Notes: generated by a model not told the origin, from the letters alone. A stretch of DNA of 64,000 nt from Verrucomicrobiia bacterium (GCA_030425385.1 JAUIAH010000004.1:248001-312000), one strand, 5' to 3'; numbered from the stretch's first letter, positions 1 to 64,000 are shown. Program-made: numbers and translations.

Positions 1-518
1 TCATGCATACCCAAGGCTGAAGCCTTGGGCTGGGCTCTTTGGGGCCTTCAGCCCCATGGCGTGAATTGTCCGGTTGCTCTAGCCGGATGGCCCTCAGGAA
101 CGCTTCCACGGTTCGCTCATTTATGGGCGGTTGCACCCTCTCTGGCTCACGGGGGGCTTCTGCGAGCGTTCATTGGCCGTTCGTTTGGCCTCAACGGTCG
201 TTGATTTAAATGGTCAGGACGGCGGCCTGAAGGGGCGCGAGAGCCATAGCCCAAGGCTTTAGCCTTGGGTGCGGGGCGGTGCCCACGATGGGCGGCCTGA
301 AGGGTCGCGAGAATGGGTGGTTGTTTATGCCTAAACTAAGGGGTTATCATCCTTCAGGCCGCGGCTCTTTAGTTTAGCCCCTTGGCGTCGAGCCTTCATT
401 TGCGTCCGGTTTATTGCGCTGTGGGCCGGATGCTCCTCAGGGGCTCTTCCACGGTCCGTTCATTTATGGGTGGTTGCAGCCTCTCTGGCTCGCCGGGGCT
501 TTCCGCCCACGATATTCG
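1..518. repeat. Gene-free array of palindromic and direct repeats
   Basis: I see no credible coding region here. The stretch holds two near-identical palindromes, CCCAAGGCT with a 2-nt loop then AGCCTTGGG, at 10-29 and 250-269, and a GGGGC/GCCCC hairpin at 41-55. A direct repeat (GGCGGCCTGAAGGG-CGCGAG) lies at 221-241 and 291-311. An imperfect ~95-bp repeat lies at 68-160 and 404-500, including a common TCATTTATGGG-GGTTGCA segment. The inverted pair CTAAACTAAGGGG / CCCCTT-type sequence lies around 331-384. This is the layout of REP-like intergenic elements. The array may continue beyond the left edge. Confidence 0.7.
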
Positions 519-1532
519 TTATTGCTTCTGTGAGGCAAGCGCATCTTCGAAACGTATGCGCGGGAGCACTTCCTCCGGCATGCGGCTTTTGTCAGAGAGG
601 TTGTAGACTTGGAACTTGTCTTCGGTCTCCATGACTTGCTTGAGCACTTGGAAGGCTGGGAGAATGTAAGGTTCAAAGTCGCGGGCGATCTTCGTTGGGC
701 GAGCCTGTGTGCCTTCATCGTAGGCGCGGGCTTGCGGACCTTGATAGTTGAGGTCCATGCCTAACACATACAGGCGTTTGTAGCCGAGGAAGGCTGCCGT
801 TTGCAGGGCACGGTAGAGGATCGTGCGAGAGCAGAAGACGCCGAGACGGAGGTCGCGGCTCCAGCCGACACGGCTGTCGTCGTCGCGCGGCGGCGTGGGC
901 AATACGAGGTTAGGCTCATTGCGTGCCCAAGAGAGGAAGTCTGCCTGAGTACGGCGCGGCTGACCGTAGGGACGATTGACGACCTCACTGAGATAAAGGT
1001 TAGGGCTTTCGAGCAGGCTGGGGTCCGTCTCGGCAATGACGCGGAAGCCGCCAAAGGAGAAGAAGCAGTCCGCGCCACTCAGGATGACTTCTCGAATCAT
1101 CTCAAAGCGATTCTGAAAGAAATCGATGTCGGTGACGGTGTAGTGTGAGGGGGAGAGGCCATGCGTTTGCATGACCTGGATGGCTCCGTTCACGCCGATG
1201 ACGGCTTGGCCGCGGAGACTGGTGAGATCGAGCTCCTTGATCGATGGGCCGGTGCCGAGGATGAAGCATGATTGGCCCTGACATTTCCCTTCAACCGCGG
1301 CCAATGACTGCGTGCGCCCCAAGACCTTGCCGTCCCAGAGGATGGAGCGATTGAGGTCGGGGTTGTTTCCCGAGAGGTGAAATCGCGGCCCGGCGTGGGT
1401 GAGGTGTTTGTAAGGACGGGGGAGGCTGGCGCGAAAGAGCTTCTCTACGACGGCGTCGGGGAGGCCGAGTCGAGCCATGATAGCGAGCAGCGCTCGGGCC
1501 CCGCGCGGCCTCGAGGGCGGGGGAGATGTCAT
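519..1532 (-). CDS. DUF115/MAF-like envelope polysaccharide-associated protein
   Basis: Protein of 337 residues with a Rossmann-like segment near residue 90 (FILGTGPSIKELDL) followed by a VIGVNGA stretch. This is the pattern of the DUF115 / motility-accessory-factor / 6-hydroxymethylpterin pyrophosphokinase-like fold, found in many LPS and surface-glycan clusters. The exact reaction cannot be read from sequence. The start codon overlaps the stop of the upstream methyltransferase (ATGA, 1529-1532), so the two are probably one transcript with coupled translation. With the divergent GT-C-like membrane protein beyond the methyltransferase, a role in surface glycan or LPS assembly is likely but inferred. 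The 3' end abuts the repeat array at 1-518. No signal peptide or membrane segment is evident. Confidence 0.6.
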   Translation of the reverse strand: MTSPPPSRPRGARALLAIMARLGLPDAVVEKLFRASLPRPYKHLTHAGPRFHLSGNNPDLNRSILWDGKVLGRTQSLAAVEGKCQGQSCFILGTGPSIKELDLTSLRGQAVIGVNGAIQVMQTHGLSPSHYTVTDIDFFQNRFEMIREVILSGADCFFSFGGFRVIAETDPSLLESPNLYLSEVVNRPYGQPRRTQADFLSWARNEPNLVLPTPPRDDDSRVGWSRDLRLGVFCSRTILYRALQTAAFLGYKRLYVLGMDLNYQGPQARAYDEGTQARPTKIARDFEPYILPAFQVLKQVMETEDKFQVYNLSDKSRMPEEVLPRIRFEDALASQKQ

Positions 1533-2191
1533 GAGGGGCTGGTCTTCTCGAAGATCAGGTTGCGCTGTTGCTCGACGATCGAAATGGTCGGGTGTTTGCA
1601 GACCAAGTGGAGGCCCGCGGCGGCGGCTTCCTCACAAAAGGTCGATAATTTCACGGCGTAGCCGGAGGGTGTCTTGCCACGAAGGCGTTTCCGCCAGTAA
1701 CGCCAAGTGGCGGTGTTGTAGAAGCTGAGGGCCACGTATTTCCGGCTCACGCGCGCAAGTTCAGAGAGAGCCCGTTGCCGTTTCTCCGGCTCGGAGATGT
1801 GATGGAAGAGGCGCATGCAGAAGGCGACGTCGACACAGCCATCTTCGAGGGGGATGTCCAGGATATCGCCCTGCCGAGGCTCCCACTTGGCGGCGTCGGG
1901 ATACTTCTCGACGAGGGCCTCCAACATCGTTGGGGCGTAGTCGATGAGATAGAGGCGCTTGGCTTTCTGAAAGTTGGGGTAGAAGCGGCCGTTTCCGCAG
2001 GGCATGTCGAGGATCTCGCCCTGGTCTCCTTGGGCGTAATAGCGAAAGACGAGATTGGCGAAATTCTGTTCCCAGGCGTCGAGTCGCTGCATGCGACGCG
2101 ATTTCGCGAAACGCTCGGAATCGTACTGCTTGGCGGCGTCGAGATCGCGGACCTCGTTAAAAGAACCTCGTTTGCTACTGCGGCTGGACAT
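1529..2191 (-). CDS. SAM-dependent methyltransferase (class I)
   Basis: A 220-residue class I methyltransferase. Motif I reads ILDMPCGNGRF (the glycine-rich SAM loop), followed by the acidic YLIDYAPTML strand end, and a later DVAFCMRLFHHIS segment matching motif IV/post-motif of Methyltransf_11. I chose the start at 2191 (MSSRSSKRG). The open frame runs further upstream to 2296, but that extension is low-complexity and overlaps the divergent gene. The gene overlaps the following DUF115-like gene by ATGA, which suggests a two-gene operon for envelope-glycan modification. The substrate is unknown; sugar or ubiquinone-type methylation cannot be distinguished. Confidence 0.75.
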   Translation of the reverse strand: MSSRSSKRGSFNEVRDLDAAKQYDSERFAKSRRMQRLDAWEQNFANLVFRYYAQGDQGEILDMPCGNGRFYPNFQKAKRLYLIDYAPTMLEALVEKYPDAAKWEPRQGDILDIPLEDGCVDVAFCMRLFHHISEPEKRQRALSELARVSRKYVALSFYNTATWRYWRKRLRGKTPSGYAVKLSTFCEEAAAAGLHLVCKHPTISIVEQQRNLIFEKTSPS

Positions 2192-2283
2192 GAGCCTGAT
2201 CCATATCGCTGTCCGAGAAGAGTCGCTACTAGAGATTGTCTCAGGTCTGGATTGATATTTGATAAATATTATATATACCAGAA

Positions 2284-4029
2284 ATGATGAATCCAAGGAT
2301 CGAGCAGCGGGCTTGGCAGTGGTGGTTCCCCTGGGGGCTCGTACTGGTGGTGGCCTGGATCGCGCACGCGGGTGCGTGGATGGCTTCGTTCTACATGGAT
2401 GATTATCATCATATCTTGATGAATCCGGTCGTGCGTGGGGAGGCTGAGGTTGATTTCGGATGGAAAGGGCGATTCCTCACTTTTGCCCTATGGCGAGGCG
2501 TCTATGCGGTGTGGGGGCCTGAGACCATGGCGTTTCATGGACTGAATTGGCTCCTGCATGGGGCTGTAGCTGTCACCGGGTTTGGGGTCATGCGCGGCTT
2601 CTTGCGCCTGGGGCCGGATCCGCTCCCTGATCAGGCGACGTCCACGGCGTTGTGGGGCGCGCTCCTCTTTGCGGTCCATCCCCTTTGTGTGGAACCCATC
2701 CATTATGCTGCCCAAACATCGATTCTCTTGGCAACCTTCCTTGCCTTGCTAGCGGGAGGGGCCTTCTTGCGATGGAAAGTCACTGGGAATCTGGGCTGGG
2801 CGGCTGCTTCTTTGTTAGGAGTGCTTTTGTCGGGAATGGCGAAGGAGGCCGGATTCTGGCATGCCCTCATCGGCATCTTCTTCATGGCTCTGCTAGGGCA
2901 TCAGGGGCATCACCCGTTTCCAGCTCTGGGGCGTTCGTTGCGCGGTCGCTTGGGAGTGATGATCGGACTTGGAGTGGTGGGCGCTGTCGTGGCGCACACC
3001 TGGTTGGGCCTTGTCCTGGCCCGCTTGCAAACGCCCGATCTCTATGGTCAACACCTGCTCACCCAAGCGCGCGTGCTTGGCGAGTATGTCAGTCGTATGT
3101 TCGTTCCCCTGGGGCTGTGCAGTGATCACCATGTGCCGTGGACAGTATCGTGGACGGACACGGATGCTGTGTTCCGCCTCCTGGTCACGGCGGTGGCTGC
3201 TTTCTGGATTCTTGAGCGCTATGGGCGTCGGCGGTCGTGGTTAGCCGCGTTGTTAGGCATGGGGCTCTTTCACATGCTCATCCGCTTTGCCTATGTCGTG
3301 GATGAGCCCATGGTAGAGTATCGCACCTATCCCGCCATGCCGTGGATCGCTCTCTTCATCGTGGTGGTGGTCCGCGAATGCACGGATTGGCGCTTTCCGC
3401 GACTGGCTGCCTGGACGCGCCCGGTGCTTGCGATGCTCGTGCTTGGATTTGCCTTGCTCACTTGGCAGCGTTCTCGTGTGTGGCAGGACGAGCGTAGCAT
3501 TGTCACGAATGTGCTAGGGCAGTATCCGCTCAATCTGCGTGCCCTTGGAATCTACATGAAGAATCTTACCATGCGTGGGGAATTCGAAACGGTGATCGCG
3601 GGGAAGCGCATGCCCGATGAGGTCAGTCGTGCCATCAATGATTTCAATCGAGAGAATGACAGGATCTACAGTGAGCGGCGTCAGCATTTGGATTACGCTT
3701 CTTGTCAGTATTTCATTATCCGTGCGCAGCTCCACGCAGGACAAACGGAGGCAGCCGCAGAGCGGGCGCAAGCCATGCTCGCGGATCTGCTCACTGGGCG
3801 TCGGGCGGGTAATGATGAGTCCCATTTCTCCGCCTTTCTATCGCGTGCTCTCTGTCATGTGATGATGGGAGAACGCGAGGCGGTCGATAGCTTGCTAGAG
3901 GCGGCGCATGCCGTATTGCCCAACGCAGAAGAGCTTCCCGAGATGCTTCGGATGGAATTGGGCCTGATGGGAAGGGAAATGCAGGGGACCTCTCGGGGTG
4001 AGGAACTTTCTTTCCAACCAGATCCTTGA
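2284..4029 (+). CDS. Polytopic GT-C/TMTC-like membrane protein with C-terminal helical region
   Basis: A 581-residue protein with roughly ten hydrophobic segments in the first 400 residues and a soluble alpha-helical C-terminus (about 420-581). The first loop contains an acidic pair followed by aromatics (FYMDDYHHIL), as in GT-C fold glycosyltransferases and TMTC proteins, where such aspartates are catalytic. The soluble tail resembles the helical repeats that follow the membrane part in TMTC proteins, but I cannot name TPR units with certainty. It probably transfers a sugar from a lipid carrier at the outer face of the inner membrane (inference). It is divergent from the methyltransferase gene with about 90 bp between starts. 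Two adjacent ATGs (2284, 2287) make the exact start ambiguous. Confidence 0.6.
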   Translation: MMNPRIEQRAWQWWFPWGLVLVVAWIAHAGAWMASFYMDDYHHILMNPVVRGEAEVDFGWKGRFLTFALWRGVYAVWGPETMAFHGLNWLLHGAVAVTGFGVMRGFLRLGPDPLPDQATSTALWGALLFAVHPLCVEPIHYAAQTSILLATFLALLAGGAFLRWKVTGNLGWAAASLLGVLLSGMAKEAGFWHALIGIFFMALLGHQGHHPFPALGRSLRGRLGVMIGLGVVGAVVAHTWLGLVLARLQTPDLYGQHLLTQARVLGEYVSRMFVPLGLCSDHHVPWTVSWTDTDAVFRLLVTAVAAFWILERYGRRRSWLAALLGMGLFHMLIRFAYVVDEPMVEYRTYPAMPWIALFIVVVVRECTDWRFPRLAAWTRPVLAMLVLGFALLTWQRSRVWQDERSIVTNVLGQYPLNLRALGIYMKNLTMRGEFETVIAGKRMPDEVSRAINDFNRENDRIYSERRQHLDYASCQYFIIRAQLHAGQTEAAAERAQAMLADLLTGRRAGNDESHFSAFLSRALCHVMMGEREAVDSLLEAAHAVLPNAEELPEMLRMELGLMGREMQGTSRGEELSFQPDP

Positions 4030-4063
4030 TTCCCTCTGGCGACTCGTACAGGGTCGTTCGACC

Positions 4064-5254
4064 ATGTCTGAAATAGCCCACCTCCCCGACATCGTTGCTG
4101 ACGCCAAGAAGCGTGAATTCCCTCCCTTTAGCCTCAGCCGCCTCCTCCGAACGGTCTTTGAGCCTATCGAGGGGTGTAAGATCGCGATCCTAGTCGATCT
4201 CGAAGATCCAGCCTCCGAGATGGAGGCCTTTGGATTTCTGAAGAATCCCCGCTACGCCGTCCAGCAACGGGCACACCAGCATTTCTACAGCGCTTTGCAT
4301 GACTCTGTCATGGAGGAGCTGCGCATGACGGGAGGCGACATGTTTGCCTATCACATGACCCATGGTTCCAATCTCGATATGCGTGATGAGTGTTGGGATG
4401 TGGAGGGGAATGAACGCTCGCTTGACGCGGATGTTTATCCTAACTATGACATCATTCTGTGTATAGGCGATTGGAGCGCCACCGCGCCCTTGACGGCAAA
4501 GTGTAAGGAATTTGGATTCCGTGGCGCCACCATGCATGGGGTCAACAACGTCATTCTTTCCTCTGGGTTGGCTGTTGATTATGATGATGTCAGTGCTGAT
4601 GCGGAAAAGATCCGGCTCGCCATGAACCGCGCGGATGAAATTGAGATTGACTTTGCTCTCGAAGATGGGCGCGTGCTCACGGCCAGCCTCCAACTTGAGG
4701 CCCAGGAAGCGCAGAAATCGCACGGACTTTGTAAGGGAACAGATCCCGATGTCGCCAATCTTCCCGCTGGCGAAGTCTACTTTGTCCCGAGGGACGCCAA
4801 TGGTGAATTCCCCATGAAGTATGCGGACGGCACGTTAGGCGTGCTCACGGTGAAGGATCGCAATATCATCCGCTCGACGCTCATTGAGGGAGATCAAGCG
4901 ACCATTGATGCGCACAATGCGAGACTCGCGGACGATCCCATGACGGGGACACTGGGAGAACTCGGCTTCGGCACGCAGGTGTTGCCAGTTTCTGGCTCCG
5001 ACATTCAGGATGAGAAAGTGCTAGGCACTTGTCATCTAGCGACGGGACGCGACGACCATCTGGGTGGGGACATCGTTCCGGACATGTTCAAGAAGCACGA
5101 GAATTCCACACATGACGACATCCTCTTCGCGCCTCACAAAACGCCCAATTTCGATATCCAGCAAGTGCGCATGCGTCGAGGGGATCAACGCGAGATTCTC
5201 ATCGAGCATTTCCGCCCAGCGGAATATCTCGTCGAGGCTCTTTGTGGAGAGTGA
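4064..5254 (+). CDS. M29-like aminopeptidase (leucyl aminopeptidase, AmpS/T type)
   Basis: A 396-residue cytosolic protein. The C-terminal half has segments characteristic of the thermophilic-type M29 aminopeptidases: PAGEVYFVPRD near residue 240, GTLGELGFGTQV near 315, a histidine- and aspartate-containing LGTCHLATGRDDHLGG, and HDDILFAPHKTP. These normally supply the Glu, His and Asp ligands of a two-metal centre that removes N-terminal residues from peptides. I chose the ATG at 4064 (MSEIAHLPDI); the longer frame from 3998 overlaps the preceding gene and adds an unconvincing leader. It follows the GT-C-like gene by about 35 bp and converges on nagZ with an 18-bp gap. Confidence in the fold is good; substrate preference is unknown. 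Confidence 0.7.
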   Translation: MSEIAHLPDIVADAKKREFPPFSLSRLLRTVFEPIEGCKIAILVDLEDPASEMEAFGFLKNPRYAVQQRAHQHFYSALHDSVMEELRMTGGDMFAYHMTHGSNLDMRDECWDVEGNERSLDADVYPNYDIILCIGDWSATAPLTAKCKEFGFRGATMHGVNNVILSSGLAVDYDDVSADAEKIRLAMNRADEIEIDFALEDGRVLTASLQLEAQEAQKSHGLCKGTDPDVANLPAGEVYFVPRDANGEFPMKYADGTLGVLTVKDRNIIRSTLIEGDQATIDAHNARLADDPMTGTLGELGFGTQVLPVSGSDIQDEKVLGTCHLATGRDDHLGGDIVPDMFKKHENSTHDDILFAPHKTPNFDIQQVRMRRGDQREILIEHFRPAEYLVEALCGE

Positions 5255-5272
5255 CGGTGTTAGAGTAGTTTC

Positions 5273-6394
5273 CTACGCTCCCACGCCTTCCCAGGTAGGA
5301 TCTTCGCCCGCGTCCGCGGCTTCGCTCAGGAAGCTTTGGAAGGCGGCAGAAGGCTCAAACCACGGGAAGGACTTGTCCTGCTGTGCGCGGCGGAAGGCGC
5401 GGCAGCTCTCGAGATGGGCGAGCGCTTCGCGCACACGGGCTTCGGCGAGTTCGCCTTCTTGATAGGCGCGCTCGGCTGCATCGATGGCGTTGAGCATGAC
5501 GGCGTGCGTGTGACAGATGAGAGGCATGTCGATGCCCGCTTGAAGACCTGCCACGGCGGCTCCCACCGTGCCGTCCCATCGCGTCCCATCGGCGATGGCC
5601 TTCATCTCCATGCAATCCGAGATGCAGAGCCCTCGAAATCCAAGTTGGTCTCGCAGGAGGTTGGTGAGTACGTCAGGGCAGAGCGTGCCAGGGAGATCTG
5701 GATGGATCGCTTCGAAGATCACATGGGCCGTCATGATAGCGAGGGCGCCCTGGCGATGGAGGTCGGCGAGAGCCGAGAGCACGCGACGAAAGGGGAGGAG
5801 TTCCACCGCTTCCATCCGCTCCATGCGGTGGGGGAGACGCGGCAGCTCGTGGTGGCTGTCTTGATGGGTGTCTCCGTGCCCGGGAAAGTGCTTCCCACAG
5901 GCGATGATACCTTGTGAGTGAAGTCCTTCGATCAAGTGCTGGCCTAACAGAGCGACCTCGTTGGGGTCAGCGCTGAAAGAGCGTTCACCAATGACCGGAT
6001 TGTCAGGATTCGTGTCGACATCAAGGACAGGAGCAAAGTCCATGTCGAACCCAACCTCGCGCAGTTCCTGTCCGAGACATTGACCGATTTCGTGAGCGAT
6101 CGCAGCCCGATCACCCGGCGCCCGTCCGACCGCGCGCATGGAGGGGAGGCGTGTGAACCCGCGTTCCAAGCGCACGGTGTTCCCGCCCTCTTGATCGACG
6201 CAGACGAGCAGCTCGCTTCCGGCGATGGCGCGCGCGTCGGTGATCAAAGACGCGACTTGATCAGGCGTGTCGACATTGCGCGAGAACAGCACGAGCCCGC
6301 CCACGCCGCGGCCGAGGACGCGTTTGTCATCATCAGAAAGCTGCAGACCGCTGGCGCCGACGCAGAAGAGGGGAGCAAGGGAGGGGGTGGGCAT
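5273..6394 (-). CDS. nagZ: Beta-N-acetylhexosaminidase, GH3 family
   Basis: A 373-residue glycoside hydrolase family 3 protein of NagZ length (bacterial NagZ is about 340-360). It shows the family signature KHFPGHGDTHQDSH with the catalytic His/Asp loop, the CVDQEGG strand, DFAPVLDVDTNP, and CISDCMEMKAI, whose Asp is the nucleophile position. NagZ removes non-reducing N-acetylglucosamine from peptidoglycan turnover products in the cytosol. No signal peptide is visible, which agrees. I prefer ATG at 6394 over the GTG six codons upstream. The gene is divergent from a GlcNAc-6-sulfatase-like gene 112 bp away, so it could also act on GlcNAc released from host or algal glycans. Confidence 0.9.
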   Translation of the reverse strand: MPTPSLAPLFCVGASGLQLSDDDKRVLGRGVGGLVLFSRNVDTPDQVASLITDARAIAGSELLVCVDQEGGNTVRLERGFTRLPSMRAVGRAPGDRAAIAHEIGQCLGQELREVGFDMDFAPVLDVDTNPDNPVIGERSFSADPNEVALLGQHLIEGLHSQGIIACGKHFPGHGDTHQDSHHELPRLPHRMERMEAVELLPFRRVLSALADLHRQGALAIMTAHVIFEAIHPDLPGTLCPDVLTNLLRDQLGFRGLCISDCMEMKAIADGTRWDGTVGAAVAGLQAGIDMPLICHTHAVMLNAIDAAERAYQEGELAEARVREALAHLESCRAFRRAQQDKSFPWFEPSAAFQSFLSEAADAGEDPTWEGVGA

Positions 6395-6505
6395 GGGGCG
6401 ACCTAGCGTCACCTGCGGCGGATTGCCAGTCCTTAAGAAGCGCCCACCCAGAACTCTCTCAGTCTACGATTGCCAGGGTCAAGGTCTCGGGGTTAGAACC
6501 GCTGT

Positions 6506-8116
6506 ATGCAGCGTTTCATCCTTGCCCTTTCCTTCCTGCTCAGTGCGGGGCCGCTCGTGGCGGCGCCCAATGTTCTCTTCATCTTCACGGACGATCACGC
6601 CCCGCATGCGATCGGCGCTTACAATGGTTGGCTGAAATCGGTCAATCCCACGCCCAACATCGATCAGTTGGCGAGTGAAGGCATGGTCTTCGAACAGAGT
6701 TTCTGCACGAACTCCATCTGCGGCCCCAGCCGCGCGGTGATTCTGACGGGGAAACACAGCCACAAGAACGGTTTCATGAACAATGGGAACTCGTTTGACT
6801 GGGAGCAGCAGACCTTTTCGAAGATCCTCCGCGAATCCGGTTACCAAACGGCACTCTATGGGAAATCTCATCTCAAGGGCACCCCGCAAGGGTTCGATGA
6901 TTGGAAAGTCCTTCCCGGTCAGGGGGACTACTACAACCCCTTCCTCATCACGCCCGAGGGACGTGTGCAAGTGCAAGGCTACTGCACGGACATCGTGACC
7001 GATCTCGCAGTGGAGTGGCTCACCCAAGATCGCGACCCCGAGAAGCCCTTCTTTCTCATGGTGCAACACAAGGCCCCGCACCGTTGTTGGATGCCCGCCC
7101 TACGTCACCTTCATCTCTATGACGACATCACCATCCCTGAGCCGGACACGTTGTTCGATGACTGGCAGGACAACGCTCCACCCGCCCGGTATCAGGAGTT
7201 GGAAATTGATCGTCACATGGATCTGAACTACGACCTCTTCGTGGACCTCACGCCGGAGTTTGATCAGCCGGCCTCACAGAAGCGCCAAGATCGTTCCGCC
7301 TGGAACAATATGAAGCGCATGACGCCTGGCCAGCTCAAGACCTGGCGAGACGCGTATGGTCCTAAGGACGAAGCCTTTCATCGTGCCAAGCTCACGGGCA
7401 AAGACCTCGTGCGTTGGAAATACCAGCGTTACGCCAAGAACTACCTCCGTTGCATCAAGGGCGTGGATGAAAGTGTGGGCCGCCTGCGAGAGACGCTGAA
7501 GGAGTTGGGACTTGGTGAGGACACCATCGTCATCTATTCCTCGGACCAAGGATTCTACATAGGCGACCACGGCTGGTACGACAAACGGTGGATGTATGAA
7601 GAATCCCTCAAGATGCCTTTCGTCATCAAATGGCCAGGCGTCACCATCCCCGGTTCGCGCAACACGCACATGATTCAGAATCTCGACTACGCGCCCACCT
7701 TCCTCGATATGGCTGGGGCACGCATCCCGCGTGACATGCAGGGCCTATCGCTAGAGCCTCTCCTCAAAGGGCGTTCTCCGGATGACTGGCGCACCAGCAT
7801 CTACTATCACTACTACGAATACCCCAGCGTGCACATGGTGCCGCGCCACTACGGTATCCGCACCACGCGCTACAAGCTCATGCACTTCTATCGCTTTGAC
7901 GAATGGGAAATGTATGACCTGGAGAAAGATCCGGAAGAACTGACGAACATCTATGGTCGCCCAGGTTACGAACGCCTCACCGCGGACCTGAAGCAACAGC
8001 TCCGAGGGCTTCAAGAGACCTACGAAGACGATGGTGATTTCTCCGAGAAACCAGAGGCCTGGCAGAAAGAAATGCGCACTCCGGGAGCTTCCGCTACGAA
8101 GAAACTCGACTCATAA
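6506..8116 (+). CDS. S1-family sulfatase, GlcNAc-6-sulfatase-like, exported
   Basis: A 536-residue sulfatase with a Sec signal peptide (residues 1-19, ending GPLVAA). The metal-binding start NVLFIFTDDHAP and the modification motif C-G-P-S-R with Cys72 mark a type I (cysteine) sulfatase that needs conversion of Cys to formylglycine. The second part of the signature is GKSHLK at about residue 114. The run FDDWKVLPGQGDYYNPF is typical of the N-acetylglucosamine-6-sulfatase/mucin-desulfating group. It hydrolyses sulfate esters in the periplasm. The formylglycine-generating-enzyme homologue lies 900 bp downstream. It converges on hisA with only 12 bp between the stops. Confidence 0.85.
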   Translation: MQRFILALSFLLSAGPLVAAPNVLFIFTDDHAPHAIGAYNGWLKSVNPTPNIDQLASEGMVFEQSFCTNSICGPSRAVILTGKHSHKNGFMNNGNSFDWEQQTFSKILRESGYQTALYGKSHLKGTPQGFDDWKVLPGQGDYYNPFLITPEGRVQVQGYCTDIVTDLAVEWLTQDRDPEKPFFLMVQHKAPHRCWMPALRHLHLYDDITIPEPDTLFDDWQDNAPPARYQELEIDRHMDLNYDLFVDLTPEFDQPASQKRQDRSAWNNMKRMTPGQLKTWRDAYGPKDEAFHRAKLTGKDLVRWKYQRYAKNYLRCIKGVDESVGRLRETLKELGLGEDTIVIYSSDQGFYIGDHGWYDKRWMYEESLKMPFVIKWPGVTIPGSRNTHMIQNLDYAPTFLDMAGARIPRDMQGLSLEPLLKGRSPDDWRTSIYYHYYEYPSVHMVPRHYGIRTTRYKLMHFYRFDEWEMYDLEKDPEELTNIYGRPGYERLTADLKQQLRGLQETYEDDGDFSEKPEAWQKEMRTPGASATKKLDS

Positions 8117-8128
8117 GGAAGCCAGTCA

Positions 8129-8914
8129 CTAGGAGGATGGCGGCAACGTGTGCGCGCGGTTCCAGGCGACGCAGTCGGCGTAGCGGGCACCTTGGCCTCC
8201 GAAGAGATCAAGGGCGCTGCCGATGGTGAGGTCAACCTTGCCTTGGCTGAGGGCGTGAACCGTCTCCAGATCTTCCATCGACCGGGCACCGCCTGCGTAG
8301 GTAGTGGGGATGGTGGTCCACTCGGCTAACGCTTGGACGAGTTCGGTATCGATACCCTGACATTTGCCTTCGACGTCGGCGGCGTGAATAAGGAATTCGC
8401 TAGCGTGGCTCGCGAGCGTTTGGAGCGTGGATTGATCGACTGGCATTTCGGTGAGGGTTTGCCAGCGATTCATGGCCACCTGCCAGCCGCTATCTGTTCG
8501 TCGGCAACTGAGATCCAGCACGAGATGCTCTTTGCCCACTTCGGCCACGAGTTGGGCGAGTTGAGCCTCTTGGAAATGGCCTTCCTGGTCAAAGAGCATG
8601 GAAGTGACGATGACATGACTGGCGCCCGCTTGAAGGTAGTCGGCCGCATTGCTGAGATCGACGCCCCCTCCGAGCTGTAGCCCTCCTGGGTAGGCCGCGA
8701 GGGCATCGCGGGCGGCGGTCTCGTTGCCGGGACCGAGCTTGATCACATGTCCTCCCTTGAGGCCATCCTCTCGATACCGGTTGGCGAAGTAGGCGGCTGG
8801 ACGGTCGCTAACGAAATTCGTCTGCGCCTCACCGGTGGCATCCTTGAGCGTGCCGCCGACGATCTGTTTCACCTGGCCTTGGTGGAGATCAATGCAGGGA
8901 CGGAAGAGGCTCAT
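8129..8914 (-). CDS. hisA: Phosphoribosylformimino-AICAR-P isomerase, eukaryote-type HisA
   Basis: A 261-residue TIM barrel for the fourth step of histidine synthesis (ProFAR to PRFAR). The N-terminus FRPCIDLHQGQVKQIVGG and the SRxxD-like end region (TYAGGARSMEDLE) match the eukaryotic HIS6 subfamily rather than the common bacterial HisA, which starts IPAIDLKDG. I chose ATG at 8914 (MSLFRPCID); the open frame extends 35 codons further with a charged sequence that runs into the divergent gene's promoter. It stands alone, away from other his genes in this window. Length and motifs are intact, so I expect a working enzyme. Confidence 0.88.
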   Translation of the reverse strand: MSLFRPCIDLHQGQVKQIVGGTLKDATGEAQTNFVSDRPAAYFANRYREDGLKGGHVIKLGPGNETAARDALAAYPGGLQLGGGVDLSNAADYLQAGASHVIVTSMLFDQEGHFQEAQLAQLVAEVGKEHLVLDLSCRRTDSGWQVAMNRWQTLTEMPVDQSTLQTLASHASEFLIHAADVEGKCQGIDTELVQALAEWTTIPTTYAGGARSMEDLETVHALSQGKVDLTIGSALDLFGGQGARYADCVAWNRAHTLPPSS

Positions 8915-9028
8915 GGAGCGTATCTCTTCTGAAACGGTGCGCTGGTCAACCATGGGGACGGATCGTGAGCGATTCTTCTCCCTGGGGGAGGACTTGCGCT
9001 CAGAGGAAAGCTTGCTCAAGCTGGCCGG

Positions 9029-10153
9029 ATGAGAGAGTTCCCACGGCTTTGCCTGATCCTGATGCTCATCTTCCAGTGGTCCTGCGACTCCAAGACGGAG
9101 GTCGTGGAGGCGCCTCCCGAGGGAATGGTGTGGATTCCTGGTGGCGAGTTCCTCATGGGCTCAACGGAAGGAGAGCCGAATGAGACGCCCGTGCATCCAG
9201 TGCGCGTGAGTGGCTTCTGGATGGATGAGACGGAGGTCACCAATGCCCAGTTTCGCGCCTTCGTCGAGGCCACGGGTTATGTGACTCAGGGGGAGAAGCC
9301 CATGAGTGCGGAAGAGTATCCTGATGCGCCTCCGGATGCCCTCAAGGCGGGGTCCTTGCTCTTCAAGAAATCGGATGGGCCGGTGTCATTGGATTACCAC
9401 ATGCAGTGGTGGGAGTTCGTGCCCGGGGCTGATTGGCGGCACCCCTTTGGACCAGACAGTAGCATCGAGGGGAAGGATGACCATCCGGTGGTGTGTATCT
9501 CTTGGGATGATGCGCATGCATACGCGGAGTGGGCGGGGAAACGGCTGCCGACTGAAGCGGAATGGGAATTTGCTGCTCGAGGAGGACTGGAGCGGGCATC
9601 GTTTGCGTGGGGGGAAGAATTTAGTCCAGATGGCGCGTTTCAGGCCAATCTCTGGCAGGGAGAATTTCCCCATGACAACACGGCAGAGGATGGCTATGCG
9701 ACGACCGCCCCCGTGAAGCAGTTTCCACCCAATGGTTATGGGCTCTATGATATCTCGGGCAATGTCTGGGAGTATGTGCAGGACTGGTATGACCCCGATT
9801 ACTACATCCGGAGCCCGGAGTTTGGCCCTACAGGGCCGAGCTTGGAAGAGGTACTGGATCCCAGTAGGCGTCTCCGGCGTGGCTCGGATCACCGTCCACA
9901 ATTGGCGACGACGCCGCACAAAGTCATTCGTGGCGGCTCCTACCTCTGCAACGATTGCTACTGCAAAGGCTATCGGCCCAGTGCTCGCCAGATCTCCGAC
10001 ATGATCACGTCGACAAATCACACAGGCTTTCGTTGCGTGAAATCTGGAAAGGGTGGGGTTGCTAGGCCTCCTGCGCGGCCAGTTGCTCGAGAAAAGGGCT
10101 CGTCAGAAGGCAAGCTTGATTCGAAGTCGGCTCCCACTCCCAAAAACTTTTAA
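9029..10153 (+). CDS. Formylglycine-generating enzyme family (SUMF1-like) lipoprotein
   Basis: A 374-residue SUMF1/FGE-sulfatase domain protein. The N-terminus has a lipoprotein-type signal (hydrophobic stretch then QWSC, Cys19). The domain opens with MVWIPGGEFLMGS, continues with GFWMDETEVTNAQFRAF and RLPTEAEWEFAARGG, and closes with TGFRCVK. The stretch RGGSYLCNDCYC places Cys307 and Cys312 five residues apart, as in the catalytic cysteine pair of human FGE (Cys336/Cys341), plus an extra Cys310. Many bacterial family members lack the pair, so this one is a good candidate for a true sulfatase activator. It lies close to the sulfatase at 6506. An exported, lipid-anchored activator could act during or after sulfatase export (inference). 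The C-terminal ~30 residues are basic and low-complexity. Confidence 0.85.
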   Translation: MREFPRLCLILMLIFQWSCDSKTEVVEAPPEGMVWIPGGEFLMGSTEGEPNETPVHPVRVSGFWMDETEVTNAQFRAFVEATGYVTQGEKPMSAEEYPDAPPDALKAGSLLFKKSDGPVSLDYHMQWWEFVPGADWRHPFGPDSSIEGKDDHPVVCISWDDAHAYAEWAGKRLPTEAEWEFAARGGLERASFAWGEEFSPDGAFQANLWQGEFPHDNTAEDGYATTAPVKQFPPNGYGLYDISGNVWEYVQDWYDPDYYIRSPEFGPTGPSLEEVLDPSRRLRRGSDHRPQLATTPHKVIRGGSYLCNDCYCKGYRPSARQISDMITSTNHTGFRCVKSGKGGVARPPARPVAREKGSSEGKLDSKSAPTPKNF

Positions 10154-10195
10154 AAAGAGATTTCCAATCAACCGCTCAAATCTAAAGTCTCGACT

Positions 10196-11992
10196 GTGGC
10201 CTACCAGGTATTCGCGAGGAAATATCGCCCCCTAACATTTGACCAGATTCTTGGGCAAGATCACGTCGTGCAGACGCTGCGCAATGCCATTGAGCAGGAT
10301 CGTATTGCTCAGGCATATCTCTTTGTGGGGCCGCGGGGCACTGGCAAGACGACGACGGCACGGATTCTGGCCAAGGCGCTGAACTGCAGCAATGGCCCCA
10401 GCGCGTCGTTTGATCCGGACGAGGATATTTGTCAGGAGATCGCTGAGGGCAATAGTCTCGACGTCTTGGAGATTGATGGGGCGAGCAACAATGGCGTCGA
10501 GCAGGTGCGCGAACTCCGCGAGAATACGAAGTTTGCCCCCTCGCGTGGACGCTACAAGATCTACTACATTGATGAGGTGCATATGCTGACGACGGCAGCG
10601 TTCAACGCGCTTCTCAAAACGTTGGAAGAGCCCCCGCCGCATGTGAAGTTCATCTTCGCCACGACCGAGCCCAACAAGATCCTAGCAACCATTCTCAGTC
10701 GCTGTCAGCGATTTGACCTCCGGCCTATCCCAGACAACATCATTGCAGACCACCTCTTGCACATAGCGAGAGAGGAAGGAGTGGAGCTTGAGGAAATGGC
10801 TGCCCACTGCATTGCCAAAGGTGCGGAGGGAGGCATGCGCGATGCGCAATCCATGCTCGATCAATTGGTAGCCTTCTGCGGAAGTGCGATCCAGGAACAG
10901 CATGTGTTAGACATCTTCGGGTTCACCTCACACGAAACGGTGGCGACCCTTACCACGGCGATTCTTGAGAAGCGCACCGTGGATGCCTTGCAGGCGGTGC
11001 ATGAACAGACTGAAGCGGGAAAAGACCTAACCAAATTGCTGGCGGATCTCATTGCCTACTTCCGCAATCTCCTCGTCTACAAGGTGGATCCTGACAATGC
11101 GCTAGAAGGTCAGGCTGAGACAGTCGCCGCCACTCTGCGGGCTCAGGGAGAATGCATCGCCACGGATCGCCTGCTCGATCTCATCGATCACTTTGCGCAG
11201 GTGGATGCCCGCATGAAGTGGGCGCCTAACAAGAAGATGCATCTCGAGATTGGGATCATCAAAGCCGTGCAGGCACTTCAGGAAAGCAATCTGAGCGATG
11301 TGATTCGCGTGCTCGGCAAGGCCATCGATGGCGAGCCGCTGCCTGAGGTCCCCACAGCCACCGCAGCCGCCCCGCCGGCACCAGCGGCAGTGTCCTCTCC
11401 GGCGGCGACCACATCTCGGCCGCGAAACGTTCCCGAGCCAGAAACGAAGTTGGCACCCGTTGAGCCGGAGCCGTCACCGAGCCAAGGAACGCCTTCCTTG
11501 ACTGTGGTTCCCGATCCTGTGCCTTCAGCCGGAGGTGGAGCCGATCAGCTTTGGCGTCAGGTGCAGTTGAAATTCCCCATGATCTTCTCCCAGGCAGCTT
11601 TCGGCGGCGTGGAGGATGGGCGTTTTGTGGTGCGCTTTCACCCGTCGGACTTTGGGAAGGAACGGGCCAATGCGTCGCGGACGGACATCGAGAAACACTT
11701 GCAGGCGACTGCGGGTGAGTCGCTTCGCCTGGACATCTACATCGATGAATCCGTGCCCTTGGGACCGGTGGCCGCACCGCCTAAGTCCGCTAGCTTGCAC
11801 GATGTGGAGCCCGTGACGTCGGCAAGCAACGGGCACCCTCCAGGTCCGGCAAACAACTCGGCTCCTGATCAGAGTGCTGCCGCCCCCGTGGCCCCGCCGG
11901 TCGAGCCCATGGATGAGAAAGCTTTCTACGAAGACCCGTTGATTCAGAAAGCTCTTGATATCTTCGAAGGCACGCTGGAGAAGAAGGACTAA
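10196..11992 (+). CDS. dnaX: DNA polymerase III gamma/tau subunit
   Basis: A 598-residue clamp-loader ATPase. Start is GTG at 10196 (MAYQVFARKYRP, the typical DnaX opening). Walker A is GPRGTGKTT near residue 45, Walker B YYIDEVHML, the sensor/SRC motif ILSRCQRF. The usual four-cysteine zinc module after Walker A is largely missing: only two cysteines remain (ALNCSNGP and DICQE), with acidic residues between. Residues from about 380 onward are Pro/Ala-rich linker, followed by a small globular region and a C-terminal helix, as expected for tau. ybaB follows 23 bp downstream, the usual bacterial order. Recombination gene recR, which often comes third, is absent. Confidence 0.93.
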   Translation: MAYQVFARKYRPLTFDQILGQDHVVQTLRNAIEQDRIAQAYLFVGPRGTGKTTTARILAKALNCSNGPSASFDPDEDICQEIAEGNSLDVLEIDGASNNGVEQVRELRENTKFAPSRGRYKIYYIDEVHMLTTAAFNALLKTLEEPPPHVKFIFATTEPNKILATILSRCQRFDLRPIPDNIIADHLLHIAREEGVELEEMAAHCIAKGAEGGMRDAQSMLDQLVAFCGSAIQEQHVLDIFGFTSHETVATLTTAILEKRTVDALQAVHEQTEAGKDLTKLLADLIAYFRNLLVYKVDPDNALEGQAETVAATLRAQGECIATDRLLDLIDHFAQVDARMKWAPNKKMHLEIGIIKAVQALQESNLSDVIRVLGKAIDGEPLPEVPTATAAAPPAPAAVSSPAATTSRPRNVPEPETKLAPVEPEPSPSQGTPSLTVVPDPVPSAGGGADQLWRQVQLKFPMIFSQAAFGGVEDGRFVVRFHPSDFGKERANASRTDIEKHLQATAGESLRLDIYIDESVPLGPVAAPPKSASLHDVEPVTSASNGHPPGPANNSAPDQSAAAPVAPPVEPMDEKAFYEDPLIQKALDIFEGTLEKKD

Positions 11993-12015
11993 CCCGTTCC
12001 CATTTCTAGACTATC

Positions 12016-12336
12016 ATGAATATCAACAAGATGCTCAAACAAGCCCAGCAGATGCAGCAGAAGATGCAGTCTGCCCAAGCCGACCTCGCGGCCAAGTCCG
12101 TCGAAGCCACTGCGGGAGGGGGCAAGGTGACCGTCACCGCCAATGGCAGCGGCGATGTCACGAGCATCAAGATTGATCCTGCAGTCGTCGATGCTGACGA
12201 TGTGGAGATGCTGGAAGATCTCGTTCTGAGTGGCGTCAAGCTGGCCCAGGATAAAGCCAAGGAAATGATGCAGAAGGAGATGGAGAAAGTGACCGGTGGA
12301 ATGGGCATGCCAGGAATGCCTGGGCTAGGAATGTGA
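12016..12336 (+). CDS. ybaB: YbaB/EbfC nucleoid-associated protein
   Basis: A 106-residue protein. It starts MNINKMLKQAQQMQQKMQ, a coiled helix typical of the YbaB/EbfC family, then the GGGKVTVTANGSGDVTSIKI beta-sheet and a C-terminal helix KAKEMMQKEMEKVTGG with a Gly/Met/Pro tail. Family members are dimeric DNA-binding proteins that coat the nucleoid. It sits directly after dnaX, the conserved neighbourhood for this family. Confidence 0.92.
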   Translation: MNINKMLKQAQQMQQKMQSAQADLAAKSVEATAGGGKVTVTANGSGDVTSIKIDPAVVDADDVEMLEDLVLSGVKLAQDKAKEMMQKEMEKVTGGMGMPGMPGLGM

Positions 12337-12373
12337 GCTTGCCGAGACGCGGGAACCGTTCGAAAGAAGAGCC

Positions 12374-12754
12374 ATGCCAACGTACGAATACAAGTGTGAA
12401 GCATGTGGGCGGCAGTTCGACTACTTCCAGTCGATGAATGACCCGCGTTTGGAGACGTGTATCTTAGATGATTGTGATGGGAAGGTGAAGCGTTTGTTAG
12501 GAACGGGCGCTGGGATCATCTTCAAGGGCTCCGGATTCTACGAGACGGACTACCGGAGTGATTCCTACAAGAAAGGTGCCGAGAGCGCTAACAAGAGCAG
12601 TGACTCAAGCGGGGGTGACGCTTCCAAGTCCAAGGGGGCCGAGAAGAAGAGCTCAGGAGGATCCGATAGTGGGTCTAGCGCCAGCAAATCTTCCTCCTCA
12701 TCCTCAACTGGTGGAGGGAGCAGCACCTCTACGAAGACGACAGCTTCCAGTTAG
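12374..12754 (+). CDS. FmdB-family zinc-ribbon protein with serine-rich tail
   Basis: A 126-residue protein. The first 55 residues carry the FmdB/CxxC regulatory zinc-ribbon pattern: PTYEYKCEACGRQFD, then a second cysteine pair (TCILDDC) and GIIFKGSGFYETDY. The last ~65 residues are almost only Ser, Gly, Lys, Thr and Ala, a low-complexity tail common in this family. Its molecular role is not established; some members regulate amidase or methanol genes. It follows ybaB by 37 bp and may be cotranscribed. Confidence 0.85.
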   Translation: MPTYEYKCEACGRQFDYFQSMNDPRLETCILDDCDGKVKRLLGTGAGIIFKGSGFYETDYRSDSYKKGAESANKSSDSSGGDASKSKGAEKKSSGGSDSGSSASKSSSSSSTGGGSSTSTKTTASS

Positions 12755-13073
12755 GTTTGGGGCGGGCTCTTGCCAATCACGCCCTCCAAGGATCGAGGCA
12801 ACCCCTTGGCTATCGCGAGTAACCCCCATTGCTCGCCATTCTTAACCAAGTGGTTGCCCCTTCAACCCCTAGTCCGAACGAGTCGGACAGGGAAAAGTTA
12901 AGGTTTTTAAACCTGCTCTGCAAGACAAATTGCGAGTTTCCGAAGGGGGCGTTACAAGGCGATTCCCTTGTCATGACATGGTAAACGATTCGATGAAACT
13001 TTGATTTCGTTTGGGGTTGAATGTTTCCTGGAGGCCAGCGCATTCGCCCGTATCCAGGGGGAATGGAGTTGTT
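12755..13073. other. Intergenic leader upstream of the PSCyt1 gene
   Basis: About 320 bp without a gene. It contains several short inverted repeats: AGGTTT-TT-AAACCT at 12901-12914, AACCA/TGGTT near 12843, and CCTGGA/TCCAGG at 13027-13032 and 13053-13058. The last pair encloses the region immediately before the GGGGGAATGGAG ribosome-binding area of the next gene. I see no tRNA or recognised riboswitch. A promoter and a structured 5' leader are plausible but not proven. Confidence 0.35.
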
Positions 13074-16043
13074 ATGTCCTACAAACGCTACCTTTCTAGC
13101 CTAACGTTTCTTCTTGCGATTGCCTCGGCCGTGGCCGCGCCCGATTTCAATCGCGAGGTTCGCCCCATCTTGGCTGGACACTGCTTCGAATGTCACGGTC
13201 CAGACGAGGAAGAACGCAAGGGAGATCTACGGTTGGACGAACCCGGTGCGAGTGATTTGGAAGTGATCGGCAGGGCGTCTGCAAGTGCTTTGTTAGACAG
13301 AGTCTTCACAGAGGATGGTGAAGATCTCATGCCGCCGCCTGCCAAGAAGAATCCTCTAACAGAGGCACAGAAGACAGTGCTCAAGGAGTGGGTCGCTTCC
13401 GGCGCTCACTACGCGCCGCACTGGGCCTTTGAGCCGCCCGTCGCTGCGCCTGTCCCAATGTCTGAAGGGAGCGCCATGACGCCGGTGGATGCTTTTGTCG
13501 AGGCGCGGCTAGCGGAGGCAGATCTTGAGCCCGCTCCGCCAGCCTCCAGAGTGACCCTCATGCGACGCTTGTCCCTCGATCTTCTGGGTTTCGCTCCCAC
13601 GCCCGAAGAGGTGGATGCGTTCTTAGGTGACGCCTCTCCCAGTGCCACCCAGCGGATGATCGATCGTTTGCTAGCCTCGCCTGCTTATGGTGAACGATGG
13701 GCGCGGCGATGGCTCGACCTGGCGCGCTATGCGGACACCAATGGCTACGAGAAGGATCGCCCGCGTAGCATCTGGCCCTACCGTGATTGGGTGATCGATG
13801 CGATCAATGCGGACTTGCCATTCGACGATTTCTCTATCGATCAGTTAGCCGGAGATCTGCGTCCTCAGGCTAGCACAGCTCAACGGATCGCCACGGGCTT
13901 CCATCGTAATACCATGCTGAATGAGGAAGGAGGCATCGACCCGCAGGAATATCGTTTCCATAGTCTGGTCGATCGCGTGGGCACGACGGCCACTGTGTGG
14001 ATGGGCCTCACCATGTCTTGTGCCCAGTGTCACACACACAAATATGATCCGCTCTATCATCGTGACTACTACGCGATGATGGCCTATCTCAACAATGCGG
14101 AGGAACCGGAGATGATCGTGCCCGAAGGCAATGGTGTGCAGAAGGTGCGCGAGTGGGAAGATCAGCTGGCAGAGATGGAAGCGGCGTTGCCCTCACGTTT
14201 TCCCAAGAACGTGGACCGTGAAGCCGCCTTTCGCCAGTGGTTTCAAGAACGGCGTGAAGGAGCCGTCGACTGGCAGACGATACGGCCCGTGGCACTCGAG
14301 ACGGGGTTGAGTCGATTAGAAGTGTTAGAAGATGGGTCCGTCTTGGCGCGCGGAGATCAGACCAAACGCGATGTCTACACCCTCACATTTGAAGGGGATT
14401 GGGAGGATGTGAGAGCGTTTCGGTTGGAAGCTCTGCCGCATGCGAGCCTCCCCAAGGGTGGCCCCGGGCGTGCCTATTATGAGGGACCCAAGGGGGATTT
14501 CTTTCTGAGTGAGATCCGATTAGAGCGGCCCGATGGGAGTTCCGTCGCGTGGGGTGGGGGGACTGAGAGTTATGGGAAGCTTGGGATCGGAGGGGGAGAT
14601 GCGGGGGCCGCTCAGGCGATCGATGGCAATGAAGTCACCGGGTGGTCGGCGAGCGGTCGTGAAGGCGAGGCGCATCAGGCGGTCTTTCGCGTTGCCGATC
14701 CGCTGAAGGGGAGCGGGAAATGGACGTTACGCTTGATCTTCAACCGACATTACCCCGCCACTTTGGGGCGTTTCCGCGTAGCTCTCTCGGAGGATCCCCA
14801 GGCGACGGCGCGCGCGTATCCTGCTCGTGATGACGCGCTCTTCCTCAAGGAATTCGCATCGTTGTCAGGAGAAGAGCATGCCCGATTGCAAAAGCACTTC
14901 TTTCGTGAAACGCCCCATCTGCAAGACGCTCGCGAAGCGATTGCGAAAGTGAAAGAGCAACGGCCTGCATTGCCCACGACCTTGGTCTTTGAGGAACGTC
15001 CTGCGAATCATCCCCGCACGACCTATCGCCATCATCGAGGAGAATTTCTGCAGCCGCGGGAAGCCGTGCCTGCAGGCCTGCCTGTGTTGTTTGCCAAGCA
15101 TACCGATCGATCACCGAAAGATCGCTACGCGTTCGCGCAATGGCTCGTGAGTGAGGACAATCCCTTGGCGGCTCGCGTGCAGGTGAACCGTGACTGGTCC
15201 GCGTTCTTTGGGAAGGGGCTCGTGCGCACGACGGAAGACTTTGGGTATCAGGGAGAGGCTCCTTCGCATCCGCAGTTGTTAGACTGGTTGGCCGTGGATT
15301 TCGCCACGCATGGGTGGTCGCGTAAACGCCTGCATCGGCTCTTGGTCACTAGTGGCACGTATCAACGAGATTCCAAAGTGACTCCAGAACAATGGGAACG
15401 CGATCCTGAGAATCGTTTGTTAGGGCGTGGGGCCCGTTTCCGCATCGCGGCGGAACACCTGCGAGACACCAGTCTACGTGCAGCCGGCTTGCTTTCATCG
15501 AAGCAGCGCGGCCCTAGCGTTTTCCCGCCGCAACCGGCTAACATCACCACGGAAGGGACCTATGGCCGGCTCACGTGGCAAGTCAGTGAGGGGGAAGATC
15601 GCTTTCGGCGCGGACTCTACACCTTTGCCAAGCGCACTGCGCCTTATGCCATGTTCACCACGTTTGATGCGGGTAGTGGGGAGGCCTGCCTGTCACGGCG
15701 TGAAGTGACGAACACGCCTTTGCAAGCGCTCACCGCGTTGAATGACGAAGCGCTCATGGAGGCTGCCCAGGCCTTAGGGCGTGAGTTTGCCGTGCGGTCG
15801 GGGCCGTTGTCGGAGAATGTGCGTTACTTGTTTCGTCGCATCCTTACCCGGGTCCCAGATGCCACGGAGCAACGTTGGCTTGAGGCGTTCCTCACCAAGC
15901 AACAGAAACTGTTTGCCGCTCGCCCAGAGCAAGCTCGTGCGTGGATGAAGGAAGAGGAGATGAGCGAGGTGGTGGCAGCGGCGGCGTGGGCCAGCCTGGC
16001 GCGCGTGTTGTTCAATCTCGACGAAACCTTCCTGCATCAGTGA
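13074..16043 (+). CDS. PSCyt1/DUF1549/DUF1553 planctomycete-type cytochrome protein
   Basis: A 989-residue secreted protein. A signal peptide (residues about 1-22, ending SAVAA) is followed by FNREVRPILAGHCFECHG, with the CxxCH haem-binding motif of the PSCyt1 domain. DUF1549 follows (RLSLDLLGFAPTPEEVDAFL... YGERWARRWLDLARYADTNGYE), and DUF1553 lies near the C-terminus (RYAFAQWLVSEDNPLAARV). These large proteins are abundant in Planctomycetes and Verrucomicrobia and are frequently encoded next to sulfatases. Their biochemical role is unproven; a redox or glycan-processing role is suspected. A middle region (about 420-600) looks like a beta-rich carbohydrate-binding-type insert. I chose ATG 13074 because it gives a clean signal peptide. 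Its stop overlaps the GTG start of the next sulfatase (GTGA). Confidence 0.9.
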   Translation: MSYKRYLSSLTFLLAIASAVAAPDFNREVRPILAGHCFECHGPDEEERKGDLRLDEPGASDLEVIGRASASALLDRVFTEDGEDLMPPPAKKNPLTEAQKTVLKEWVASGAHYAPHWAFEPPVAAPVPMSEGSAMTPVDAFVEARLAEADLEPAPPASRVTLMRRLSLDLLGFAPTPEEVDAFLGDASPSATQRMIDRLLASPAYGERWARRWLDLARYADTNGYEKDRPRSIWPYRDWVIDAINADLPFDDFSIDQLAGDLRPQASTAQRIATGFHRNTMLNEEGGIDPQEYRFHSLVDRVGTTATVWMGLTMSCAQCHTHKYDPLYHRDYYAMMAYLNNAEEPEMIVPEGNGVQKVREWEDQLAEMEAALPSRFPKNVDREAAFRQWFQERREGAVDWQTIRPVALETGLSRLEVLEDGSVLARGDQTKRDVYTLTFEGDWEDVRAFRLEALPHASLPKGGPGRAYYEGPKGDFFLSEIRLERPDGSSVAWGGGTESYGKLGIGGGDAGAAQAIDGNEVTGWSASGREGEAHQAVFRVADPLKGSGKWTLRLIFNRHYPATLGRFRVALSEDPQATARAYPARDDALFLKEFASLSGEEHARLQKHFFRETPHLQDAREAIAKVKEQRPALPTTLVFEERPANHPRTTYRHHRGEFLQPREAVPAGLPVLFAKHTDRSPKDRYAFAQWLVSEDNPLAARVQVNRDWSAFFGKGLVRTTEDFGYQGEAPSHPQLLDWLAVDFATHGWSRKRLHRLLVTSGTYQRDSKVTPEQWERDPENRLLGRGARFRIAAEHLRDTSLRAAGLLSSKQRGPSVFPPQPANITTEGTYGRLTWQVSEGEDRFRRGLYTFAKRTAPYAMFTTFDAGSGEACLSRREVTNTPLQALTALNDEALMEAAQALGREFAVRSGPLSENVRYLFRRILTRVPDATEQRWLEAFLTKQQKLFAARPEQARAWMKEEEMSEVVAAAAWASLARVLFNLDETFLHQ

Positions 16044-17539
16044 GTGGGAGGCATCATCTGATCTTGGCGCTATCCTGCCTGCTGGCGACTTTTGGAGTCG
16101 GAGCAGAAGCTCCTCGGCCACACATTGTCCTTATCATTGCGGATGACCTCGCGTGGGACGATACGGGGGTGTCTGGCAATAAAGCCGTGTCCACGCCTCA
16201 CCTGGACAGGCTCGCGGCGGAGGGTATCCGTTTTGAGAAGGCATTCCTGACCGCGTCCTCTTGTTCTCCCTCACGTTGTTCCATCATTACCGGGCGTTAT
16301 CCCCATAACACAGATGCAGAGGAATTGCACTGGCCGTTGCCTGGGAATCAGATCACTTTTGTGGAGCAGTTGCGCGCTGCAGGTTATTGGACCGCGGCTG
16401 CTGGCAAATGGCATCTGGGTGATGCTGTGCGGGATCGGTTCGATCGCATTCGTGAAACGGATACCTCCGGCTTCCAGTTGCCCTCTGGGGAGGCCGCCAA
16501 CGCTGGGAAATTCGTCGAAACGTTGGAGGGTGAGGCGCAGTCGGGCTGCACAGAATGGGTGCCCTTGCTGCGTGAGCGTCCCAAGGATCGCCCTTGTTTC
16601 CTTTGGTTGGCCGCCCTCGATCCTCATCGACCCTATCATGATCATATCGTACCCAATCCAACTGATCCAGCATCTGTCCGCGTGGCGCCTTATCATTTAG
16701 ACACTCCCGAAGTGCGCCGTGATTATGCCCTCTATTACGATGAGATTCGGCGATTGGATAAGTATGTGGGACGAGTGATGGAGGAACTCGACGCTCAGGG
16801 AATCGCGGAGGAAACCATCGTTGTCTTCCTCTCGGACAACGGGCGTCCCTTTCCGAGGGATAAAACAAGCATCTACGACTCTGGCATTCGCACACCCTTC
16901 ATTGTCCGCTGGCCCAAGGTGGTGAGGCCAGGGCAGATCACCACGAGCCTCGTGAGTGCCATTGATCTCGCCCCCACCTTCCTGGAACTGGCGGGGCTCA
17001 AGCCGGGGCCGACATTTCAAGGAGTGAGCTTCCGCACCATTCTGACGAACCCACAGGTTGAAGTTCGTCAACGAATCTTTGCCGAGCAGAACTGGCATGA
17101 TTACGAGGCGCATGCACGCGCGGTACGCAACGCCTCATACAAATACATCCGCAATGCGTATCCAGATCTCCCTCTCACGCCCTCGGCAGATGGCGTGCGC
17201 TCGCCCACCTTCCAAGCCATGAGACGATTGCATCAAGAGGGAAAACTGACAGGGCCCCAGTCCGTCTATTTCGTGCAGCCGCGTCCGCGTGAAGAGCTCT
17301 ATCATTGTGATGGTGATCCTCACGAATTAACGAATCTCATTGATGATCCTCGCCATGCTCGCGCGTTGGTCGAACTGCGGCAAGCCTTAGACCAGTGGGA
17401 AAAGGACACCGGAGACCGCGTCGCAGAACGGCGGACGGCGGACGAGTTTGATCGGCAAACGGGTCTGCCCACGCCGGCCCGTATTCGCCCACGACCATCC
17501 AAGGCGGAAATGATCCGCATGGGACGCATCGCTCCTTGA
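16040..17539 (+). CDS. S1-family sulfatase, sulfamidase (heparan N-sulfatase)-like
   Basis: A 499-residue sulfatase. The start is GTG at 16040, overlapping the upstream stop (GTGA); it gives a good signal peptide (SGRHHLILALSCLLATFGVG, cleavage near GAEA). Metal-binding start HIVLIIADDLAWDD, modification motif C-S-P-S-R with Cys75, then AAGKWHLGD, VFLSDNGRPF and a DPHELTN-type C-terminus. The ITGRYPHNTDAEELH region resembles N-sulfoglucosamine sulfohydrolases. It is expected to need formylglycine formation and to act in the periplasm. Translational coupling to the PSCyt1 protein supports a shared glycan-degrading function. Confidence 0.85.
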   Translation: MSGRHHLILALSCLLATFGVGAEAPRPHIVLIIADDLAWDDTGVSGNKAVSTPHLDRLAAEGIRFEKAFLTASSCSPSRCSIITGRYPHNTDAEELHWPLPGNQITFVEQLRAAGYWTAAAGKWHLGDAVRDRFDRIRETDTSGFQLPSGEAANAGKFVETLEGEAQSGCTEWVPLLRERPKDRPCFLWLAALDPHRPYHDHIVPNPTDPASVRVAPYHLDTPEVRRDYALYYDEIRRLDKYVGRVMEELDAQGIAEETIVVFLSDNGRPFPRDKTSIYDSGIRTPFIVRWPKVVRPGQITTSLVSAIDLAPTFLELAGLKPGPTFQGVSFRTILTNPQVEVRQRIFAEQNWHDYEAHARAVRNASYKYIRNAYPDLPLTPSADGVRSPTFQAMRRLHQEGKLTGPQSVYFVQPRPREELYHCDGDPHELTNLIDDPRHARALVELRQALDQWEKDTGDRVAERRTADEFDRQTGLPTPARIRPRPSKAEMIRMGRIAP

Positions 17540-17578
17540 GCCTGTTGCAGGAGTGAGAGGAATGATGTATTCTCTGGT

Positions 17579-18241
17579 GTGAATCTTCCCCCTACCCGCT
17601 GTCTTGATCGTTTCACTTCCGCCGATTTCGATTTCCTTGCAGAGGTCTTTCTTGGGAAGCGAGACGACCGCGCTTTCCGTCAATTGTTGACGGATGAGGA
17701 AGTCTTGAGTGATCTGTTAGAGAGTGGGCGCGTGTATCGTGCGCTCTTGGAGTTGCCCGCTCCACTCAGCGTCTCGGCGGACTTATACTTTGATGTCCTG
17801 GTGCGGCGTGCGCTTCGCGAGGCAGGCATTGAGGATCGGCGCTTGGCGGAGTGTGTGGCGGCAACCTTGGCAGCGCAGGCTTATGAGACGAGGCGGTGTT
17901 CGGTGGACGAGGAGATGGACTATCACATTGACGTGCTCCAGGCCCTGGATCGAGCGACGCCGTATGATCGTTTCTTCTTACATATCCAAGCGGCGAATCG
18001 CTTTCTCTTCCTCACAGGCCTCTTTCCCGAATTCATTCGTAAACGGCGCGATCGCCGTGGGGCTCCAGGGGTTCGGTATTATGAGAGCGTGGCGCGGGAT
18101 GCCTACACCCAGGCGGGAAGGCATCCATTGGCCGGCGAGTTTTCTCTAGCGGATCTTTATCTGGATCTAGCAGAGGTGCTGGGCGAGACGCGAACGGCTC
18201 TGAACGGTCTGGCAGATCGCGTGTTGTTCCTACAGTCCTGA
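17579..18241 (+). CDS. Conserved hypothetical protein
   Basis: A 220-residue, soluble, predominantly helical protein starting with GTG at 17579. I do not recognise a domain. It has no signal peptide, no membrane segment and no obvious catalytic motif; notable segments are FLFLTGLFPEFIRKRRDRRG near residue 140 and a conserved-looking YYESVARDAY. It lies between a sulfatase and a convergently oriented helicase gene. Codon use and Leu TTAG usage match neighbouring chromosomal genes, so it is probably a native lineage-specific gene. Confidence 0.6.
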   Translation: MNLPPTRCLDRFTSADFDFLAEVFLGKRDDRAFRQLLTDEEVLSDLLESGRVYRALLELPAPLSVSADLYFDVLVRRALREAGIEDRRLAECVAATLAAQAYETRRCSVDEEMDYHIDVLQALDRATPYDRFFLHIQAANRFLFLTGLFPEFIRKRRDRRGAPGVRYYESVARDAYTQAGRHPLAGEFSLADLYLDLAEVLGETRTALNGLADRVLFLQS

Positions 18242-18270
18242 CGCATGGGTGCTGGTGGCATTCTGCTGCT

Positions 18271-20346
18271 TTACTCCTTCGAATCGGCAGAGAAGCCGTC
18301 GATGCCTTGGATCATTTCGCGCATGCGCGCGAAGGCGTCTTGTGCCTGCGCCTCGGTGGCGGGCGTATTGACCCAGTCCTGGTAATTGACCTCGTCAAGA
18401 TGCTGACGGTCGAGTTCGCGGATGAAGCTGCTGGGCATGCAGGGCAGGGGGTCGCCGTAGCGCACACGGGTGTGGCAGTAGGTCAATGAGAGGGTCTTCA
18501 TGGCGCGTGTGATGCCCACATAAAGGAGCCGGCGTTCTTCATCGCGACTATTCTCCTCAAGGGAACGTTTGTGAGGGAGGATGCCTTCCTCTAGGCCGAT
18601 GAGGTAAACGTGAGGAAACTCTAACCCTTTGGCGGCATGCAGCGTGATGAGGCAGACGCCTTTCTTGCCTTCGATGTCGTCGTCTTTATTGCGATCGGCT
18701 AACAAGGCCACGTCATCGAGGTAGGCTTGGAGGCCTCCTGAATGTTTCGACTGGTGTTCGCGGAGGCCATACATGAATTCGCCCAGCGCTTCGGCACGAG
18801 CTTGTTTCTCCTCTTCTTTGCGGCATGATTTGGCGACATATTCCGGATACTCGATATCTTCCATGAGGCGCTCGGTGAGTCCGGCGTAATCGGCGGTTCG
18901 CGAAATGACGGCGTCACTATAGTAATCGAGGAATTTCAGAAACTGAGCGATGGCTGTGCGGGCGCGATTGCCCAGTTTACCTGTGAACTCGGGTTGTTTC
19001 AGCGTGCTGTAGATGCTCTTTTCCCAGGCCACGCTTTGTTCGAGGGCCATTTCGACGACCGTCTTGCCGATGCCGCGAGGGGGGGTATTGATGACGCGGA
19101 GGAGACTGATGTCATCGTGGGGGTTCATGAATACCGTGAGGTAGGCCATGATATCCTTGATCTCGCGGCGATCGAAGAAGCTCTGGCCACCAATGATGCG
19201 GTAGGGAATCTTGTGTTCGCGGAGCGTTTGCTCAAGGACCCGGGATTGGGTATTCATTCGGAAGAGAATGGCAAAGTCTTCCCAGGGGAGCCGCCGCACC
19301 ATGTGGGCATCCCAGATTTCGTTGGCCACGACTTCAGCTTCTTCTTTGTCCCCGGGAACGCCCATGAGCCGAATGCGCTGGGAGCCTTTGTTGCTGGTCC
19401 AAAGGCGTTTCTCGCGCCGGGTGAGATTGTGACGGATGAGATGGTTGGCGGTTTCGAGAATGGGCTCCGTGCTGCGGTAATTCTCTTCTAACTTAACCAC
19501 CACGGGATTCCGGAAGAAACGCTCGAAGTCGAGGATATTGCTCACTTCCGCACCGCGCCATCCGTAGATGCTTTGGTCGTCGTCACCGACGACGCAGACA
19601 TTGCGATTGGCGTTGGCCAATTGTTGCAGAAGACGCATTTGCAGTCCGTTGGTGTCCTGAAATTCGTCCACCATGAGGTAGTTGTAGCGCTTCTGCCATT
19701 GGGCGCGAATGTCAGGGTGTTCTTCCAGTAATTTGACTGCGAGGATAAGGAGATCGTCGAAATCGACGGCGTTGAGGGCTTTCAGTTCGCGTTGATATTT
19801 GCGGAAGACAACGCTGATGAGCGCCTCGGGATTCTCATCGACAGGCTCCCCTGAGTTCTTGGCTTTGCTGATGAGGGAAAGGGCGGCGCCGGGTTCAAGC
19901 TTCTCGTCCTTGGCGGCTGAGCGGGTGATGATACGCCGAATCAGTCCCGATTGATCCGAGCCGCTGTAGATGGTGAAATTCTTCTTGTAGCCGAGCTTCT
20001 CAATGTCTCTTCGGAGAAGGCGGACACAGAGTGAGTGGAAGGTGCTGATGGTGAGCAGTTTGGCCTCGTCCTTCTTGATCATCTTGCCGACGCGCTCCCG
20101 CATCTCGTTGGCGGCCTTGTTGGTGAAGGTGACGGCGAGGACGGCGGAAGGATCGATTCCCTGATGGACGAGGTAAGTGATCCGCGTGGTAATCACGCGG
20201 GTCTTGCCGGTCCCTGCGCCTGCCAGGATGAGGACGGGACCCTCTGTCTGACGCACCGCCTGCCCTTGGGCATCGTTGAGTTGTTCCCAGGGAGCTTTCT
20301 TGAAGAACACAGATTGGTAGAGGTGAAGGTTGGAGGGGAGAGGCAA
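18271..20346 (-). CDS. UvrD/Rep/PcrA-type SF1 DNA helicase
   Basis: A 691-residue SF1A helicase. Motifs in order: Q-motif-like LNDAQGQAV, Walker A LAGAGTGKTRVIT near residue 42, motif Ia TFTNKAANEMRERV, motif II YLMVDEFQDTN, motif III VGDDDQSIYGWRGA, motif IV LEENYRS, motif V LITLHAAKGLEF, motif VI RRLLYVGITRAM. This is full length for Rep/PcrA. It unwinds DNA 3' to 5' in repair or replication restart. The assigned start codon is TTG at 20346; there is no in-frame ATG upstream, and a GTG 12 codons inside is an alternative. The N-terminal 20 residues are not conserved. Confidence 0.9.
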   Translation of the reverse strand: MPLPSNLHLYQSVFFKKAPWEQLNDAQGQAVRQTEGPVLILAGAGTGKTRVITTRITYLVHQGIDPSAVLAVTFTNKAANEMRERVGKMIKKDEAKLLTISTFHSLCVRLLRRDIEKLGYKKNFTIYSGSDQSGLIRRIITRSAAKDEKLEPGAALSLISKAKNSGEPVDENPEALISVVFRKYQRELKALNAVDFDDLLILAVKLLEEHPDIRAQWQKRYNYLMVDEFQDTNGLQMRLLQQLANANRNVCVVGDDDQSIYGWRGAEVSNILDFERFFRNPVVVKLEENYRSTEPILETANHLIRHNLTRREKRLWTSNKGSQRIRLMGVPGDKEEAEVVANEIWDAHMVRRLPWEDFAILFRMNTQSRVLEQTLREHKIPYRIIGGQSFFDRREIKDIMAYLTVFMNPHDDISLLRVINTPPRGIGKTVVEMALEQSVAWEKSIYSTLKQPEFTGKLGNRARTAIAQFLKFLDYYSDAVISRTADYAGLTERLMEDIEYPEYVAKSCRKEEEKQARAEALGEFMYGLREHQSKHSGGLQAYLDDVALLADRNKDDDIEGKKGVCLITLHAAKGLEFPHVYLIGLEEGILPHKRSLEENSRDEERRLLYVGITRAMKTLSLTYCHTRVRYGDPLPCMPSSFIRELDRQHLDEVNYQDWVNTPATEAQAQDAFARMREMIQGIDGFSADSKE

Positions 20347-20467
20347 GATGAAGGCCGCAAGCCGGTCGGGATTGCAAGCGGGAATTGTGCGTGTGTGTAT
20401 ATGATAGGGCTTTGGTGGAAATTATCCGTTTGCCAATCTCCGAGAATTTGAAAGGGTGCGAGCGTCA

Positions 20468-21619
20468 ATGACGTTCCTCTTTGCTGAAGAAGCTTCCAGT
20501 TCTGGTTCGTGGGGGCTCCTTGTCTTCTACGTTCTTATTTCTCTCATCTTCTCGTTCCTCTGCTCGATTGCGGAGGCGGTGCTGCTGTCGGTGACGCAGC
20601 CTTTCGTGCAGAATCTCAAGCGGACGAAGCCTTCGGCCGGAGCGCGGTGGTCTCGCCTGAAGAAGGATGTGGACAGGCCGTTGGCGGCCATTCTGACGCT
20701 GAATACGATTGCCCATACAGTGGGCGCGACCTTGGCCGGGACCCAGGCTGGCCTGATCTTTCACAAGGATTTCGCAGGGCCTCTAGGGATCACGGGGGCC
20801 ATCGCCATGGGCATCTTCTCAGCAGTCTTCACGCTGCTGATCCTCATCGGGTCGGAGATCATTCCCAAGACGATTGGAGCGACTTACTGGAAAGCCTTAG
20901 CTCCCGCGACAGCGGTGGCGATTGATTGGCTGATCTTCCTGCTGAGCCCCTTTGTTTGGCTTTCGAAGGCAATCACGAAGCGCTTCGGCGGAGGAGGGCA
21001 CGGGACCTCATTCAGCCGAGAGGAATTGCAAGCGATGGCGGAGATTGCCTCGCAGCAGGGGCACATGGATGAGCAGGAATCGACCATGCTTCGTAATTTG
21101 CTGTTGTTCCGCGACACGACCGTGGGCTCGATCATGACGCCTCGGACGGTGGTCTTCATGCTGCCTGATGATTGCACGGTGGGCGAGTTTGTGGAGAACC
21201 ACATGGATCAGCCGTTCTCTCGAGTGCCACTATATAAGGAGAACCGAGATCATGTGCTCGGATTTGCTCTCCGCATTCAGATCCTCCACGCGCACGCCCT
21301 AGGAGAGAAAGATCGGAAATTGGCGGAGCTCTTGCAGCCAATCCGCTCGGTGCGGGCAGACACCACTGTTCTGGCACTCTTGGCTCGGATGACGGGGAAA
21401 CGTGCCCATATTTCCCTCGTGGTGGATGAATTTGGAAGTCTTCAGGGGATCGTGACCTTGGAAGATCTAGTGGAGACCTTGGTCGGCTTTGAGATCGTGG
21501 ATGAGACGGATACAAATGCCGACATGCAGCTGGTCGCCCGCCGGTTGTGGGAAAAGCGCGCCAAGTTGGTGGGGATCAAAGACTTGGAAGAATCGAAAGA
21601 GAGCGAGAGCCAACTCTAA
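20468..21619 (+). CDS. CNNM/CorC (HlyC-type) transporter with CBS domains
   Basis: A 383-residue membrane protein. Residues 1-175 are the DUF21/CNNM transmembrane domain (several hydrophobic helices, SFLCSIAEAVLLSVT, and SEIIPKTIGATY, the conserved PK loop). The cytosolic part has a CBS pair (SIMTPRTVVFMLPDD ... HISLVVDEFGSLQGIVTLEDLVE). Family members export or sense divalent cations such as Mg2+/Co2+. I chose ATG 20468 because an AAAGGG ribosome-binding site sits 11 nt upstream; an in-frame GTG at 20456 overlaps that site. The usual C-terminal CorC_HlyC domain is missing or very short (stops about 40 residues after the second CBS). Confidence 0.82.
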   Translation: MTFLFAEEASSSGSWGLLVFYVLISLIFSFLCSIAEAVLLSVTQPFVQNLKRTKPSAGARWSRLKKDVDRPLAAILTLNTIAHTVGATLAGTQAGLIFHKDFAGPLGITGAIAMGIFSAVFTLLILIGSEIIPKTIGATYWKALAPATAVAIDWLIFLLSPFVWLSKAITKRFGGGGHGTSFSREELQAMAEIASQQGHMDEQESTMLRNLLLFRDTTVGSIMTPRTVVFMLPDDCTVGEFVENHMDQPFSRVPLYKENRDHVLGFALRIQILHAHALGEKDRKLAELLQPIRSVRADTTVLALLARMTGKRAHISLVVDEFGSLQGIVTLEDLVETLVGFEIVDETDTNADMQLVARRLWEKRAKLVGIKDLEESKESESQL

Positions 21620-21772
21620 GCTCTGACAGAGCCCCTTGGAGGGCCCTCGTTTCTAGAGATCTCGATCTCTTTGCGGCGATTATTCGCACTGAGTATAATT
21701 TCTCGCAAATTGATGCATCATTGATTTGCGGTTATCACAATTTAGATAATTGTTGGAACGAGTCTGTTGCTA

Positions 21773-23284
21773 ATGAAGCCGTTTCATATAAGAACCATAG
21801 CCGCCACCAATCGAGGGCTGACCTCGATGGAGCTTTTGGCGACGGTCGGAGCGATTGGGATCCTGTTATCGGTCTCGATCGTGGTGCTGAGCCCTTTGCT
21901 GGCCGATGTGCGCAAGGTGAAGTTGGAGAACAACGTCGCCATGATCAACTCGGCGATCGATTCCTACGAGGCTGAGGGTGGCGATGTGACGGACTGTTCG
22001 ACGGTGGCGCAGGTGGTTGGAAAGCTGAAATCAACGGCCGCGAACAAGGAGATCATCGCTGGCTACCGCGGCTCGTATCTGGATCCGCGTTTGGATACGG
22101 AAATGCAATCAACTGCCGAAGCGGCTGGGGGAGAGTGGAGAGCTCTATGGGATGACTCCGCGAAGCGTCTGATCGTGGACAACACCGGAGCCGTCGGTGT
22201 GAAGCGCTTCTACTTCAATGAAGACTTGGTTGGGACGGACTTCGGGACGGACGAGCGCAATGTGGTGAATCAGTTGGCCACCAAGGACGAATGGATTTGG
22301 GACTATGATGAGCCCGGTCCGGTGGCCTCTTTGGCAGGGTCTAGTACGACCACGACCGAGGTGGGGGAACCTGCGGCCCCTACGAATCCCGATGAGCTGG
22401 ATCAACTCTATCCGCCAACGTTCACGCCTGAAGGAGGGCTCTTTGAATACTTTGATTTCCCAAGCTCGTTGGAGTTGACCAATCCCAATGATTCTTCCAC
22501 GACGGAAATCCGCTACTCCCTTAATGGGGGAGCTTGGCAAACGTATAGCTCGCCGATTCCTGTGAGTCCTGACGATCAGGTGAGCGCCTTCGTGCGCCCC
22601 GTCACGCCTGATCCTGGTGTCTTCAACAGCTTTACCACCACGGAATTCTATCAGCGGGAAACGCCATCACTCTCGGGCACCGCTGATGGAGCTTTCAAAG
22701 ATGCGGTTGGTGCCAGCGGGATGGTGACGAGCATTCCGGCTGGAGACTCTGATAGTGACTTCAGCTATGGCAAGGCGCTCCTGACGGGTGGGGAACAGAA
22801 TCGCCTGAGTTTCACGGGCCAAGCGTTTACCGATATCAATCCCGATCAGCGCTTCTCCATTGGCCTCCTAACGTATCTCAATTCGACAACGGAGATTGGC
22901 ACCAGTGCCTACGAGGTGACGCTCCAGATTGACTTGAACTTCTCAGCGCCTAGCGCCACGGAGTCGGTCAATGTTGCCCTCGCATTGGAGTCTACGAAGA
23001 ACTATCCGTGGCTCACGGAAGATCAGAAAGCCGACTACGTGCGCTTTGGCCAATTGCACTCGGACTTTAGTACTTTCTTTAATGGAGAAACCTACTATTT
23101 GAATCTCGAATTTGCCTACTCGGGAACGGAAGGTTACAGCGCGATTGATTCCTTCCACGTGCATGAAGGCAAGACGGCCACGGCTGAGGTGGTTGGTTAT
23201 TTCAGCCAAACGCCGCAGGATCGCCCCGATGTGAGCGGGGGCTCCTCTGGAGGCAGCACGCCACCGCCTCCCTCGTTGCCTTGA
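21773..23284 (+). CDS. Prepilin-like surface protein with large C-terminal beta domains
   Basis: A 503-residue protein with a type IV prepilin-like N-terminus: a basic leader, then NRG|LTSMELLATVGAIGILLSV, with glycine before the cleavage site and Glu at position 5 followed by a hydrophobic helix. True pilins are about 150 residues, so this is much longer. Around residues 230-280, EIRYSLNGGAWQTYSSPIPV resembles the chitobiase/hexosaminidase C-terminal Ig-like domain. Residues about 320-470 form a beta-rich domain similar to choice-of-anchor repeats. The end is a Gly/Ser/Pro-rich linker with no anchor. A prepilin peptidase gene is in the same window at 56203. ATG 21773 is preferred to TTG 21767. 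Function: probably a pseudopilin-anchored surface or secretion-tip protein (inference). Confidence 0.65.
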   Translation: MKPFHIRTIAATNRGLTSMELLATVGAIGILLSVSIVVLSPLLADVRKVKLENNVAMINSAIDSYEAEGGDVTDCSTVAQVVGKLKSTAANKEIIAGYRGSYLDPRLDTEMQSTAEAAGGEWRALWDDSAKRLIVDNTGAVGVKRFYFNEDLVGTDFGTDERNVVNQLATKDEWIWDYDEPGPVASLAGSSTTTTEVGEPAAPTNPDELDQLYPPTFTPEGGLFEYFDFPSSLELTNPNDSSTTEIRYSLNGGAWQTYSSPIPVSPDDQVSAFVRPVTPDPGVFNSFTTTEFYQRETPSLSGTADGAFKDAVGASGMVTSIPAGDSDSDFSYGKALLTGGEQNRLSFTGQAFTDINPDQRFSIGLLTYLNSTTEIGTSAYEVTLQIDLNFSAPSATESVNVALALESTKNYPWLTEDQKADYVRFGQLHSDFSTFFNGETYYLNLEFAYSGTEGYSAIDSFHVHEGKTATAEVVGYFSQTPQDRPDVSGGSSGGSTPPPPSLP

Positions 23285-23311
23285 TAGGGTGAAAGGGTGT
23301 AGCTCTAACGC

Positions 23312-24388
23312 TTATTCCGCCGTGATGGCGTCGGTGTCTGGATAGCTCCCCAGGATCTTCATGAAGCTGCAATGCTCTTCTAGTTCGGACAATGCCTTGA
23401 TCAGCTCAGCATCTTCACAATGGCCTTTGATATCGACAAAGAAGAAATACTCCCAGTCTTTGCGTTTCGATGGCCGACTCTCAATCTTGGACAGATTGAT
23501 ATTGAAAGCGTTAAAGGGTGTGAGGGCATGATAGAGTGACCCTGGGCGATCGCGCACCGAGAACATGATCGAGGTGCGGTCCTTACCTGTTGGAGGACAG
23601 GTCTTCAGACCCAGCACAAGGAACCGCGTTGTGTTCGTCGCGCTGTCCTGAATATTCGGTTCGAGAACGTTCAAGCCGTAAAGTTCGGCCGCTAGTTTCC
23701 CTCCGAGCGCCGCAGCGGCGGGCTCCTCTGCGGCGATCTGTGCCGCGCGCGTGGTGCTCGAGACCTCGATCTTCTCGGCATCAGGAAAGTGCTGATGGAG
23801 CCAATGGCGGCATTGGCCGAAGACTTGCGGGTGAGAATAGAGCCGAGTGATCTCCTCGCGCGAGCCCTTGGCCATGAGGGCGTTCTCGATTCGCAAGAGC
23901 ACCTGCGCGCAAATCTTGAGGGGCGAGTCGGCAAAGAGATCTAAGGTGTGATTCACAGCGCCTTCCGTCGAATTCTCAATGGGCACCACGCCATAGTCGG
24001 CCACGCGTCGTGCCACTTGATCAAAGACATCGGCGAAGTTTGCCTGAGGAACGTAGCGCACGCTGTGGCCAAACTTGCTGATGGCCGCCTGATGCGTCCA
24101 CGTGCCTTCAGGGCCCAGGTAGGCGATCCCCAGATCTTCCTCCAGCGCCAACGCTGCCGACATGATTTCGCGGTAGATCGCCCGGATCGATTTCTCGGGG
24201 AGGCGTCCTTCGCTCTTTGCTACCAGTCCCTGAAGGAGCTTCTCCTCGCGCTCAGGGGCATAGATCTCTAGCCCGTCCTTCTTCTTGATCTCGCCCACTT
24301 CATGGACGAGTTCGGCACGATCGTTGAGCAACCGTAGCAGTTGGTCGTCAATGGAATCGATCTTGTCGCGGATATCGGATAGAGACAC
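23312..24388 (-). CDS. pheA: Bifunctional chorismate mutase/prephenate dehydratase (P-protein)
   Basis: About 358 residues. The N-terminal AroQ chorismate mutase domain (IRDKIDSIDDQLLRLLNDRA, EKLLQGLV) spans residues 1-90. The prephenate dehydratase domain follows (IAYLGPEGTWTHQAA, VPIENSTEGAV, and TRFLVLG with the catalytic Thr region), and the C-terminal ACT domain begins DRTSIMFSVRDRPGSLYHAL. The enzyme turns chorismate into phenylpyruvate for phenylalanine, with feedback control by the ACT domain. The start is probably GTG at 24388 (VSLSDIRDK); another in-frame GTG at 24424 gives 12 extra residues. Confidence 0.93.
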   Translation of the reverse strand: MSLSDIRDKIDSIDDQLLRLLNDRAELVHEVGEIKKKDGLEIYAPEREEKLLQGLVAKSEGRLPEKSIRAIYREIMSAALALEEDLGIAYLGPEGTWTHQAAISKFGHSVRYVPQANFADVFDQVARRVADYGVVPIENSTEGAVNHTLDLFADSPLKICAQVLLRIENALMAKGSREEITRLYSHPQVFGQCRHWLHQHFPDAEKIEVSSTTRAAQIAAEEPAAAALGGKLAAELYGLNVLEPNIQDSATNTTRFLVLGLKTCPPTGKDRTSIMFSVRDRPGSLYHALTPFNAFNINLSKIESRPSKRKDWEYFFFVDIKGHCEDAELIKALSELEEHCSFMKILGSYPDTDAITAE

Positions 24389-24501
24389 AGGAAAGCTGGT
24401 TTTCCAGCACGTATAGGGGGACACGACCGGCCAGGCCAGTAGAAATCACTTCGGTGTCACCGACATTTGCCTGAACGCCGTTCACTCGCTACGATCCGGG
24501 G

Positions 24502-25521
24502 ATGCACGTCTACCAAACCTTGTTGATTGCCCTCGGAACTGGACTGTTGCTTACCGGACACGCGTCCGCGGAGCCTTTAAAGAAGGAAGACCTGGAGAAG
24601 ATGATGACCTCTTTGGAGAACATCCGCAAAGCGGTGCTCTCGCGGAATTCCAAGCAGAATGGTGTCGCCCTTCGAGCCTATCAAAACCATGCGTCTTCGC
24701 CCGTCTCCGCCAATCAGTTCTATTTGGAGTGCCTGAAGAAACTCCGGTTCACAGATGAAGGTAAGAAGGCCGAAGCCTGGCGCACCTACCGTGAATCACA
24801 GGACGATACCTTCAACAGCGTCTATCACCGGCAGGCGAAGCAACTCGAACTCGCCTACCTGATCCTCACGATCAAGGCCGGCCAAGAAACCGACCGCCGC
24901 GAGATGATGGCTCCCCTCATCAGCTTTGCCGATCAGTTGGTGGCTGCGGATGGACGTGCCTACCGCTACATCGATAGCATCTCGGGCAGTCTCTTCGTCG
25001 AAGCCTACGGAATCGATAGCTCCATCGATCCAGGGAACTGGGCCTCGGATCCCACCAGCATCGAATCCATCTACGACCAAGCCATCCTTCCACACATGCG
25101 CGATCATCGTGATCCTCGGCTGGTCACCGCCTGGAAATCCAAGATCAGTCAGGTGCAGAAGTTCGAGGAAAGCCGAAAGATGGGCAAAGAACGTCAGGAC
25201 CGCGAGAGTGCGCGCGAAGATCGGCGAAACAATCGTGGAGGAGGTGCCAACAGCCGCGATCCTCGTCTCCGCGCCGAAGCCAATGAGGAGCGCGATCCCT
25301 ACGAGGATTTCCTCAATGATAGGCTTCCTAAGATGAAATGGGATATGTGTGAGGATTTGGTCAAACACGGCTTTCGCGATGAAGCCCTCGGACTCATGTT
25401 TGAGGTCATCAAGGCGCATCCTGAATACCCAGAGATCCACAACTGGCTCAATGGTCTTGAGAATGAACTCAAGACCGCAGCCACTGAGCTAGGAGGCGGG
25501 TCCACCACCACCGCGCCTTGA
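24502..25521 (+). CDS. Secreted helical protein of unknown function
   Basis: A 339-residue protein with a signal peptide (hydrophobic core LLIALGTGLLLTG, cleavage near HASA). The rest is charged and helical, with a very basic/acidic low-complexity stretch (RQDRESAREDRRNNRGGGANSR region, about residues 235-265) and a Thr/Pro end. I do not recognise a domain. The segment near residue 110 (DDTFNSVYHRQAKQLELAYL) looks helical-repeat-like. Its stop overlaps the TTG start of the sialidase-fold gene (TTGA), so the two are likely cotranscribed. Confidence 0.6.
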   Translation: MHVYQTLLIALGTGLLLTGHASAEPLKKEDLEKMMTSLENIRKAVLSRNSKQNGVALRAYQNHASSPVSANQFYLECLKKLRFTDEGKKAEAWRTYRESQDDTFNSVYHRQAKQLELAYLILTIKAGQETDRREMMAPLISFADQLVAADGRAYRYIDSISGSLFVEAYGIDSSIDPGNWASDPTSIESIYDQAILPHMRDHRDPRLVTAWKSKISQVQKFEESRKMGKERQDRESAREDRRNNRGGGANSRDPRLRAEANEERDPYEDFLNDRLPKMKWDMCEDLVKHGFRDEALGLMFEVIKAHPEYPEIHNWLNGLENELKTAATELGGGSTTTAP

Positions 25522-26765
25522 GCCTTTGGGCCAACCCTGTGCTCGCGGGGTGCTTGGTCCTGGCGAGTTTCGGTGGATTATTGTTAGGACAAGAGCCTGA
25601 GGGCAGCGAGTCTCTCATCGCTTCGATCTCCAAGGAAACCCTCTGGAGCAATCGGGACGGAAAGAGTCGTACCTGGTTCCACCCACGGGCGTGCATGTTT
25701 CCCGATGGTAGTGGGAAGCCCGTTGCCCTGATGACCCTGCAGGAGATTGGTGGCTCCGACTACTTTGGCCAGGTGCACGCCTCCCTCTCGCGAGATCTTG
25801 GCAAGACGTGGAGCACGCCGGAGCCCATCGCGGCCCTCGGTCGCGATCCTGTGCCTGGTAAGGACGATCTTAAGGCGGCCGTTTGTGACGTCACCCCGCA
25901 GTACCATCCGTCCACGGATTCCGTGCTAGCGTTAGGGCATGTCGTGTTCTACAAAGGCGCCTACTTTGCGCGTGAAGAACAGTTGCAGCGCTATCCGGTG
26001 TATGCTGTGCGGTCGCGCGCGGGAGACTGGTCTGGCCGTCGCATCTTGAAATGGGAAGATCCGCGCGGCGCCTCAATCTACTCGAACAACTGCGGTCAAC
26101 GGGTGGTCTTGCCTGATGGTGATCTTCAAATGGCGTTCACCTTTGGCCCAGAACCCATCAACCGGATGGTGGCAGGAGTGCGTGCGCAGTTCGATGGCCA
26201 GATCTTATCCGTGAAAGAAGTCGGTCCGGAAATGCATCATCGCATCGGTCGAGGCTTGTTAGAGCCTAGCGTCACACAATTCGATGGCCGTTTCTGGATC
26301 ACCATGCGTGCCGAGGATGGGCGTGGTTATGTGAGTGTCAGTGATGACGGCTTGCGTTGGGAGGCCAAGCGGCCGTGGTCGTGGGAAGACGGCACCCCGG
26401 TGGACATGTCTACCACTCAGCAGCACTGGCTTGTCCATCAGGAGGGCCTCTTTCTCGTCTACACTCGCAAAGACCCATCGAACGAGAACGTGATCCGATG
26501 GCGGTCACCCTTGTGGATCGCCCAGGTCGATGTGGAAACGCGTTGCCTGCGGAAGGCAAGCGAACGGGTGGTCTTGCCACTCGTGGGCGATGGCGTGGAC
26601 GATCCCGACAACGTCGCTCTCATGGGAAACTTTAACATCACGCATGCCAGTCCTGAAGAGGCCTGGGTCACGGTCGGCGAATGGCTTCCTCGCAAAGGCT
26701 ATCGAGGCGATGTCCTCCTCGCACGTATCCGATGGACGCGCCCCAACACCATACCGCTCTGGTAA
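25518..26765 (+). CDS. Exported sialidase-fold (BNR-type) protein
   Basis: A 415-residue protein starting at TTG 25518, which overlaps the previous stop (TTGA) and gives a signal peptide (VLAGCLVLASFGGLLLG). Asp-box-like strands are visible: SRDLGKTWSTP near residue 95 and SVSDDGLRWEAKRPW near 275, as in six-bladed sialidase propellers. An arginine-rich start (NRDGKSRTWFHPRA) and RAEDGRGY could supply carboxylate-binding arginines, but the full sialidase triad cannot be confirmed by eye. Likely a periplasmic or secreted exo-glycosidase of the glycan-degrading set. It is the last gene before the accessory island. Confidence 0.7.
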   Translation: MSLWANPVLAGCLVLASFGGLLLGQEPEGSESLIASISKETLWSNRDGKSRTWFHPRACMFPDGSGKPVALMTLQEIGGSDYFGQVHASLSRDLGKTWSTPEPIAALGRDPVPGKDDLKAAVCDVTPQYHPSTDSVLALGHVVFYKGAYFAREEQLQRYPVYAVRSRAGDWSGRRILKWEDPRGASIYSNNCGQRVVLPDGDLQMAFTFGPEPINRMVAGVRAQFDGQILSVKEVGPEMHHRIGRGLLEPSVTQFDGRFWITMRAEDGRGYVSVSDDGLRWEAKRPWSWEDGTPVDMSTTQQHWLVHQEGLFLVYTRKDPSNENVIRWRSPLWIAQVDVETRCLRKASERVVLPLVGDGVDDPDNVALMGNFNITHASPEEAWVTVGEWLPRKGYRGDVLLARIRWTRPNTIPLW

Positions 26766-26901
26766 AGCGATCGTAGGACTCGGGGGGCTTGCCTCCTACA
26801 GCATCTCATCCACCGCAGAGGATCCCGCGCGGCCATGAAGGCCTCGCTGCCTTCCGAACGTGTCCGTACGGAGGGCAATCGCGCAACTTTTGGTTATTGG
26901 T

Positions 26902-26948
26902 TATATGTGGCCAAAAGTGTGTTTTCTGAGGTGATTTGGCCACTTATA
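26902..26948. repeat. 47-bp hairpin repeat, left copy
   Basis: Inverted repeat with 14-bp arms (TATATGTGGCCAAA / TTTGGCCACTTATA, one mismatch) around a 19-nt spacer. The right copy at 27183-27229 has the same arms and spacer length with perfect pairing. The stop codon of the ATPase relic lies inside this copy. Confidence 0.85.
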
Positions 26949-27213
26949 GAATTTCTTGGAAAAGGGCTTCGGAGGTGATCGATTCTTGAACGAGCTCGCG
27001 GGAATAGGCGTTTGGGGTGAGCCCGTGGGTGGTGAGAAAGGTGAGGAAAACGTTCTTCTTCGTGCCGCTGACCTCGCGGAACACCTGCAGCTCCTGCCGC
27101 AACTCTCCCGCGTATTTCTTGGTGATGGTGAAAGGGCCCTGGGAGAACTTGATCTCGACCAGGTTGATGGTCTGATTTGCTCTATAAGTGGCCAAAAGTG
27201 GGAGAAAATGCAA
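26944..27213 (-). pseudogene. Remnant of an AAA ATPase gene, C-terminal nuclease-like part
   Basis: The encoded 89 residues match only the C-terminus of the large family of small AAA ATPases with a DUF234/PD-(D/E)XK-like tail: TINLVEIKFSQGPFTITKKY, ending with a TTHGL and YSRELVQ pattern. Full members are about 370-480 residues with an N-terminal Walker A, which is absent here. The E-I-K of NLVEIK would be the end of the nuclease-like motif. The first ~12 codons come from the right hairpin repeat, not from the ATPase, so the gene is truncated and probably inactive. It sits exactly between the two hairpin copies. Confidence 0.7.
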
Positions 27214-27229
27214 GATTTGGCCACTTATA
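27183..27229. repeat. 47-bp hairpin repeat, right copy
   Basis: Perfect 14-bp inverted repeat (TATAAGTGGCCAAA at 27183-27196, TTTGGCCACTTATA at 27216-27229) with a 19-nt spacer. It matches the left copy at 26902-26948 in arm sequence and geometry. Confidence 0.9.
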
Positions 27230-27240
27230 ATCTCGCCAGA

Positions 27241-28716
27241 CTATGAACCTCCAGTCGGATTCAACGCCTCTTCCACACCGCGAAACTCCTCGAGCGCGAC
27301 TTCCAAGCTCTCGACGATCTCGGCGGCGAGTTCAGCTGGAGGTGGGAGGTTTTCGGTGTCTTCGAGGGATTCGTCTTTGAGCCAGAAGATGTCGAGGTTG
27401 GCTTTGTCTCTGGCGACGATCTCGTCGTAAGTGAATTTCTTGAAGCGGTCGGTTTCTTTGCGACGGGCTCTGGTCGGTGGCTTGTAGCACTTCACGAAAT
27501 CCTCAAGGTCGCTTTCCTTGAGGGGATTGGTTTTGAGGGTGAAGTGTTGGTTGGTGCGGAGGTCGTAGATCCAGAGGTCTTTGGTCCAGGGTATTTCGCT
27601 GGCTTCTTTGCGCTCGAAGAAGAGGACGTTGGCTTTGACGCCCTGGGCGTAGAAGATGCCGGTGGGGAGGCGCAATAGGGTGTGGACGTTGCAGTGTTTG
27701 AGGAGTTCGCGGCGGATGGTTTCGCCGGCGCCGCCTTCGAAGAGGACGTTGTCGGGGAGGACGACGGCGGCGCTGCCGCCGATCGCCAGTTCGCTGACGA
27801 TGTGCTGGAGGAAGTTGAGCTGTTTGTTGCTGGTGGTGGCCCAGAACTCGTCGCGCTCGTATTCCTGCTTCTCGGAGCTGATCTTGCCGTCTTCGCCGAC
27901 GATGGTGTAGCCGCCTTTCTCGCCGAAGGGCGGGTTGGCGAGGATCATGTCGAACTTCCGGCCGCTGGGCTGGGCGAGGGCGTCGGCGCGGTCGACGGGT
28001 GGGTCGTTGGCGTCCTTGGTGGAACCAATGCCGTGCAGGTAGAGGTTCATGGCGCAGAGGCTGACGACGCCGGGGACGATGTCGGTGCCGCGCAGGGCTT
28101 CGGTCTTGAGGTGGGTGCGGGCGGCCTTGTCGAGTTTGTGGTTGGCCTGGATGTAGTCGTGGGCGGCGAGGAGGAAGCCGCCGGTGCCGCAGGCGGGGTC
28201 GCCGATGACCTGTCCTGGCTGGGGCTGCATGACGTCGACGATGGCGCGGATGAGGGGGCGGGGGGTGAAGTATTGGCCGGCGCCTTTGTCGGAGGAGCTG
28301 GCGGTCTTTTCGAGGAGTCCTTCGTAGATGGCGCCCTTGATGTCGACGTCCATGCCGGACCAATCCTCGTCGGCGATCATTTTGATGACGCGCTGGAGGT
28401 CGGAGGGGTTGGAGATCTTGTTCTGGGCCTTGCGGAAGATGATGCCGACGAGGCCGGGCTCGGTGCCGAGGTTCTCGAGGGTGTGGCGGTAGTGGACTTC
28501 GAGCTCGTCGCCGCTCTTGCTGGAAAGCTCGGACCACTGGAACTCGGCGGGGATGGGGTTGTCGAAGCCCAGCTCGGTCATCTCGTCGGCGAGCTTGAGG
28601 AAGAGCAGGTAGGTGATCTGCTCGACGTAGTCGCCGTATCCGACCCCCGCGTTTTTGAGGACGTGGGCGTAGTTCCAGACTTTGGATACGATGGTGGCGG
28701 AGGAATCGTTCGACAT
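27241..28716 (-). CDS. hsdM: Type I restriction-modification methyltransferase subunit
   Basis: A 491-residue adenine methyltransferase. The HsdM_N helical domain covers residues about 5-140; SAM motif I is DPACGTGGFL (173-182) and the catalytic motif IV is NPPF (261-264). QYFTPRPLIRAIV and the C-terminal helical tail complete a normal HsdM. In type I systems HsdM needs the specificity subunit HsdS for target recognition, but none is encoded in this window. The start overlaps the DUF1016 gene's stop (TAATG). Composition is more GC-rich than the flanking chromosome, and the Leu TTAG/CTAG codons common elsewhere are rare here, so it looks acquired. A piece of this gene (residues about 61-103) is duplicated at 29759-30045. 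Confidence 0.92.
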   Translation of the reverse strand: MSNDSSATIVSKVWNYAHVLKNAGVGYGDYVEQITYLLFLKLADEMTELGFDNPIPAEFQWSELSSKSGDELEVHYRHTLENLGTEPGLVGIIFRKAQNKISNPSDLQRVIKMIADEDWSGMDVDIKGAIYEGLLEKTASSSDKGAGQYFTPRPLIRAIVDVMQPQPGQVIGDPACGTGGFLLAAHDYIQANHKLDKAARTHLKTEALRGTDIVPGVVSLCAMNLYLHGIGSTKDANDPPVDRADALAQPSGRKFDMILANPPFGEKGGYTIVGEDGKISSEKQEYERDEFWATTSNKQLNFLQHIVSELAIGGSAAVVLPDNVLFEGGAGETIRRELLKHCNVHTLLRLPTGIFYAQGVKANVLFFERKEASEIPWTKDLWIYDLRTNQHFTLKTNPLKESDLEDFVKCYKPPTRARRKETDRFKKFTYDEIVARDKANLDIFWLKDESLEDTENLPPPAELAAEIVESLEVALEEFRGVEEALNPTGGS

Positions 28717-29741
28717 TATTCAGGGGCGTGTTCTTCAGTGGTGTGGCTGAGCTCGAGGAACTCATGCAGCTTTTCCTGAAGGAGTTTCTTGTCGGGCAAG
28801 GTGGTTTCGTACTGTGCTACCAGTGCCGGGGAAAGACTTCGGCTGAGGGCGTATTCGACGACCTCATTGTCTTTCGAGGCACAGAGGAGCAGCCCGATAC
28901 TCGGGTTCTCGTGCTCCTTGCGAACATCGCGGTCTAGCGCCTCGAGGTAGAAGTTCAGTTTACCCAGGTGCTCGGGTTCGAAGCGGCCAACCTTCAATTC
29001 GATAGCGACAAGGCAATTGAGTTCCCGGTGGAAGAAGAGCAAATCGAGCGCGAAATCCTGATTGCCGACCTGGATCGGATGTTCCGATCCGATGAAGCAG
29101 AAATCACGACCTAGTTCCGTGAGAAACTGATGCAGATTTCTGAGGAGCCCCCGATGGAGATCGGCTTCCGTGTGGGACTCGGCAAGGTCGAGGAACTCCA
29201 CTACATAGCGGTCCTTGAAGACGGATTCCGCTGCTGGGTGCAATTGTCGCACCGCTGGTGAGACAATTGGGTTTTCGACCATTTTCCGCTCGAAAAGAGC
29301 CCCTTGGAGCTGTCTCTCAAGTTCTCTTCTCGTCCATTTTTCATCGGCAGCGGTCCGCAGATAGAACTCGCGCTCTTCCGGTTGCTTGGCTTGCGCCATG
29401 ATGACGAGGTTGTGGCTCCAGGCCAATTGTCGCACCAACGGTGCGAGATTTGGGGTCTGGTGATAGGTGTCGTGAAACTGCCTCATCCTCATGAGGTTTG
29501 CCCGCGAGAAACCGGACAGTGAGGGGTGGTTCTGCTTCAGGTAGGCGGCCAGTTCGTCGACAACTTTCCTGCCCCACTGTTCCTGCTCGATCTTCTGGCT
29601 GAGGATCTTGCCAATCTCCCAATAGAGGTCGATCAGCTCGGTATTCACCGCACGAACAGCTCGGGCTCGCCGAACCTCGATAAGTTGAGCGATCTCGCTG
29701 AAGGTGGTTCTGACCGAGGGTGTGAGATTGTCGTCCATCAA
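28716..29741 (-). CDS. YhcG/DUF1016 family PD-(D/E)XK nuclease
   Basis: A 341-residue protein. The N-terminal DUF1016 region has the diagnostic NTELIDLYWEIGK and GFSRANLMRMRQFHDTY and SWSHN-like QLAWSHNLVIM. The C-terminal nuclease domain has DFALDLLFFHRELNCLVAIELK, giving the catalytic Asp and the E-x-K. These proteins are frequent companions of type I restriction loci and are thought to be defence nucleases. It overlaps hsdM by one base (TAATG), so translation is probably coupled. Two adjacent ATGs at the start (29741, 29738) are alternatives. Confidence 0.88.
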   Translation of the reverse strand: MMDDNLTPSVRTTFSEIAQLIEVRRARAVRAVNTELIDLYWEIGKILSQKIEQEQWGRKVVDELAAYLKQNHPSLSGFSRANLMRMRQFHDTYHQTPNLAPLVRQLAWSHNLVIMAQAKQPEEREFYLRTAADEKWTRRELERQLQGALFERKMVENPIVSPAVRQLHPAAESVFKDRYVVEFLDLAESHTEADLHRGLLRNLHQFLTELGRDFCFIGSEHPIQVGNQDFALDLLFFHRELNCLVAIELKVGRFEPEHLGKLNFYLEALDRDVRKEHENPSIGLLLCASKDNEVVEYALSRSLSPALVAQYETTLPDKKLLQEKLHEFLELSHTTEEHAPE

Positions 29742-29782
29742 TGGAGAGGCTTACGGTTTGGCGATTTTGTTCTGGGCCTTGC

Positions 29783-29886
29783 TGAGCCGAGCGGAGCGAA
29801 CCGGAGTGCAACGGAGATAGCCGAAGGCAAACAGACGGCCTGGAAGGCCGGGCACCAGCCCGACTGATCGAAGAGAGGGAGTCAAC
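29783..29886. repeat. Palindromic insertion D inside the hsdM duplicate
   Basis: 104 bp replaces 5 bp of hsdM sequence, a net gain of 99 bp (33 codons). It contains GAGCGGAGCGA at 29789-29799, the reverse complement of the TCGCTCCGCTC core of insertions B and C. Small hairpins follow, such as GGCC-TGGA-AGGCC-like and GGGC-ACCA-GCCC. It stays open in the hsdM frame. Confidence 0.7.
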
Positions 29887-29944
29887 ATGATACCGACGAG
29901 GCCGGGCTCGGTGCCGAGGTTCTCGAGGGTGTGGCGGTAGTGGA

Positions 29945-30007
29945 ACCCCCGCGCCAACCCTCCGGGCGATTCCTTCGGAATCGTCGATCTCGCTCCGCTC
30001 GGTTCAA
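29945..30007. repeat. Palindromic insertion C inside the hsdM duplicate
   Basis: 63 bp replaces 6 bp of hsdM sequence, a net gain of 57 bp (19 codons). Contains the perfect hairpin CGATTCC-TTC-GGAATCG at 29967-29983 and the shared core TCGCTCCGCTC at 29990-30000. The hsdM frame stays open. Confidence 0.75.
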
Positions 30008-30116
30008 GCTCGTTGCCGCTCTTGCTGGAAAGCTCGAACCACCAAAACCAACTGGAAGTGCACTGCTGCGCTGACCTGAAAGATTGAAAGGAAATGCCAT
30101 AGTCTGACACATTTCA

Positions 30117-32663
30117 TCAGTCAAAATCATGCCGGTGGTCGGACATGGTCCGCTTTGCATCATTCCGGTAGCTTTGCCCAAGCTCTCGAAGGGTTGTCGC
30201 AAGTCTGACGAAGCCCTTTGCCTCGGCTTGGGCTGCGACAGCTTCCCATTGCTCTGCCAACTCGATCTCTTCCTTACCCCCAGTGCTCCAATACACCCCA
30301 CGTTCATTGAAAATTCGAATTCTCAACCCCCGACGATACTCGCCTTCCTCCTTGGAATTCAAGAGTTCACTCACAGGATCGATCCAGAGTCCCGACTCAT
30401 CCTTAGGAGTGAAATAGAGGGCTTCGCCAATTTGGTGAGACGCCACCTCCCAGTGGCCTGTCTCGGTGCAGCTTTTCTTAACAGAATCGATCCATTTCTT
30501 GAGTTGCTCACCGTCGTAACTTCCGTCAGATCGCGAGCCTGGCGGATAATCCCAATCCCTGAGGAGCGAGTAAGCGTTACTTGCTATTCTTGCCCTCTCT
30601 TCATCAACGTCCTCCGCAGCGTTATCATCCTCTTTCAGCTGGTCGCGCGACTTGTAGATCATCCGAATCACGTCACAGAAGAATTCTGGCCTCTCTGCTA
30701 GATGGCGATACAAAGTCTTAGGTTTCGCGCCTCCAAATCGATCCAGCAGTTTCAGGAACTTTATCTCCATCGCTGCAAGCCTCTCTTCATCAATTGAATC
30801 GGCCTTCTGAAGGTGATTGAACACTTCGTGGATTGCGTGGGCATCAAGTCGATGTTCCTCTGGATCGAACCCCTCAAGTGCTTGGAGGGCAAGCTCGGGG
30901 TAAGGGCCGTCCCAGATGTCCCCGAGCCAAAAGCACTGAATCGCTGTGTCCGGGCGATCATTCGCAAGAATCTGCCGGATCGCATGATCAAAGCTATCCA
31001 AATGATCTCGCTCAGGGTGAACCCGAACTCTTTTCCAGTATTTCTCCGAATGTTCCTGAAGTTCGGACTCTGCACGCTGCCAGCTTTCTTTGACCGATGG
31101 GAGAACCGCAAAGAACTCTGCTTTCGCGTCACTTGTCCAGTCCGACCGGCTCAAGTCGTCCACCCACTGCCATCCAAGGGAGCGAAATCGGCGCCATACA
31201 TACGCGATAGCAAACCGTTGGTCCAGTTCATTGCCTGAGTCAAAGAGTGACGGGAGAAACTCCGCATCGTGAGCCAATTTGGCATCTGCTCCGCAGGCGT
31301 TGCCAACCTCGTTGGGAGATTCAACCGAACGGGAAAAGCCCTTCAAAGCGTCCACTCCGCCCCTTTCTTGGATTTCTAAGAGCGCCTCAATTCGCTTCTT
31401 TAGAAGTCGTTCGCGTTGCTTGTCCCAGTCACCAGTTTCGTCATAGAGATCCATGTCTCTTCCGGAAAACAGCCTGCGGTGTCTGACCTCAGGCTCTTGA
31501 GGCTTCAGGCAATCAGCAACCTCTTCAAGCTCTTGAAGGCTCTGTTCTGGAACGGCCCATGATTCACTGTCCGCGTATTTGCGGTGGTTCCCGGTTCTAG
31601 TAGTAAGCTCCATCCATAGGTTGAGACGATCCTCATCAGGCAAGCTGAGAACCTGGTCTGAAGTCAGTCGCGCACGATAGTCTGCGGCGAATGAGCTAAA
31701 ACGGGGATGGATGTAAAAGTAAAAGGGGAGCAACTCACCAAGTTTGCCGGAATCGTTTCCTGCCAGTTCCAAAGCGCGATCTGCATAAAACCCTTCATCG
31801 GTAAGTCGCTGCTCCACTGAAGGCCTCTCTTTCCAGTTATCGGGGATGAAAGGTTGCCACTGTGGTTTGTGAGTGGGAGACGATGTTGCGTGGTGCCTGG
31901 GCAAGAGCGCAAGCAAGACCGTCCAAGCGACCTCCGGCTGTTCCCGAATGATGCACGTCATAGCGTTATGTCGGCCTTCAGTGTTTGCACAGGTGTGGGG
32001 AATCCAAGGTAGAAGGATTGTCACAAGCGAGTTTGAAGGACGGTTTGAGTATGTCCCTCCTGGATCTACTGCGGAAAGATTGGCCAATATAGCGCATACT
32101 CGAACCAAGTAATCCGGACTCCAGGCTAAAGATTCCAGAGCCCATAATAGGCCGCTTGAATAAGTCCGTCCCATAACGCCTCCGGCCTCCTGAGCAAACA
32201 CACCAGAAAAGGGTTCGTCCTTCTTCTCGCTGGCTCCTCCAACTGCTCTTAGAAAAGCATCTGGGGAAGCTTCGGCAAGTAGCGGCAAAACATCATTAAG
32301 GCTTGCCCATTGATCTGAATCGGCACCTTCAAGCAGCTTGTTCACGGTTTGGTAGGCGACAGCTTCCGCCTTGCCCTGCGAGCATGTTGTCAGAGCATCT
32401 GGCCTCGCACCCATTAGGGCGAGGGTTTCGGCAACGCCTTTCCGCATCTTCTTCGAATACGCCCTTGGCTTGCCATAGAGGCTTGCCGCGAAACGCTGAT
32501 CCTTGGGCAGAGCCAATTCGGGATCTGATTCCAATAAGACCTGAACCGCCAACTTGCCAAATTGTTCGAGCAGGTCATCACTCAATAGTGGGCCTTCGGA
32601 TTCCCATAGAGTGATCCTTTCTGTGACCCTCCACTTGCCATTGCGTTGTTCGAGGATGCTCAT
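30117..32663 (-). CDS. Large helical protein of a candidate two-gene defence module
   Basis: An 848-residue soluble protein that I cannot assign to a named family. It is rich in Trp, Leu and acidic residues and appears all-helical, perhaps HEAT-like (for example LWALESLAWSPDYLVRVCAI near residue 190). I see no Walker A, no metal-binding triad, no signal peptide and no membrane segment. The start ATG at 32663 overlaps the upstream nuclease gene's stop (TGATG), which implies coupled translation and a shared function. The open frame extends 6 codons further upstream but the overlap geometry favours 32663. Base composition is lower in GC than hsdM and hsdR, so it probably has a separate origin. 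It may be the sensor or scaffold of the nuclease, or the second half of a protein that is one chain elsewhere. Confidence 0.6.
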   Translation of the reverse strand: MSILEQRNGKWRVTERITLWESEGPLLSDDLLEQFGKLAVQVLLESDPELALPKDQRFAASLYGKPRAYSKKMRKGVAETLALMGARPDALTTCSQGKAEAVAYQTVNKLLEGADSDQWASLNDVLPLLAEASPDAFLRAVGGASEKKDEPFSGVFAQEAGGVMGRTYSSGLLWALESLAWSPDYLVRVCAILANLSAVDPGGTYSNRPSNSLVTILLPWIPHTCANTEGRHNAMTCIIREQPEVAWTVLLALLPRHHATSSPTHKPQWQPFIPDNWKERPSVEQRLTDEGFYADRALELAGNDSGKLGELLPFYFYIHPRFSSFAADYRARLTSDQVLSLPDEDRLNLWMELTTRTGNHRKYADSESWAVPEQSLQELEEVADCLKPQEPEVRHRRLFSGRDMDLYDETGDWDKQRERLLKKRIEALLEIQERGGVDALKGFSRSVESPNEVGNACGADAKLAHDAEFLPSLFDSGNELDQRFAIAYVWRRFRSLGWQWVDDLSRSDWTSDAKAEFFAVLPSVKESWQRAESELQEHSEKYWKRVRVHPERDHLDSFDHAIRQILANDRPDTAIQCFWLGDIWDGPYPELALQALEGFDPEEHRLDAHAIHEVFNHLQKADSIDEERLAAMEIKFLKLLDRFGGAKPKTLYRHLAERPEFFCDVIRMIYKSRDQLKEDDNAAEDVDEERARIASNAYSLLRDWDYPPGSRSDGSYDGEQLKKWIDSVKKSCTETGHWEVASHQIGEALYFTPKDESGLWIDPVSELLNSKEEGEYRRGLRIRIFNERGVYWSTGGKEEIELAEQWEAVAAQAEAKGFVRLATTLRELGQSYRNDAKRTMSDHRHDFD

Positions 32664-33640
32664 CAGCTTTGCTCCTTCCAAATCTCGCGGATCTTGGCCT
32701 GCCAGTCTTGAAATGCCATTCCAGATAAGGACTCAACTATCGAGCGATCTCCATCAGTGGATTCGTCCCAGCCGCCAATCAGATTCAATGCGATCGTTTC
32801 CTTTATCGGACTGGGTGCAATAGCTACAACTGGCTTCACATCATCCTGCTTGAAACAGTCCTTGATGGGCTGTGAGACGGAATCGCGTGTAAGGACGCCC
32901 GAAACGGAGCTCTTTTGCTGAACTTCCTGGACGATCATGTTCCATACAGTCTGAACATCGTTGTTGGAGTGAGACCCAATCAACGATTGGATGAGCGAAG
33001 TGGTCACCCCCGTCATTAAATCCATGTCGAAGCCGATCAGGTGGTAACATTTCAGGAACCTCCAGAACTCGTTGTTATCAGGGGCGACCCCCTTGTTCGC
33101 GTTCGCTACATGTAATTGAATGGTCTTGAGTTTGTTTCGCTGCGTTTGGCTTACCGCCTTAGATTGCGAGATTTTGCTATAGAAATCCGTAGAGTCGCTT
33201 GCCCCCCTGGCAATAGCCAAGACACGACAGACATTCTCGCTGTCCGTTTTGCTGATTGGCCCGGTTACTAACGCGATAGAGTCCCGTTTCTGGTGGAAAT
33301 GGGTCATATTGTTAAAATCCCTCCAAGCTGCCCCGATGACATCCGGCATTTGCTGATCTTTGTCGGTGAAGCGAATGGAGTGTTTGATCTGGAGCAACAA
33401 TTTAGACTCTTCTCCAGTATTGTCGTTTCTGGTGACAATTGCCGCGTCATCCGTTTCGTAACCCCTGTGTCGCGCTTGGAGGGCGACCTCCGCAATTGGC
33501 CATGGATAAGCCACACATGGGCATACTCCTCTCGAGAGCATAAGAGCCACAAACGCTGCCTGAACTCGGCTTTCAAATGTGAAACCTCCTCCTCCGGTGG
33601 AGAACGCGTTGCTGAGTTGTTTTGCTTCGTTCATACTCAT
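32663..33640 (-). CDS. Cap4/DUF4297-like nuclease of a candidate two-gene defence module
   Basis: A 325-residue protein starting at ATG 33640 (MSMNEAKQLS). Residues 18-90 have the pattern of Cap4/DUF4297 dsDNA endonuclease domains: a conserved glutamate in FESRVQAAFVALML (Glu23), a DD pair (Asp64/65) and LLLQIKHSI with Q-x-K (Gln84, Lys86) as the variant PD-(D/E)XK end motif. The C-terminal two thirds are helical and unassigned. It begins 39 bp after the truncated hsdR and overlaps the 848-residue gene downstream (TGATG). Cap4 nucleases act in CBASS or with STAND NTPases, but no cyclase, SAVED domain or P-loop is seen here. Open frames upstream of 33640 overlap hsdR and are shadows. Confidence 0.6.
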   Translation of the reverse strand: MSMNEAKQLSNAFSTGGGGFTFESRVQAAFVALMLSRGVCPCVAYPWPIAEVALQARHRGYETDDAAIVTRNDNTGEESKLLLQIKHSIRFTDKDQQMPDVIGAAWRDFNNMTHFHQKRDSIALVTGPISKTDSENVCRVLAIARGASDSTDFYSKISQSKAVSQTQRNKLKTIQLHVANANKGVAPDNNEFWRFLKCYHLIGFDMDLMTGVTTSLIQSLIGSHSNNDVQTVWNMIVQEVQQKSSVSGVLTRDSVSQPIKDCFKQDDVKPVVAIAPSPIKETIALNLIGGWDESTDGDRSIVESLSGMAFQDWQAKIREIWKEQS

Positions 33641-33798
33641 GGCGACTGATTGACGACTCTTTGTGGACTCAAATCGTATTAGCGAACCCGCGGGGCAGGT
33701 AAGGCGGCGAGGTCGGAGAATTTGATGCTGCGGCAGCCGCGGCCTTTCATCTGGTCGTAGAGGAGGGGCGAGCGGACGTCGCGGAGGAAGATGAGGCA

Positions 33799-33888
33799 TT
33801 GATTCGCAGGCTCCGCCCGCCTGCTCACCCTTCGGGCTGCGTTCGCTCCGCTCTCTCCGTCCAAAACGCCTACAAGCCTTCGGCGTTT
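33799..33888. repeat. Palindromic insertion B inside hsdR
   Basis: Exactly 90 bp (30 codons) between the codons for KPLE and CLIF of hsdR. Removing it restores a canonical KPLECLIFLRDV. It holds the shared core TCGCTCCGCTC at 33843-33853 and an inverted repeat AAAACGCC/GGCGTTTT at 33863-33888. Confidence 0.8.
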
Positions 33889-33929
33889 TTCGAGGGGCTT
33901 GATGTCGACGCCGGTGGCGACCATGTCGA

Positions 33930-33992
33930 CAATGCCACGCCGCGAGTCGCGGCTTTCCGTTTCGCCGGAGGCGCAAGCAGCATGGACGAAGT
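33930..33992. repeat. Palindromic insertion A inside hsdR
   Basis: 63 bp (21 codons), flanked by CAATG at 33930-33934 and again at 33993-33997, the look of a 5-bp target duplication. Deleting one repeat unit restores the expected AVIVDMVATG. It contains a perfect hairpin GCCGCGA-G-TCGCGGC at 33939-33953. Confidence 0.8.
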
Positions 33993-35715
33993 CAATGACG
34001 GCGATGCGGAACTCGGCCTGGGTGCGGAAGCTTTGGATGAGGTCCTTGGCTTTGACGGCGCTGGAGGTGGCCTTGTGGGTGATCTTGCGGCAGAAGGCGT
34101 CGCCTTTGTCGAAGACGTCGCGGCAGATGCGGATGACGCGGTCGGCGTGGGCGTCGGTCTTGGCGAAGATGAGGGTCTTGGGCACCCACTGGCCACTGCG
34201 GCCGGGGAAAAAGGTGTCGTAGAGGTGGTCGCGGTAGGTTTCGAGGACGGTTCTTATCTGGTCGTCGGCGATGACGGAGCGGCCGAGTTCGTCTGCGCCG
34301 TATTCGAGGTCGTCTTCGATGGCGTGGGTTTCCTGGACGTTGCGGTAGCTGTCGAAGAGCTCAAGCTGGGAGCCGGAGGGCAGGCTGGAGCCTTCGGCGC
34401 CGATGCGGTAGGCGATGTAGTCGACGTTGACTTCATCGAGGACGGACTGCCGGTAGGTGTAGCGGCTGACGGTGTTCTGGTGGAAGAAGGCTTCGGTATC
34501 GAGGGAGGGGGTGGCGGTGAGGCCGACGATGAAGGCGTCGAAGTAGTCGAGGACCTGCTTCCATTTGTTGTAGATGGAGCGGTGGCATTCATCGACGATG
34601 ATGAGGTCGAAGGTCTCGGGGGGAAGGTTGGGCTGGTAGGTGACTTCGATGGGTTCGCCGGTGGCGAGGTCGCTGTCGAAGGAGGAGCGCTCGTCTTCGT
34701 CGTCGTCGATGGCTTCGGGGTCGCCTTTGAGCTGGGCGAAGAGGCGCTGGATGGTGGAGATGACGACCTGGTTGACGGGATCGAAGCCGGCGGCGCCGAG
34801 GTGGCAGACGTTGTAGACTTCGGGGAAGAGCTTGCCGGTGTCGGGGGCGGCGTAGGTGTCGAACTCGCCCTTGGCCTGGGTGCCGAGGGAGTTGCGGTCG
34901 ACGAGGAAGAGGACGCGCTTGAGGCGGGCGAACTTGAGGAGGCGGTAGACTTCGGTGACGGCGGTGAAGGTTTTGCCGGCACCGGTGGCCATGTGGATGA
35001 GGGAGCGGGGGCGGGCGGCGGCGAGGGAGGCCTCGAGGCCGGTGATGGCTTCGTGCTGGCAATCGCGGAGGGGCTGGGCGGCGCCGGCCAGGGAGGCGTC
35101 CAGCGGGTGCGCGGTGGGGAGGGCGGCGAGGCGGCGGCGGAGGGTATCGTCGGGAGCTTTGGCCTCCTCCATCAGCTTGCGAAGCGCCTCGGGCTTCGGG
35201 AAGTGGAAGATTGGGCGGGCGCGAGGCTCGGGGTCGCGGGCGTCGGTGAACTGGATCTGGCGGCCGTTGGCTTCGAAGCGGAATGGGAGTGGGTTCTGCC
35301 AGCAGGTGGCGGGGTCCTGCCAGCGGCGGAAGACGGTATACGTGGCGGATTGTTCCTGAACGCCTTCAAGGGAGTGTTCCGCGCGCTTGGCTTCGAGGAT
35401 GCCGCAGGCCTTGCCGTCGAGGTAGAGGACGTAGTCGGCTCGGCCGGTGTCGCCCGTGGATTCACACAGCGCAGTGGGTTGACGGCCTACCGAGGAACCC
35501 GGCGGGGCGACATGCCAGCCTGCCGCCCGCAGTTGGGCGTCGATAAGGATCCGAGCAGAGGCTTCAGGCGATTCCAAGGTTTGAAAGTGATAGCAGGAGA
35601 GGGAGCGAGCGCAAGCATGGTGATCGGTTGCGGAAACACGGTGGTGGCTTCTCAAGGACGGCACATGGAGGCTCGCCTTCGTAGACGTGACGGGCGTAGA
35701 GTGGATTGCATCACC

Positions 35716-36192
35716 ATGATTCGTCCCTTTCACCCGCAAGACTTGCCGCGCCTCAAGGAGATCACGACGATCTGTTTCGAGGGCGTCTCTATCGACCGCA
35801 ACATTGAGAGGCAGTTTGGCCACGTTGGTGGCCATGATTGGGCCTGGCGGAAAGGACGGCACATCGATGCTGATGTCGCTCCGCCGAATGATGAGGGTGT
35901 GTTTGTCTACGAAGATGCCGAATCGGGCGAGGTCATCGGTTACATCACTTGCCGGATCGATCCTAATAGTAAGATCGGTCAGATTCCCAATCTCGCTGTT
36001 CACCCTTCGGCTCAAGGGCAAGGCATTGGGAAGGAACTCATGCAACACGCCTTTGATTATTTCCAAGCGGCGGGCATGGAGTTAGCCAAGATCGAAACGT
36101 TGGATCAGAACCCGGTGGGTCAGCAATTCTACCCCCAGATGGGATTCCAAGAAGTGGCTCGCCAGATACACTATGTGAAACCGTTATCCTGA
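35716..36192 (+). CDS. GNAT-family N-acetyltransferase
   Basis: A 158-residue acetyltransferase: MIRPFHPQDLPRLKEI start, then IPNLAVHPSAQGQGIGKELM with the Q-x-x-G-x-G acetyl-CoA loop, and a NPVGQQFYPQMGFQEV end strand. The substrate is unknown; similar proteins act on protein N-termini or small amines. ATG 35716 is preferred; the very long open frame extending upstream is antisense to hsdR. Its stop overlaps the next gene's ATG (TGATG). It marks the right edge of the accessory island. Confidence 0.85.
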   Translation: MIRPFHPQDLPRLKEITTICFEGVSIDRNIERQFGHVGGHDWAWRKGRHIDADVAPPNDEGVFVYEDAESGEVIGYITCRIDPNSKIGQIPNLAVHPSAQGQGIGKELMQHAFDYFQAAGMELAKIETLDQNPVGQQFYPQMGFQEVARQIHYVKPLS

Positions 36193-36998
36193 TGCTCATG
36201 AATGGCCTTCTCTCCGGTGTCCTTTCGTTACTCGCGTGCGGGATGGTCTTGGCAGGTGATGCCACGACGGTGCGCTTTGAAGGGGGAACCTATCACCTCT
36301 ACGTCATGGATTCCCGAGAGGAAAGGCTTCAACTCGTGTGGCGCGACGCGGCAGGAAAGCCCTATCAGCAACTGCGAAAGGTCCAAGAGGCCTTCGCCCG
36401 CCAGGGAAAGGAGATTCGCTTCCTTTGCAATGCGGGCATCTACGAGCGCCGTCTAGATGGCATTGCCCCTGAAGGTCTCCACATGGAGGATGGCAAGGTC
36501 CTCGCGCCGCTGAATCGCCGTCGTGGTGAAGGCAATTTCTATCTCAAACCCAACGGTGTCTTTGTGATCGATCAACGCAATCGTGCCCGCATCATTGAAA
36601 CGGAAGCGTTTGCTAAAGCGATAGAGGGTAATCATATCCAGCCACGACTTGCCTGTCAATCGGGTCCCTTGTTAGTGCAGGATCGACAAATCCATCCTGC
36701 CTTTAGGCGACAGTCGTCGAGCAAGCGCTATCGCAATGGTGTGGGGGTCCGTCGAGATGGGGCGATTGTCTTCGCCATCAATGCCTCGGGGGAGACCGTC
36801 AATCTTCACGGATTTGCGCGGCTCTTCCGTGACGAACTGGATTGTCCGAACGCTCTCTTTCTCGACGGAGACCTCAGTAAGATGGTTGTGGATCCTGGCA
36901 AAACACCTATTGACCACTTCGGTCTCTTCGCTGGCATGTTTGTGGTGTTGCGCCCGCCCGTGATGATGGAAGGTGGACCGCATGGATCCCGTCCGTGA
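36192..36998 (+). CDS. Phosphodiester glycosidase family (NAGPA/DUF2233-like) protein
   Basis: A 268-residue exported protein with a signal peptide (LLSGVLSLLACGMVLA). The family's core segments are present: LCNAGIYERRLDGIAPEGL, GNFYLKPNGVFVID, ACQSGPLLVQD, RNGVGVRRDG and NALFLDGDLSKM. NAGPA-type enzymes uncover phosphodiester-linked sugars; bacterial relatives act on wall or exopolysaccharide phosphodiesters. Start ATG overlaps the GNAT stop, and the stop overlaps the next GTG start (GTGA). Three overlapping genes form a tight operon. Confidence 0.82.
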   Translation: MLMNGLLSGVLSLLACGMVLAGDATTVRFEGGTYHLYVMDSREERLQLVWRDAAGKPYQQLRKVQEAFARQGKEIRFLCNAGIYERRLDGIAPEGLHMEDGKVLAPLNRRRGEGNFYLKPNGVFVIDQRNRARIIETEAFAKAIEGNHIQPRLACQSGPLLVQDRQIHPAFRRQSSSKRYRNGVGVRRDGAIVFAINASGETVNLHGFARLFRDELDCPNALFLDGDLSKMVVDPGKTPIDHFGLFAGMFVVLRPPVMMEGGPHGSRP

Positions 36999-37327
36999 GC
37001 GTGCGTAGAGTAGTGATAGGGATCCGTTGGGTGGCGCGAGGGTGGGCGCTTGCTTCTTTGGGGCTATTGGCCGCCTTTCTGTTAGGCGAAGAGGTGCCTC
37101 CGATCACGATGAAGGCGGTGTTCTTTCCGTTTGGCGTGATGGTAGGATTGGCAGTTGCCTGGCGCTTCGAACGCGTTGGTGGAGGCGTGGCGGTGGCCTC
37201 TCTACTTCTGTTCTACATGCTTGAGTTTGCTGATCAAGGTCGCGTGCCCAAGGGGCCGTGGTTTATCCTCCTTGCTGCGCCGGGTGCTTTATTCTTCTTG
37301 TGCGGCTGTGTGAGAGGAAAGGCGTGA
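36995..37327 (+). CDS. Small multi-pass membrane protein
   Basis: A 110-residue protein with about four hydrophobic helices (ALASLGLLAAFLLG, AVFFPFGVMVGLAVAW, VAVASLLLFYMLEF, FILLAAPGALFFLCGC). GTG start at 36995 overlaps the preceding stop. No recognised family; probably a DUF-type inner-membrane protein cotranscribed with the glycosidase-like gene. Confidence 0.6.
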   Translation: MSVRRVVIGIRWVARGWALASLGLLAAFLLGEEVPPITMKAVFFPFGVMVGLAVAWRFERVGGGVAVASLLLFYMLEFADQGRVPKGPWFILLAAPGALFFLCGCVRGKA

Positions 37328-37439
37328 TAGGTGGGCTTGATAGGGATGTGCTGGGAACGACGATCGTCCAATTCTGAATTGAAGCGTCGAATGGCTTGAC
37401 AGGGGCAAGGGGGAATGGGTGTGGTTTGTTGCTTCCATC

Positions 37440-39059
37440 ATGTCGGTGATTCTCCTTCTCAATCGTGAGCGGCACGCGGCCGCAATGACGCGATGGGGTG
37501 TGCACCTGGCGCGGGCGTTGGGCGTGGGCTTGCATGTGATCACCGCCAAAGGTGGTGCGGACGGATTCACGAGTGCGGAGCCTCCTGAGAGCCCGGAATC
37601 CTCGCGCTGGCAGCAGGTGGAGCAGGCGCTGTCCGAGCAGCATCTCACGGCGAACCGTGCCGTGGTGGAAGAATCTGATCAAGGGGCGTTGCCGGTGACC
37701 ACCCGGGAGGTGAGCCATGCGACGGCGTTGCAAGCTGTGTTGGACTATGTAGCTGAAGAGAAAGCGAATTTGTTAGTGTTGGGCAAGCAAGAAAGTTCGC
37801 GCAGTGGGGAATGGGCTGAGTTGACGCGTGACCTCTTTGAAAGTGCGCCATGTCGCATGCTCGTTCTGCGCTTGGGCAATCACGAAGGGACGCAATGCCG
37901 CTCCGTGCTGGTACCGACGCGTGACGGCGATCATAGCCATGCGGCAGTGAGTGTGGGGCATGGGTTGGTGCGCGCCCGGGGTGCGGCAATGACGGCGGCG
38001 ATCGTGGAGCCTTCCATCGGTCAGGATGCCGAGCGCCTGGGCGATGTCGTTTTAAAACGCGCGTTGAAGGAGGCCAAGATCTCCGAGGACGACGACAGGG
38101 TCACGGCGAAAGTGTTGGTGTCTAACAACGTTGCGGATGCGATTGCGGAGGAAGCGGCGCAAGGGGACTATGATCTCACCTTGATAGGTGGGAATGCGCG
38201 TGGGCTGCGGCGGAGTCTCTTTGGGACCATCCCGGACAAACTGGTGGCGGAATCGGGCGGGATGGCCATTGGGGTGATTCGTGAGGCCTTGCCATCGGGC
38301 ATGGTGATGAAGAATCGTTTCCAACTCTGGTGGGGGAGAATGGTGCCACCCCTGGATCGCGAGGCGCGTCTCCAGCTGTTTGAACGCTTGCAGGTCGGGT
38401 CCACGCTAAGCTTGGATTTCCTCGTCTTGATCAGTCTTTCTACGCTGATTGCGGCCATGGGATTGATCCAAGGCAGCACGGCGGTGGTGATAGGGGCGAT
38501 GTTAGTAGCGCCACTGATGACACCCTTGCTCGGCGCGGGGATGAGTCTCGTGCAGGGAAACATTCCCATGCTGCGGACCTGTGCCCTTTCGATTGCGATC
38601 GGGTTTCTGTTAGCCTTTGCCATCGGCGCGCTGACGGGATGGCTGACGTCCTATCACTGGGAGCTCACGAGCGAGCTGGAGGCGCGCATGAAGCCGGGGC
38701 CATTGGACTTGGGCGTGGCCTTCGTTTCGGGCATCGCGGCGTCGTATTGTCTGGCTCGGCCTAACTTATCCTCGGCGCTTGCCGGGGTGGCGATTGCGGC
38801 TGCGCTGGTGCCTCCTATTGCGACGGCCGGGATTGCGCTCACCTTCAAAGGCGCGCGGGAGTCGGGTCTCGCATCCCTCCTCTTTGCGACGAACGTGGTG
38901 GCTATCATTCTGGGGAGTGCCATGGCCTTCTTCTTGGTGGGCGTGCGCGGGACGCGGAGCGAGAAGGCCGCAGTGTGGGCGCGCCGAGTGGTGTTCGTGC
39001 TATTGATTGCCTTTGTGGTCTTGAGTTATGTCCTCTTCAAGCCTCTCTTTGATCGATGA
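37440..39059 (+). CDS. USP domains fused to DUF389 membrane protein
   Basis: A 539-residue protein. The first ~275 residues hold two universal-stress-protein-like Rossmann units; the second ends GDYDLTLIGGNARGLRRSLFG, the UspA ATP-binding loop pattern G-x(2)-G-x(9)-G(S/T) in a degenerate form. The C-terminal ~240 residues are the DUF389 membrane domain (VVIGAMLVAPLMTPLLG is its signature), with about six helices. DUF389 proteins are of unknown function; the fusion suggests a stress- or nucleotide-gated membrane protein. Start at ATG 37440 (MSVILLLN). Its stop overlaps the next gene's start (ATGA). Confidence 0.8.
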   Translation: MSVILLLNRERHAAAMTRWGVHLARALGVGLHVITAKGGADGFTSAEPPESPESSRWQQVEQALSEQHLTANRAVVEESDQGALPVTTREVSHATALQAVLDYVAEEKANLLVLGKQESSRSGEWAELTRDLFESAPCRMLVLRLGNHEGTQCRSVLVPTRDGDHSHAAVSVGHGLVRARGAAMTAAIVEPSIGQDAERLGDVVLKRALKEAKISEDDDRVTAKVLVSNNVADAIAEEAAQGDYDLTLIGGNARGLRRSLFGTIPDKLVAESGGMAIGVIREALPSGMVMKNRFQLWWGRMVPPLDREARLQLFERLQVGSTLSLDFLVLISLSTLIAAMGLIQGSTAVVIGAMLVAPLMTPLLGAGMSLVQGNIPMLRTCALSIAIGFLLAFAIGALTGWLTSYHWELTSELEARMKPGPLDLGVAFVSGIAASYCLARPNLSSALAGVAIAAALVPPIATAGIALTFKGARESGLASLLFATNVVAIILGSAMAFFLVGVRGTRSEKAAVWARRVVFVLLIAFVVLSYVLFKPLFDR

Positions 39060-40288
39060 GTGATCGGTCAGCGATTGAACAGCTCCAGCTAGCGCGCTTG
39101 CAGCACCTCCTCGCGTTAGTGGCGGATGAGGACAACGCGTTCCAGCGGGGGCGTGTGCCATGCACGGTGGAGTCTCTGGCGGCCTATGTGGCCTCTGTTC
39201 CCCTCACCACGAAACAGGAACTGGCAGAGGATCGGGAATCGCACCCGCCTTTCGGATCTAATTTGACCTTTCCGTTAGAAAGCTACACGCGTTATTGTCA
39301 GACGAGCGGTACGCATGGAGATCCCTTGCCCTGGCTGGACACGACTGAGAGTTGGCAAGCGATGCTCGATTGCTGGAAACGTGTTTACCAAGCGGCGGGT
39401 CTTGAGTCCGCTTGTGAACGCGTGTTCTTCGCCTTCTCGTTCGGGCCATTCCTGGGATTCTGGACCGCCTTTGAGGCCGCGTCTCAGTTAGGCTTTCTGG
39501 CCATCCCGGGAGGGGGCATGCGGAGTGAGGCACGGTTGAAGACGATGCAGCGCTTTGAGGTCACGGTCTTGTGCGGAACACCCACGTATGCGCTGCGGCT
39601 CGGAGCAATTGCGAAGGACATGGGGCTGCAGTTTCCGAAGCTCAAGGCTTTGTTAGTCGCAGGTGAGCCAGGTGGGAGTGTGCCAGAGGTTCGCGTGCGC
39701 TTGCAAGAGCTCTGGGGGTCCCATGTGCATGTGGGGGATCACCATGGTCTCACGGAAACGGGGCCTGTATCCTATCAAGATCCCCAGAAGCCAGGGCATC
39801 TCTGCGTCATGGAAGACGCCTTCTTTGCAGAGGTGTTAGACCGTGAATCCGGGAAGGAAGTGGCGGATGGCGAGCTGGGGGAGCTCGTGCTCACGACCTT
39901 AAGACGTACGGCGTGCCCGCTTTTCCGTTATCGGACGGGCGATCTGGTGCGCAAGCGCTTGCAGCCTGGTCTGAGCTTGGAGGGTGGCATCATTGGGAGG
40001 ATCGACGACATGGTCTTAGTGCGTGGGGTGAATGTGTATCCAAGCGCGGTGGAAGGCGTCGTCCGGCGTTTCCCGGAGATTGTGGAGTATCGCGTGTGGC
40101 AAACGACGATGGATCAGATGGCAGAGTTGCGTGTGGAGATCGAGGCCGCGGCGGAGCAGCCTGGGTTGGAAGATCGCCTGCAGGCGGCCCTCTGGGATCA
40201 GTTCCAACTCCGCATCCCGGTGACGCAGTGTGCGCCAGGGACCCTGCCAGTGCAGGAATTCAAGGCAAAGCGCTGGGTAAGGGCGTGA
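39056..40288 (+). CDS. PaaK-like AMP-forming ligase
   Basis: A 410-residue adenylate-forming enzyme similar to phenylacetate-CoA ligase. The phosphate-binding loop is YCQTSGTHGDP, the adenine region GDHHGLTETGP, and the hinge RYRTGDLVRKR; the C-terminal segment VRGVNVYPSAVEGVVRRF matches PaaK. It activates a carboxylic acid with ATP, probably to a CoA thioester. The substrate is unknown, because no phenylacetate catabolic genes are nearby. It overlaps the DUF389 gene by ATGA. Confidence 0.85.
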   Translation: MSDRSAIEQLQLARLQHLLALVADEDNAFQRGRVPCTVESLAAYVASVPLTTKQELAEDRESHPPFGSNLTFPLESYTRYCQTSGTHGDPLPWLDTTESWQAMLDCWKRVYQAAGLESACERVFFAFSFGPFLGFWTAFEAASQLGFLAIPGGGMRSEARLKTMQRFEVTVLCGTPTYALRLGAIAKDMGLQFPKLKALLVAGEPGGSVPEVRVRLQELWGSHVHVGDHHGLTETGPVSYQDPQKPGHLCVMEDAFFAEVLDRESGKEVADGELGELVLTTLRRTACPLFRYRTGDLVRKRLQPGLSLEGGIIGRIDDMVLVRGVNVYPSAVEGVVRRFPEIVEYRVWQTTMDQMAELRVEIEAAAEQPGLEDRLQAALWDQFQLRIPVTQCAPGTLPVQEFKAKRWVRA

Positions 40289-40424
40289 GGGCCATTGGCG
40301 GAAACGAGACGAATCCGCTGCGGGGATGGGAAAGTCCCTTGACTGCGGAAGGGGACCAAGCATTCTGTGCGCCTTTTCTCTCAGGAAGCTGGCCAAGGTC
40401 GGTGAGCCTAGGGTAATCTACACT

Positions 40425-41930
40425 ATGGAGTGGCCTCAACTCATCTGGATCCTCTGTTACGCCCTCGTGGCGCTGGGCCTCTGCGGCTACGGCCTGCATC
40501 GGTTCACCATGATCTTTCTCTATTGGAAACATCGTCATGATATTCCCAAACCGAAGGAACGATTCGACGACCTGCCGACGGTGACGGTGCAGTTGCCGAT
40601 CTTCAATGAAGCGTATGTCGTGCGCCGGCTCATTCAGTCGGTGGGGGAGCTCGATTATCCCAAAGACAAGCTCCAGATCCAAGTGCTGGATGATTCCACC
40701 GATGACACGGTCAAGATCTGTGAAGAAGAGGTGGCAAAGCTGCGGGCAAAGGGGCTCGACATCGAGGTGCGCCATCGGGTGGATCGGACGGGTTACAAGG
40801 CTGGCGCCTTGGAAGAGGGGATGCGCGATGCGAAAGGGGAGCTGATCTTCATCTTGGACGCTGATTTCGTGCCGCCGAAAGGGATTCTCCATGAGATGGT
40901 GCATTTCTTCACCGATCCCAAACTTGGCATGGTGCAGACGCGCTGGGGGCACCTCAACCGTGGCTACTCCTTGCTGACTAAGATTCAGGCGATGTTTCTC
41001 GATGGGCATCTGATCTTGGAACAAACGGCACGGAGTCGCAGTGGACGCTTCTTCAATTTCAATGGCACCGGAGGCATCTGGCGACGGGCGTGCATCGAGG
41101 ACGCGGGAGGCTGGCAACATGACACGCTGACGGAGGATTTGGATCTCAGTTACCGAGCGCAGCTCAACGGATGGCGATTTGTCTTTCTCAAAGACGTCGT
41201 CACACCAGCCGAGTTGCCCGTGGACATGGACGGATTCAAGTCGCAGCAGCATCGCTGGACCAAGGGATCCATCCAGACTTGTAAGAAGATGCTCTTACGG
41301 GTGTGGCGTAGCCGCGTGCCCCTGATCATCAAGATGGAGGCGACCATGCATTTGACCGCCAATTTCGCCTATCTCCTGCTAGGGGCGATGTGTGTCCTGA
41401 TCTACCCGAGTGATTTCCGGCCTCAGGTGGCCTGGTATTGGGCCGTGCTCATCAATGTACCGATCTTCGTGGCGGCCTCGTTATCCGTCTCGATCTTTTA
41501 CGCAGCGGCGCAGCGCGTGATCCGACCGAAGAAGTGGCTGAAAGAGATCATCTACCTGCCTTTGCTCCTCGCGCTCGGCATTGGGATGTCGATCAACAAC
41601 GGGAAAGCCGTGCTAGAGGCGCTATTCAACAAGACTTCGCCTTTCGTGCGCACTCCTAAATATGGGATCGATCGCAAGAAGATTTCGTGGAAAGGCCTTC
41701 GCTATTCCGCCCTCAAATCGGTCGCGCCCGTTTTCGAAGTGTTGTTTGCCGTCTACTTCACGGTTCTCATCGGATTATCGATCTCCAAGGGCGAATGGTT
41801 ATCGATTCCCTTCCTGCTCCTTTTCCAGCTCGGATTTGCCTACGTCGCATGGGGATCAATCTCGCAGTACCTTCCTGCCAAGTGGTTTAGGAGTGCGAAC
41901 GATCAGGATGAGAAAGAAGTTGTGGTTTGA
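40425..41930 (+). CDS. Processive GT2 glycosyltransferase, CslA/BcsA-like
   Basis: A 501-residue membrane glycosyltransferase. An N-terminal helix precedes the GT-A domain: VLDDSTDDT, DAD (catalytic metal site), TEDLD and QQHRW form the D,D,D,QxxRW set of processive beta-glycan synthases. Further helices follow (about residues 315-500). It resembles plant glucomannan synthase-like CslA and bacterial cellulose-synthase-like proteins lacking PilZ. It probably makes an exported beta-linked polysaccharide or transfers one sugar to a lipid. I chose ATG 40425; the longer frame lacks conservation. Confidence 0.82.
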   Translation: MEWPQLIWILCYALVALGLCGYGLHRFTMIFLYWKHRHDIPKPKERFDDLPTVTVQLPIFNEAYVVRRLIQSVGELDYPKDKLQIQVLDDSTDDTVKICEEEVAKLRAKGLDIEVRHRVDRTGYKAGALEEGMRDAKGELIFILDADFVPPKGILHEMVHFFTDPKLGMVQTRWGHLNRGYSLLTKIQAMFLDGHLILEQTARSRSGRFFNFNGTGGIWRRACIEDAGGWQHDTLTEDLDLSYRAQLNGWRFVFLKDVVTPAELPVDMDGFKSQQHRWTKGSIQTCKKMLLRVWRSRVPLIIKMEATMHLTANFAYLLLGAMCVLIYPSDFRPQVAWYWAVLINVPIFVAASLSVSIFYAAAQRVIRPKKWLKEIIYLPLLLALGIGMSINNGKAVLEALFNKTSPFVRTPKYGIDRKKISWKGLRYSALKSVAPVFEVLFAVYFTVLIGLSISKGEWLSIPFLLLFQLGFAYVAWGSISQYLPAKWFRSANDQDEKEVVV

Positions 41931-41982
41931 CTGGCACTTCTAATAATTGCTGCTAACCTTCGGCTCGATATTCCTCCCCAAG

Positions 41983-42624
41983 ATGCAATCACCTATGCGA
42001 CTCCTAGGACTCTGCCTCATCGGATGCTGCTTCTTCAGCAGCTGTGCCACTCAAGACACGAACAGTGTGATGTTAGTGAGCGTCAAAGATCAGAAGATGG
42101 CGCTCTACAAGGAGGGCAAACGAGTAGCCACCTATCCAGTTTCCACTTCGAAATTCGGTATTGGTGACCAGCCGGGGTCGAACCGCACACCCATTGGGAA
42201 GATGGAAGTGGCTCGCAAGATCGGTGGTGGGGCTCCCATGGGCATGGTTTTCAAGGGTCGGCGTCCCACGGGGGAAGTCCTTCGGCCCAATGCCCCTGGC
42301 CGTGATCCTATCGTGACGCGGATCCTCTGGTTGCGGGGGAAAGAAGCCCGGACGCGAAATGCCTACGGTCGATACATCTACATCCACGGCACGCCTGAAG
42401 AGCGCAAGATTGGGCGGCCTGCCAGCTATGGCTGCATTCGCATGCGTTCCCGTGATGTCGCCCGCCTCTATCAGCAGGTTGGTGTCGGAGCGAAGGTCGA
42501 GGTGACCACGGCTCCCTTGCCGGGGGCGCCCATTTCCAACCAGATGAAGAAGGTGGCTGGTGTCCTTGGTGGCGCGGTCTACAATGTGGCCACCTTGGGA
42601 GGTGGATTGCGCAATAGGTCTTGA
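41983..42624 (+). CDS. L,D-transpeptidase (YkuD) lipoprotein
   Basis: About 213 residues with a lipoprotein signal (LLGLCLIGCCFFSSC, Cys near residue 20). The catalytic YkuD motif is HGTPEERKIGRPASYGCIRM: His, then Ser-x-Gly-Cys-Ile-Arg, with the nucleophile Cys. It crosslinks peptidoglycan via 3-3 bonds or attaches proteins to the wall, acting in the periplasm. Starts at 41983 and 41995 are both possible; an earlier TTG at 41947 is less likely. Confidence 0.88.
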   Translation: MQSPMRLLGLCLIGCCFFSSCATQDTNSVMLVSVKDQKMALYKEGKRVATYPVSTSKFGIGDQPGSNRTPIGKMEVARKIGGGAPMGMVFKGRRPTGEVLRPNAPGRDPIVTRILWLRGKEARTRNAYGRYIYIHGTPEERKIGRPASYGCIRMRSRDVARLYQQVGVGAKVEVTTAPLPGAPISNQMKKVAGVLGGAVYNVATLGGGLRNRS

Positions 42625-42685
42625 CACCTCAGTGTCGCCGCCTACTTTCGCCGCCCTTTCTATCTGATACCGAATCGATTTCCTT

Positions 42686-42952
42686 ATGGCAAATTCCCAA
42701 TCCGCCCTGAAACGCGTCCGCCAGACCAAGACGCGCACCATGGAGAACCGCATTCTCAAAACGCGCATCAAGAACAGGCGTAAAGCAGCGCTTGCTGCGT
42801 TGGATTCGGGAGATGCGGATGCCATCAAGACGGCAGTGAATGCTCTCTATTCGGCGACCGACAAGGCAGTGAAGCGCGGTGTGATCCACGCCAACGTGTC
42901 CCGTCGCATGAAGTCCAACTTTGCCTCGCGCGTGGCGGCGGCTTCAAGTTAG
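42686..42952 (+). CDS. rpsT: 30S ribosomal protein S20
   Basis: An 88-residue basic protein starting MANSQSALKRVRQTKTRT, with KTAVNALYSATDKAVKRGV and a RRMKSNFASRV end: the S20 pattern at normal length (about 85-90). It binds 16S rRNA in the small subunit. It stands alone, as usual for rpsT, and is followed by a GAAAGGAG/CTCCTTTC hairpin. Confidence 0.95.
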   Translation: MANSQSALKRVRQTKTRTMENRILKTRIKNRRKAALAALDSGDADAIKTAVNALYSATDKAVKRGVIHANVSRRMKSNFASRVAAASS

Positions 42953-43001
42953 TCGACCGTTCGCATGGCGGGCTGAGAGATGCCTGTATGACGCTTTATC
43001 G

Positions 43002-43027
43002 AAAGGAGTCCTCCGGGGCTCCTTTCT
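43002..43027 (+). terminator. Hairpin terminator after rpsT
   Basis: GAAAGGAG at 43002-43009 and CTCCTTTC at 43020-43027 form an 8-bp stem with a 10-nt GC-rich loop, 50 bp after the rpsT stop. The downstream stretch has only a short T-run, so it may be a weak intrinsic terminator. Confidence 0.55.
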
Positions 43028-43087
43028 TGCGTTTCGGGGCGATAATTCATTGCGCCGACCGTCGGTTCCTCCGTTAATCGCCGGTAG

Positions 43088-43918
43088 ATGAAACAAGCAC
43101 GTTTGAATCGACTCTTTGGGCCCGATGGGAAATGCTTCGATGTCGCCATTGATCATGGTTTCTTCAATGAGGCTCCGTTCTTAAGTGGGATTGAATCGAT
43201 GCCTGCCGCCGTTCGCACGGTGGTCGATGCGGCGCCGGATGCCATCCAACTCACGGTGGGCCAGGCGCGGCATTTGCAGAGCATTCCTGGTGGCAAGCCA
43301 GCCCTCGTCCTGCGGACAGATGTGGCCAATGTGTATGGCAGGGAATTGCCGCGCACGCTTTACAGTCGCATGATTGAGGAGGCTGCGCTCCAAGCCATTC
43401 AGTTAGACGCCGCCTGTGTCTGCGTGAATCTCTTCCGTGTGCCTGGTGAGCCTGAAGTGGGCGAACAGTGTGTGGCGAACATCCTCAAGCTCAAGCCTGC
43501 CTGTGATCACTATGGGATGCCGATGATGGTGGAACCGCTCGTCTTTCGCCCCAATGCGGAAGCGGGCGGATACATGGTCGATGGTGATGAGCACAAGATC
43601 ATCCCGCTCGTGAGACAAGCAATCGAGTTAGGCGCTGACATCATCAAGGCGGATCCCACTGACGATGTCTCCCTCTATCACCGTGTGGTCGAGACTTGTG
43701 GTGGCACCCCTATTCTCGTGCGCGGGGGTAGCAAGGCCAGTGATGAAGAGATCCTCACAAGAACACAGAATCTCATGGATCAGGGTGTGGCTGGCATCGT
43801 CTATGGGCGCAATGTGATCCAGCATGAGAGTCCCGCTGGAATCACGCGAGCGCTCATGGCGGTGGTTCACGAGGGGGCCTCGGCGAAAGAAGCCTTGGCC
43901 ATGTTGACTTCAAACTAA
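43088..43918 (+). CDS. DhnA/LsrF-type class I aldolase
   Basis: A 276-residue TIM-barrel aldolase. Notable parts: CFDVAIDHGFFNE (the DhnA-type start), LGADIIKADPTDD with the Schiff-base lysine position in IIKAD, ILVRGGSKASDEE phosphate loop, and GVAGIVYGRNVIQ. This family includes LsrF, fructose-1,6-bisphosphate aldolase class I and ADH synthase. The neighbours (oxidoreductase, PfkB kinase, sulfatase) suggest cleavage of a phosphorylated sugar or sugar acid. The substrate is not known. Confidence 0.8.
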   Translation: MKQARLNRLFGPDGKCFDVAIDHGFFNEAPFLSGIESMPAAVRTVVDAAPDAIQLTVGQARHLQSIPGGKPALVLRTDVANVYGRELPRTLYSRMIEEAALQAIQLDAACVCVNLFRVPGEPEVGEQCVANILKLKPACDHYGMPMMVEPLVFRPNAEAGGYMVDGDEHKIIPLVRQAIELGADIIKADPTDDVSLYHRVVETCGGTPILVRGGSKASDEEILTRTQNLMDQGVAGIVYGRNVIQHESPAGITRALMAVVHEGASAKEALAMLTSN

Positions 43919-43927
43919 CGAAATGCC

Positions 43928-45064
43928 ATGAAGACAGTCAATATCGGGATCATTGGTGGCGGGCTCATGGGGAGAGAGATGGCCAGTGCCTTCGGCCGTT
44001 GGTGTGCCTTGCAAGATCTTCCCGTCATTCCCAAACTGGTGGCCGTTGCGGATACCAATGCGGAGGTGCTCGAGTGGTTTCAGAAGATCCCATCTGTGAC
44101 GCAGCGAGTGACGGATTACCACGATTTGCTGGCCAATGAAGCGATCGATGTCTGCTATGTCGCCGTGCCACATAGCTTCCACGAGCAAATCTACGTCGAT
44201 GTCGTGCAGGCGGGGAAGGACCTCTTCGCTGAGAAACCATTCGGTGTCGATCTTAATGCCGCGGAGTCTATCCTCGCAGCGATCAAGCGGTCCGAACGGT
44301 TTGTCCGTTGCAGTTCAGAGTTTCCGTTCTTCCCAGGGGCGCATGCCGTGTATCAAGCTTGTCGTGATGTTGGTCCCTTAGGGCGTGTGTTAGAAGTGAA
44401 TGCCGGATTCCATCATGCCAGCGATCTCGATCCTAACAAGGCGGCTAATTGGAAGCGGCTATCTTCGGTCTGTGGTGAGATAGGTGTGTTAGGCGATCTA
44501 GGCATGCATGTTCTGCACCTGCCTTTGCGTTTGGGCTGGCGCCCTGAGACTGTCTACGCGCAGTTGCAGAAGGGCTATCCACGGCGGCCTGGCAACCAAG
44601 GGGATGCGGAAGTGATTTGTGATACCTGGGACAATGCTATGCTTCATACCTGGACCATGATTGGCGATCATCCGGTGCCAATGCGCTTGGAAATGAAGCG
44701 GATGGCACCTGGGGAAACCAACACGTGGTTCATCGAGGTGCTCGGGACGGATGGCGGCTATCGCTACAGCACGAAGCATCCGAAGACCTTGTGGAGTTTT
44801 GAGAGAGGCGCCACCCAGCTATGGAAGCAGACAGATCTCGGATTCAGCACCCCATTCAAAGCGGTGACGGGTGGTATCTTTGAAGTGGGCTTTCCCGATG
44901 TCATTCAGCAGATGTGGGCCGCTTATTTGCTAGAGCGTGAGGGCATTCTGGGAGAGCACTTTGGCTGTGTGACGCCGGAGGAGGCTTTGCAGAGCCATCA
45001 ACTCTTCCGTGCTGCATTGGAATCTGAACAACGCCGAGAAGCGATTCATCCGTCCTATGGCTAG
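43928..45064 (+). CDS. Gfo/Idh/MocA-family oxidoreductase
   Basis: A 378-residue NAD(P)-dependent dehydrogenase: N-terminal Rossmann VNIGIIGGGLMGREMA, then the family's DVCYVAVPHSFHEQ and the AEKPFGVDLNAAES with the catalytic Lys of EKP. The second motif (DLGMHVLHLPLRLGW) supplies a conserved His. It oxidises or isomerises a sugar or inositol. It starts 9 bp after the aldolase stop and overlaps the kinase by 8 bp (ATGGCTAG). Confidence 0.88.
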   Translation: MKTVNIGIIGGGLMGREMASAFGRWCALQDLPVIPKLVAVADTNAEVLEWFQKIPSVTQRVTDYHDLLANEAIDVCYVAVPHSFHEQIYVDVVQAGKDLFAEKPFGVDLNAAESILAAIKRSERFVRCSSEFPFFPGAHAVYQACRDVGPLGRVLEVNAGFHHASDLDPNKAANWKRLSSVCGEIGVLGDLGMHVLHLPLRLGWRPETVYAQLQKGYPRRPGNQGDAEVICDTWDNAMLHTWTMIGDHPVPMRLEMKRMAPGETNTWFIEVLGTDGGYRYSTKHPKTLWSFERGATQLWKQTDLGFSTPFKAVTGGIFEVGFPDVIQQMWAAYLLEREGILGEHFGCVTPEEALQSHQLFRAALESEQRREAIHPSYG

Positions 45065-46079
45065 GGAGCGGAACGGACTCCTCGCTGCGGGGAATTTCAT
45101 CATGGATCATGTGAAGATCATTGATGCGTATCCCGAGCCAGAAATGCTGACGACGATTCGTGCACAATCGAGCAGCAATGGCGGTGGCCCTTACAATGTG
45201 CTCAAAGACTTGGCCAAACTGGGAGCGCCGTTTCCTCTGGAGGCCGCGGGCCTGATCGGTGACGATGCCGATGGCGAGTGGATCCTGTCTGATTGTCAGA
45301 AGCATCACATTGCCACTTGGGGAATGGCCCGTGCCGAGAGTGCGGCCACCTCGTACACAGATGCTATGACCGTGGCGGACACGGGTCAGCGAACGTTCTT
45401 TCATCATCGCGGAGCCAACGCGATCTTTGGTCAGAAACACATCGATTTGAGTCGGAGTCAGGCGCGCTGGTTCTACCTCGGCTACCTGCTGCTGCTCGAT
45501 GAAATGGATGCTCTCGATGGTGAAGGCTCCACGCAGGCAAGTAAGGTGTTAGAAGAGGCCAAGAGAGTGGGATTTCACACGGTGGTCGATTTCGTGAGTG
45601 TGCCTGACAAACGAGCGAAAGCCATTGCCAAAGCAAGCCTTCCTCACGTGGACCTGTTATTCATCAATGAGATCGAGGCGGGATTTGTCACAGGCGATGC
45701 GCTCCGATCGGCACACGGCCCTAACTGGCAGGCTGCAGAGAGTGCCGCGAGCGCCCTCTTTGCCATGGGCGTTCGTGAAAGTGTGGTGATTCATTTCATG
45801 GAAGGCGCCATCGCCATGCATGCGGATGGAAGTTCAGATCGGCATGGTTCTGCGAGGGTGCCGGGTGACGCGATCGTCGGCTCGACGGGGGCGGGGGACG
45901 CCTTTGCGGCTGGCGTGATCTACGGCCGCCACGAGAATTGGAGCTGGCCAGAGAGCTTGGAGCTAGGGGTGTGCGCTGCTGCCGTGAGCCTGGGAGCGGG
46001 TCCTCCTTCGGATGCCATGTTGCCCGCCGCACAATGTTTGGAGAAAGGGCGCGCTTGGGGATATCGATCCATGCCATGA
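45057..46079 (+). CDS. PfkB-family carbohydrate kinase
   Basis: A 340-residue ribokinase-fold protein starting at ATG 45057 (MARERNGLLAAGNFIMD). The N-terminal AAGNFIMDHVKI and SSSNGGGPYNVLKDLAKLG carry the substrate-binding GG; the C-terminal VGSTGAGDAFAAG is the PfkB anion hole with catalytic Asp in GAGD. It phosphorylates a sugar using ATP. The stop overlaps the sulfatase start (ATGA), so all four genes appear to form one operon. Confidence 0.9.
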   Translation: MARERNGLLAAGNFIMDHVKIIDAYPEPEMLTTIRAQSSSNGGGPYNVLKDLAKLGAPFPLEAAGLIGDDADGEWILSDCQKHHIATWGMARAESAATSYTDAMTVADTGQRTFFHHRGANAIFGQKHIDLSRSQARWFYLGYLLLLDEMDALDGEGSTQASKVLEEAKRVGFHTVVDFVSVPDKRAKAIAKASLPHVDLLFINEIEAGFVTGDALRSAHGPNWQAAESAASALFAMGVRESVVIHFMEGAIAMHADGSSDRHGSARVPGDAIVGSTGAGDAFAAGVIYGRHENWSWPESLELGVCAAAVSLGAGPPSDAMLPAAQCLEKGRAWGYRSMP

Positions 46080-47827
46080 AGCTCTCACATCTTGTCATCG
46101 TCTCTCTTTGGGTTTCGCTAAGTGCCTTATTCGGGCGCGCGCCGAATGTGGTGGTGATCCTGACGGATGACCAAGGTTGGGGTGATCTCAGTCTGCATGG
46201 GAATACTAATTTAGAAACACCTCACCTGGACTCCTTGGCGCTTGAGGGTGCGCAATTCGAGCGGTTCTACGTGTGTCCGGTGTGTTCACCCACACGGGCA
46301 GAATTTCTCACAGGGCGCTACCACTTGAGGAGTGGCGTCACCAGCACCAGCGCGGGAGGTGAACGGATGAACGTGGACGAAGCAACAATTGCGGAGGCGT
46401 TTCGCGATGCCGGGTACGCCACTGGAGCCTTCGGCAAATGGCACAACGGCATGCAGTACCCCTATCATCCGAATGGGCGAGGGTTCGATGAATTCTATGG
46501 ATTCTGCTCCGGACATTGGGGGCACTATTTCGACCCTCCGTTAGACCACAACGGCCGTCAGGTGCAGGGGAAAGGCTTCGTCATCGATGATTTCACTGAG
46601 AAAGCCATGGCCTTCATGGAGGAGCATCAAGAGAGGCCCTTCTTTGTCTATCTGCCGTACAACACGCCCCACTCGCCCATGCAAGTGCCCGATCAATGGT
46701 GGAATCGGTTTAAGGACAGAGAGCTTGTCATGCGCCATCGGCTTCCTGACAAAGAAGATGTGCCACACACGCGCGCAGCATTGGCGATGTGTGAGAATAT
46801 CGATTGGAACGTGGGCCGGGTGCTTGCCAAGATTGACGCCTTGGCATTGCGTGAGGATACCATCGTGGTCTATTTCTGCGACAATGGTCCGAATGGGAAT
46901 CGGTGGAACGGAGGCATGAAAGGGCGGAAGGGTTCGACAGATGAAGGGGGTGTGCGTTCACCGCTATTCATTCGTTGGCCTCGCAAGATTGCCTCGCAAG
47001 TCATTGGGGAACCTGCAAGTGCGATCGACCTTCTTCCCACGTTGACCGCCCTTGCAGGGGTAGCCTGGGAGCCGCCCAAGCCGTTGGACGGCTTGAGTCT
47101 GCGAGCGCATCTGTTAGGAGAACCGCTGACGAAGTGGGTGACGGATCGCCCCATCTACAGTGCCTGGCGTCAGAAGGTGGCTGTGCGTCAATGGCCTTGG
47201 ATCTACACGCATGATGACCAGCTCTTTCATTTGGACAAGGATCCTGGTCAGCAGATGCCGATAGGGGATCGCTTTCCTGACAAAGTGGCGATGCTGGCCA
47301 GACTGAGAGATAAGTGGGTAGCAAATGTGGCTGGAATGACTGCTTCGGGAATGAGGCCCTTCGTGATCGGGCATCCTGATTGCTTGATCACGACCCTGCC
47401 CGCCCGTGACGCTACTGCCCACGGGGGCATCAAGCGATCCAATCGTTTTCCGAATGACTCTCATTTCACTCATTGGACGTCGCTTGAGGATGAGATTACC
47501 TGGCCAGTGGAAGTGCAGCAGGCGGGGAAATATGCAGTCGAGCTGCACTATACCTGTCCCGAAGAAAGCACCGGATCGGAGGTGGTGCTGTCACTGGGCA
47601 ATAGCCGACTGGTGGGAACCATTCGTGAGGCTCACGATCCGCCGTTGTTAGGCGCCGAGGAGGATCGCGTGCCTCGAATCGAATCCTATGTGAAGGCTTT
47701 TAAGGCGGTACGGTTGGGAGAACTCGACTTGGAAGAAGGGCAGGGGACGTTATCGCTCCGCGCCACAAGGATCCCAGGGGAGGAAGTGATGGATTTCCGT
47801 CTATTGCAGTTCACACGTCTCGACTGA
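46076..47827 (+). CDS. Arylsulfatase-like S1 sulfatase with C-terminal beta domain
   Basis: A 583-residue exported sulfatase starting at ATG 46076 with a signal peptide (LVIVSLWVSLSALFG). Metal-binding start NVVVILTDDQGWGDL, modification motif C-S-P-T-R with Cys70, then AFGKWHNGM, NTPHSPMQVP, VYFCDNGPNGNRWNGGMKG with the conserved Lys. The last ~140 residues (after about 440) form a separate beta-sandwich-like unit, often a carbohydrate-binding or sulfatase tail. It is coupled to the kinase and probably releases sulfate from the sugar that the operon catabolises (inference). Confidence 0.88.
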   Translation: MKLSHLVIVSLWVSLSALFGRAPNVVVILTDDQGWGDLSLHGNTNLETPHLDSLALEGAQFERFYVCPVCSPTRAEFLTGRYHLRSGVTSTSAGGERMNVDEATIAEAFRDAGYATGAFGKWHNGMQYPYHPNGRGFDEFYGFCSGHWGHYFDPPLDHNGRQVQGKGFVIDDFTEKAMAFMEEHQERPFFVYLPYNTPHSPMQVPDQWWNRFKDRELVMRHRLPDKEDVPHTRAALAMCENIDWNVGRVLAKIDALALREDTIVVYFCDNGPNGNRWNGGMKGRKGSTDEGGVRSPLFIRWPRKIASQVIGEPASAIDLLPTLTALAGVAWEPPKPLDGLSLRAHLLGEPLTKWVTDRPIYSAWRQKVAVRQWPWIYTHDDQLFHLDKDPGQQMPIGDRFPDKVAMLARLRDKWVANVAGMTASGMRPFVIGHPDCLITTLPARDATAHGGIKRSNRFPNDSHFTHWTSLEDEITWPVEVQQAGKYAVELHYTCPEESTGSEVVLSLGNSRLVGTIREAHDPPLLGAEEDRVPRIESYVKAFKAVRLGELDLEEGQGTLSLRATRIPGEEVMDFRLLQFTRLD

Positions 47828-47874
47828 CTAGGCCCCCTTTACAAAAGGGAGGTTGTGGCTTACACTATCGCGAA

Positions 47875-49446
47875 ATGGCGCGGAAGAGCCGATCCAAACG
47901 ACGTCGAGCCAACAAGAAACGGAATGCGACACGTCCGAAACAGGGGCCTGACAAGGTGCCCGAGGCCGCGCATGCGGAGGATGTGATCATTTCTGAGACG
48001 CAGGATTTGGAGGCGGAGGCCAATGTGGTGGATATTGATACCATTGTGCCAGCAGAAGAACCAGTCGTGGTCGTGAGGAAAGTGTCAGCGATGGAAGAAA
48101 CCACGGTCCCGGCAGAAGTGATTGAAATCCGACCAGTAGCAGAGCCGGAGGCCGAGATCGACTCGACTCCGAGTACGATTCCACCGCCACGAAAGCCGTC
48201 CGTGCCTCCCAATGAGGAGACGCCTCTCGATGAATTGGACGAGTTGCAGGCGGAATTGGATGCGTTGCTTTCTCAAGAGATCACGGACGACAATGTGGAA
48301 GAGCATCTGACGGCGATTGATAAGACGCAGCAGTCCATTCATCGGCTCGAGCTCAAACTGAATAAAGTGGATCGCCTCCCAGATGACCTCGATCCTGAGA
48401 TTGGAGAATCGTCTGCAGCAAAGCCTGCGCCTTCCTTGCCTGCGCGTCCGGTCCCTCCAGCGTTCACGGGGCGCCCCGACATCCCCGAAACCGCCTCCAT
48501 GTCTTGGGGGGAGCCGCGTGCGGGAGTCGGTGCCGGCAAGGAACGTCCAGAGGGCGATGCGGAGGTTCTGCGTGCGTTAGAATCAGTGCCTTTGATAGGA
48601 CGATTTCTCGTTCGTGATGGGCGTTGGCGTCTGTCTGCCCTGTTCTTCCCCACATTTGGAAGCATTTGTGTCGTGGTCTACTATCTCGCGGTGACGCTGA
48701 TGCAGGGCAGTGCGGATCCACTTCGCAGTGTCGCGGGGGGAGAAGAGAAACAGCCGCGAGCCACCGCTATTCCAACTGAGGAGATTCGAGAAGTGCTCCT
48801 TGGGTACGCGCGGGCTCCAGATTGGGAGACGAAGCTGAAATACATTCGTGCCCCGGGGCATTTGGTGCCAGTGGTGAGAGAATACTATCAGAAGCATCCT
48901 ATTGTCCCCGCGGAAGATGTGAGACTTGGCATGGCGCAGCCGGTCACTCTCAATGGCCTTGAGATTCTCAAGTTGGAGGCCACACTCCTGCCGAGCGGGC
49001 AGTTGTTTGAGGCGATGTTAGAACGAGATCCACATGGACATCTGAAGGTCGATTGGGAAGTCGCGGTCGACTATCAGGAAATTGATTGGAATCAGTTCGC
49101 TGCGGAGCAACGGACGGACCCTGTCCAATTGCGGGTGGTGGCGCGAGAAGAGGATTATTATAACTTTCAGTATTCTGACGACTCGGTTTATCGCTGTTAT
49201 CGATTGTGGTATCCGCATAGTGAGTGGCCCACCTTCTATGGTTATGTGAAGCGCGATGGTGAGATAGATCGTCAGATGCAAGAGCACATCACGCTTTCGG
49301 GAGATGGGCGTTATGCCTTCATCCTATCACTTGCGTATGCAGAAGAGACTCCTAAAGAGGCGCCTTTGGTAGAGATCCGAGAGGTCGTGTGTCCCAGTTG
49401 GGTGATCGACTACGAAGCCCGTGCCAAGGGCCGGGGTGCCTCCTGA
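47875..49446 (+). CDS. Single-pass membrane protein, lineage-specific
   Basis: A 523-residue protein with no recognised domain. The first ~230 residues are low-complexity, starting with a very basic cluster (RKSRSKRRRANKKRN) and then acidic and Pro-rich segments, including a coiled helix (DELDELQAELDALL). One membrane helix lies at about 260-280 (LSALFFPTFGSICVVVYYLAV). The C-terminal ~230 residues form a globular extracytoplasmic region with DYYNFQYSDDSVYRCYRLWY. It precedes glmM by 45 bp and could be a cell-envelope or division factor; this is unproven. Confidence 0.55.
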   Translation: MARKSRSKRRRANKKRNATRPKQGPDKVPEAAHAEDVIISETQDLEAEANVVDIDTIVPAEEPVVVVRKVSAMEETTVPAEVIEIRPVAEPEAEIDSTPSTIPPPRKPSVPPNEETPLDELDELQAELDALLSQEITDDNVEEHLTAIDKTQQSIHRLELKLNKVDRLPDDLDPEIGESSAAKPAPSLPARPVPPAFTGRPDIPETASMSWGEPRAGVGAGKERPEGDAEVLRALESVPLIGRFLVRDGRWRLSALFFPTFGSICVVVYYLAVTLMQGSADPLRSVAGGEEKQPRATAIPTEEIREVLLGYARAPDWETKLKYIRAPGHLVPVVREYYQKHPIVPAEDVRLGMAQPVTLNGLEILKLEATLLPSGQLFEAMLERDPHGHLKVDWEVAVDYQEIDWNQFAAEQRTDPVQLRVVAREEDYYNFQYSDDSVYRCYRLWYPHSEWPTFYGYVKRDGEIDRQMQEHITLSGDGRYAFILSLAYAEETPKEAPLVEIREVVCPSWVIDYEARAKGRGAS

Positions 49447-49491
49447 CACATTTGGCATTTGCGCTGGGCACGAGTGTGGGTAGGTAGGGAG

Positions 49492-50844
49492 ATGGGTAAA
49501 CTATTCGGAACTGATGGTATTCGTGGCACGGCGAATCGCTATCCTATCACGCCGGACCTTGCTCTTGTCGTAGGCAAGAGCATTGCCAAGGTGCTCGGCG
49601 CGGATAAAACCGTGCAGCATAAGGTCGTGATCGGGAAGGATACCCGTATCTCAGGTTACATGTTAGAGACCGCTCTCACGAGCGGGTTGGTGAGTTACGG
49701 CATGGATGTTCTGCTCGTGGGGCCTCTCCCTACGCCAGCAGTGGCTCATCTGACCAAATCGATGGGTTGTGCCGCCGGGATCATGTTGACCGCTTCCCAC
49801 AACCCGCCTGAGGATAATGGGCTCAAGATCTTTGGCGCGGACGGCTTTAAACTTTCGGATGCCTTGGAGGCGGAAGTCGAGCGTTGGATCTTGGAAGGCG
49901 TGCCCGAGGACGATGCGGTGTCCTGTGAGGAATTGGGGAAAGCATTCCGAGTTGAGGATGGGCGCGGACGCTACATTGAGTTTGTGAAAGGGATCGTTGG
50001 CAATGCCAACCTCGAAGGGATGAAAGTCGTCGTCGATGCGGCGCATGGCGCGGCCTATCATTTGGGTCCGCTCATATTGGAAGAAATGGGGGCCGAAGTG
50101 ATCGCGACAGGCGATTCGCCTAACGGTCTCAATATCAATCAAGATTGCGGCGCGTTGCACCCGCATACGGCAGAGGCCTTGGTGAAGATGCACGGGGCCG
50201 ATGTGGGGGTCACGTTCGATGGAGATGCCGACCGAGTCATCTTCGTCGATCATCACGGCAACCAAGTGAATGGCGATCGTGTGCTCGCTTTGTCTGCGAT
50301 TGGATTGCACGAAGAGGGCATCCTCGCGAACGACACAGCGGTCGTGACGTCGATGACCAATCTCGGATTGATTGAAGCATTGAAGGCGCGCGGCATTGCG
50401 GTTGAAGTGACCGGCGTGGGCGACCGTCAGGTGATTGAGCGCATGCGTCAGGGAGGATATGTCTTCGGTGGAGAGAATTCTGGGCACGTGATCTTTGGGG
50501 AACATTCGACGACGGGCGACGGAATCTTGACGGCGCTGAAGATTCTCACCTGGATGAAAGCGAAAGGTAAGAGTCTCGCTGAATTGGCTGATTGTATGGA
50601 GGAATACCCGCAACGTCTTATTTCTATTCCTGTGCGGGAGAAGAAGCCGATCGAGGACGTGCCCGGAATGCAGGCGTTGATTGCCCAATGCGAGGAAACC
50701 TTTGGAGAACGTGGGCGCTCCGTGATTCGCTATTCAGGTACAGAGAATAAGATCCGTATCTTGCTCGAATGCGTCGACGATAATTTGGTCAAGACCTTTG
50801 CCGAGAAGTTTGAATCATTGATCAAACAAGAATTGTGCGCTTGA
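49492..50844 (+). CDS. glmM: Phosphoglucosamine mutase
   Basis: A 450-residue enzyme beginning MGKLFGTDGIRGTAN at ATG 49492 (a longer frame from 49459 is not conserved). Catalytic phosphoserine loop TASHNPPEDNG with Ser102; metal loop VTFDGDADRVIF; sugar-binding GGENSGH; C-terminal RYSGTENKIRI phosphate site. It interconverts glucosamine-6-phosphate and glucosamine-1-phosphate for UDP-GlcNAc. Its stop overlaps the start of the next gene, and glmS follows, so the operon supplies peptidoglycan and LPS precursors. Confidence 0.95.
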   Translation: MGKLFGTDGIRGTANRYPITPDLALVVGKSIAKVLGADKTVQHKVVIGKDTRISGYMLETALTSGLVSYGMDVLLVGPLPTPAVAHLTKSMGCAAGIMLTASHNPPEDNGLKIFGADGFKLSDALEAEVERWILEGVPEDDAVSCEELGKAFRVEDGRGRYIEFVKGIVGNANLEGMKVVVDAAHGAAYHLGPLILEEMGAEVIATGDSPNGLNINQDCGALHPHTAEALVKMHGADVGVTFDGDADRVIFVDHHGNQVNGDRVLALSAIGLHEEGILANDTAVVTSMTNLGLIEALKARGIAVEVTGVGDRQVIERMRQGGYVFGGENSGHVIFGEHSTTGDGILTALKILTWMKAKGKSLAELADCMEEYPQRLISIPVREKKPIEDVPGMQALIAQCEETFGERGRSVIRYSGTENKIRILLECVDDNLVKTFAEKFESLIKQELCA

Positions 50845-51731
50845 AGATCGGATCCATTTCATCGCCCGAAGCTCAGTGGGCGCCCCTGACCGAGACACGA
50901 GCCATCGGCGACTGTTATGTTGCTGGGCGGCAGATGCGAGTGTGGCAGCGGCTTGCTTGCGAAGATGCTGGCTTTGATTGGGTGGAGGAGTCGAATCTGG
51001 CAGACTATCATTTGCTTGAGAACGCCTGGGTTTCCGCAGCTGCGTTGCGCCATTGGGAACAGCGTGGAGCTGCGACGCTGATGATTGGAGAGCAGATAAT
51101 CGGATATCCTGCCTCTGGTGTCACCGATGATCGCGTGGATGTGGGAGAATCGGGGGCTTGCCTTCGTTATGCCTGGGATTGCTTGAATCTTCAGGAGAGG
51201 TTGTTAGGGGAGATCGAGGCATCTCGGATCGAAGGAGAGGTGCATGAGCGTGCGACGATAGATGGAATCGTGGTCATAGAGAAAGGTGCTAAGATCCTTC
51301 CTGGCGTTTATATCGAAGGCGTCGCGGTGATCGGTGCGAATTGTAAGATTGGACCCAATGCTTATCTCAGGGGGAAGACGATGATCGGCGAGGGATGTCA
51401 TATTGGGCAGGCGGTGGAGGTGAAGAACGCCATCATCTACCCCCGCACGGCAATGGGACATCTCACTTATTGTGGCGATTCTGTGGTTGGAGAAGGCGTC
51501 AACTTCGGCGCGGGAACGATTGTGTCGAACTTTCGCCATGACGGTAAGAATCACCGATCCATGATCGATGGAGCCTTGATTGATACAGGTCGACGGAAGT
51601 TCGGGGCCATCATTGGTGATGGTGTTCATACTGGGATCCAAACGGGCATTTATCCGGGGAGAAAGCTCTGGCCGCACACTTCGACTCTTCCGGGAGAGAT
51701 CGTGCAGCGCGATCTGTTGCCAGTGGGCTAA
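50835..51731 (+). CDS. Left-handed beta-helix acyl/nucleotidyl-transferase-like protein (GlmU C-terminal type)
   Basis: A 298-residue protein with hexapeptide repeats in the second half (IEGVAVIGANCKIGPNAYLRG, IGEGCHIGQAVEVKN, VGEGVNFGAGTIVSNF), the left-handed beta helix of GlmU-type acyltransferases. The N-terminal ~100 residues differ from the GlmU uridylyltransferase and lack its GTAGT loop. Its place between glmM and glmS suggests a role in UDP-GlcNAc formation, for example acetylation of GlcN-1-P with uridylylation done elsewhere. Start is GTG 50835 or TTG 50841; both overlap the glmM stop. Confidence 0.75.
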   Translation: MRLKIGSISSPEAQWAPLTETRAIGDCYVAGRQMRVWQRLACEDAGFDWVEESNLADYHLLENAWVSAAALRHWEQRGAATLMIGEQIIGYPASGVTDDRVDVGESGACLRYAWDCLNLQERLLGEIEASRIEGEVHERATIDGIVVIEKGAKILPGVYIEGVAVIGANCKIGPNAYLRGKTMIGEGCHIGQAVEVKNAIIYPRTAMGHLTYCGDSVVGEGVNFGAGTIVSNFRHDGKNHRSMIDGALIDTGRRKFGAIIGDGVHTGIQTGIYPGRKLWPHTSTLPGEIVQRDLLPVG

Positions 51732-51768
51732 CATCGCAATGAAATTTCACATCCTATCCCTATAAATT

Positions 51769-53604
51769 ATGTGTGGTATTGTTGGCTATATTGGAGATAA
51801 AGAGGCCGGTCAGGTCTTGATCAATGGGCTGCGTCGCCTGGAGTATCGCGGGTATGACTCCGCCGGCGTGTCGTTGACCAATGGTGACGAGTTGTGTGTG
51901 GTGAAGCGCCCGGGTAAAGTGGCGGCACTCAGTCAGGCGGTCCAAGAGGAACCAGGAAGTTTGCGTCAGCATCGCGTGGGCGTGGCGCATACACGATGGG
52001 CCACACATGGACCACCCACCCAGGTGAATGCGCATCCTCATCTGGATAGAAGTGGCCGCATCGCCATGGTGCATAATGGGATCATTGAGAACTATCGCGA
52101 TATTCGAGCCCATCTGGAGCAGAAAGGACATGCTTTCGATTCGGAAACAGATAGCGAAGTGCTAGCCCATTTGATTGGCGATTATTATCAAGGGAATCTG
52201 TTAGAAGCTGTGTGTGCGGCCTTGCAGAAAGTGGAGGGTACCTTTGGCATCGCAGTTATTTGTCAAGACGAACCGGATCAAGTCATCGCGGCCAGGCGGG
52301 GGAGCCCTATCGTTATTGGCGTGGGCAAGAACGAGTGTGTGGTTGCGAGTGATGCTGCCGCTGTGGTGGCCGTGACGCAACAAGTGATCTACCTGGATGA
52401 TAACGATGTGGCCATTGTCACGCCGGGTGCGGTGGACATCCGCGATTTGAACAATGTTCCGGTCAATCGAGAGATTTCAGAGCTTGAGTGGTCGGATACC
52501 TCAGCTGAGTTGGGCGGTTTCGAGCATTTCATGCTGAAGGAGATCCATGAGCAGCCAGACTCCATTCGCAATGCGATCCGCGGGCGAATGGATTTCGATA
52601 ATGGGACAGCTGTCCTGTCAGGACTGGGGACGACACCGCGTGAAATTTCGGAGGTTCAACGCGCGATCATCGTCGGTTGTGGAACCTCCATGAATGCGGG
52701 GATGGTGGGAGAGTATGCCTTTGAGAACTTCGCCGATATGCCGACAGAGGTGGAGCAAGCGGCAGAGTTCCGTTATCGGAATCCGATCATCAAGGCGAGC
52801 GATTTCGTTCTGGCAATCAGCCAATCGGGCGAGACTGCGGACACGCTTGCTGCCGTACGCGAGGCCATTCAGAAGGGAGCGTGGGTCTCTGGTATCTGTA
52901 ACGTGGTCGGTTCGACGATTGCTAGGGAAACTGGGCGTGGGATTTATTTGCATGCAGGACCGGAGATCAGTGTTGCCTCGACCAAGGCGTTCACCTGTCA
53001 GGTGGCGGTCCTCCTTATGATTGCGCTCAAGTTCGGCCGTTGCGGACGGCTGTCGTGCACGAAGGGACGCGAGATTGCCAAGGCGATCGAGTCATTGCCA
53101 ATGCTAGTAGAACAGGTGTTAGAGCGGAATGACATCATCGCCAAGGAGGCTGAGAAATGGGTGGAAACGGATCATGCCTTCTTCATAGGGAGAGGATATC
53201 AATTTCCGGTAGCTTTGGAAGGGGCCCTAAAGCTGAAAGAGATCAGTTACATTCATGCCGAAGGCTACCATGCTGCTGAATTGAAGCATGGCCCAATCGC
53301 TCTGTTAGAGTCTGGTATTCCTGTGGTTGCGCTCGTGAATGAAGCCCCAGGCAAGGAGAAGACGATTGGCAACGCGCATGAGTGCGCGGCGCGCGGCGCC
53401 CGCATTGTAGGACTGATAACAGAAGGGGACACGGAGACAGCAGCCCTGATGGATAGCGTGATCGAGATCCCCAAGTGTCCTGACTACGTTGCGCCGGTGC
53501 CGATGGCTGTCGCCTTGCAGTTGCTTTCCTATCACGTCGCTCGCCTGCGTGGATGTGCGATCGATCAGCCTCGGAATCTCGCCAAGAGCGTGACGGTAGA
53601 GTAG
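51769..53604 (+). CDS. glmS: Glutamine--fructose-6-phosphate aminotransferase (isomerizing)
   Basis: A 611-residue enzyme with N-terminal Cys after Met (MCGIVGYIGDKEA), the Ntn-type glutaminase nucleophile. Glutaminase loops include RLEYRGYDSAGV, HTRWATHG and NGIIENY; two SIS isomerase domains follow (AIIVGCGTSMNAG, AISQSGETADTLAAV, ISVASTKAFTCQV) and the C-terminus ends DQPRNLAKSVTVE, the conserved GlmS tail. It makes glucosamine-6-phosphate, the first step toward UDP-GlcNAc. It follows the GlmU-like gene by 37 bp; glmM is upstream. A TACAAAGC/GCTTTGTA hairpin lies 5 bp after the stop. Confidence 0.97.
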   Translation: MCGIVGYIGDKEAGQVLINGLRRLEYRGYDSAGVSLTNGDELCVVKRPGKVAALSQAVQEEPGSLRQHRVGVAHTRWATHGPPTQVNAHPHLDRSGRIAMVHNGIIENYRDIRAHLEQKGHAFDSETDSEVLAHLIGDYYQGNLLEAVCAALQKVEGTFGIAVICQDEPDQVIAARRGSPIVIGVGKNECVVASDAAAVVAVTQQVIYLDDNDVAIVTPGAVDIRDLNNVPVNREISELEWSDTSAELGGFEHFMLKEIHEQPDSIRNAIRGRMDFDNGTAVLSGLGTTPREISEVQRAIIVGCGTSMNAGMVGEYAFENFADMPTEVEQAAEFRYRNPIIKASDFVLAISQSGETADTLAAVREAIQKGAWVSGICNVVGSTIARETGRGIYLHAGPEISVASTKAFTCQVAVLLMIALKFGRCGRLSCTKGREIAKAIESLPMLVEQVLERNDIIAKEAEKWVETDHAFFIGRGYQFPVALEGALKLKEISYIHAEGYHAAELKHGPIALLESGIPVVALVNEAPGKEKTIGNAHECAARGARIVGLITEGDTETAALMDSVIEIPKCPDYVAPVPMAVALQLLSYHVARLRGCAIDQPRNLAKSVTVE

Positions 53605-53608
53605 GGGA

Positions 53609-53631
53609 TACAAAGCGGACCTGGCTTTGTA
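53609..53631 (+). terminator. Hairpin after glmS
   Basis: TACAAAGC (53609-53616) and GCTTTGTA (53624-53631) form a perfect 8-bp stem with a 7-nt loop directly after the glmS stop. There is no T-run, so termination strength is uncertain; it may also protect the mRNA end. Confidence 0.5.
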
Positions 53632-53671
53632 ATCGCCTTGCTTCGTTCGGCGTGCGAGAGACGTTGCCAAG

Positions 53672-54838
53672 ATGCCGTGGTTCCGTTTCTCGATTCATTG
53701 GTTCAGCCTCCTCTTTGTAGGGGCCGTGTTCGCCATCTTTGGTGGCTCCTTGATTCAGCCATTTGCGGCGTTCTCCCCGAGCGCGCATGAGCGGCACGCG
53801 GTCGTTCTCATTCATGGGTTGCGCAACAATGGTTCTGTGTGGGATGCGAAAGGTTACTTGGCATCCCTGCGTGATCATGATGCTTTTCATGTGGCCGGAC
53901 ATTGGGAAGACGATGCGCTCCGGCTTATCCCCAAAGAGACTCTCGATACCGTGCCGGTCTTCACGCTAACGCTTCCGGAGAATGGCACGGTTGATCTGCG
54001 CGAATCAGCGAAGTCTGTTGCGTCCATGCTCCGTGCAGCCCATGAGCAGGCCGGCATCGATTCCTTCACGCTGGTTGGGAAAAGCCTCGGGGGCATCGTG
54101 GCGCGTGAATATGTGAGTGGGCCACTCTATCAGGATAACGTCGATCATCTCATTACCATTTCATCGCCTCATCTCGGGAGTGAGTTAGCGTATCTGCCAG
54201 AAGCTTATGTGGCCATGAAAGCGTGGGTCACGCAACATTCCAACTGGGCCTGGCAAGAACCCCAAGGTTGGTGGGACACGGTGGAGAGAACGATCGCCCG
54301 CGAAGCCACCGGATGGGGCTTTGGCTTATTGAAAGAAGCGAAGGAACTTTCACTCAATGCCGGTTATCCCATCGAGGCGCCCGGCCTACGCATGCTCTTG
54401 CCGCCAGAGGAGGGGAATTATCTTGCCGAACTCAATACGCGCGCACATCCCACCCAGATTCGTTACACGGCGATCATCGCCAAGGCGCATCCGGGTGATT
54501 ATGGGTGGAAAGATCTGCGGTCCGATGTGCAGCGCCTGTGGGATGGGGACATCGCTGATCTGGGAATGTTGCCAGTGGTTGCAGACGTCGGCCGTTCGCT
54601 GCTGCATGTGTGTCGCCATGGACTGGATACCCATGCTGGGTCTCTGGTAGGCGATGGGGTGGTGTCCGAACCTTCGCAGGACCTTTCGCGCGTGCACGCC
54701 TTCCGTCACGGCTCAGGACTTCGGGTGGAAACAATCACGTTGGAGGCTGGTCATCACCAAGTGCATCATCATGTGCATCTGCCAGAACTGCTTCTCCCTC
54801 GTCTTGCAGCCACTGGAGCGCTTCCTCACGAGAGCTGA
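53672..54838 (+). CDS. Alpha/beta hydrolase, PGAP1/lipase-like, membrane-anchored or exported
   Basis: A 388-residue hydrolase with an N-terminal hydrophobic segment (FSLLFVGAVFAIFGGSLI). The oxyanion-hole strand is AVVLIHGLRNNG; the nucleophile elbow is G-K-S-L-G-G (Ser in TLVGKSLGGIVAREY), and a His-rich C-terminal GHHQVHHHVH likely gives the catalytic His. It resembles triacylglycerol lipases of the PGAP1 type. Acts on an ester substrate in the envelope or outside the cell. Its 3' end overlaps the convergent CCA-type gene by 104 bp. Confidence 0.78.
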   Translation: MPWFRFSIHWFSLLFVGAVFAIFGGSLIQPFAAFSPSAHERHAVVLIHGLRNNGSVWDAKGYLASLRDHDAFHVAGHWEDDALRLIPKETLDTVPVFTLTLPENGTVDLRESAKSVASMLRAAHEQAGIDSFTLVGKSLGGIVAREYVSGPLYQDNVDHLITISSPHLGSELAYLPEAYVAMKAWVTQHSNWAWQEPQGWWDTVERTIAREATGWGFGLLKEAKELSLNAGYPIEAPGLRMLLPPEEGNYLAELNTRAHPTQIRYTAIIAKAHPGDYGWKDLRSDVQRLWDGDIADLGMLPVVADVGRSLLHVCRHGLDTHAGSLVGDGVVSEPSQDLSRVHAFRHGSGLRVETITLEAGHHQVHHHVHLPELLLPRLAATGALPHES

Positions 54839-56117
54839 GTTTGCCCTCTAACTGCCGATTCTGAATTGCTCGGAGCACTTTCCCCAACTTGGGCCCGCCT
54901 TCCCAACCGCGTGCCATGAGATCATGTCCATTTACCAACGGCTTGGGAATGAGCGGTTCATTGGCAAATGCCTCCGCCTTTTCGAGTAGAAATTGGTGAT
55001 TGTCTAAGAGCCCATTGCTGCCCGCACAGTCTACTCGGTGTAGTTCTAACTCATCGTCAAAAGTGGGGCGCGCCATGAAGCGCTTGAGCTTGGCCACGCG
55101 CATCTTCTGCACATCCTTGAACATCATGTGATTTGCGACGGCGACGACCGTGGCCTCGATGATGTCATTCGAATAGCGGAGACGACGCAGGATTTCCTCA
55201 GCCATCCGGGCACCGACTTGATCGTGTCCATTGAATCGGATGCGATCTTCTGCGGGGTCGTAGCTGTAGGTCGCAGGCTTCGCGATATCGTGGAAGAGCA
55301 CAGACAGCACGAGCGGAAGCGAGGCCTCGTCCGGCAACAGATCGAGCATGAGACGTGTGTGGACAAACACATCCCCCTCGGGATGCCACTGAGGAGGCTG
55401 TTCACACCCTTGTAGTTCCATGATCTCGGGCAGGATGGCATGCATCAAGCCGGAACCCACGAGGAGATCAAATCCCTTCACGCGCTGCGGGTGCGTCCAG
55501 AGACGATCGAGTTCATCGCGAATCCGCTCCGGGCTGATACGGTTGATAGCGTCTGCATGCCGCTGGATTGCCGCCCAGGTCTCGTCTTCGATAGAGACCC
55601 CTAGCACCGTGGCGAAACGAATCGCGCGCAGGAGTCGCAGGTGATCCTCCGCGAAGCGCGCGTCCGGTTCACCAATGGCGCGGAGCACCCCAGCGTCCAA
55701 GTCTGCTTGACCACCCACAAAGTCTAACAAACGCTCGGAAATAGGGTCATAGAAGAGCCCATTCATGGTGAAGTCGCGGCGTGAAGCGTCTTCCTCAATG
55801 GTTGCGAAGGTGACGGAATCGGGTTTGCGCCCGTCTTCATAGGAGCCATCGGTGCGGAAGGTGGCAATCTCAATGGGGTGACCCTGCACGTGAACCAAGA
55901 CCACACCGAAATGCGCCCCCACCGTGTGGGCTTTCGGATACAAGGCTGTGACCTCTTCGGGTCGTGCGCTCGTGGCCACATCGTAATCCTTCGGCACGCG
56001 CCCCATGCGCTCGTCGCGGACACAGCCGCCCGCAAAGACGGCTTCGAAGCCTTCCTTCTGCAATCGTGCGACAACGGAAACCGCCGCCTTTCTCATCTCT
56101 GAACCCATGTTCTGCAT
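54735..56117 (-). CDS. CCA-type tRNA nucleotidyltransferase / poly(A) polymerase family
   Basis: A 460-residue class II nucleotidyltransferase. The signature FAGGCVRDERMG with the metal-binding DYDVATSA (Asp-x-Asp) is at about residues 25-55; RRDFTMNGLFYD and RFAEDHLRLLRAIRFA complete the head and neck. An HD-type segment lies further on (VLSVLFHDIAKPATY). Poly(A) polymerase and CCA enzymes are hard to separate by eye; the HD domain favours a CCA-adding enzyme with phosphohydrolase activity. ATG 56117 is chosen; the frame extends to 56204 without conservation. The 3' end overlaps the lipase gene. Confidence 0.85.
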   Translation of the reverse strand: MQNMGSEMRKAAVSVVARLQKEGFEAVFAGGCVRDERMGRVPKDYDVATSARPEEVTALYPKAHTVGAHFGVVLVHVQGHPIEIATFRTDGSYEDGRKPDSVTFATIEEDASRRDFTMNGLFYDPISERLLDFVGGQADLDAGVLRAIGEPDARFAEDHLRLLRAIRFATVLGVSIEDETWAAIQRHADAINRISPERIRDELDRLWTHPQRVKGFDLLVGSGLMHAILPEIMELQGCEQPPQWHPEGDVFVHTRLMLDLLPDEASLPLVLSVLFHDIAKPATYSYDPAEDRIRFNGHDQVGARMAEEILRRLRYSNDIIEATVVAVANHMMFKDVQKMRVAKLKRFMARPTFDDELELHRVDCAGSNGLLDNHQFLLEKAEAFANEPLIPKPLVNGHDLMARGWEGGPKLGKVLRAIQNRQLEGKLSSREEALQWLQDEGEAVLADAHDDALGDDQPPT

Positions 56118-56202
56118 CGCCTTCTCACTTAGCCCTCGGAGAGATTGCTCGATAGTCAAGCTCCGTTGACAAATGCGTGGGGACCAGTCACTTACCTCGT
56201 CC

Positions 56203-57345
56203 ATGGATTCTAGCGAACTTCTTCATGTCTTTCTGACAGCCACGGCTGGAGTCCTCGGTGCCTGCGTGGGGAGCTTTCTCAATGTGGTGATCTATCGATT
56301 ACCCCGCACAGATTGCCAGGTTCACAAACCGAACCGGTCCTTCTGTCCCAACTGTAAGAAACAGATTCCCTGGTATCTCAACATTCCCATCATCGCGTGG
56401 ATCCTACTCGGGGCCAAGTGTCACAATTGCAAGAAGCCCATTAGTTGGCGCTACCCAGCCATCGAAGCTCTCACCGCAGTGATGTTTGTGTGGATTTGGA
56501 GCCACTTTGGCGGAGTCGATACCTGGCCTACCGCCATCGCCTATTGGATTCTCATCGCCATCTTCATCTCGGCCACCTTTATCGATCTCGAGCACATGAT
56601 CATTCCGAATGTGCTCACGTTAGGGGGGGCTGCCGTGGGCATTGTCGCCTGTGCCTTGGTACCCACGCTCATGGGGGACTTTGCAGGAAGGCCGTTTCAT
56701 GCCGTCGGCTGGTCCATCTTTGGAGCGCTCGTGGGGTATGGCATCCTATGGGCTGTCATCTCGATGGGAAAAGTGCTCTTCGGTAAGCGATCCATTGAGT
56801 TTGAAGGACAGCAGTCGTGGATCCTCTCAGAACACGAAGGGGAAGACAACCCTATCTTGGAAATCGGTGAGGATGAGAAGATCAGTTGGGGGGACATCTT
56901 CTTTCGAGACTCCGATCGGCTGCGGTTCTCAGCCGGGGAGATCACCCTCTATCACAAGGATTCGAGCGAGCGCGAAACCCTTTCCTACGAATCGCTCGTC
57001 TTCTGCTTTGATCACTTCTTCATTGACGACGCCCGCTATGGTATTGAGACCGTCTCCAAGCTGGAGGGTAAAGCTGGATCAGTCGTCATGTCGCGTGAAG
57101 CCATGGGCTTTGGCGATGCCAAGTTTGAAGCCTGCATCGGAGCCTTTCTCGGTTGGAAAGCCGTTCCCTTCAGTCTCTTCGCCGGATCTATTCTCGGATG
57201 CGTCGTCTGGTTGTTAGGGAAATGCCTCGGCAAGGATGTTAGCAAACAACTCCCTTTCGGCCCCTACCTCGCTGTCGGTGCGCTCATCTGGCTCTTCGCT
57301 GGAGAAGAGATCGTCCACTGGTATCTCACGCTGGCACGCTCTTAG
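56203..57345 (+). CDS. Type IV prepilin peptidase (A24) with a large cytosolic insert
   Basis: A 380-residue membrane aspartyl protease. The N-terminal domain has two CxxC pairs (FCPNCKK and KCHNCKK) that bind zinc and likely methylate pilins. The catalytic aspartates are in FIDLEHMIIPN and GFGDAK. PilD/GspO usually have about 250-290 residues; here roughly 100 extra residues (about 195-300, EFEGQQSWILSEHEGED... region) separate the two catalytic segments. The start ATG at 56203 follows the divergent CCA-type gene. It likely processes the prepilin-like protein at 21773 and other pilins of the cell (inference). Confidence 0.85.
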   Translation: MDSSELLHVFLTATAGVLGACVGSFLNVVIYRLPRTDCQVHKPNRSFCPNCKKQIPWYLNIPIIAWILLGAKCHNCKKPISWRYPAIEALTAVMFVWIWSHFGGVDTWPTAIAYWILIAIFISATFIDLEHMIIPNVLTLGGAAVGIVACALVPTLMGDFAGRPFHAVGWSIFGALVGYGILWAVISMGKVLFGKRSIEFEGQQSWILSEHEGEDNPILEIGEDEKISWGDIFFRDSDRLRFSAGEITLYHKDSSERETLSYESLVFCFDHFFIDDARYGIETVSKLEGKAGSVVMSREAMGFGDAKFEACIGAFLGWKAVPFSLFAGSILGCVVWLLGKCLGKDVSKQLPFGPYLAVGALIWLFAGEEIVHWYLTLARS

Positions 57346-57347
57346 TG

Positions 57348-58565
57348 TTAGGGCACTCCAAGCCATTTGCGTTCCTCCGGACTGAGGCTTGGGATGTAGG
57401 CCTGTGCTGAGACGGGAGCCCTACGTCTCCAGTGATTCCAGAATTCGCGAGCCATCCGTTGTCGCAAGGGTATGCCGCTGATGACGCGGGTCCACTCGAA
57501 GCCTGTGGCTGGATCAATGTACTGAAGGCGGCGAAGAAACCCGCGGATGGCCCAGTCGGTTTCCTCCCCAGGAGGGAGCTTGCTCAGCCATTCCGCGCAG
57601 GCGTTGGGGGAGTCGCGTGCCCATGTTTCCGCGAAATCATCCAGATAGTTCGCGCGATCGTGCATTGATGGCGCGTGGGTATGGAGCTTTTCAAGCAGCC
57701 AATCGGGAGCGTCAGAAAGTTCTTCTGCTAGGGCGCTGTTGGCGACGATGACGGCAATGGTACAGATCTCGGAGTCTGTGAGGTTCTGCGAGGACATCCA
57801 CTGCTGAACGTCGTGGAATCCACCTGCTGAAGTCCATGTTGCCAGGGTCCCGGCCATAGCAGAAGTGCGGCTATCCGAAGGTGGTTGCTCTGTCAAAAGT
57901 GCCAGGGCAGTCGCTCGTGTTTCCGAATGGTGTGAGGCACCACGTGCGAGGCATTCCGCGCTGTAAGGGATGCTGCTATGGTCGGCAAGTTTCGGTTCGG
58001 GCAGGGTGAGCCACGCGTCCAAGGCGGCCTTGGGATCGCGCTGCGCCCATTCGTGAAGAAAGCTCGTCGTCGCATTGTGCACATTGCTCGAACGGTCTTC
58101 TGACGGATCGAGCGTGGCCACAAAGGCGAGCGTTGCCTCCGGGTCTTCACGACCCCAGTGCTCAATGATGTTGAAGTAGGCGTGAGAGCGTTTGAGACCA
58201 TGAAAGTGCTCACGCACGAGTGCGATGGTGCCTGCAGGATCTCGCGCGACCATGGTTTGAATGAGCCAGCGTAACTCACGTTTGCCTAGTCTATCTTTGT
58301 TAGGATCTTCCGTGGCCATCGTCGCGAAGGTCGTCCGGAGTTCAGCGAGGCTCGCCCTTTCTAGCTCTTTCCAAAGGGTTCTCCAATCGTCGCCCTTGGC
58401 ATTGTTCATGCTCGAGAGGATGGCACTCACGGGGGCTTGGCGGTGGGGCGGTGGGGGACTGACAACCTTAGCTGGCTGGAGATGAAGCGGCTCGGGTCTG
58501 CCAAGCCAATGGCCGAATCCAACGCCCACAAGCGCCATGACGGTGATGCAGAGGAAGTGTTTCAT
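57348..58565 (-). CDS. Membrane-anchored helical-repeat protein, partner of the sigma factor
   Basis: A 405-residue protein with an N-terminal anchor (FLCITVMALVGVGFGHWLG). The rest is helical with repeated Trp-x-x-x-D-P-x-x-A type units (for example WAQRDPKAALDAWLTLPEP and WARDSPNACAEWLSKLPPG), reminiscent of TPR-like repeats in Verrucomicrobia. No catalytic motif is seen. The start overlaps the sigma factor's stop (ATGA), and the sigma factor's own C-terminus has similar units, so the two probably work together, perhaps as sigma factor and its signalling or anti-sigma-like partner (inference). Confidence 0.6.
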   Translation of the reverse strand: MKHFLCITVMALVGVGFGHWLGRPEPLHLQPAKVVSPPPPHRQAPVSAILSSMNNAKGDDWRTLWKELERASLAELRTTFATMATEDPNKDRLGKRELRWLIQTMVARDPAGTIALVREHFHGLKRSHAYFNIIEHWGREDPEATLAFVATLDPSEDRSSNVHNATTSFLHEWAQRDPKAALDAWLTLPEPKLADHSSIPYSAECLARGASHHSETRATALALLTEQPPSDSRTSAMAGTLATWTSAGGFHDVQQWMSSQNLTDSEICTIAVIVANSALAEELSDAPDWLLEKLHTHAPSMHDRANYLDDFAETWARDSPNACAEWLSKLPPGEETDWAIRGFLRRLQYIDPATGFEWTRVISGIPLRQRMAREFWNHWRRRAPVSAQAYIPSLSPEERKWLGVP

Positions 58566-60301
58566 CGTTGTGTTTGGAAACTGTCGACGGCCCTTTGGAG
58601 ATCGTCGCGGGTGAGGTCGTGCTTTCCTAACCAAGTAACCGCTGCTTCGGGAGATTGGCGGTTCCACTTTGCGACATGCCGATCCAGAAAGTGATCGCGA
58701 GCCTCCTCGGGAGCATGCTTCCACGCAAAGCCAAGCGCACTTGCGAAATCGTTCGTGCCGATCTCGGCTTGTTCGACAATCTTGTCTAACAGAGGAACTA
58801 CGGTGTCGCCTCGGCTGAAGTTCATCTGCGAGAATGCTTCCACCATGGCATCATGGGTATCGATGTGGCGAAGGATGCTCCCGGCAAAGATGGAAGCGCG
58901 ATCCATTTCCTCCTCAACGGCGGCGAGGCAATCGAGCGTCACTTCCCGAAGCTCAGGGCTGCTCATGGATTGGAACATCCCGTAGGATTCTTGTCGCTCA
59001 AGATAGGGGATCTCTAGCAGAAGCGACATCGCGAATGCGGGATCAGTGGCGCTTGCAGTCCGTGCCAAGGACTCCGTGAGGGACATACGCATAGAATGGG
59101 GAATAGACTGACGTTTTAACCACGAGCCGGCGGCTTGGTGATCAACATTTCCCCAGATATCAAGGATGGTATGAAGGCGATTGCCGCGTTTCCAAGAGAA
59201 GCTGTCCTCGTGAACGCGCTGGATGGCTTCATTGGCAATGGCTTCGCTATCGTGATGGGCGAGCGTTGTCACCAAGATTCGGCTCATGAGACGGTGCAGC
59301 GTCGCATTGTAGCGGTGGTCATGATCGAGCAGTTCAAGGGCTGCAAGGCTTTCGTTAGGGGTGAAACTATCCATCACCCGCCGATGATCATCGTAAGCCT
59401 TCGCGTTCCACAGATCGACGGCGAGTTGCAAACGCTTGTCGATAGGCTGGACAAGCTCTTCTGGGCGAAGCGCTACACGCGGGTGCCGATGCTCTGGGAG
59501 CACGCTGAGCGTGGGATGATCTTGCAGGGTGCTCGTGCCAATCACATCGGGAGAGCGCTGTCGGCTGACCCAATAACTGACTGACGAACTGGCCACAAAG
59601 ACGCTGATACCCAACAAGAGCCAGGCGGGTGTGAGAACGGTGGAAGTCTTGATAGAGGGCAACGCTTGCTGGGCCACGGCGGAAGCGCCGTGGGCGGGCG
59701 TTGAGGAAGATGAGAAACCCACCGCAAGGCTGGCAGTGAGTGCGGTGGTGGATCTCACAGAGACCTGCCGTTTCTCGAGATGGCTCTGAAGTTTGGTTAG
59801 TGCGCGCGCTACCCGTACGCGGGCAGTGTCCTCTTTCACGCCGAGTCGTTGCCCGATCGTGCGGTGAGAGGCACCTTCGTAGAATCGCAGGAGAATGGCG
59901 GAGCGGTCCTCGTCCTTGAGCGCATCCAATGCCGCATCAATGACAGGGGCTATGGCTTTCCAGTCATGGGATTCATCGTTTCGGTGCATTTGTAAGGAAG
60001 TGGCTGCCTCAGCTTCTCGGCGACGTCGCCTTTCCTCGCCACGGACGTGGTTGATGGCCAGTGAACGCGTGGTGCGATGAAGCCAAGCGACTAACGGAAT
60101 CTTAGAAGGCACAGCACGTGGCTTGGTCGCCAGTTTGGTAAAGACTTGTTGAGCGATGTCGCGTGCGGCGGCGTCACTCCGGGTGATCCGTCTCGCGGCC
60201 TGAGTGACCAGCGGGAGATAACGGTGCACCAGGTCCTCAAAGGCTCGGTGGCAGCCTGACTGGCCGTAGTTCTCCAATAGTTGGGCGTCGTCTGATGGCA
60301 T
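58562..60301 (-). CDS. ECF sigma factor with membrane-anchored C-terminal extension
   Basis: A 579-residue protein starting at ATG 60301 (MPSDDAQLLENYG). Sigma region 2 lies at about 20-90 (AFEDLVHRYLPLVTQAARRI, ARDIAQQVFTKLA, PLVAWLHRTTRSLAINHVR) and region 4 at about 120-180 (EDRSAILLRFYEGASHRTIGQ then an HTH). A single membrane helix follows at about 225-250 (LTPAWLLLGISVFVASSSVSYW). The remaining ~330 residues are extracytoplasmic and helical. Such fused sigma factors occur in PVC bacteria and would sense outside signals directly. The promoter region shares two BlaI-type operators with the divergent blaI gene, so the sigma operon may be under BlaI control. Confidence 0.8.
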   Translation of the reverse strand: MPSDDAQLLENYGQSGCHRAFEDLVHRYLPLVTQAARRITRSDAAARDIAQQVFTKLATKPRAVPSKIPLVAWLHRTTRSLAINHVRGEERRRRREAEAATSLQMHRNDESHDWKAIAPVIDAALDALKDEDRSAILLRFYEGASHRTIGQRLGVKEDTARVRVARALTKLQSHLEKRQVSVRSTTALTASLAVGFSSSSTPAHGASAVAQQALPSIKTSTVLTPAWLLLGISVFVASSSVSYWVSRQRSPDVIGTSTLQDHPTLSVLPEHRHPRVALRPEELVQPIDKRLQLAVDLWNAKAYDDHRRVMDSFTPNESLAALELLDHDHRYNATLHRLMSRILVTTLAHHDSEAIANEAIQRVHEDSFSWKRGNRLHTILDIWGNVDHQAAGSWLKRQSIPHSMRMSLTESLARTASATDPAFAMSLLLEIPYLERQESYGMFQSMSSPELREVTLDCLAAVEEEMDRASIFAGSILRHIDTHDAMVEAFSQMNFSRGDTVVPLLDKIVEQAEIGTNDFASALGFAWKHAPEEARDHFLDRHVAKWNRQSPEAAVTWLGKHDLTRDDLQRAVDSFQTQR

Positions 60302-60363
60302 CGTTTGCCTAGTATTCACCGCCAAACGGAGAATCGGACAGAATTCTGCGACAATTGTGGTTT

Positions 60364-60379
60364 CACCAAATATTTGGTG
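60364..60379. promoter_or_regulatory. BlaI/MecI-type operator, copy 1
   Basis: Perfect 16-bp palindrome CACCAAATATTTGGTG. An identical copy lies at 60405-60420, 41 bp centre to centre (about four helical turns). Both sit between the divergent sigma-factor and blaI start codons, 62 bp from the sigma start for this copy. Confidence 0.9.
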
Positions 60380-60386
60380 ATAGAGC

Positions 60387-60415
60387 TTGACTCCGTCTGC
60401 TAAGCACCAAATATT
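60387..60415 (+). promoter_or_regulatory. Candidate blaI promoter
   Basis: TTGACT at 60387-60392 and AATATT at 60410-60415 with 17-bp spacing resemble -35 and -10 boxes. The -10 box would lie inside operator copy 2, so a bound repressor would block it. Transcription would start near the ATG, giving little or no leader. This is inference from spacing only. Confidence 0.35.
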
Positions 60416-60420
60416 TGGTG
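60405..60420. promoter_or_regulatory. BlaI/MecI-type operator, copy 2
   Basis: Second perfect copy of CACCAAATATTTGGTG, ending one base before the blaI start codon at 60422. A repressor here would cover the translation start region and block transcription, giving tight autoregulation. Confidence 0.9.
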
Positions 60421-60421
60421 C

Positions 60422-60805
60422 ATGTCGAAGCCGGATCCTCTCAGTCGGCGGGAGCGCCAGATCATGGATGCCCTCTTTGCCCTCTCCGAAGCGCCCATCG
60501 CAGCCATCCGCGGGGAAATGATCGATCCCCCTAGTGCCAATGCGGTGCGTACGCTTCTGCAAATCCTTGAAGATAAAGGACAAGTGAAGCGGCGCAAAGA
60601 TGGGCGGCACTTCGTCTTCTCCCCAGTCGCCAGTCGCAAGCGCGCGGGGAAACATGCCCTGCAACATGTCTTGGAGACCTTCTATGAGGGATCGATCGAG
60701 GACGCGGTGGCGGCGCATTTCACGGGCAAGCAAGGGAAGCTCGACGAATCAGCCTACCAACGGTTAAGGGCATTGATCGATGCGGCGCGGGAGGGAGAGA
60801 AATGA
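60422..60805 (+). CDS. blaI: BlaI/MecI-family transcriptional repressor
   Basis: A 127-residue winged-helix repressor: LSRRERQIMDALFALSEAPI then NAVRTLLQILEDKGQVKRRKDGRHFVFSP, the BlaI/MecI DNA-binding domain, and a short helical dimerisation tail. It would bind the two CACCAAATATTTGGTG palindromes directly upstream and repress its own operon and perhaps the divergent sigma operon. In known systems the M56 membrane protease triggers its cleavage. The following gene encodes such a protease and overlaps by ATGA. No beta-lactamase is encoded nearby, so the signal is probably not a drug. Confidence 0.9.
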   Translation: MSKPDPLSRRERQIMDALFALSEAPIAAIRGEMIDPPSANAVRTLLQILEDKGQVKRRKDGRHFVFSPVASRKRAGKHALQHVLETFYEGSIEDAVAAHFTGKQGKLDESAYQRLRALIDAAREGEK

Positions 60806-62916
60806 ATGCGCTGGCGGAGGTGCTTGTCGAGTGTGGGGTGCGATCGAGTGCCTTGTTAGGGAGTGTTCTCGTGATTCTCGCTGTTACGCAACGGGCGAGC
60901 GCCGCGTGGCGACACGCGATTTGTGTGGGGGGATTGCTAGGATGTCTCATCCTCCCCGTGGTCACCCTATCGTTGACCCCATGGAAAGTGCTGCCACGAA
61001 GCGATTCGGAACAAACACCTGTCGAGCAGGTTTTCGTGCCTTTGAAAGAAGAGGCTGTCCCCGAGAGATGGGTGCCTCAATCACCGAGTGCCCCGGGCGT
61101 GAGGACGCTTGAGGAATCAGTGAGCGCTATTGCCATTCCGAAGCGATCGATGACGACGGAGTCCATTCTGGTGCTCGTGTGGGGATTGGGAGCAGTGATC
61201 ATGCTAGGCCTGTGGATGGTGGGGGAATGGCGTGTGAGTCGATTGCGTCGAAGGAGCTTGAGATTCGCGTGGGAATCGATCTTGCCGGTGGGGGCTTCTG
61301 ATACCGTCCGTGGTCCCATGCTAGTGGGATGGAAGCGCCCATTCCTGCTGGTCCCTCCGAGTGCCGAGGCGTGGGGGCGGGAGGAGCGCGCTCTCGTGCT
61401 CGCCCACGAGCAAGCCCACCTAGAGCGCGGAGATCTTTGGTGGATGCGGCTTGGTGCGTTAGTCAGGGTGTTGCAATGGTGGAATCCGCTCGTGCACCTG
61501 GTCTGCCGCTGCCTCAATCGTGAGAGCGAAGAGGCGTGTGATGATCGGGTGCTGCGGGCGGGGGCGTCTCCTGCGGACTATGCAAGAGTGCTCCTCGAAA
61601 GAGCCCGCGAAGCTCACGGTGAAGGGGAACGGGCAGCGCTCGCCATGGCAAAGACGTGCCCTATCGAGAATCGTTTGCACCGCATTCTCGCGACCGAGAG
61701 GTCCCTGCAAGGATTGCGCTGGTCAGGGATAGCAGTGTTAGGGGGGTGTCTCCTTCCCTTAGTCTTTGCCAGCGGGTTGATCGCCATGGAAGAACGTCAT
61801 GAAGTCCAATTGGAATTGGAAGGAAGCGAAGACACCGTGACGATCGATGCGAATATGGTCGTTGGGGATACCAAGCAGGGAATCATGCGTTTCACGGAAG
61901 GGGTGGTGCTTCTTTATCGAGACATTGTCGTCAAGGCAGATGCCTTGACCCTCACCACAAATGGAGATGCGAAGCTTTTCGAGGCAGAAGGCGTCACGAT
62001 CACGGGACCGGATGAGTTGCGTGCCACATGCCAGCGACTATGGGGAGATTTAAATGCCTTTAAGGTGCGCCTTCAGGGAGGGTTCGTCCTCCAATGGAGC
62101 GGGCGAGAGCTGAGAGCCAAGGAAGAGAACGCCACGGTCACCATTGAGAGAAAGAGATCGAACAACACATGGGAATACACGACTCAGGGTGCCGTGGACA
62201 TCTTCATACCGCGAAACGGCGCTCCTGAGAAGCCGCCAGCGCCAGGGGAGTCAGGATTCTTAGGGATCATTATGAGAGCAGCGATAGTGACTGTGGATGG
62301 GCGCAACATGGGGGCTGTCCTCGTTGACGATGTCTTGCAGGAGAGCAGTGCCGAAGCAGCGGGCATTCAAAGGGGAGATCGCCTTTACGCCATCGACGGG
62401 GAGGAACTTTCAAACAAGGATCTGAATCGAAAGAATGTGGGACCTTCTCCGGCTCTAAGATTGTTTAAAGAACGGATCGCAAGCCAGCGCCCAGGAGATT
62501 CGGTGAGGCTAACGCTGATGCGAGAGGGGGAGTCGATCGACGTGGAGGTAATACTAGGCAAGCGGAGTGCGGGGATGGATGGAGAAGGCGTGCTAGAATC
62601 CTCAGAGCCTGATATTGTCTATCAGAGTGACGAAGTAGACGAGCGCCCGAAGCCTATCAAAGCGATGCCTCCTCGTTATCCCTCAGCAATGAAACGTGCC
62701 GGAAGGGATGGGAGAGTGGTACTTAGCCTGGTCGTTGACAAGGAGGGAAAGGTTGCGGAGGCGACCATTCTCAAAAGTGCTGATCAAGGCTTCAATCTAG
62801 CCGCCCTGGAAGCCGTCAAGAAATGGCGTTTCAAACCCGCGCAGTTTAATGGGCAGCCCGCTGCCTGTCGTATCCTACAACCAATCTCCTTTCGACTTGA
62901 AGGAGATGGTGACTGA
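60802..62916 (+). CDS. M56 (BlaR1-like) metallopeptidase with PDZ and TonB C-terminal domains
   Basis: A 704-residue membrane protein. The N-terminal half is the M56 domain with three or four helices and the zinc motif HEQAH (202-206) followed by the third-ligand region ESEEACDD near residue 235. After a helix near residue 310-325 comes an extracytoplasmic region with a beta-rich LptA/OstA-like unit (about 340-460; FTEGVVLLYRDIVVKADAL). A PDZ domain (about 490-595; ESSAEAAGIQRGDRLYAIDG) and a TonB C-terminal domain (about 620-704; PPRYPSAMKRAGRDGRVVLS and KKWRFKPAQFNG) follow. It replaces the penicillin-binding sensor domain of BlaR1, so it senses something else in the envelope. It is coupled to blaI by ATGA. 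Confidence 0.85.
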   Translation: MNALAEVLVECGVRSSALLGSVLVILAVTQRASAAWRHAICVGGLLGCLILPVVTLSLTPWKVLPRSDSEQTPVEQVFVPLKEEAVPERWVPQSPSAPGVRTLEESVSAIAIPKRSMTTESILVLVWGLGAVIMLGLWMVGEWRVSRLRRRSLRFAWESILPVGASDTVRGPMLVGWKRPFLLVPPSAEAWGREERALVLAHEQAHLERGDLWWMRLGALVRVLQWWNPLVHLVCRCLNRESEEACDDRVLRAGASPADYARVLLERAREAHGEGERAALAMAKTCPIENRLHRILATERSLQGLRWSGIAVLGGCLLPLVFASGLIAMEERHEVQLELEGSEDTVTIDANMVVGDTKQGIMRFTEGVVLLYRDIVVKADALTLTTNGDAKLFEAEGVTITGPDELRATCQRLWGDLNAFKVRLQGGFVLQWSGRELRAKEENATVTIERKRSNNTWEYTTQGAVDIFIPRNGAPEKPPAPGESGFLGIIMRAAIVTVDGRNMGAVLVDDVLQESSAEAAGIQRGDRLYAIDGEELSNKDLNRKNVGPSPALRLFKERIASQRPGDSVRLTLMREGESIDVEVILGKRSAGMDGEGVLESSEPDIVYQSDEVDERPKPIKAMPPRYPSAMKRAGRDGRVVLSLVVDKEGKVAEATILKSADQGFNLAALEAVKKWRFKPAQFNGQPAACRILQPISFRLEGDGD

Positions 62917-63056
62917 GAGAGCCCAGGACTCCATAAACAAGGGCTCCTAACGAGGGGGAAATGGGAATGCCGTGACGCTGCCCCATGCGCCAGACAGAGT
63001 TTGGTGTTGCTCGCTATCCTCCTTTACAAGTTGGGGGAGCCATGCTAGCCGGGCGT

Positions 63057-63827
63057 ATGAGCATCTTGAGCGGTAAGACAGCAGTCGTCTTTGGTGTGGC
63101 CAACAAGCGAAGCATCGCCTGGGGTATCGCCAAGGCTTGGGCGGAAGCCGGGGCCAACTTGATCTTCAATTATCAGGGAGAACGTCTAAAGGACAATGTG
63201 AGTGATTTGGCGCAGTCGTTCGGTGAGGATACGCCTCTTTATCCCTGTGATGTCTCCAAGGATGAAGAGATCGATGCGTTCTTTGAGAAGGTGCGGGGGC
63301 ACACGGATAAGATTGATTTGATGCTGCACTCGGTGGCCTTTGCGCCGCGGGAGGCCCTGACAGGTTCCTTTCTGGAGACCTCGCGGGAAGCGTTCTCGGT
63401 GGCGCACGACATCAGTGCCTACTCTCTGGTAGCTCTAGCTCAGCGTGCGACGCCGATGATGACGGATGGCGGGAGCATCATTGCGATGAGTTACTATGGA
63501 GCGGAGAAGGTAGTGCCGCATTACAATGTGATGGGCGTGGCGAAGGCGAGCTTGGAAGCGAGCACGCGTTATTTGGCGAAGGACTTGGGGGAGAAGAAGA
63601 TCCGGGTGAATTGTATCAGTGCAGGGCCCGTGCAGACTTTGGCCGCTCGCGGGATTGCGGGCTTCACGGACATGGTGAAGCACTACGAAGCCCATGCGCC
63701 TTTGGGACGGAGTTGCACAACGGAAGAGTTGGGCCAAACGGGCGTCTTTCTGGCGAGCGATGGGGCCGCGTCGATCACGGGGCAAGTCATCTATGTCGAC
63801 GGTGGCTACCAGATCATGGGCATGTGA
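63057..63827 (+). CDS. fabI: Enoyl-[acyl-carrier-protein] reductase (NADH)
   Basis: A 256-residue SDR protein: ILSGKTAVVFGVANKRSIAWG at the N-terminus is the FabI cofactor loop; LMLHSVAFAPREAL, MSYYGAEKVVPHYNVMGVAKASLE carries the FabI Tyr-x6-Lys (catalytic Tyr and Lys), and NCISAGPVQTLAARGI is the conserved substrate loop. It performs the last reduction in each fatty acid elongation round. I chose ATG 63057; ATG 63042 or the earlier frame start at 62985 are less conserved. The stop overlaps the next GTG start. Confidence 0.95.
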   Translation: MSILSGKTAVVFGVANKRSIAWGIAKAWAEAGANLIFNYQGERLKDNVSDLAQSFGEDTPLYPCDVSKDEEIDAFFEKVRGHTDKIDLMLHSVAFAPREALTGSFLETSREAFSVAHDISAYSLVALAQRATPMMTDGGSIIAMSYYGAEKVVPHYNVMGVAKASLEASTRYLAKDLGEKKIRVNCISAGPVQTLAARGIAGFTDMVKHYEAHAPLGRSCTTEELGQTGVFLASDGAASITGQVIYVDGGYQIMGM

Positions 63828-64000
63828 GTGTTTCTCCGGTCAAAGCCCTCCTCTTCGATTTCGACGGGCTCATCGTTGATACGGAGACCCCTCTTTATGA
63901 AGCGTGGCGTGAGCTCTATCAGATGCACGCCTTGGAGCTTCCTTTAGAAACGTATGTCGACTGTGTGGGATCGACGACGCATCGGTTCGATCCGATCGAG
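63824..64000 (+). CDS. HAD-superfamily phosphatase, beta-phosphoglucomutase-like (partial)
   Basis: Only the first ~59 codons lie in the window. The GTG start at 63824 overlaps the fabI stop (GTGA). The sequence begins with VKALLFDFDGLIVDTE, the HAD motif I with the two aspartates DFD; the cap-domain start (YEAWRELYQMHALE) follows. It is cut by the window's right edge, so the substrate class is open. Confidence 0.75.
   Translation, partial: MSVSPVKALLFDFDGLIVDTETPLYEAWRELYQMHALELPLETYVDCVGSTTHRFDPIE

Follow-up and report, generated by a model that had tools for sequence, protein, structure and literature searches.

Organization of the locus

The window, that is, the whole stretch of 64,000 nucleotides analysed here, carries on its minus strand two genes, A and B, which share one base within a TGATG (Table 1). 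Both open reading frames were present as they had been given in a preliminary description of this DNA, and so was the restriction island in which it had placed them: an HsdR ORF, a DUF1016 nuclease gene and an hsdM gene adjoin the pair on the same strand. The AAGGAG preceding gene B is a putative, good ribosome site for re-initiation. The G+C contents of genes A (50.1%) and B (52.7%) are lower than those of the hsdR body (65%) and hsdM (62%). From this difference, the pair looks like a separate acquisition that was inserted into the hsd cluster.

Table 1. Features of the A/B locus, numbered from the first letter of the window
Feature	Position	Strand	Remarks
Gene A	32663..33640	-	325 aa, ATG at 33640; Cap4/DUF4297-type PD-(D/E)XK nuclease (residues ~13-265, predicted) and first winged-helix helices
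Gene B	30117..32663	-	848 aa; predicted wing of winged helix, then all-helical solenoid; proposed sensor subunit
Glu23 codon (catalytic)	33572..33574	-	36/36 relatives
Asp64 and Asp65 codons	33446..33451	-	36/36 relatives
Gln84-Ile85-Lys86 codons (QxK motif)	33383..33391	-	Q and K in 35/36 relatives
Gene A share of split winged helix (residues ~278-324)	32669..32809	-	from alignment with single-chain relatives and the L043 model
Gene A stop codon	32663..32665	-	last base is first base of the gene B ATG (TGATG)
AAGGAG, Shine-Dalgarno-like	32672..32677	-	8 nt 5' of the gene B ATG
HsdR ORF (type I restriction subunit)	33679..36066	-	ResIII and HSDR_N matches; upstream of gene A
DUF1016/YhcG-type PD-(D/E)XK nuclease (PADLOC PDC-S02), context	28716..29741	-	profile match; downstream of gene B
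HsdM, type I methyltransferase, context	27241..28716	-	profile match; downstream of gene B

The match of the HsdR ORF to an EcoAI-type profile stops at position 465 of 768, and the window hsdR looks damaged, being truncated at its C-terminus. Close to its end, the ORF contains about 30 additional residues, and it stops 39 bases before gene A. Since a GNAT gene on the plus strand overlaps the first 160 codons, the true start of HsdR probably lies further inside the ORF. The examined genes of the window did not include an hsdS. It should be mentioned that GAGCGGAGCGA-like motifs are common to positions 29742-30116, after gene B, and to about 33790-33880, in the extra stretch of hsdR; both stretches may thus contain copies of a small dispersed repeat.

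The nuclease of protein A

Pfam and NCBIfam gave no meaningful match to protein A or protein B. The only PADLOC match of protein A was a weak one to PDC-M54A (E 0.002), PADLOC yielded no usable match for protein B, and no significant match was obtained when solved structures were searched by sequence. An AlphaFold2 model of protein A was built from an alignment of 36 sequences; its pLDDT was 82.4, and it was confident over the nuclease. The best match among solved folds was the Avs3 nuclease, with a Z score of 13.7 over 202 residues and an rmsd of 3.6, followed by LmuA of Lamassu (Z 13.3), HerA-DUF4297 (13.0), Cap4 (12.1) and Hachiman (11.4). The Z scores of ordinary restriction enzymes, 7.5 or less, were far below those of these immune nucleases.

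A Cap4/DUF4297-like pattern of Glu23, Asp64/65 and Q84-x-K86 had been proposed for the first protein, and these positions proved right: Glu23, Asp64 and Asp65 are present in all 36 aligned relatives, and Gln84 and Lys86 in 35 of them. The nuclease fold that structure prediction was expected to reveal was also found. According to the model, protein A is a PD-(D/E)XK nuclease fold of the Avs3/LmuA/DUF4297/Cap4 type. The substrate of the LmuA and DUF4297 nucleases is DNA.

Nucleases of the A type are also seen on a 1,679-residue protein with an intact P-loop from a Hymenobacter plasmid (L009, 6950-11989) and on a 1,500-residue TPR protein from a Burkholderia plasmid (L010, 6869-11371). This means that the A-type nuclease moves between receptor types.

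The winged helix and the solenoid

A single-chain relative from Akkermansiaceae (L043) shows about 45% identity to each of the window proteins. In its model (pLDDT 82, pTM 0.51; the domains are fair, whereas their arrangement is unreliable), the nuclease at residues 16-260 is followed by a winged helix at 276-333, the wing strands of which are 324-327 and 330-333, and beyond it by helices only, up to residue 1159. When the window proteins were aligned with single-chain relatives, the A/B boundary fell between the last winged-helix helix and the wing. Gene B is thus predicted to encode the wing and then an all-helical solenoid. Because the boundary lies inside the winged helix, A and B should dock by jointly completing this one domain.

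The solenoid gave fold matches to importins, CAND1 and the PP2A scaffold, all with low TM scores. These are generic HEAT-like arrangements and were not taken as a sign of kinship. A match of protein B to KMP11 (E 0.07) was regarded as a chance helical match. No relatives of B were found in an annotated phage collection.

No Walker A motif is present in protein A or protein B, and no P-loop NTPase is present in the L043 model. Stray Walker A-type motif matches occurred in 3 of 107 relatives, all within the part that matches B. The earlier statements that the second protein has no nameable motif and that NTPase, cyclase and SAVED domains are absent agree with these results: profile libraries had nothing meaningful to say of protein B, the neighbours of the pair are HsdR, DUF1016 and HsdM, and the nuclease is followed only by helices and the winged helix. 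Solenoids usually bind proteins. The sensor role that we propose for the solenoid is drawn from the analogy with PD-Lambda-4_A and from the swapping of effectors, both described below.

Single-chain relatives and conservation of the split

A scan of representative genomes for the B family gave at least 543 confirmed stretches, the best 80 of which were retained. Since these 80 loci are the closest to the window, class frequencies among them are not those of the whole B family. In about 39 of the 107 loci examined, a Cap4-type nuclease and B form a single polypeptide of about 1,180 residues, and the occurrence of A and B in such fusions indicates that they act together. Single chains of the nuclease-winged helix-solenoid type are distributed over many bacterial and archaeal phyla; among the 5,426 complete genomes of E. 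coli, seven have a full-length copy, annotated "hypothetical protein", and WP_115423912.1 is a single-chain protein of this species. The single-chain relatives suggested in the preliminary description therefore exist and are common.

The split itself is conserved. In a Roseibacillus genome (L041, 82% identical in B), the genes are split at the same place and in the same relative frame, with a TAATG junction and the AAGGAG kept. In an Opitutales genome (L042, 56% identity), the place and the relative frame are again the same, and the corresponding motif is AAGGAC. Four more Cap4 loci (L057, L110, L116 and L117) are split elsewhere within the winged helix, and by parsimony the split and fused forms interchanged about three times among Cap4-type members. 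Between the window and L041, dN/dS of B is 0.08, and pN and pS of A are 0.085 and 0.81, respectively; these values hold for both genes up to the junction. This pattern of substitution indicates that both genes are under strong purifying selection and that neither is decaying; a pseudogene reading is contradicted by it. The same split in two other genomes, together with selection that reaches the junction, argues that the pair is not due to chance, and the split is judged to be real and old. A natural split of one long protein, as had been suggested, is thus in keeping with the preserved start codon, frame and selection. No slippery heptamer was found before the stop codon in the window, L041 or L042, and fusion of A and B by programmed frameshifting was dropped for this reason.

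Exchange of effectors in the B family

The B module is associated with at least eight effector types: the Cap4-type nuclease, another PD-(D/E)XK nuclease, a kinase, SIR2, a phosphorylase-superfamily domain, a HEPN-like domain (assigned by its motif only), DUF4145 and HetE-N. The DUF4145 versions follow a large methyltransferase gene. When the effector classes were placed on a tree of 95 B sequences, 14 changes were required, where the minimum is 7 and the mean of shuffled labels is 40. For the Cap4 label, at least 11 changes are forced by well-supported branches. In this tree, a quick one, the window B was grouped with L029 and L040 (60% identical in B), the N-terminal part of which is unrelated to A.

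Some arrangements in the family deserve separate mention. In L072, L076 and L090 (~3000-10538), an Eco57I/N6_Mtase adenine methyltransferase gene overlaps the DUF4145-B gene by 1-4 bases, which is possibly a methyltransferase-linked version of the B-type receptor. In L004 and L125-L127, which are Enterobacteriaceae plasmid and virus-like contigs, a gene for a small HetE-N protein is followed by a B-type gene with a short N-terminus of its own, of only some 80 residues; this is possibly an adaptor-linked version. A B-type gene overlaps a protein kinase gene in L097 (6776-10526), and B-type genes of L069, L085 and L114 overlap a gene whose product is HEPN-like and has an RNEHYH-type motif.

Genomic context of the relatives

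For the surroundings of 32 Cap4-type loci, up to three genes on each side (144 proteins), matches at E 1e-10 or better were obtained to 324 PADLOC families, HsdR, HsdS and HsdM being among them, whereas 127 genes from random regions matched 47 families, with no hsd family among the matches listed; the family counts overlap and are a rough measure. A type I restriction-modification (RM) or DUF1016 gene lies within the examined flank of 10 of 42 Cap4-type loci. The expectation that homologues would lie in defence islands is thus borne out in part: enrichment beside restriction and defence genes relative to random genes was observed, whereas 10 of the 42 loci have an RM or DUF1016 gene in the examined flank.

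Seven relatives (L042, L043, L065, L071, L099, L112 and L049) are nested between hsdS and hsdR on one strand. Six of them are of the Cap4 type and one is of the PDDEXK class; they come from several phyla, including an archaeon, and the gaps are as short as a few bases and as long as about 1.4 kb. The interval between hsdS and hsdR is known to carry cargo, namely PrrC, DarTG2 and TgvAB (PMC3874165, PMC12255303, PMC11411939). For this reason, the nesting points to defence in general and only weakly to a guard like PrrC. All four E. coli copies examined adjoin prophage genes, and other relatives are on plasmids and virus-like contigs. Gene A occurs in only 5 of 384 genomes of the window's class. 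Such patchy occurrence is typical of defence genes. No common partner NTPase or ATPase that might act in trans was found among the neighbours of the relatives.

Comparison with known systems

Weak PADLOC matches pointed to PD-Lambda-4_A, which occurs in Enterobacteriaceae genomes; PD-Lambda-4 is a tested E. coli anti-phage system (PMC9519451). In a profile-profile comparison, 628 columns of the B family aligned collinearly with the C-terminal half of PD-Lambda-4_A, at an E value of 5e-11 and a probability of 97, whereas the controls (the reversed profile, the PD-Lambda-4_A N-terminus, HsdR and two other long proteins) all had probabilities below 1. By profile comparison, the B family is homologous to this C-terminal half, and PD-Lambda-4_A is the nearest characterised homologue of B, though a distant one. 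Like the B family, PD-Lambda-4_A has a winged helix and a helical module, in the order effector, middle part and sensor. However, it is one chain, its N-terminal nuclease is unlike A (probability 0.2), and it has an intact P-loop NTPase, with the motif GLSGxGKT in 7 of 7 sequences, which is found in neither A nor B. In the PDDEXK class, the region at the place of this NTPase aligns moderately (probability 69-82) and the P-loop is absent; a decayed NTPase in this class is only suggestive. A history leading from a STAND receptor through a dead NTPase to its loss is plausible, this direction being tentative.

Avs3 (AVAST type 3) resembles the pair in its nuclease, the best solved match of A, and in combining an effector with a large sensor. 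It differs in its STAND NTPase. The pair would act in the manner of these receptors but, because the defining NTPase is absent, is neither an Avs nor a PD-Lambda-4 system. In HerA-DUF4297 and in Hachiman and Lamassu, nucleases of the same fold as A are also separate subunits with a partner; however, the partner is a HerA, SMC or helicase ATPase, whereas that of A is a solenoid. No HerA is present among the window neighbours, by which identity with HerA-DUF4297 was ruled out. Cap4 of CBASS shares with A the nuclease fold and the conserved D and QxK residues, but it has a SAVED domain and works with a cyclase. No SAVED domain follows the nuclease according to Pfam, NCBIfam and the models, and no CD-NTase cyclase adjoins the pair; identity with CBASS was thus ruled out as well. 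PrrC is, like a subset of the relatives, a latent nuclease encoded within a type I hsd operon, and the placement of the window pair agrees with this feature. In contrast to A, a PD-(D/E)XK nuclease with no ATPase, PrrC is an ATPase anticodon nuclease; its hallmark ABC-ATPase domain is absent from A and B, and most relatives have no RM link in the examined flank.

No paper describing the A/B family was found in a literature search, in which subscription papers and bioRxiv were thinly covered, and the profile libraries searched contain no model of the family.

Proposed mechanism and alternatives

The pair is probably a bacterial anti-virus sensor-effector pair. On balance, we favour the reading that A and B are subunits of an anti-phage complex of this kind, which is a split version of a widespread single-chain receptor and has no NTPase. 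Protein A would be a latent Cap4-type DNA endonuclease, kept inactive by the solenoid of B. The two chains would be joined through the shared winged helix. Protein B would recognise a cue of infection, for which a phage protein or a host complex disturbed by phage is the likeliest candidate. Binding of the cue would change or oligomerise the A-B complex and so release DNA cleavage, the outcome of which might be abortive infection or direct restriction. Since the NTPase that lies between effector and sensor in PD-Lambda-4_A is absent, this switching would be mechanical, not nucleotide-driven.

A different function is suggested by the position of the window pair between HsdR and DUF1016-HsdM and by the seven relatives nested in hsd operons: the pair might be a guard that the Hsd complex keeps silent until a phage anti-restriction protein puts this complex out of action. 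PrrC, which sits inside a type I hsd operon, is silenced by the Hsd complex in this way (PMC3874165, PMC2610378). This reading keeps some probability, though a low one. Most relatives have no RM genes in the examined flank, and the copies in E. coli and on plasmids occur on their own; the window itself lacks a detected hsdS and has an hsdR that looks truncated. The hsdS-hsdR gap also houses DarTG2 and TgvAB, and TgvAB is protective by itself (PMC12255303, PMC11411939). The winged helix in the middle of the L043 model, the RM and DUF1016 neighbours and the action of LmuA and DUF4297 nucleases on DNA would also fit a direct restriction system, in which B and the winged helix read the structure or modification of DNA and A cuts it, with no sensing of phage proteins. 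This is unlikely, because the kinase, SIR2 and phosphorylase partners of B do not cut DNA and a module for DNA recognition only fits them poorly; the protein-binding habit of solenoids also speaks against it.

The overlap of the two genes, the combination of a nuclease with a possible inhibitor, and carriage on plasmids are reminiscent of a toxin-antitoxin pair for maintenance of an element, with A as the toxin and B as the antitoxin. We consider this very improbable: most relatives are one chain, which makes a labile antitoxin unlikely, and B exceeds all usual antitoxins in size and is combined with many types of effector. Since the single-chain form is commoner among the relatives and the neighbouring hsdR looks damaged, the pair could also be the decaying, frameshifted remnant of a single-chain gene. 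This can hardly be maintained in view of the split kept in two other genomes with its start codon, ribosome site and frame, the selection on both genes to the junction, and the repeated interchange of split and fused forms.

Implications

What is unusual is the family behind the locus, not the locus alone: it is unnamed, widespread and effector-swapping, and has no recognisable nucleotide switch. The window proteins are not matched by Pfam or NCBIfam and are matched only weakly by PADLOC, so that the family is missed by current defence annotation. We tentatively suggest, at somewhat less than even confidence, that it represents a large class of prokaryotic immune receptors in which killing domains that can replace one another (nucleases, SIR2, kinase, phosphorylase and HEPN-like) are linked directly to a winged helix and a solenoid sensor, either fused or as overlapping pairs, with no NTPase. 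The class would have arisen from STAND proteins of the PD-Lambda-4_A kind whose NTPase decayed and was lost, and would amount to NLR-like immunity that runs without a nucleotide engine. The split pair makes this model testable, as the effector can be produced and mutated independently of the sensor and vice versa, and the position of the gene boundary within the winged helix indicates where A and B are expected to dock. STAND receptors are thought to require a nucleotide switch. If the model is true, this NTPase-less family would demonstrate that no such switch is needed to link sensing with killing.
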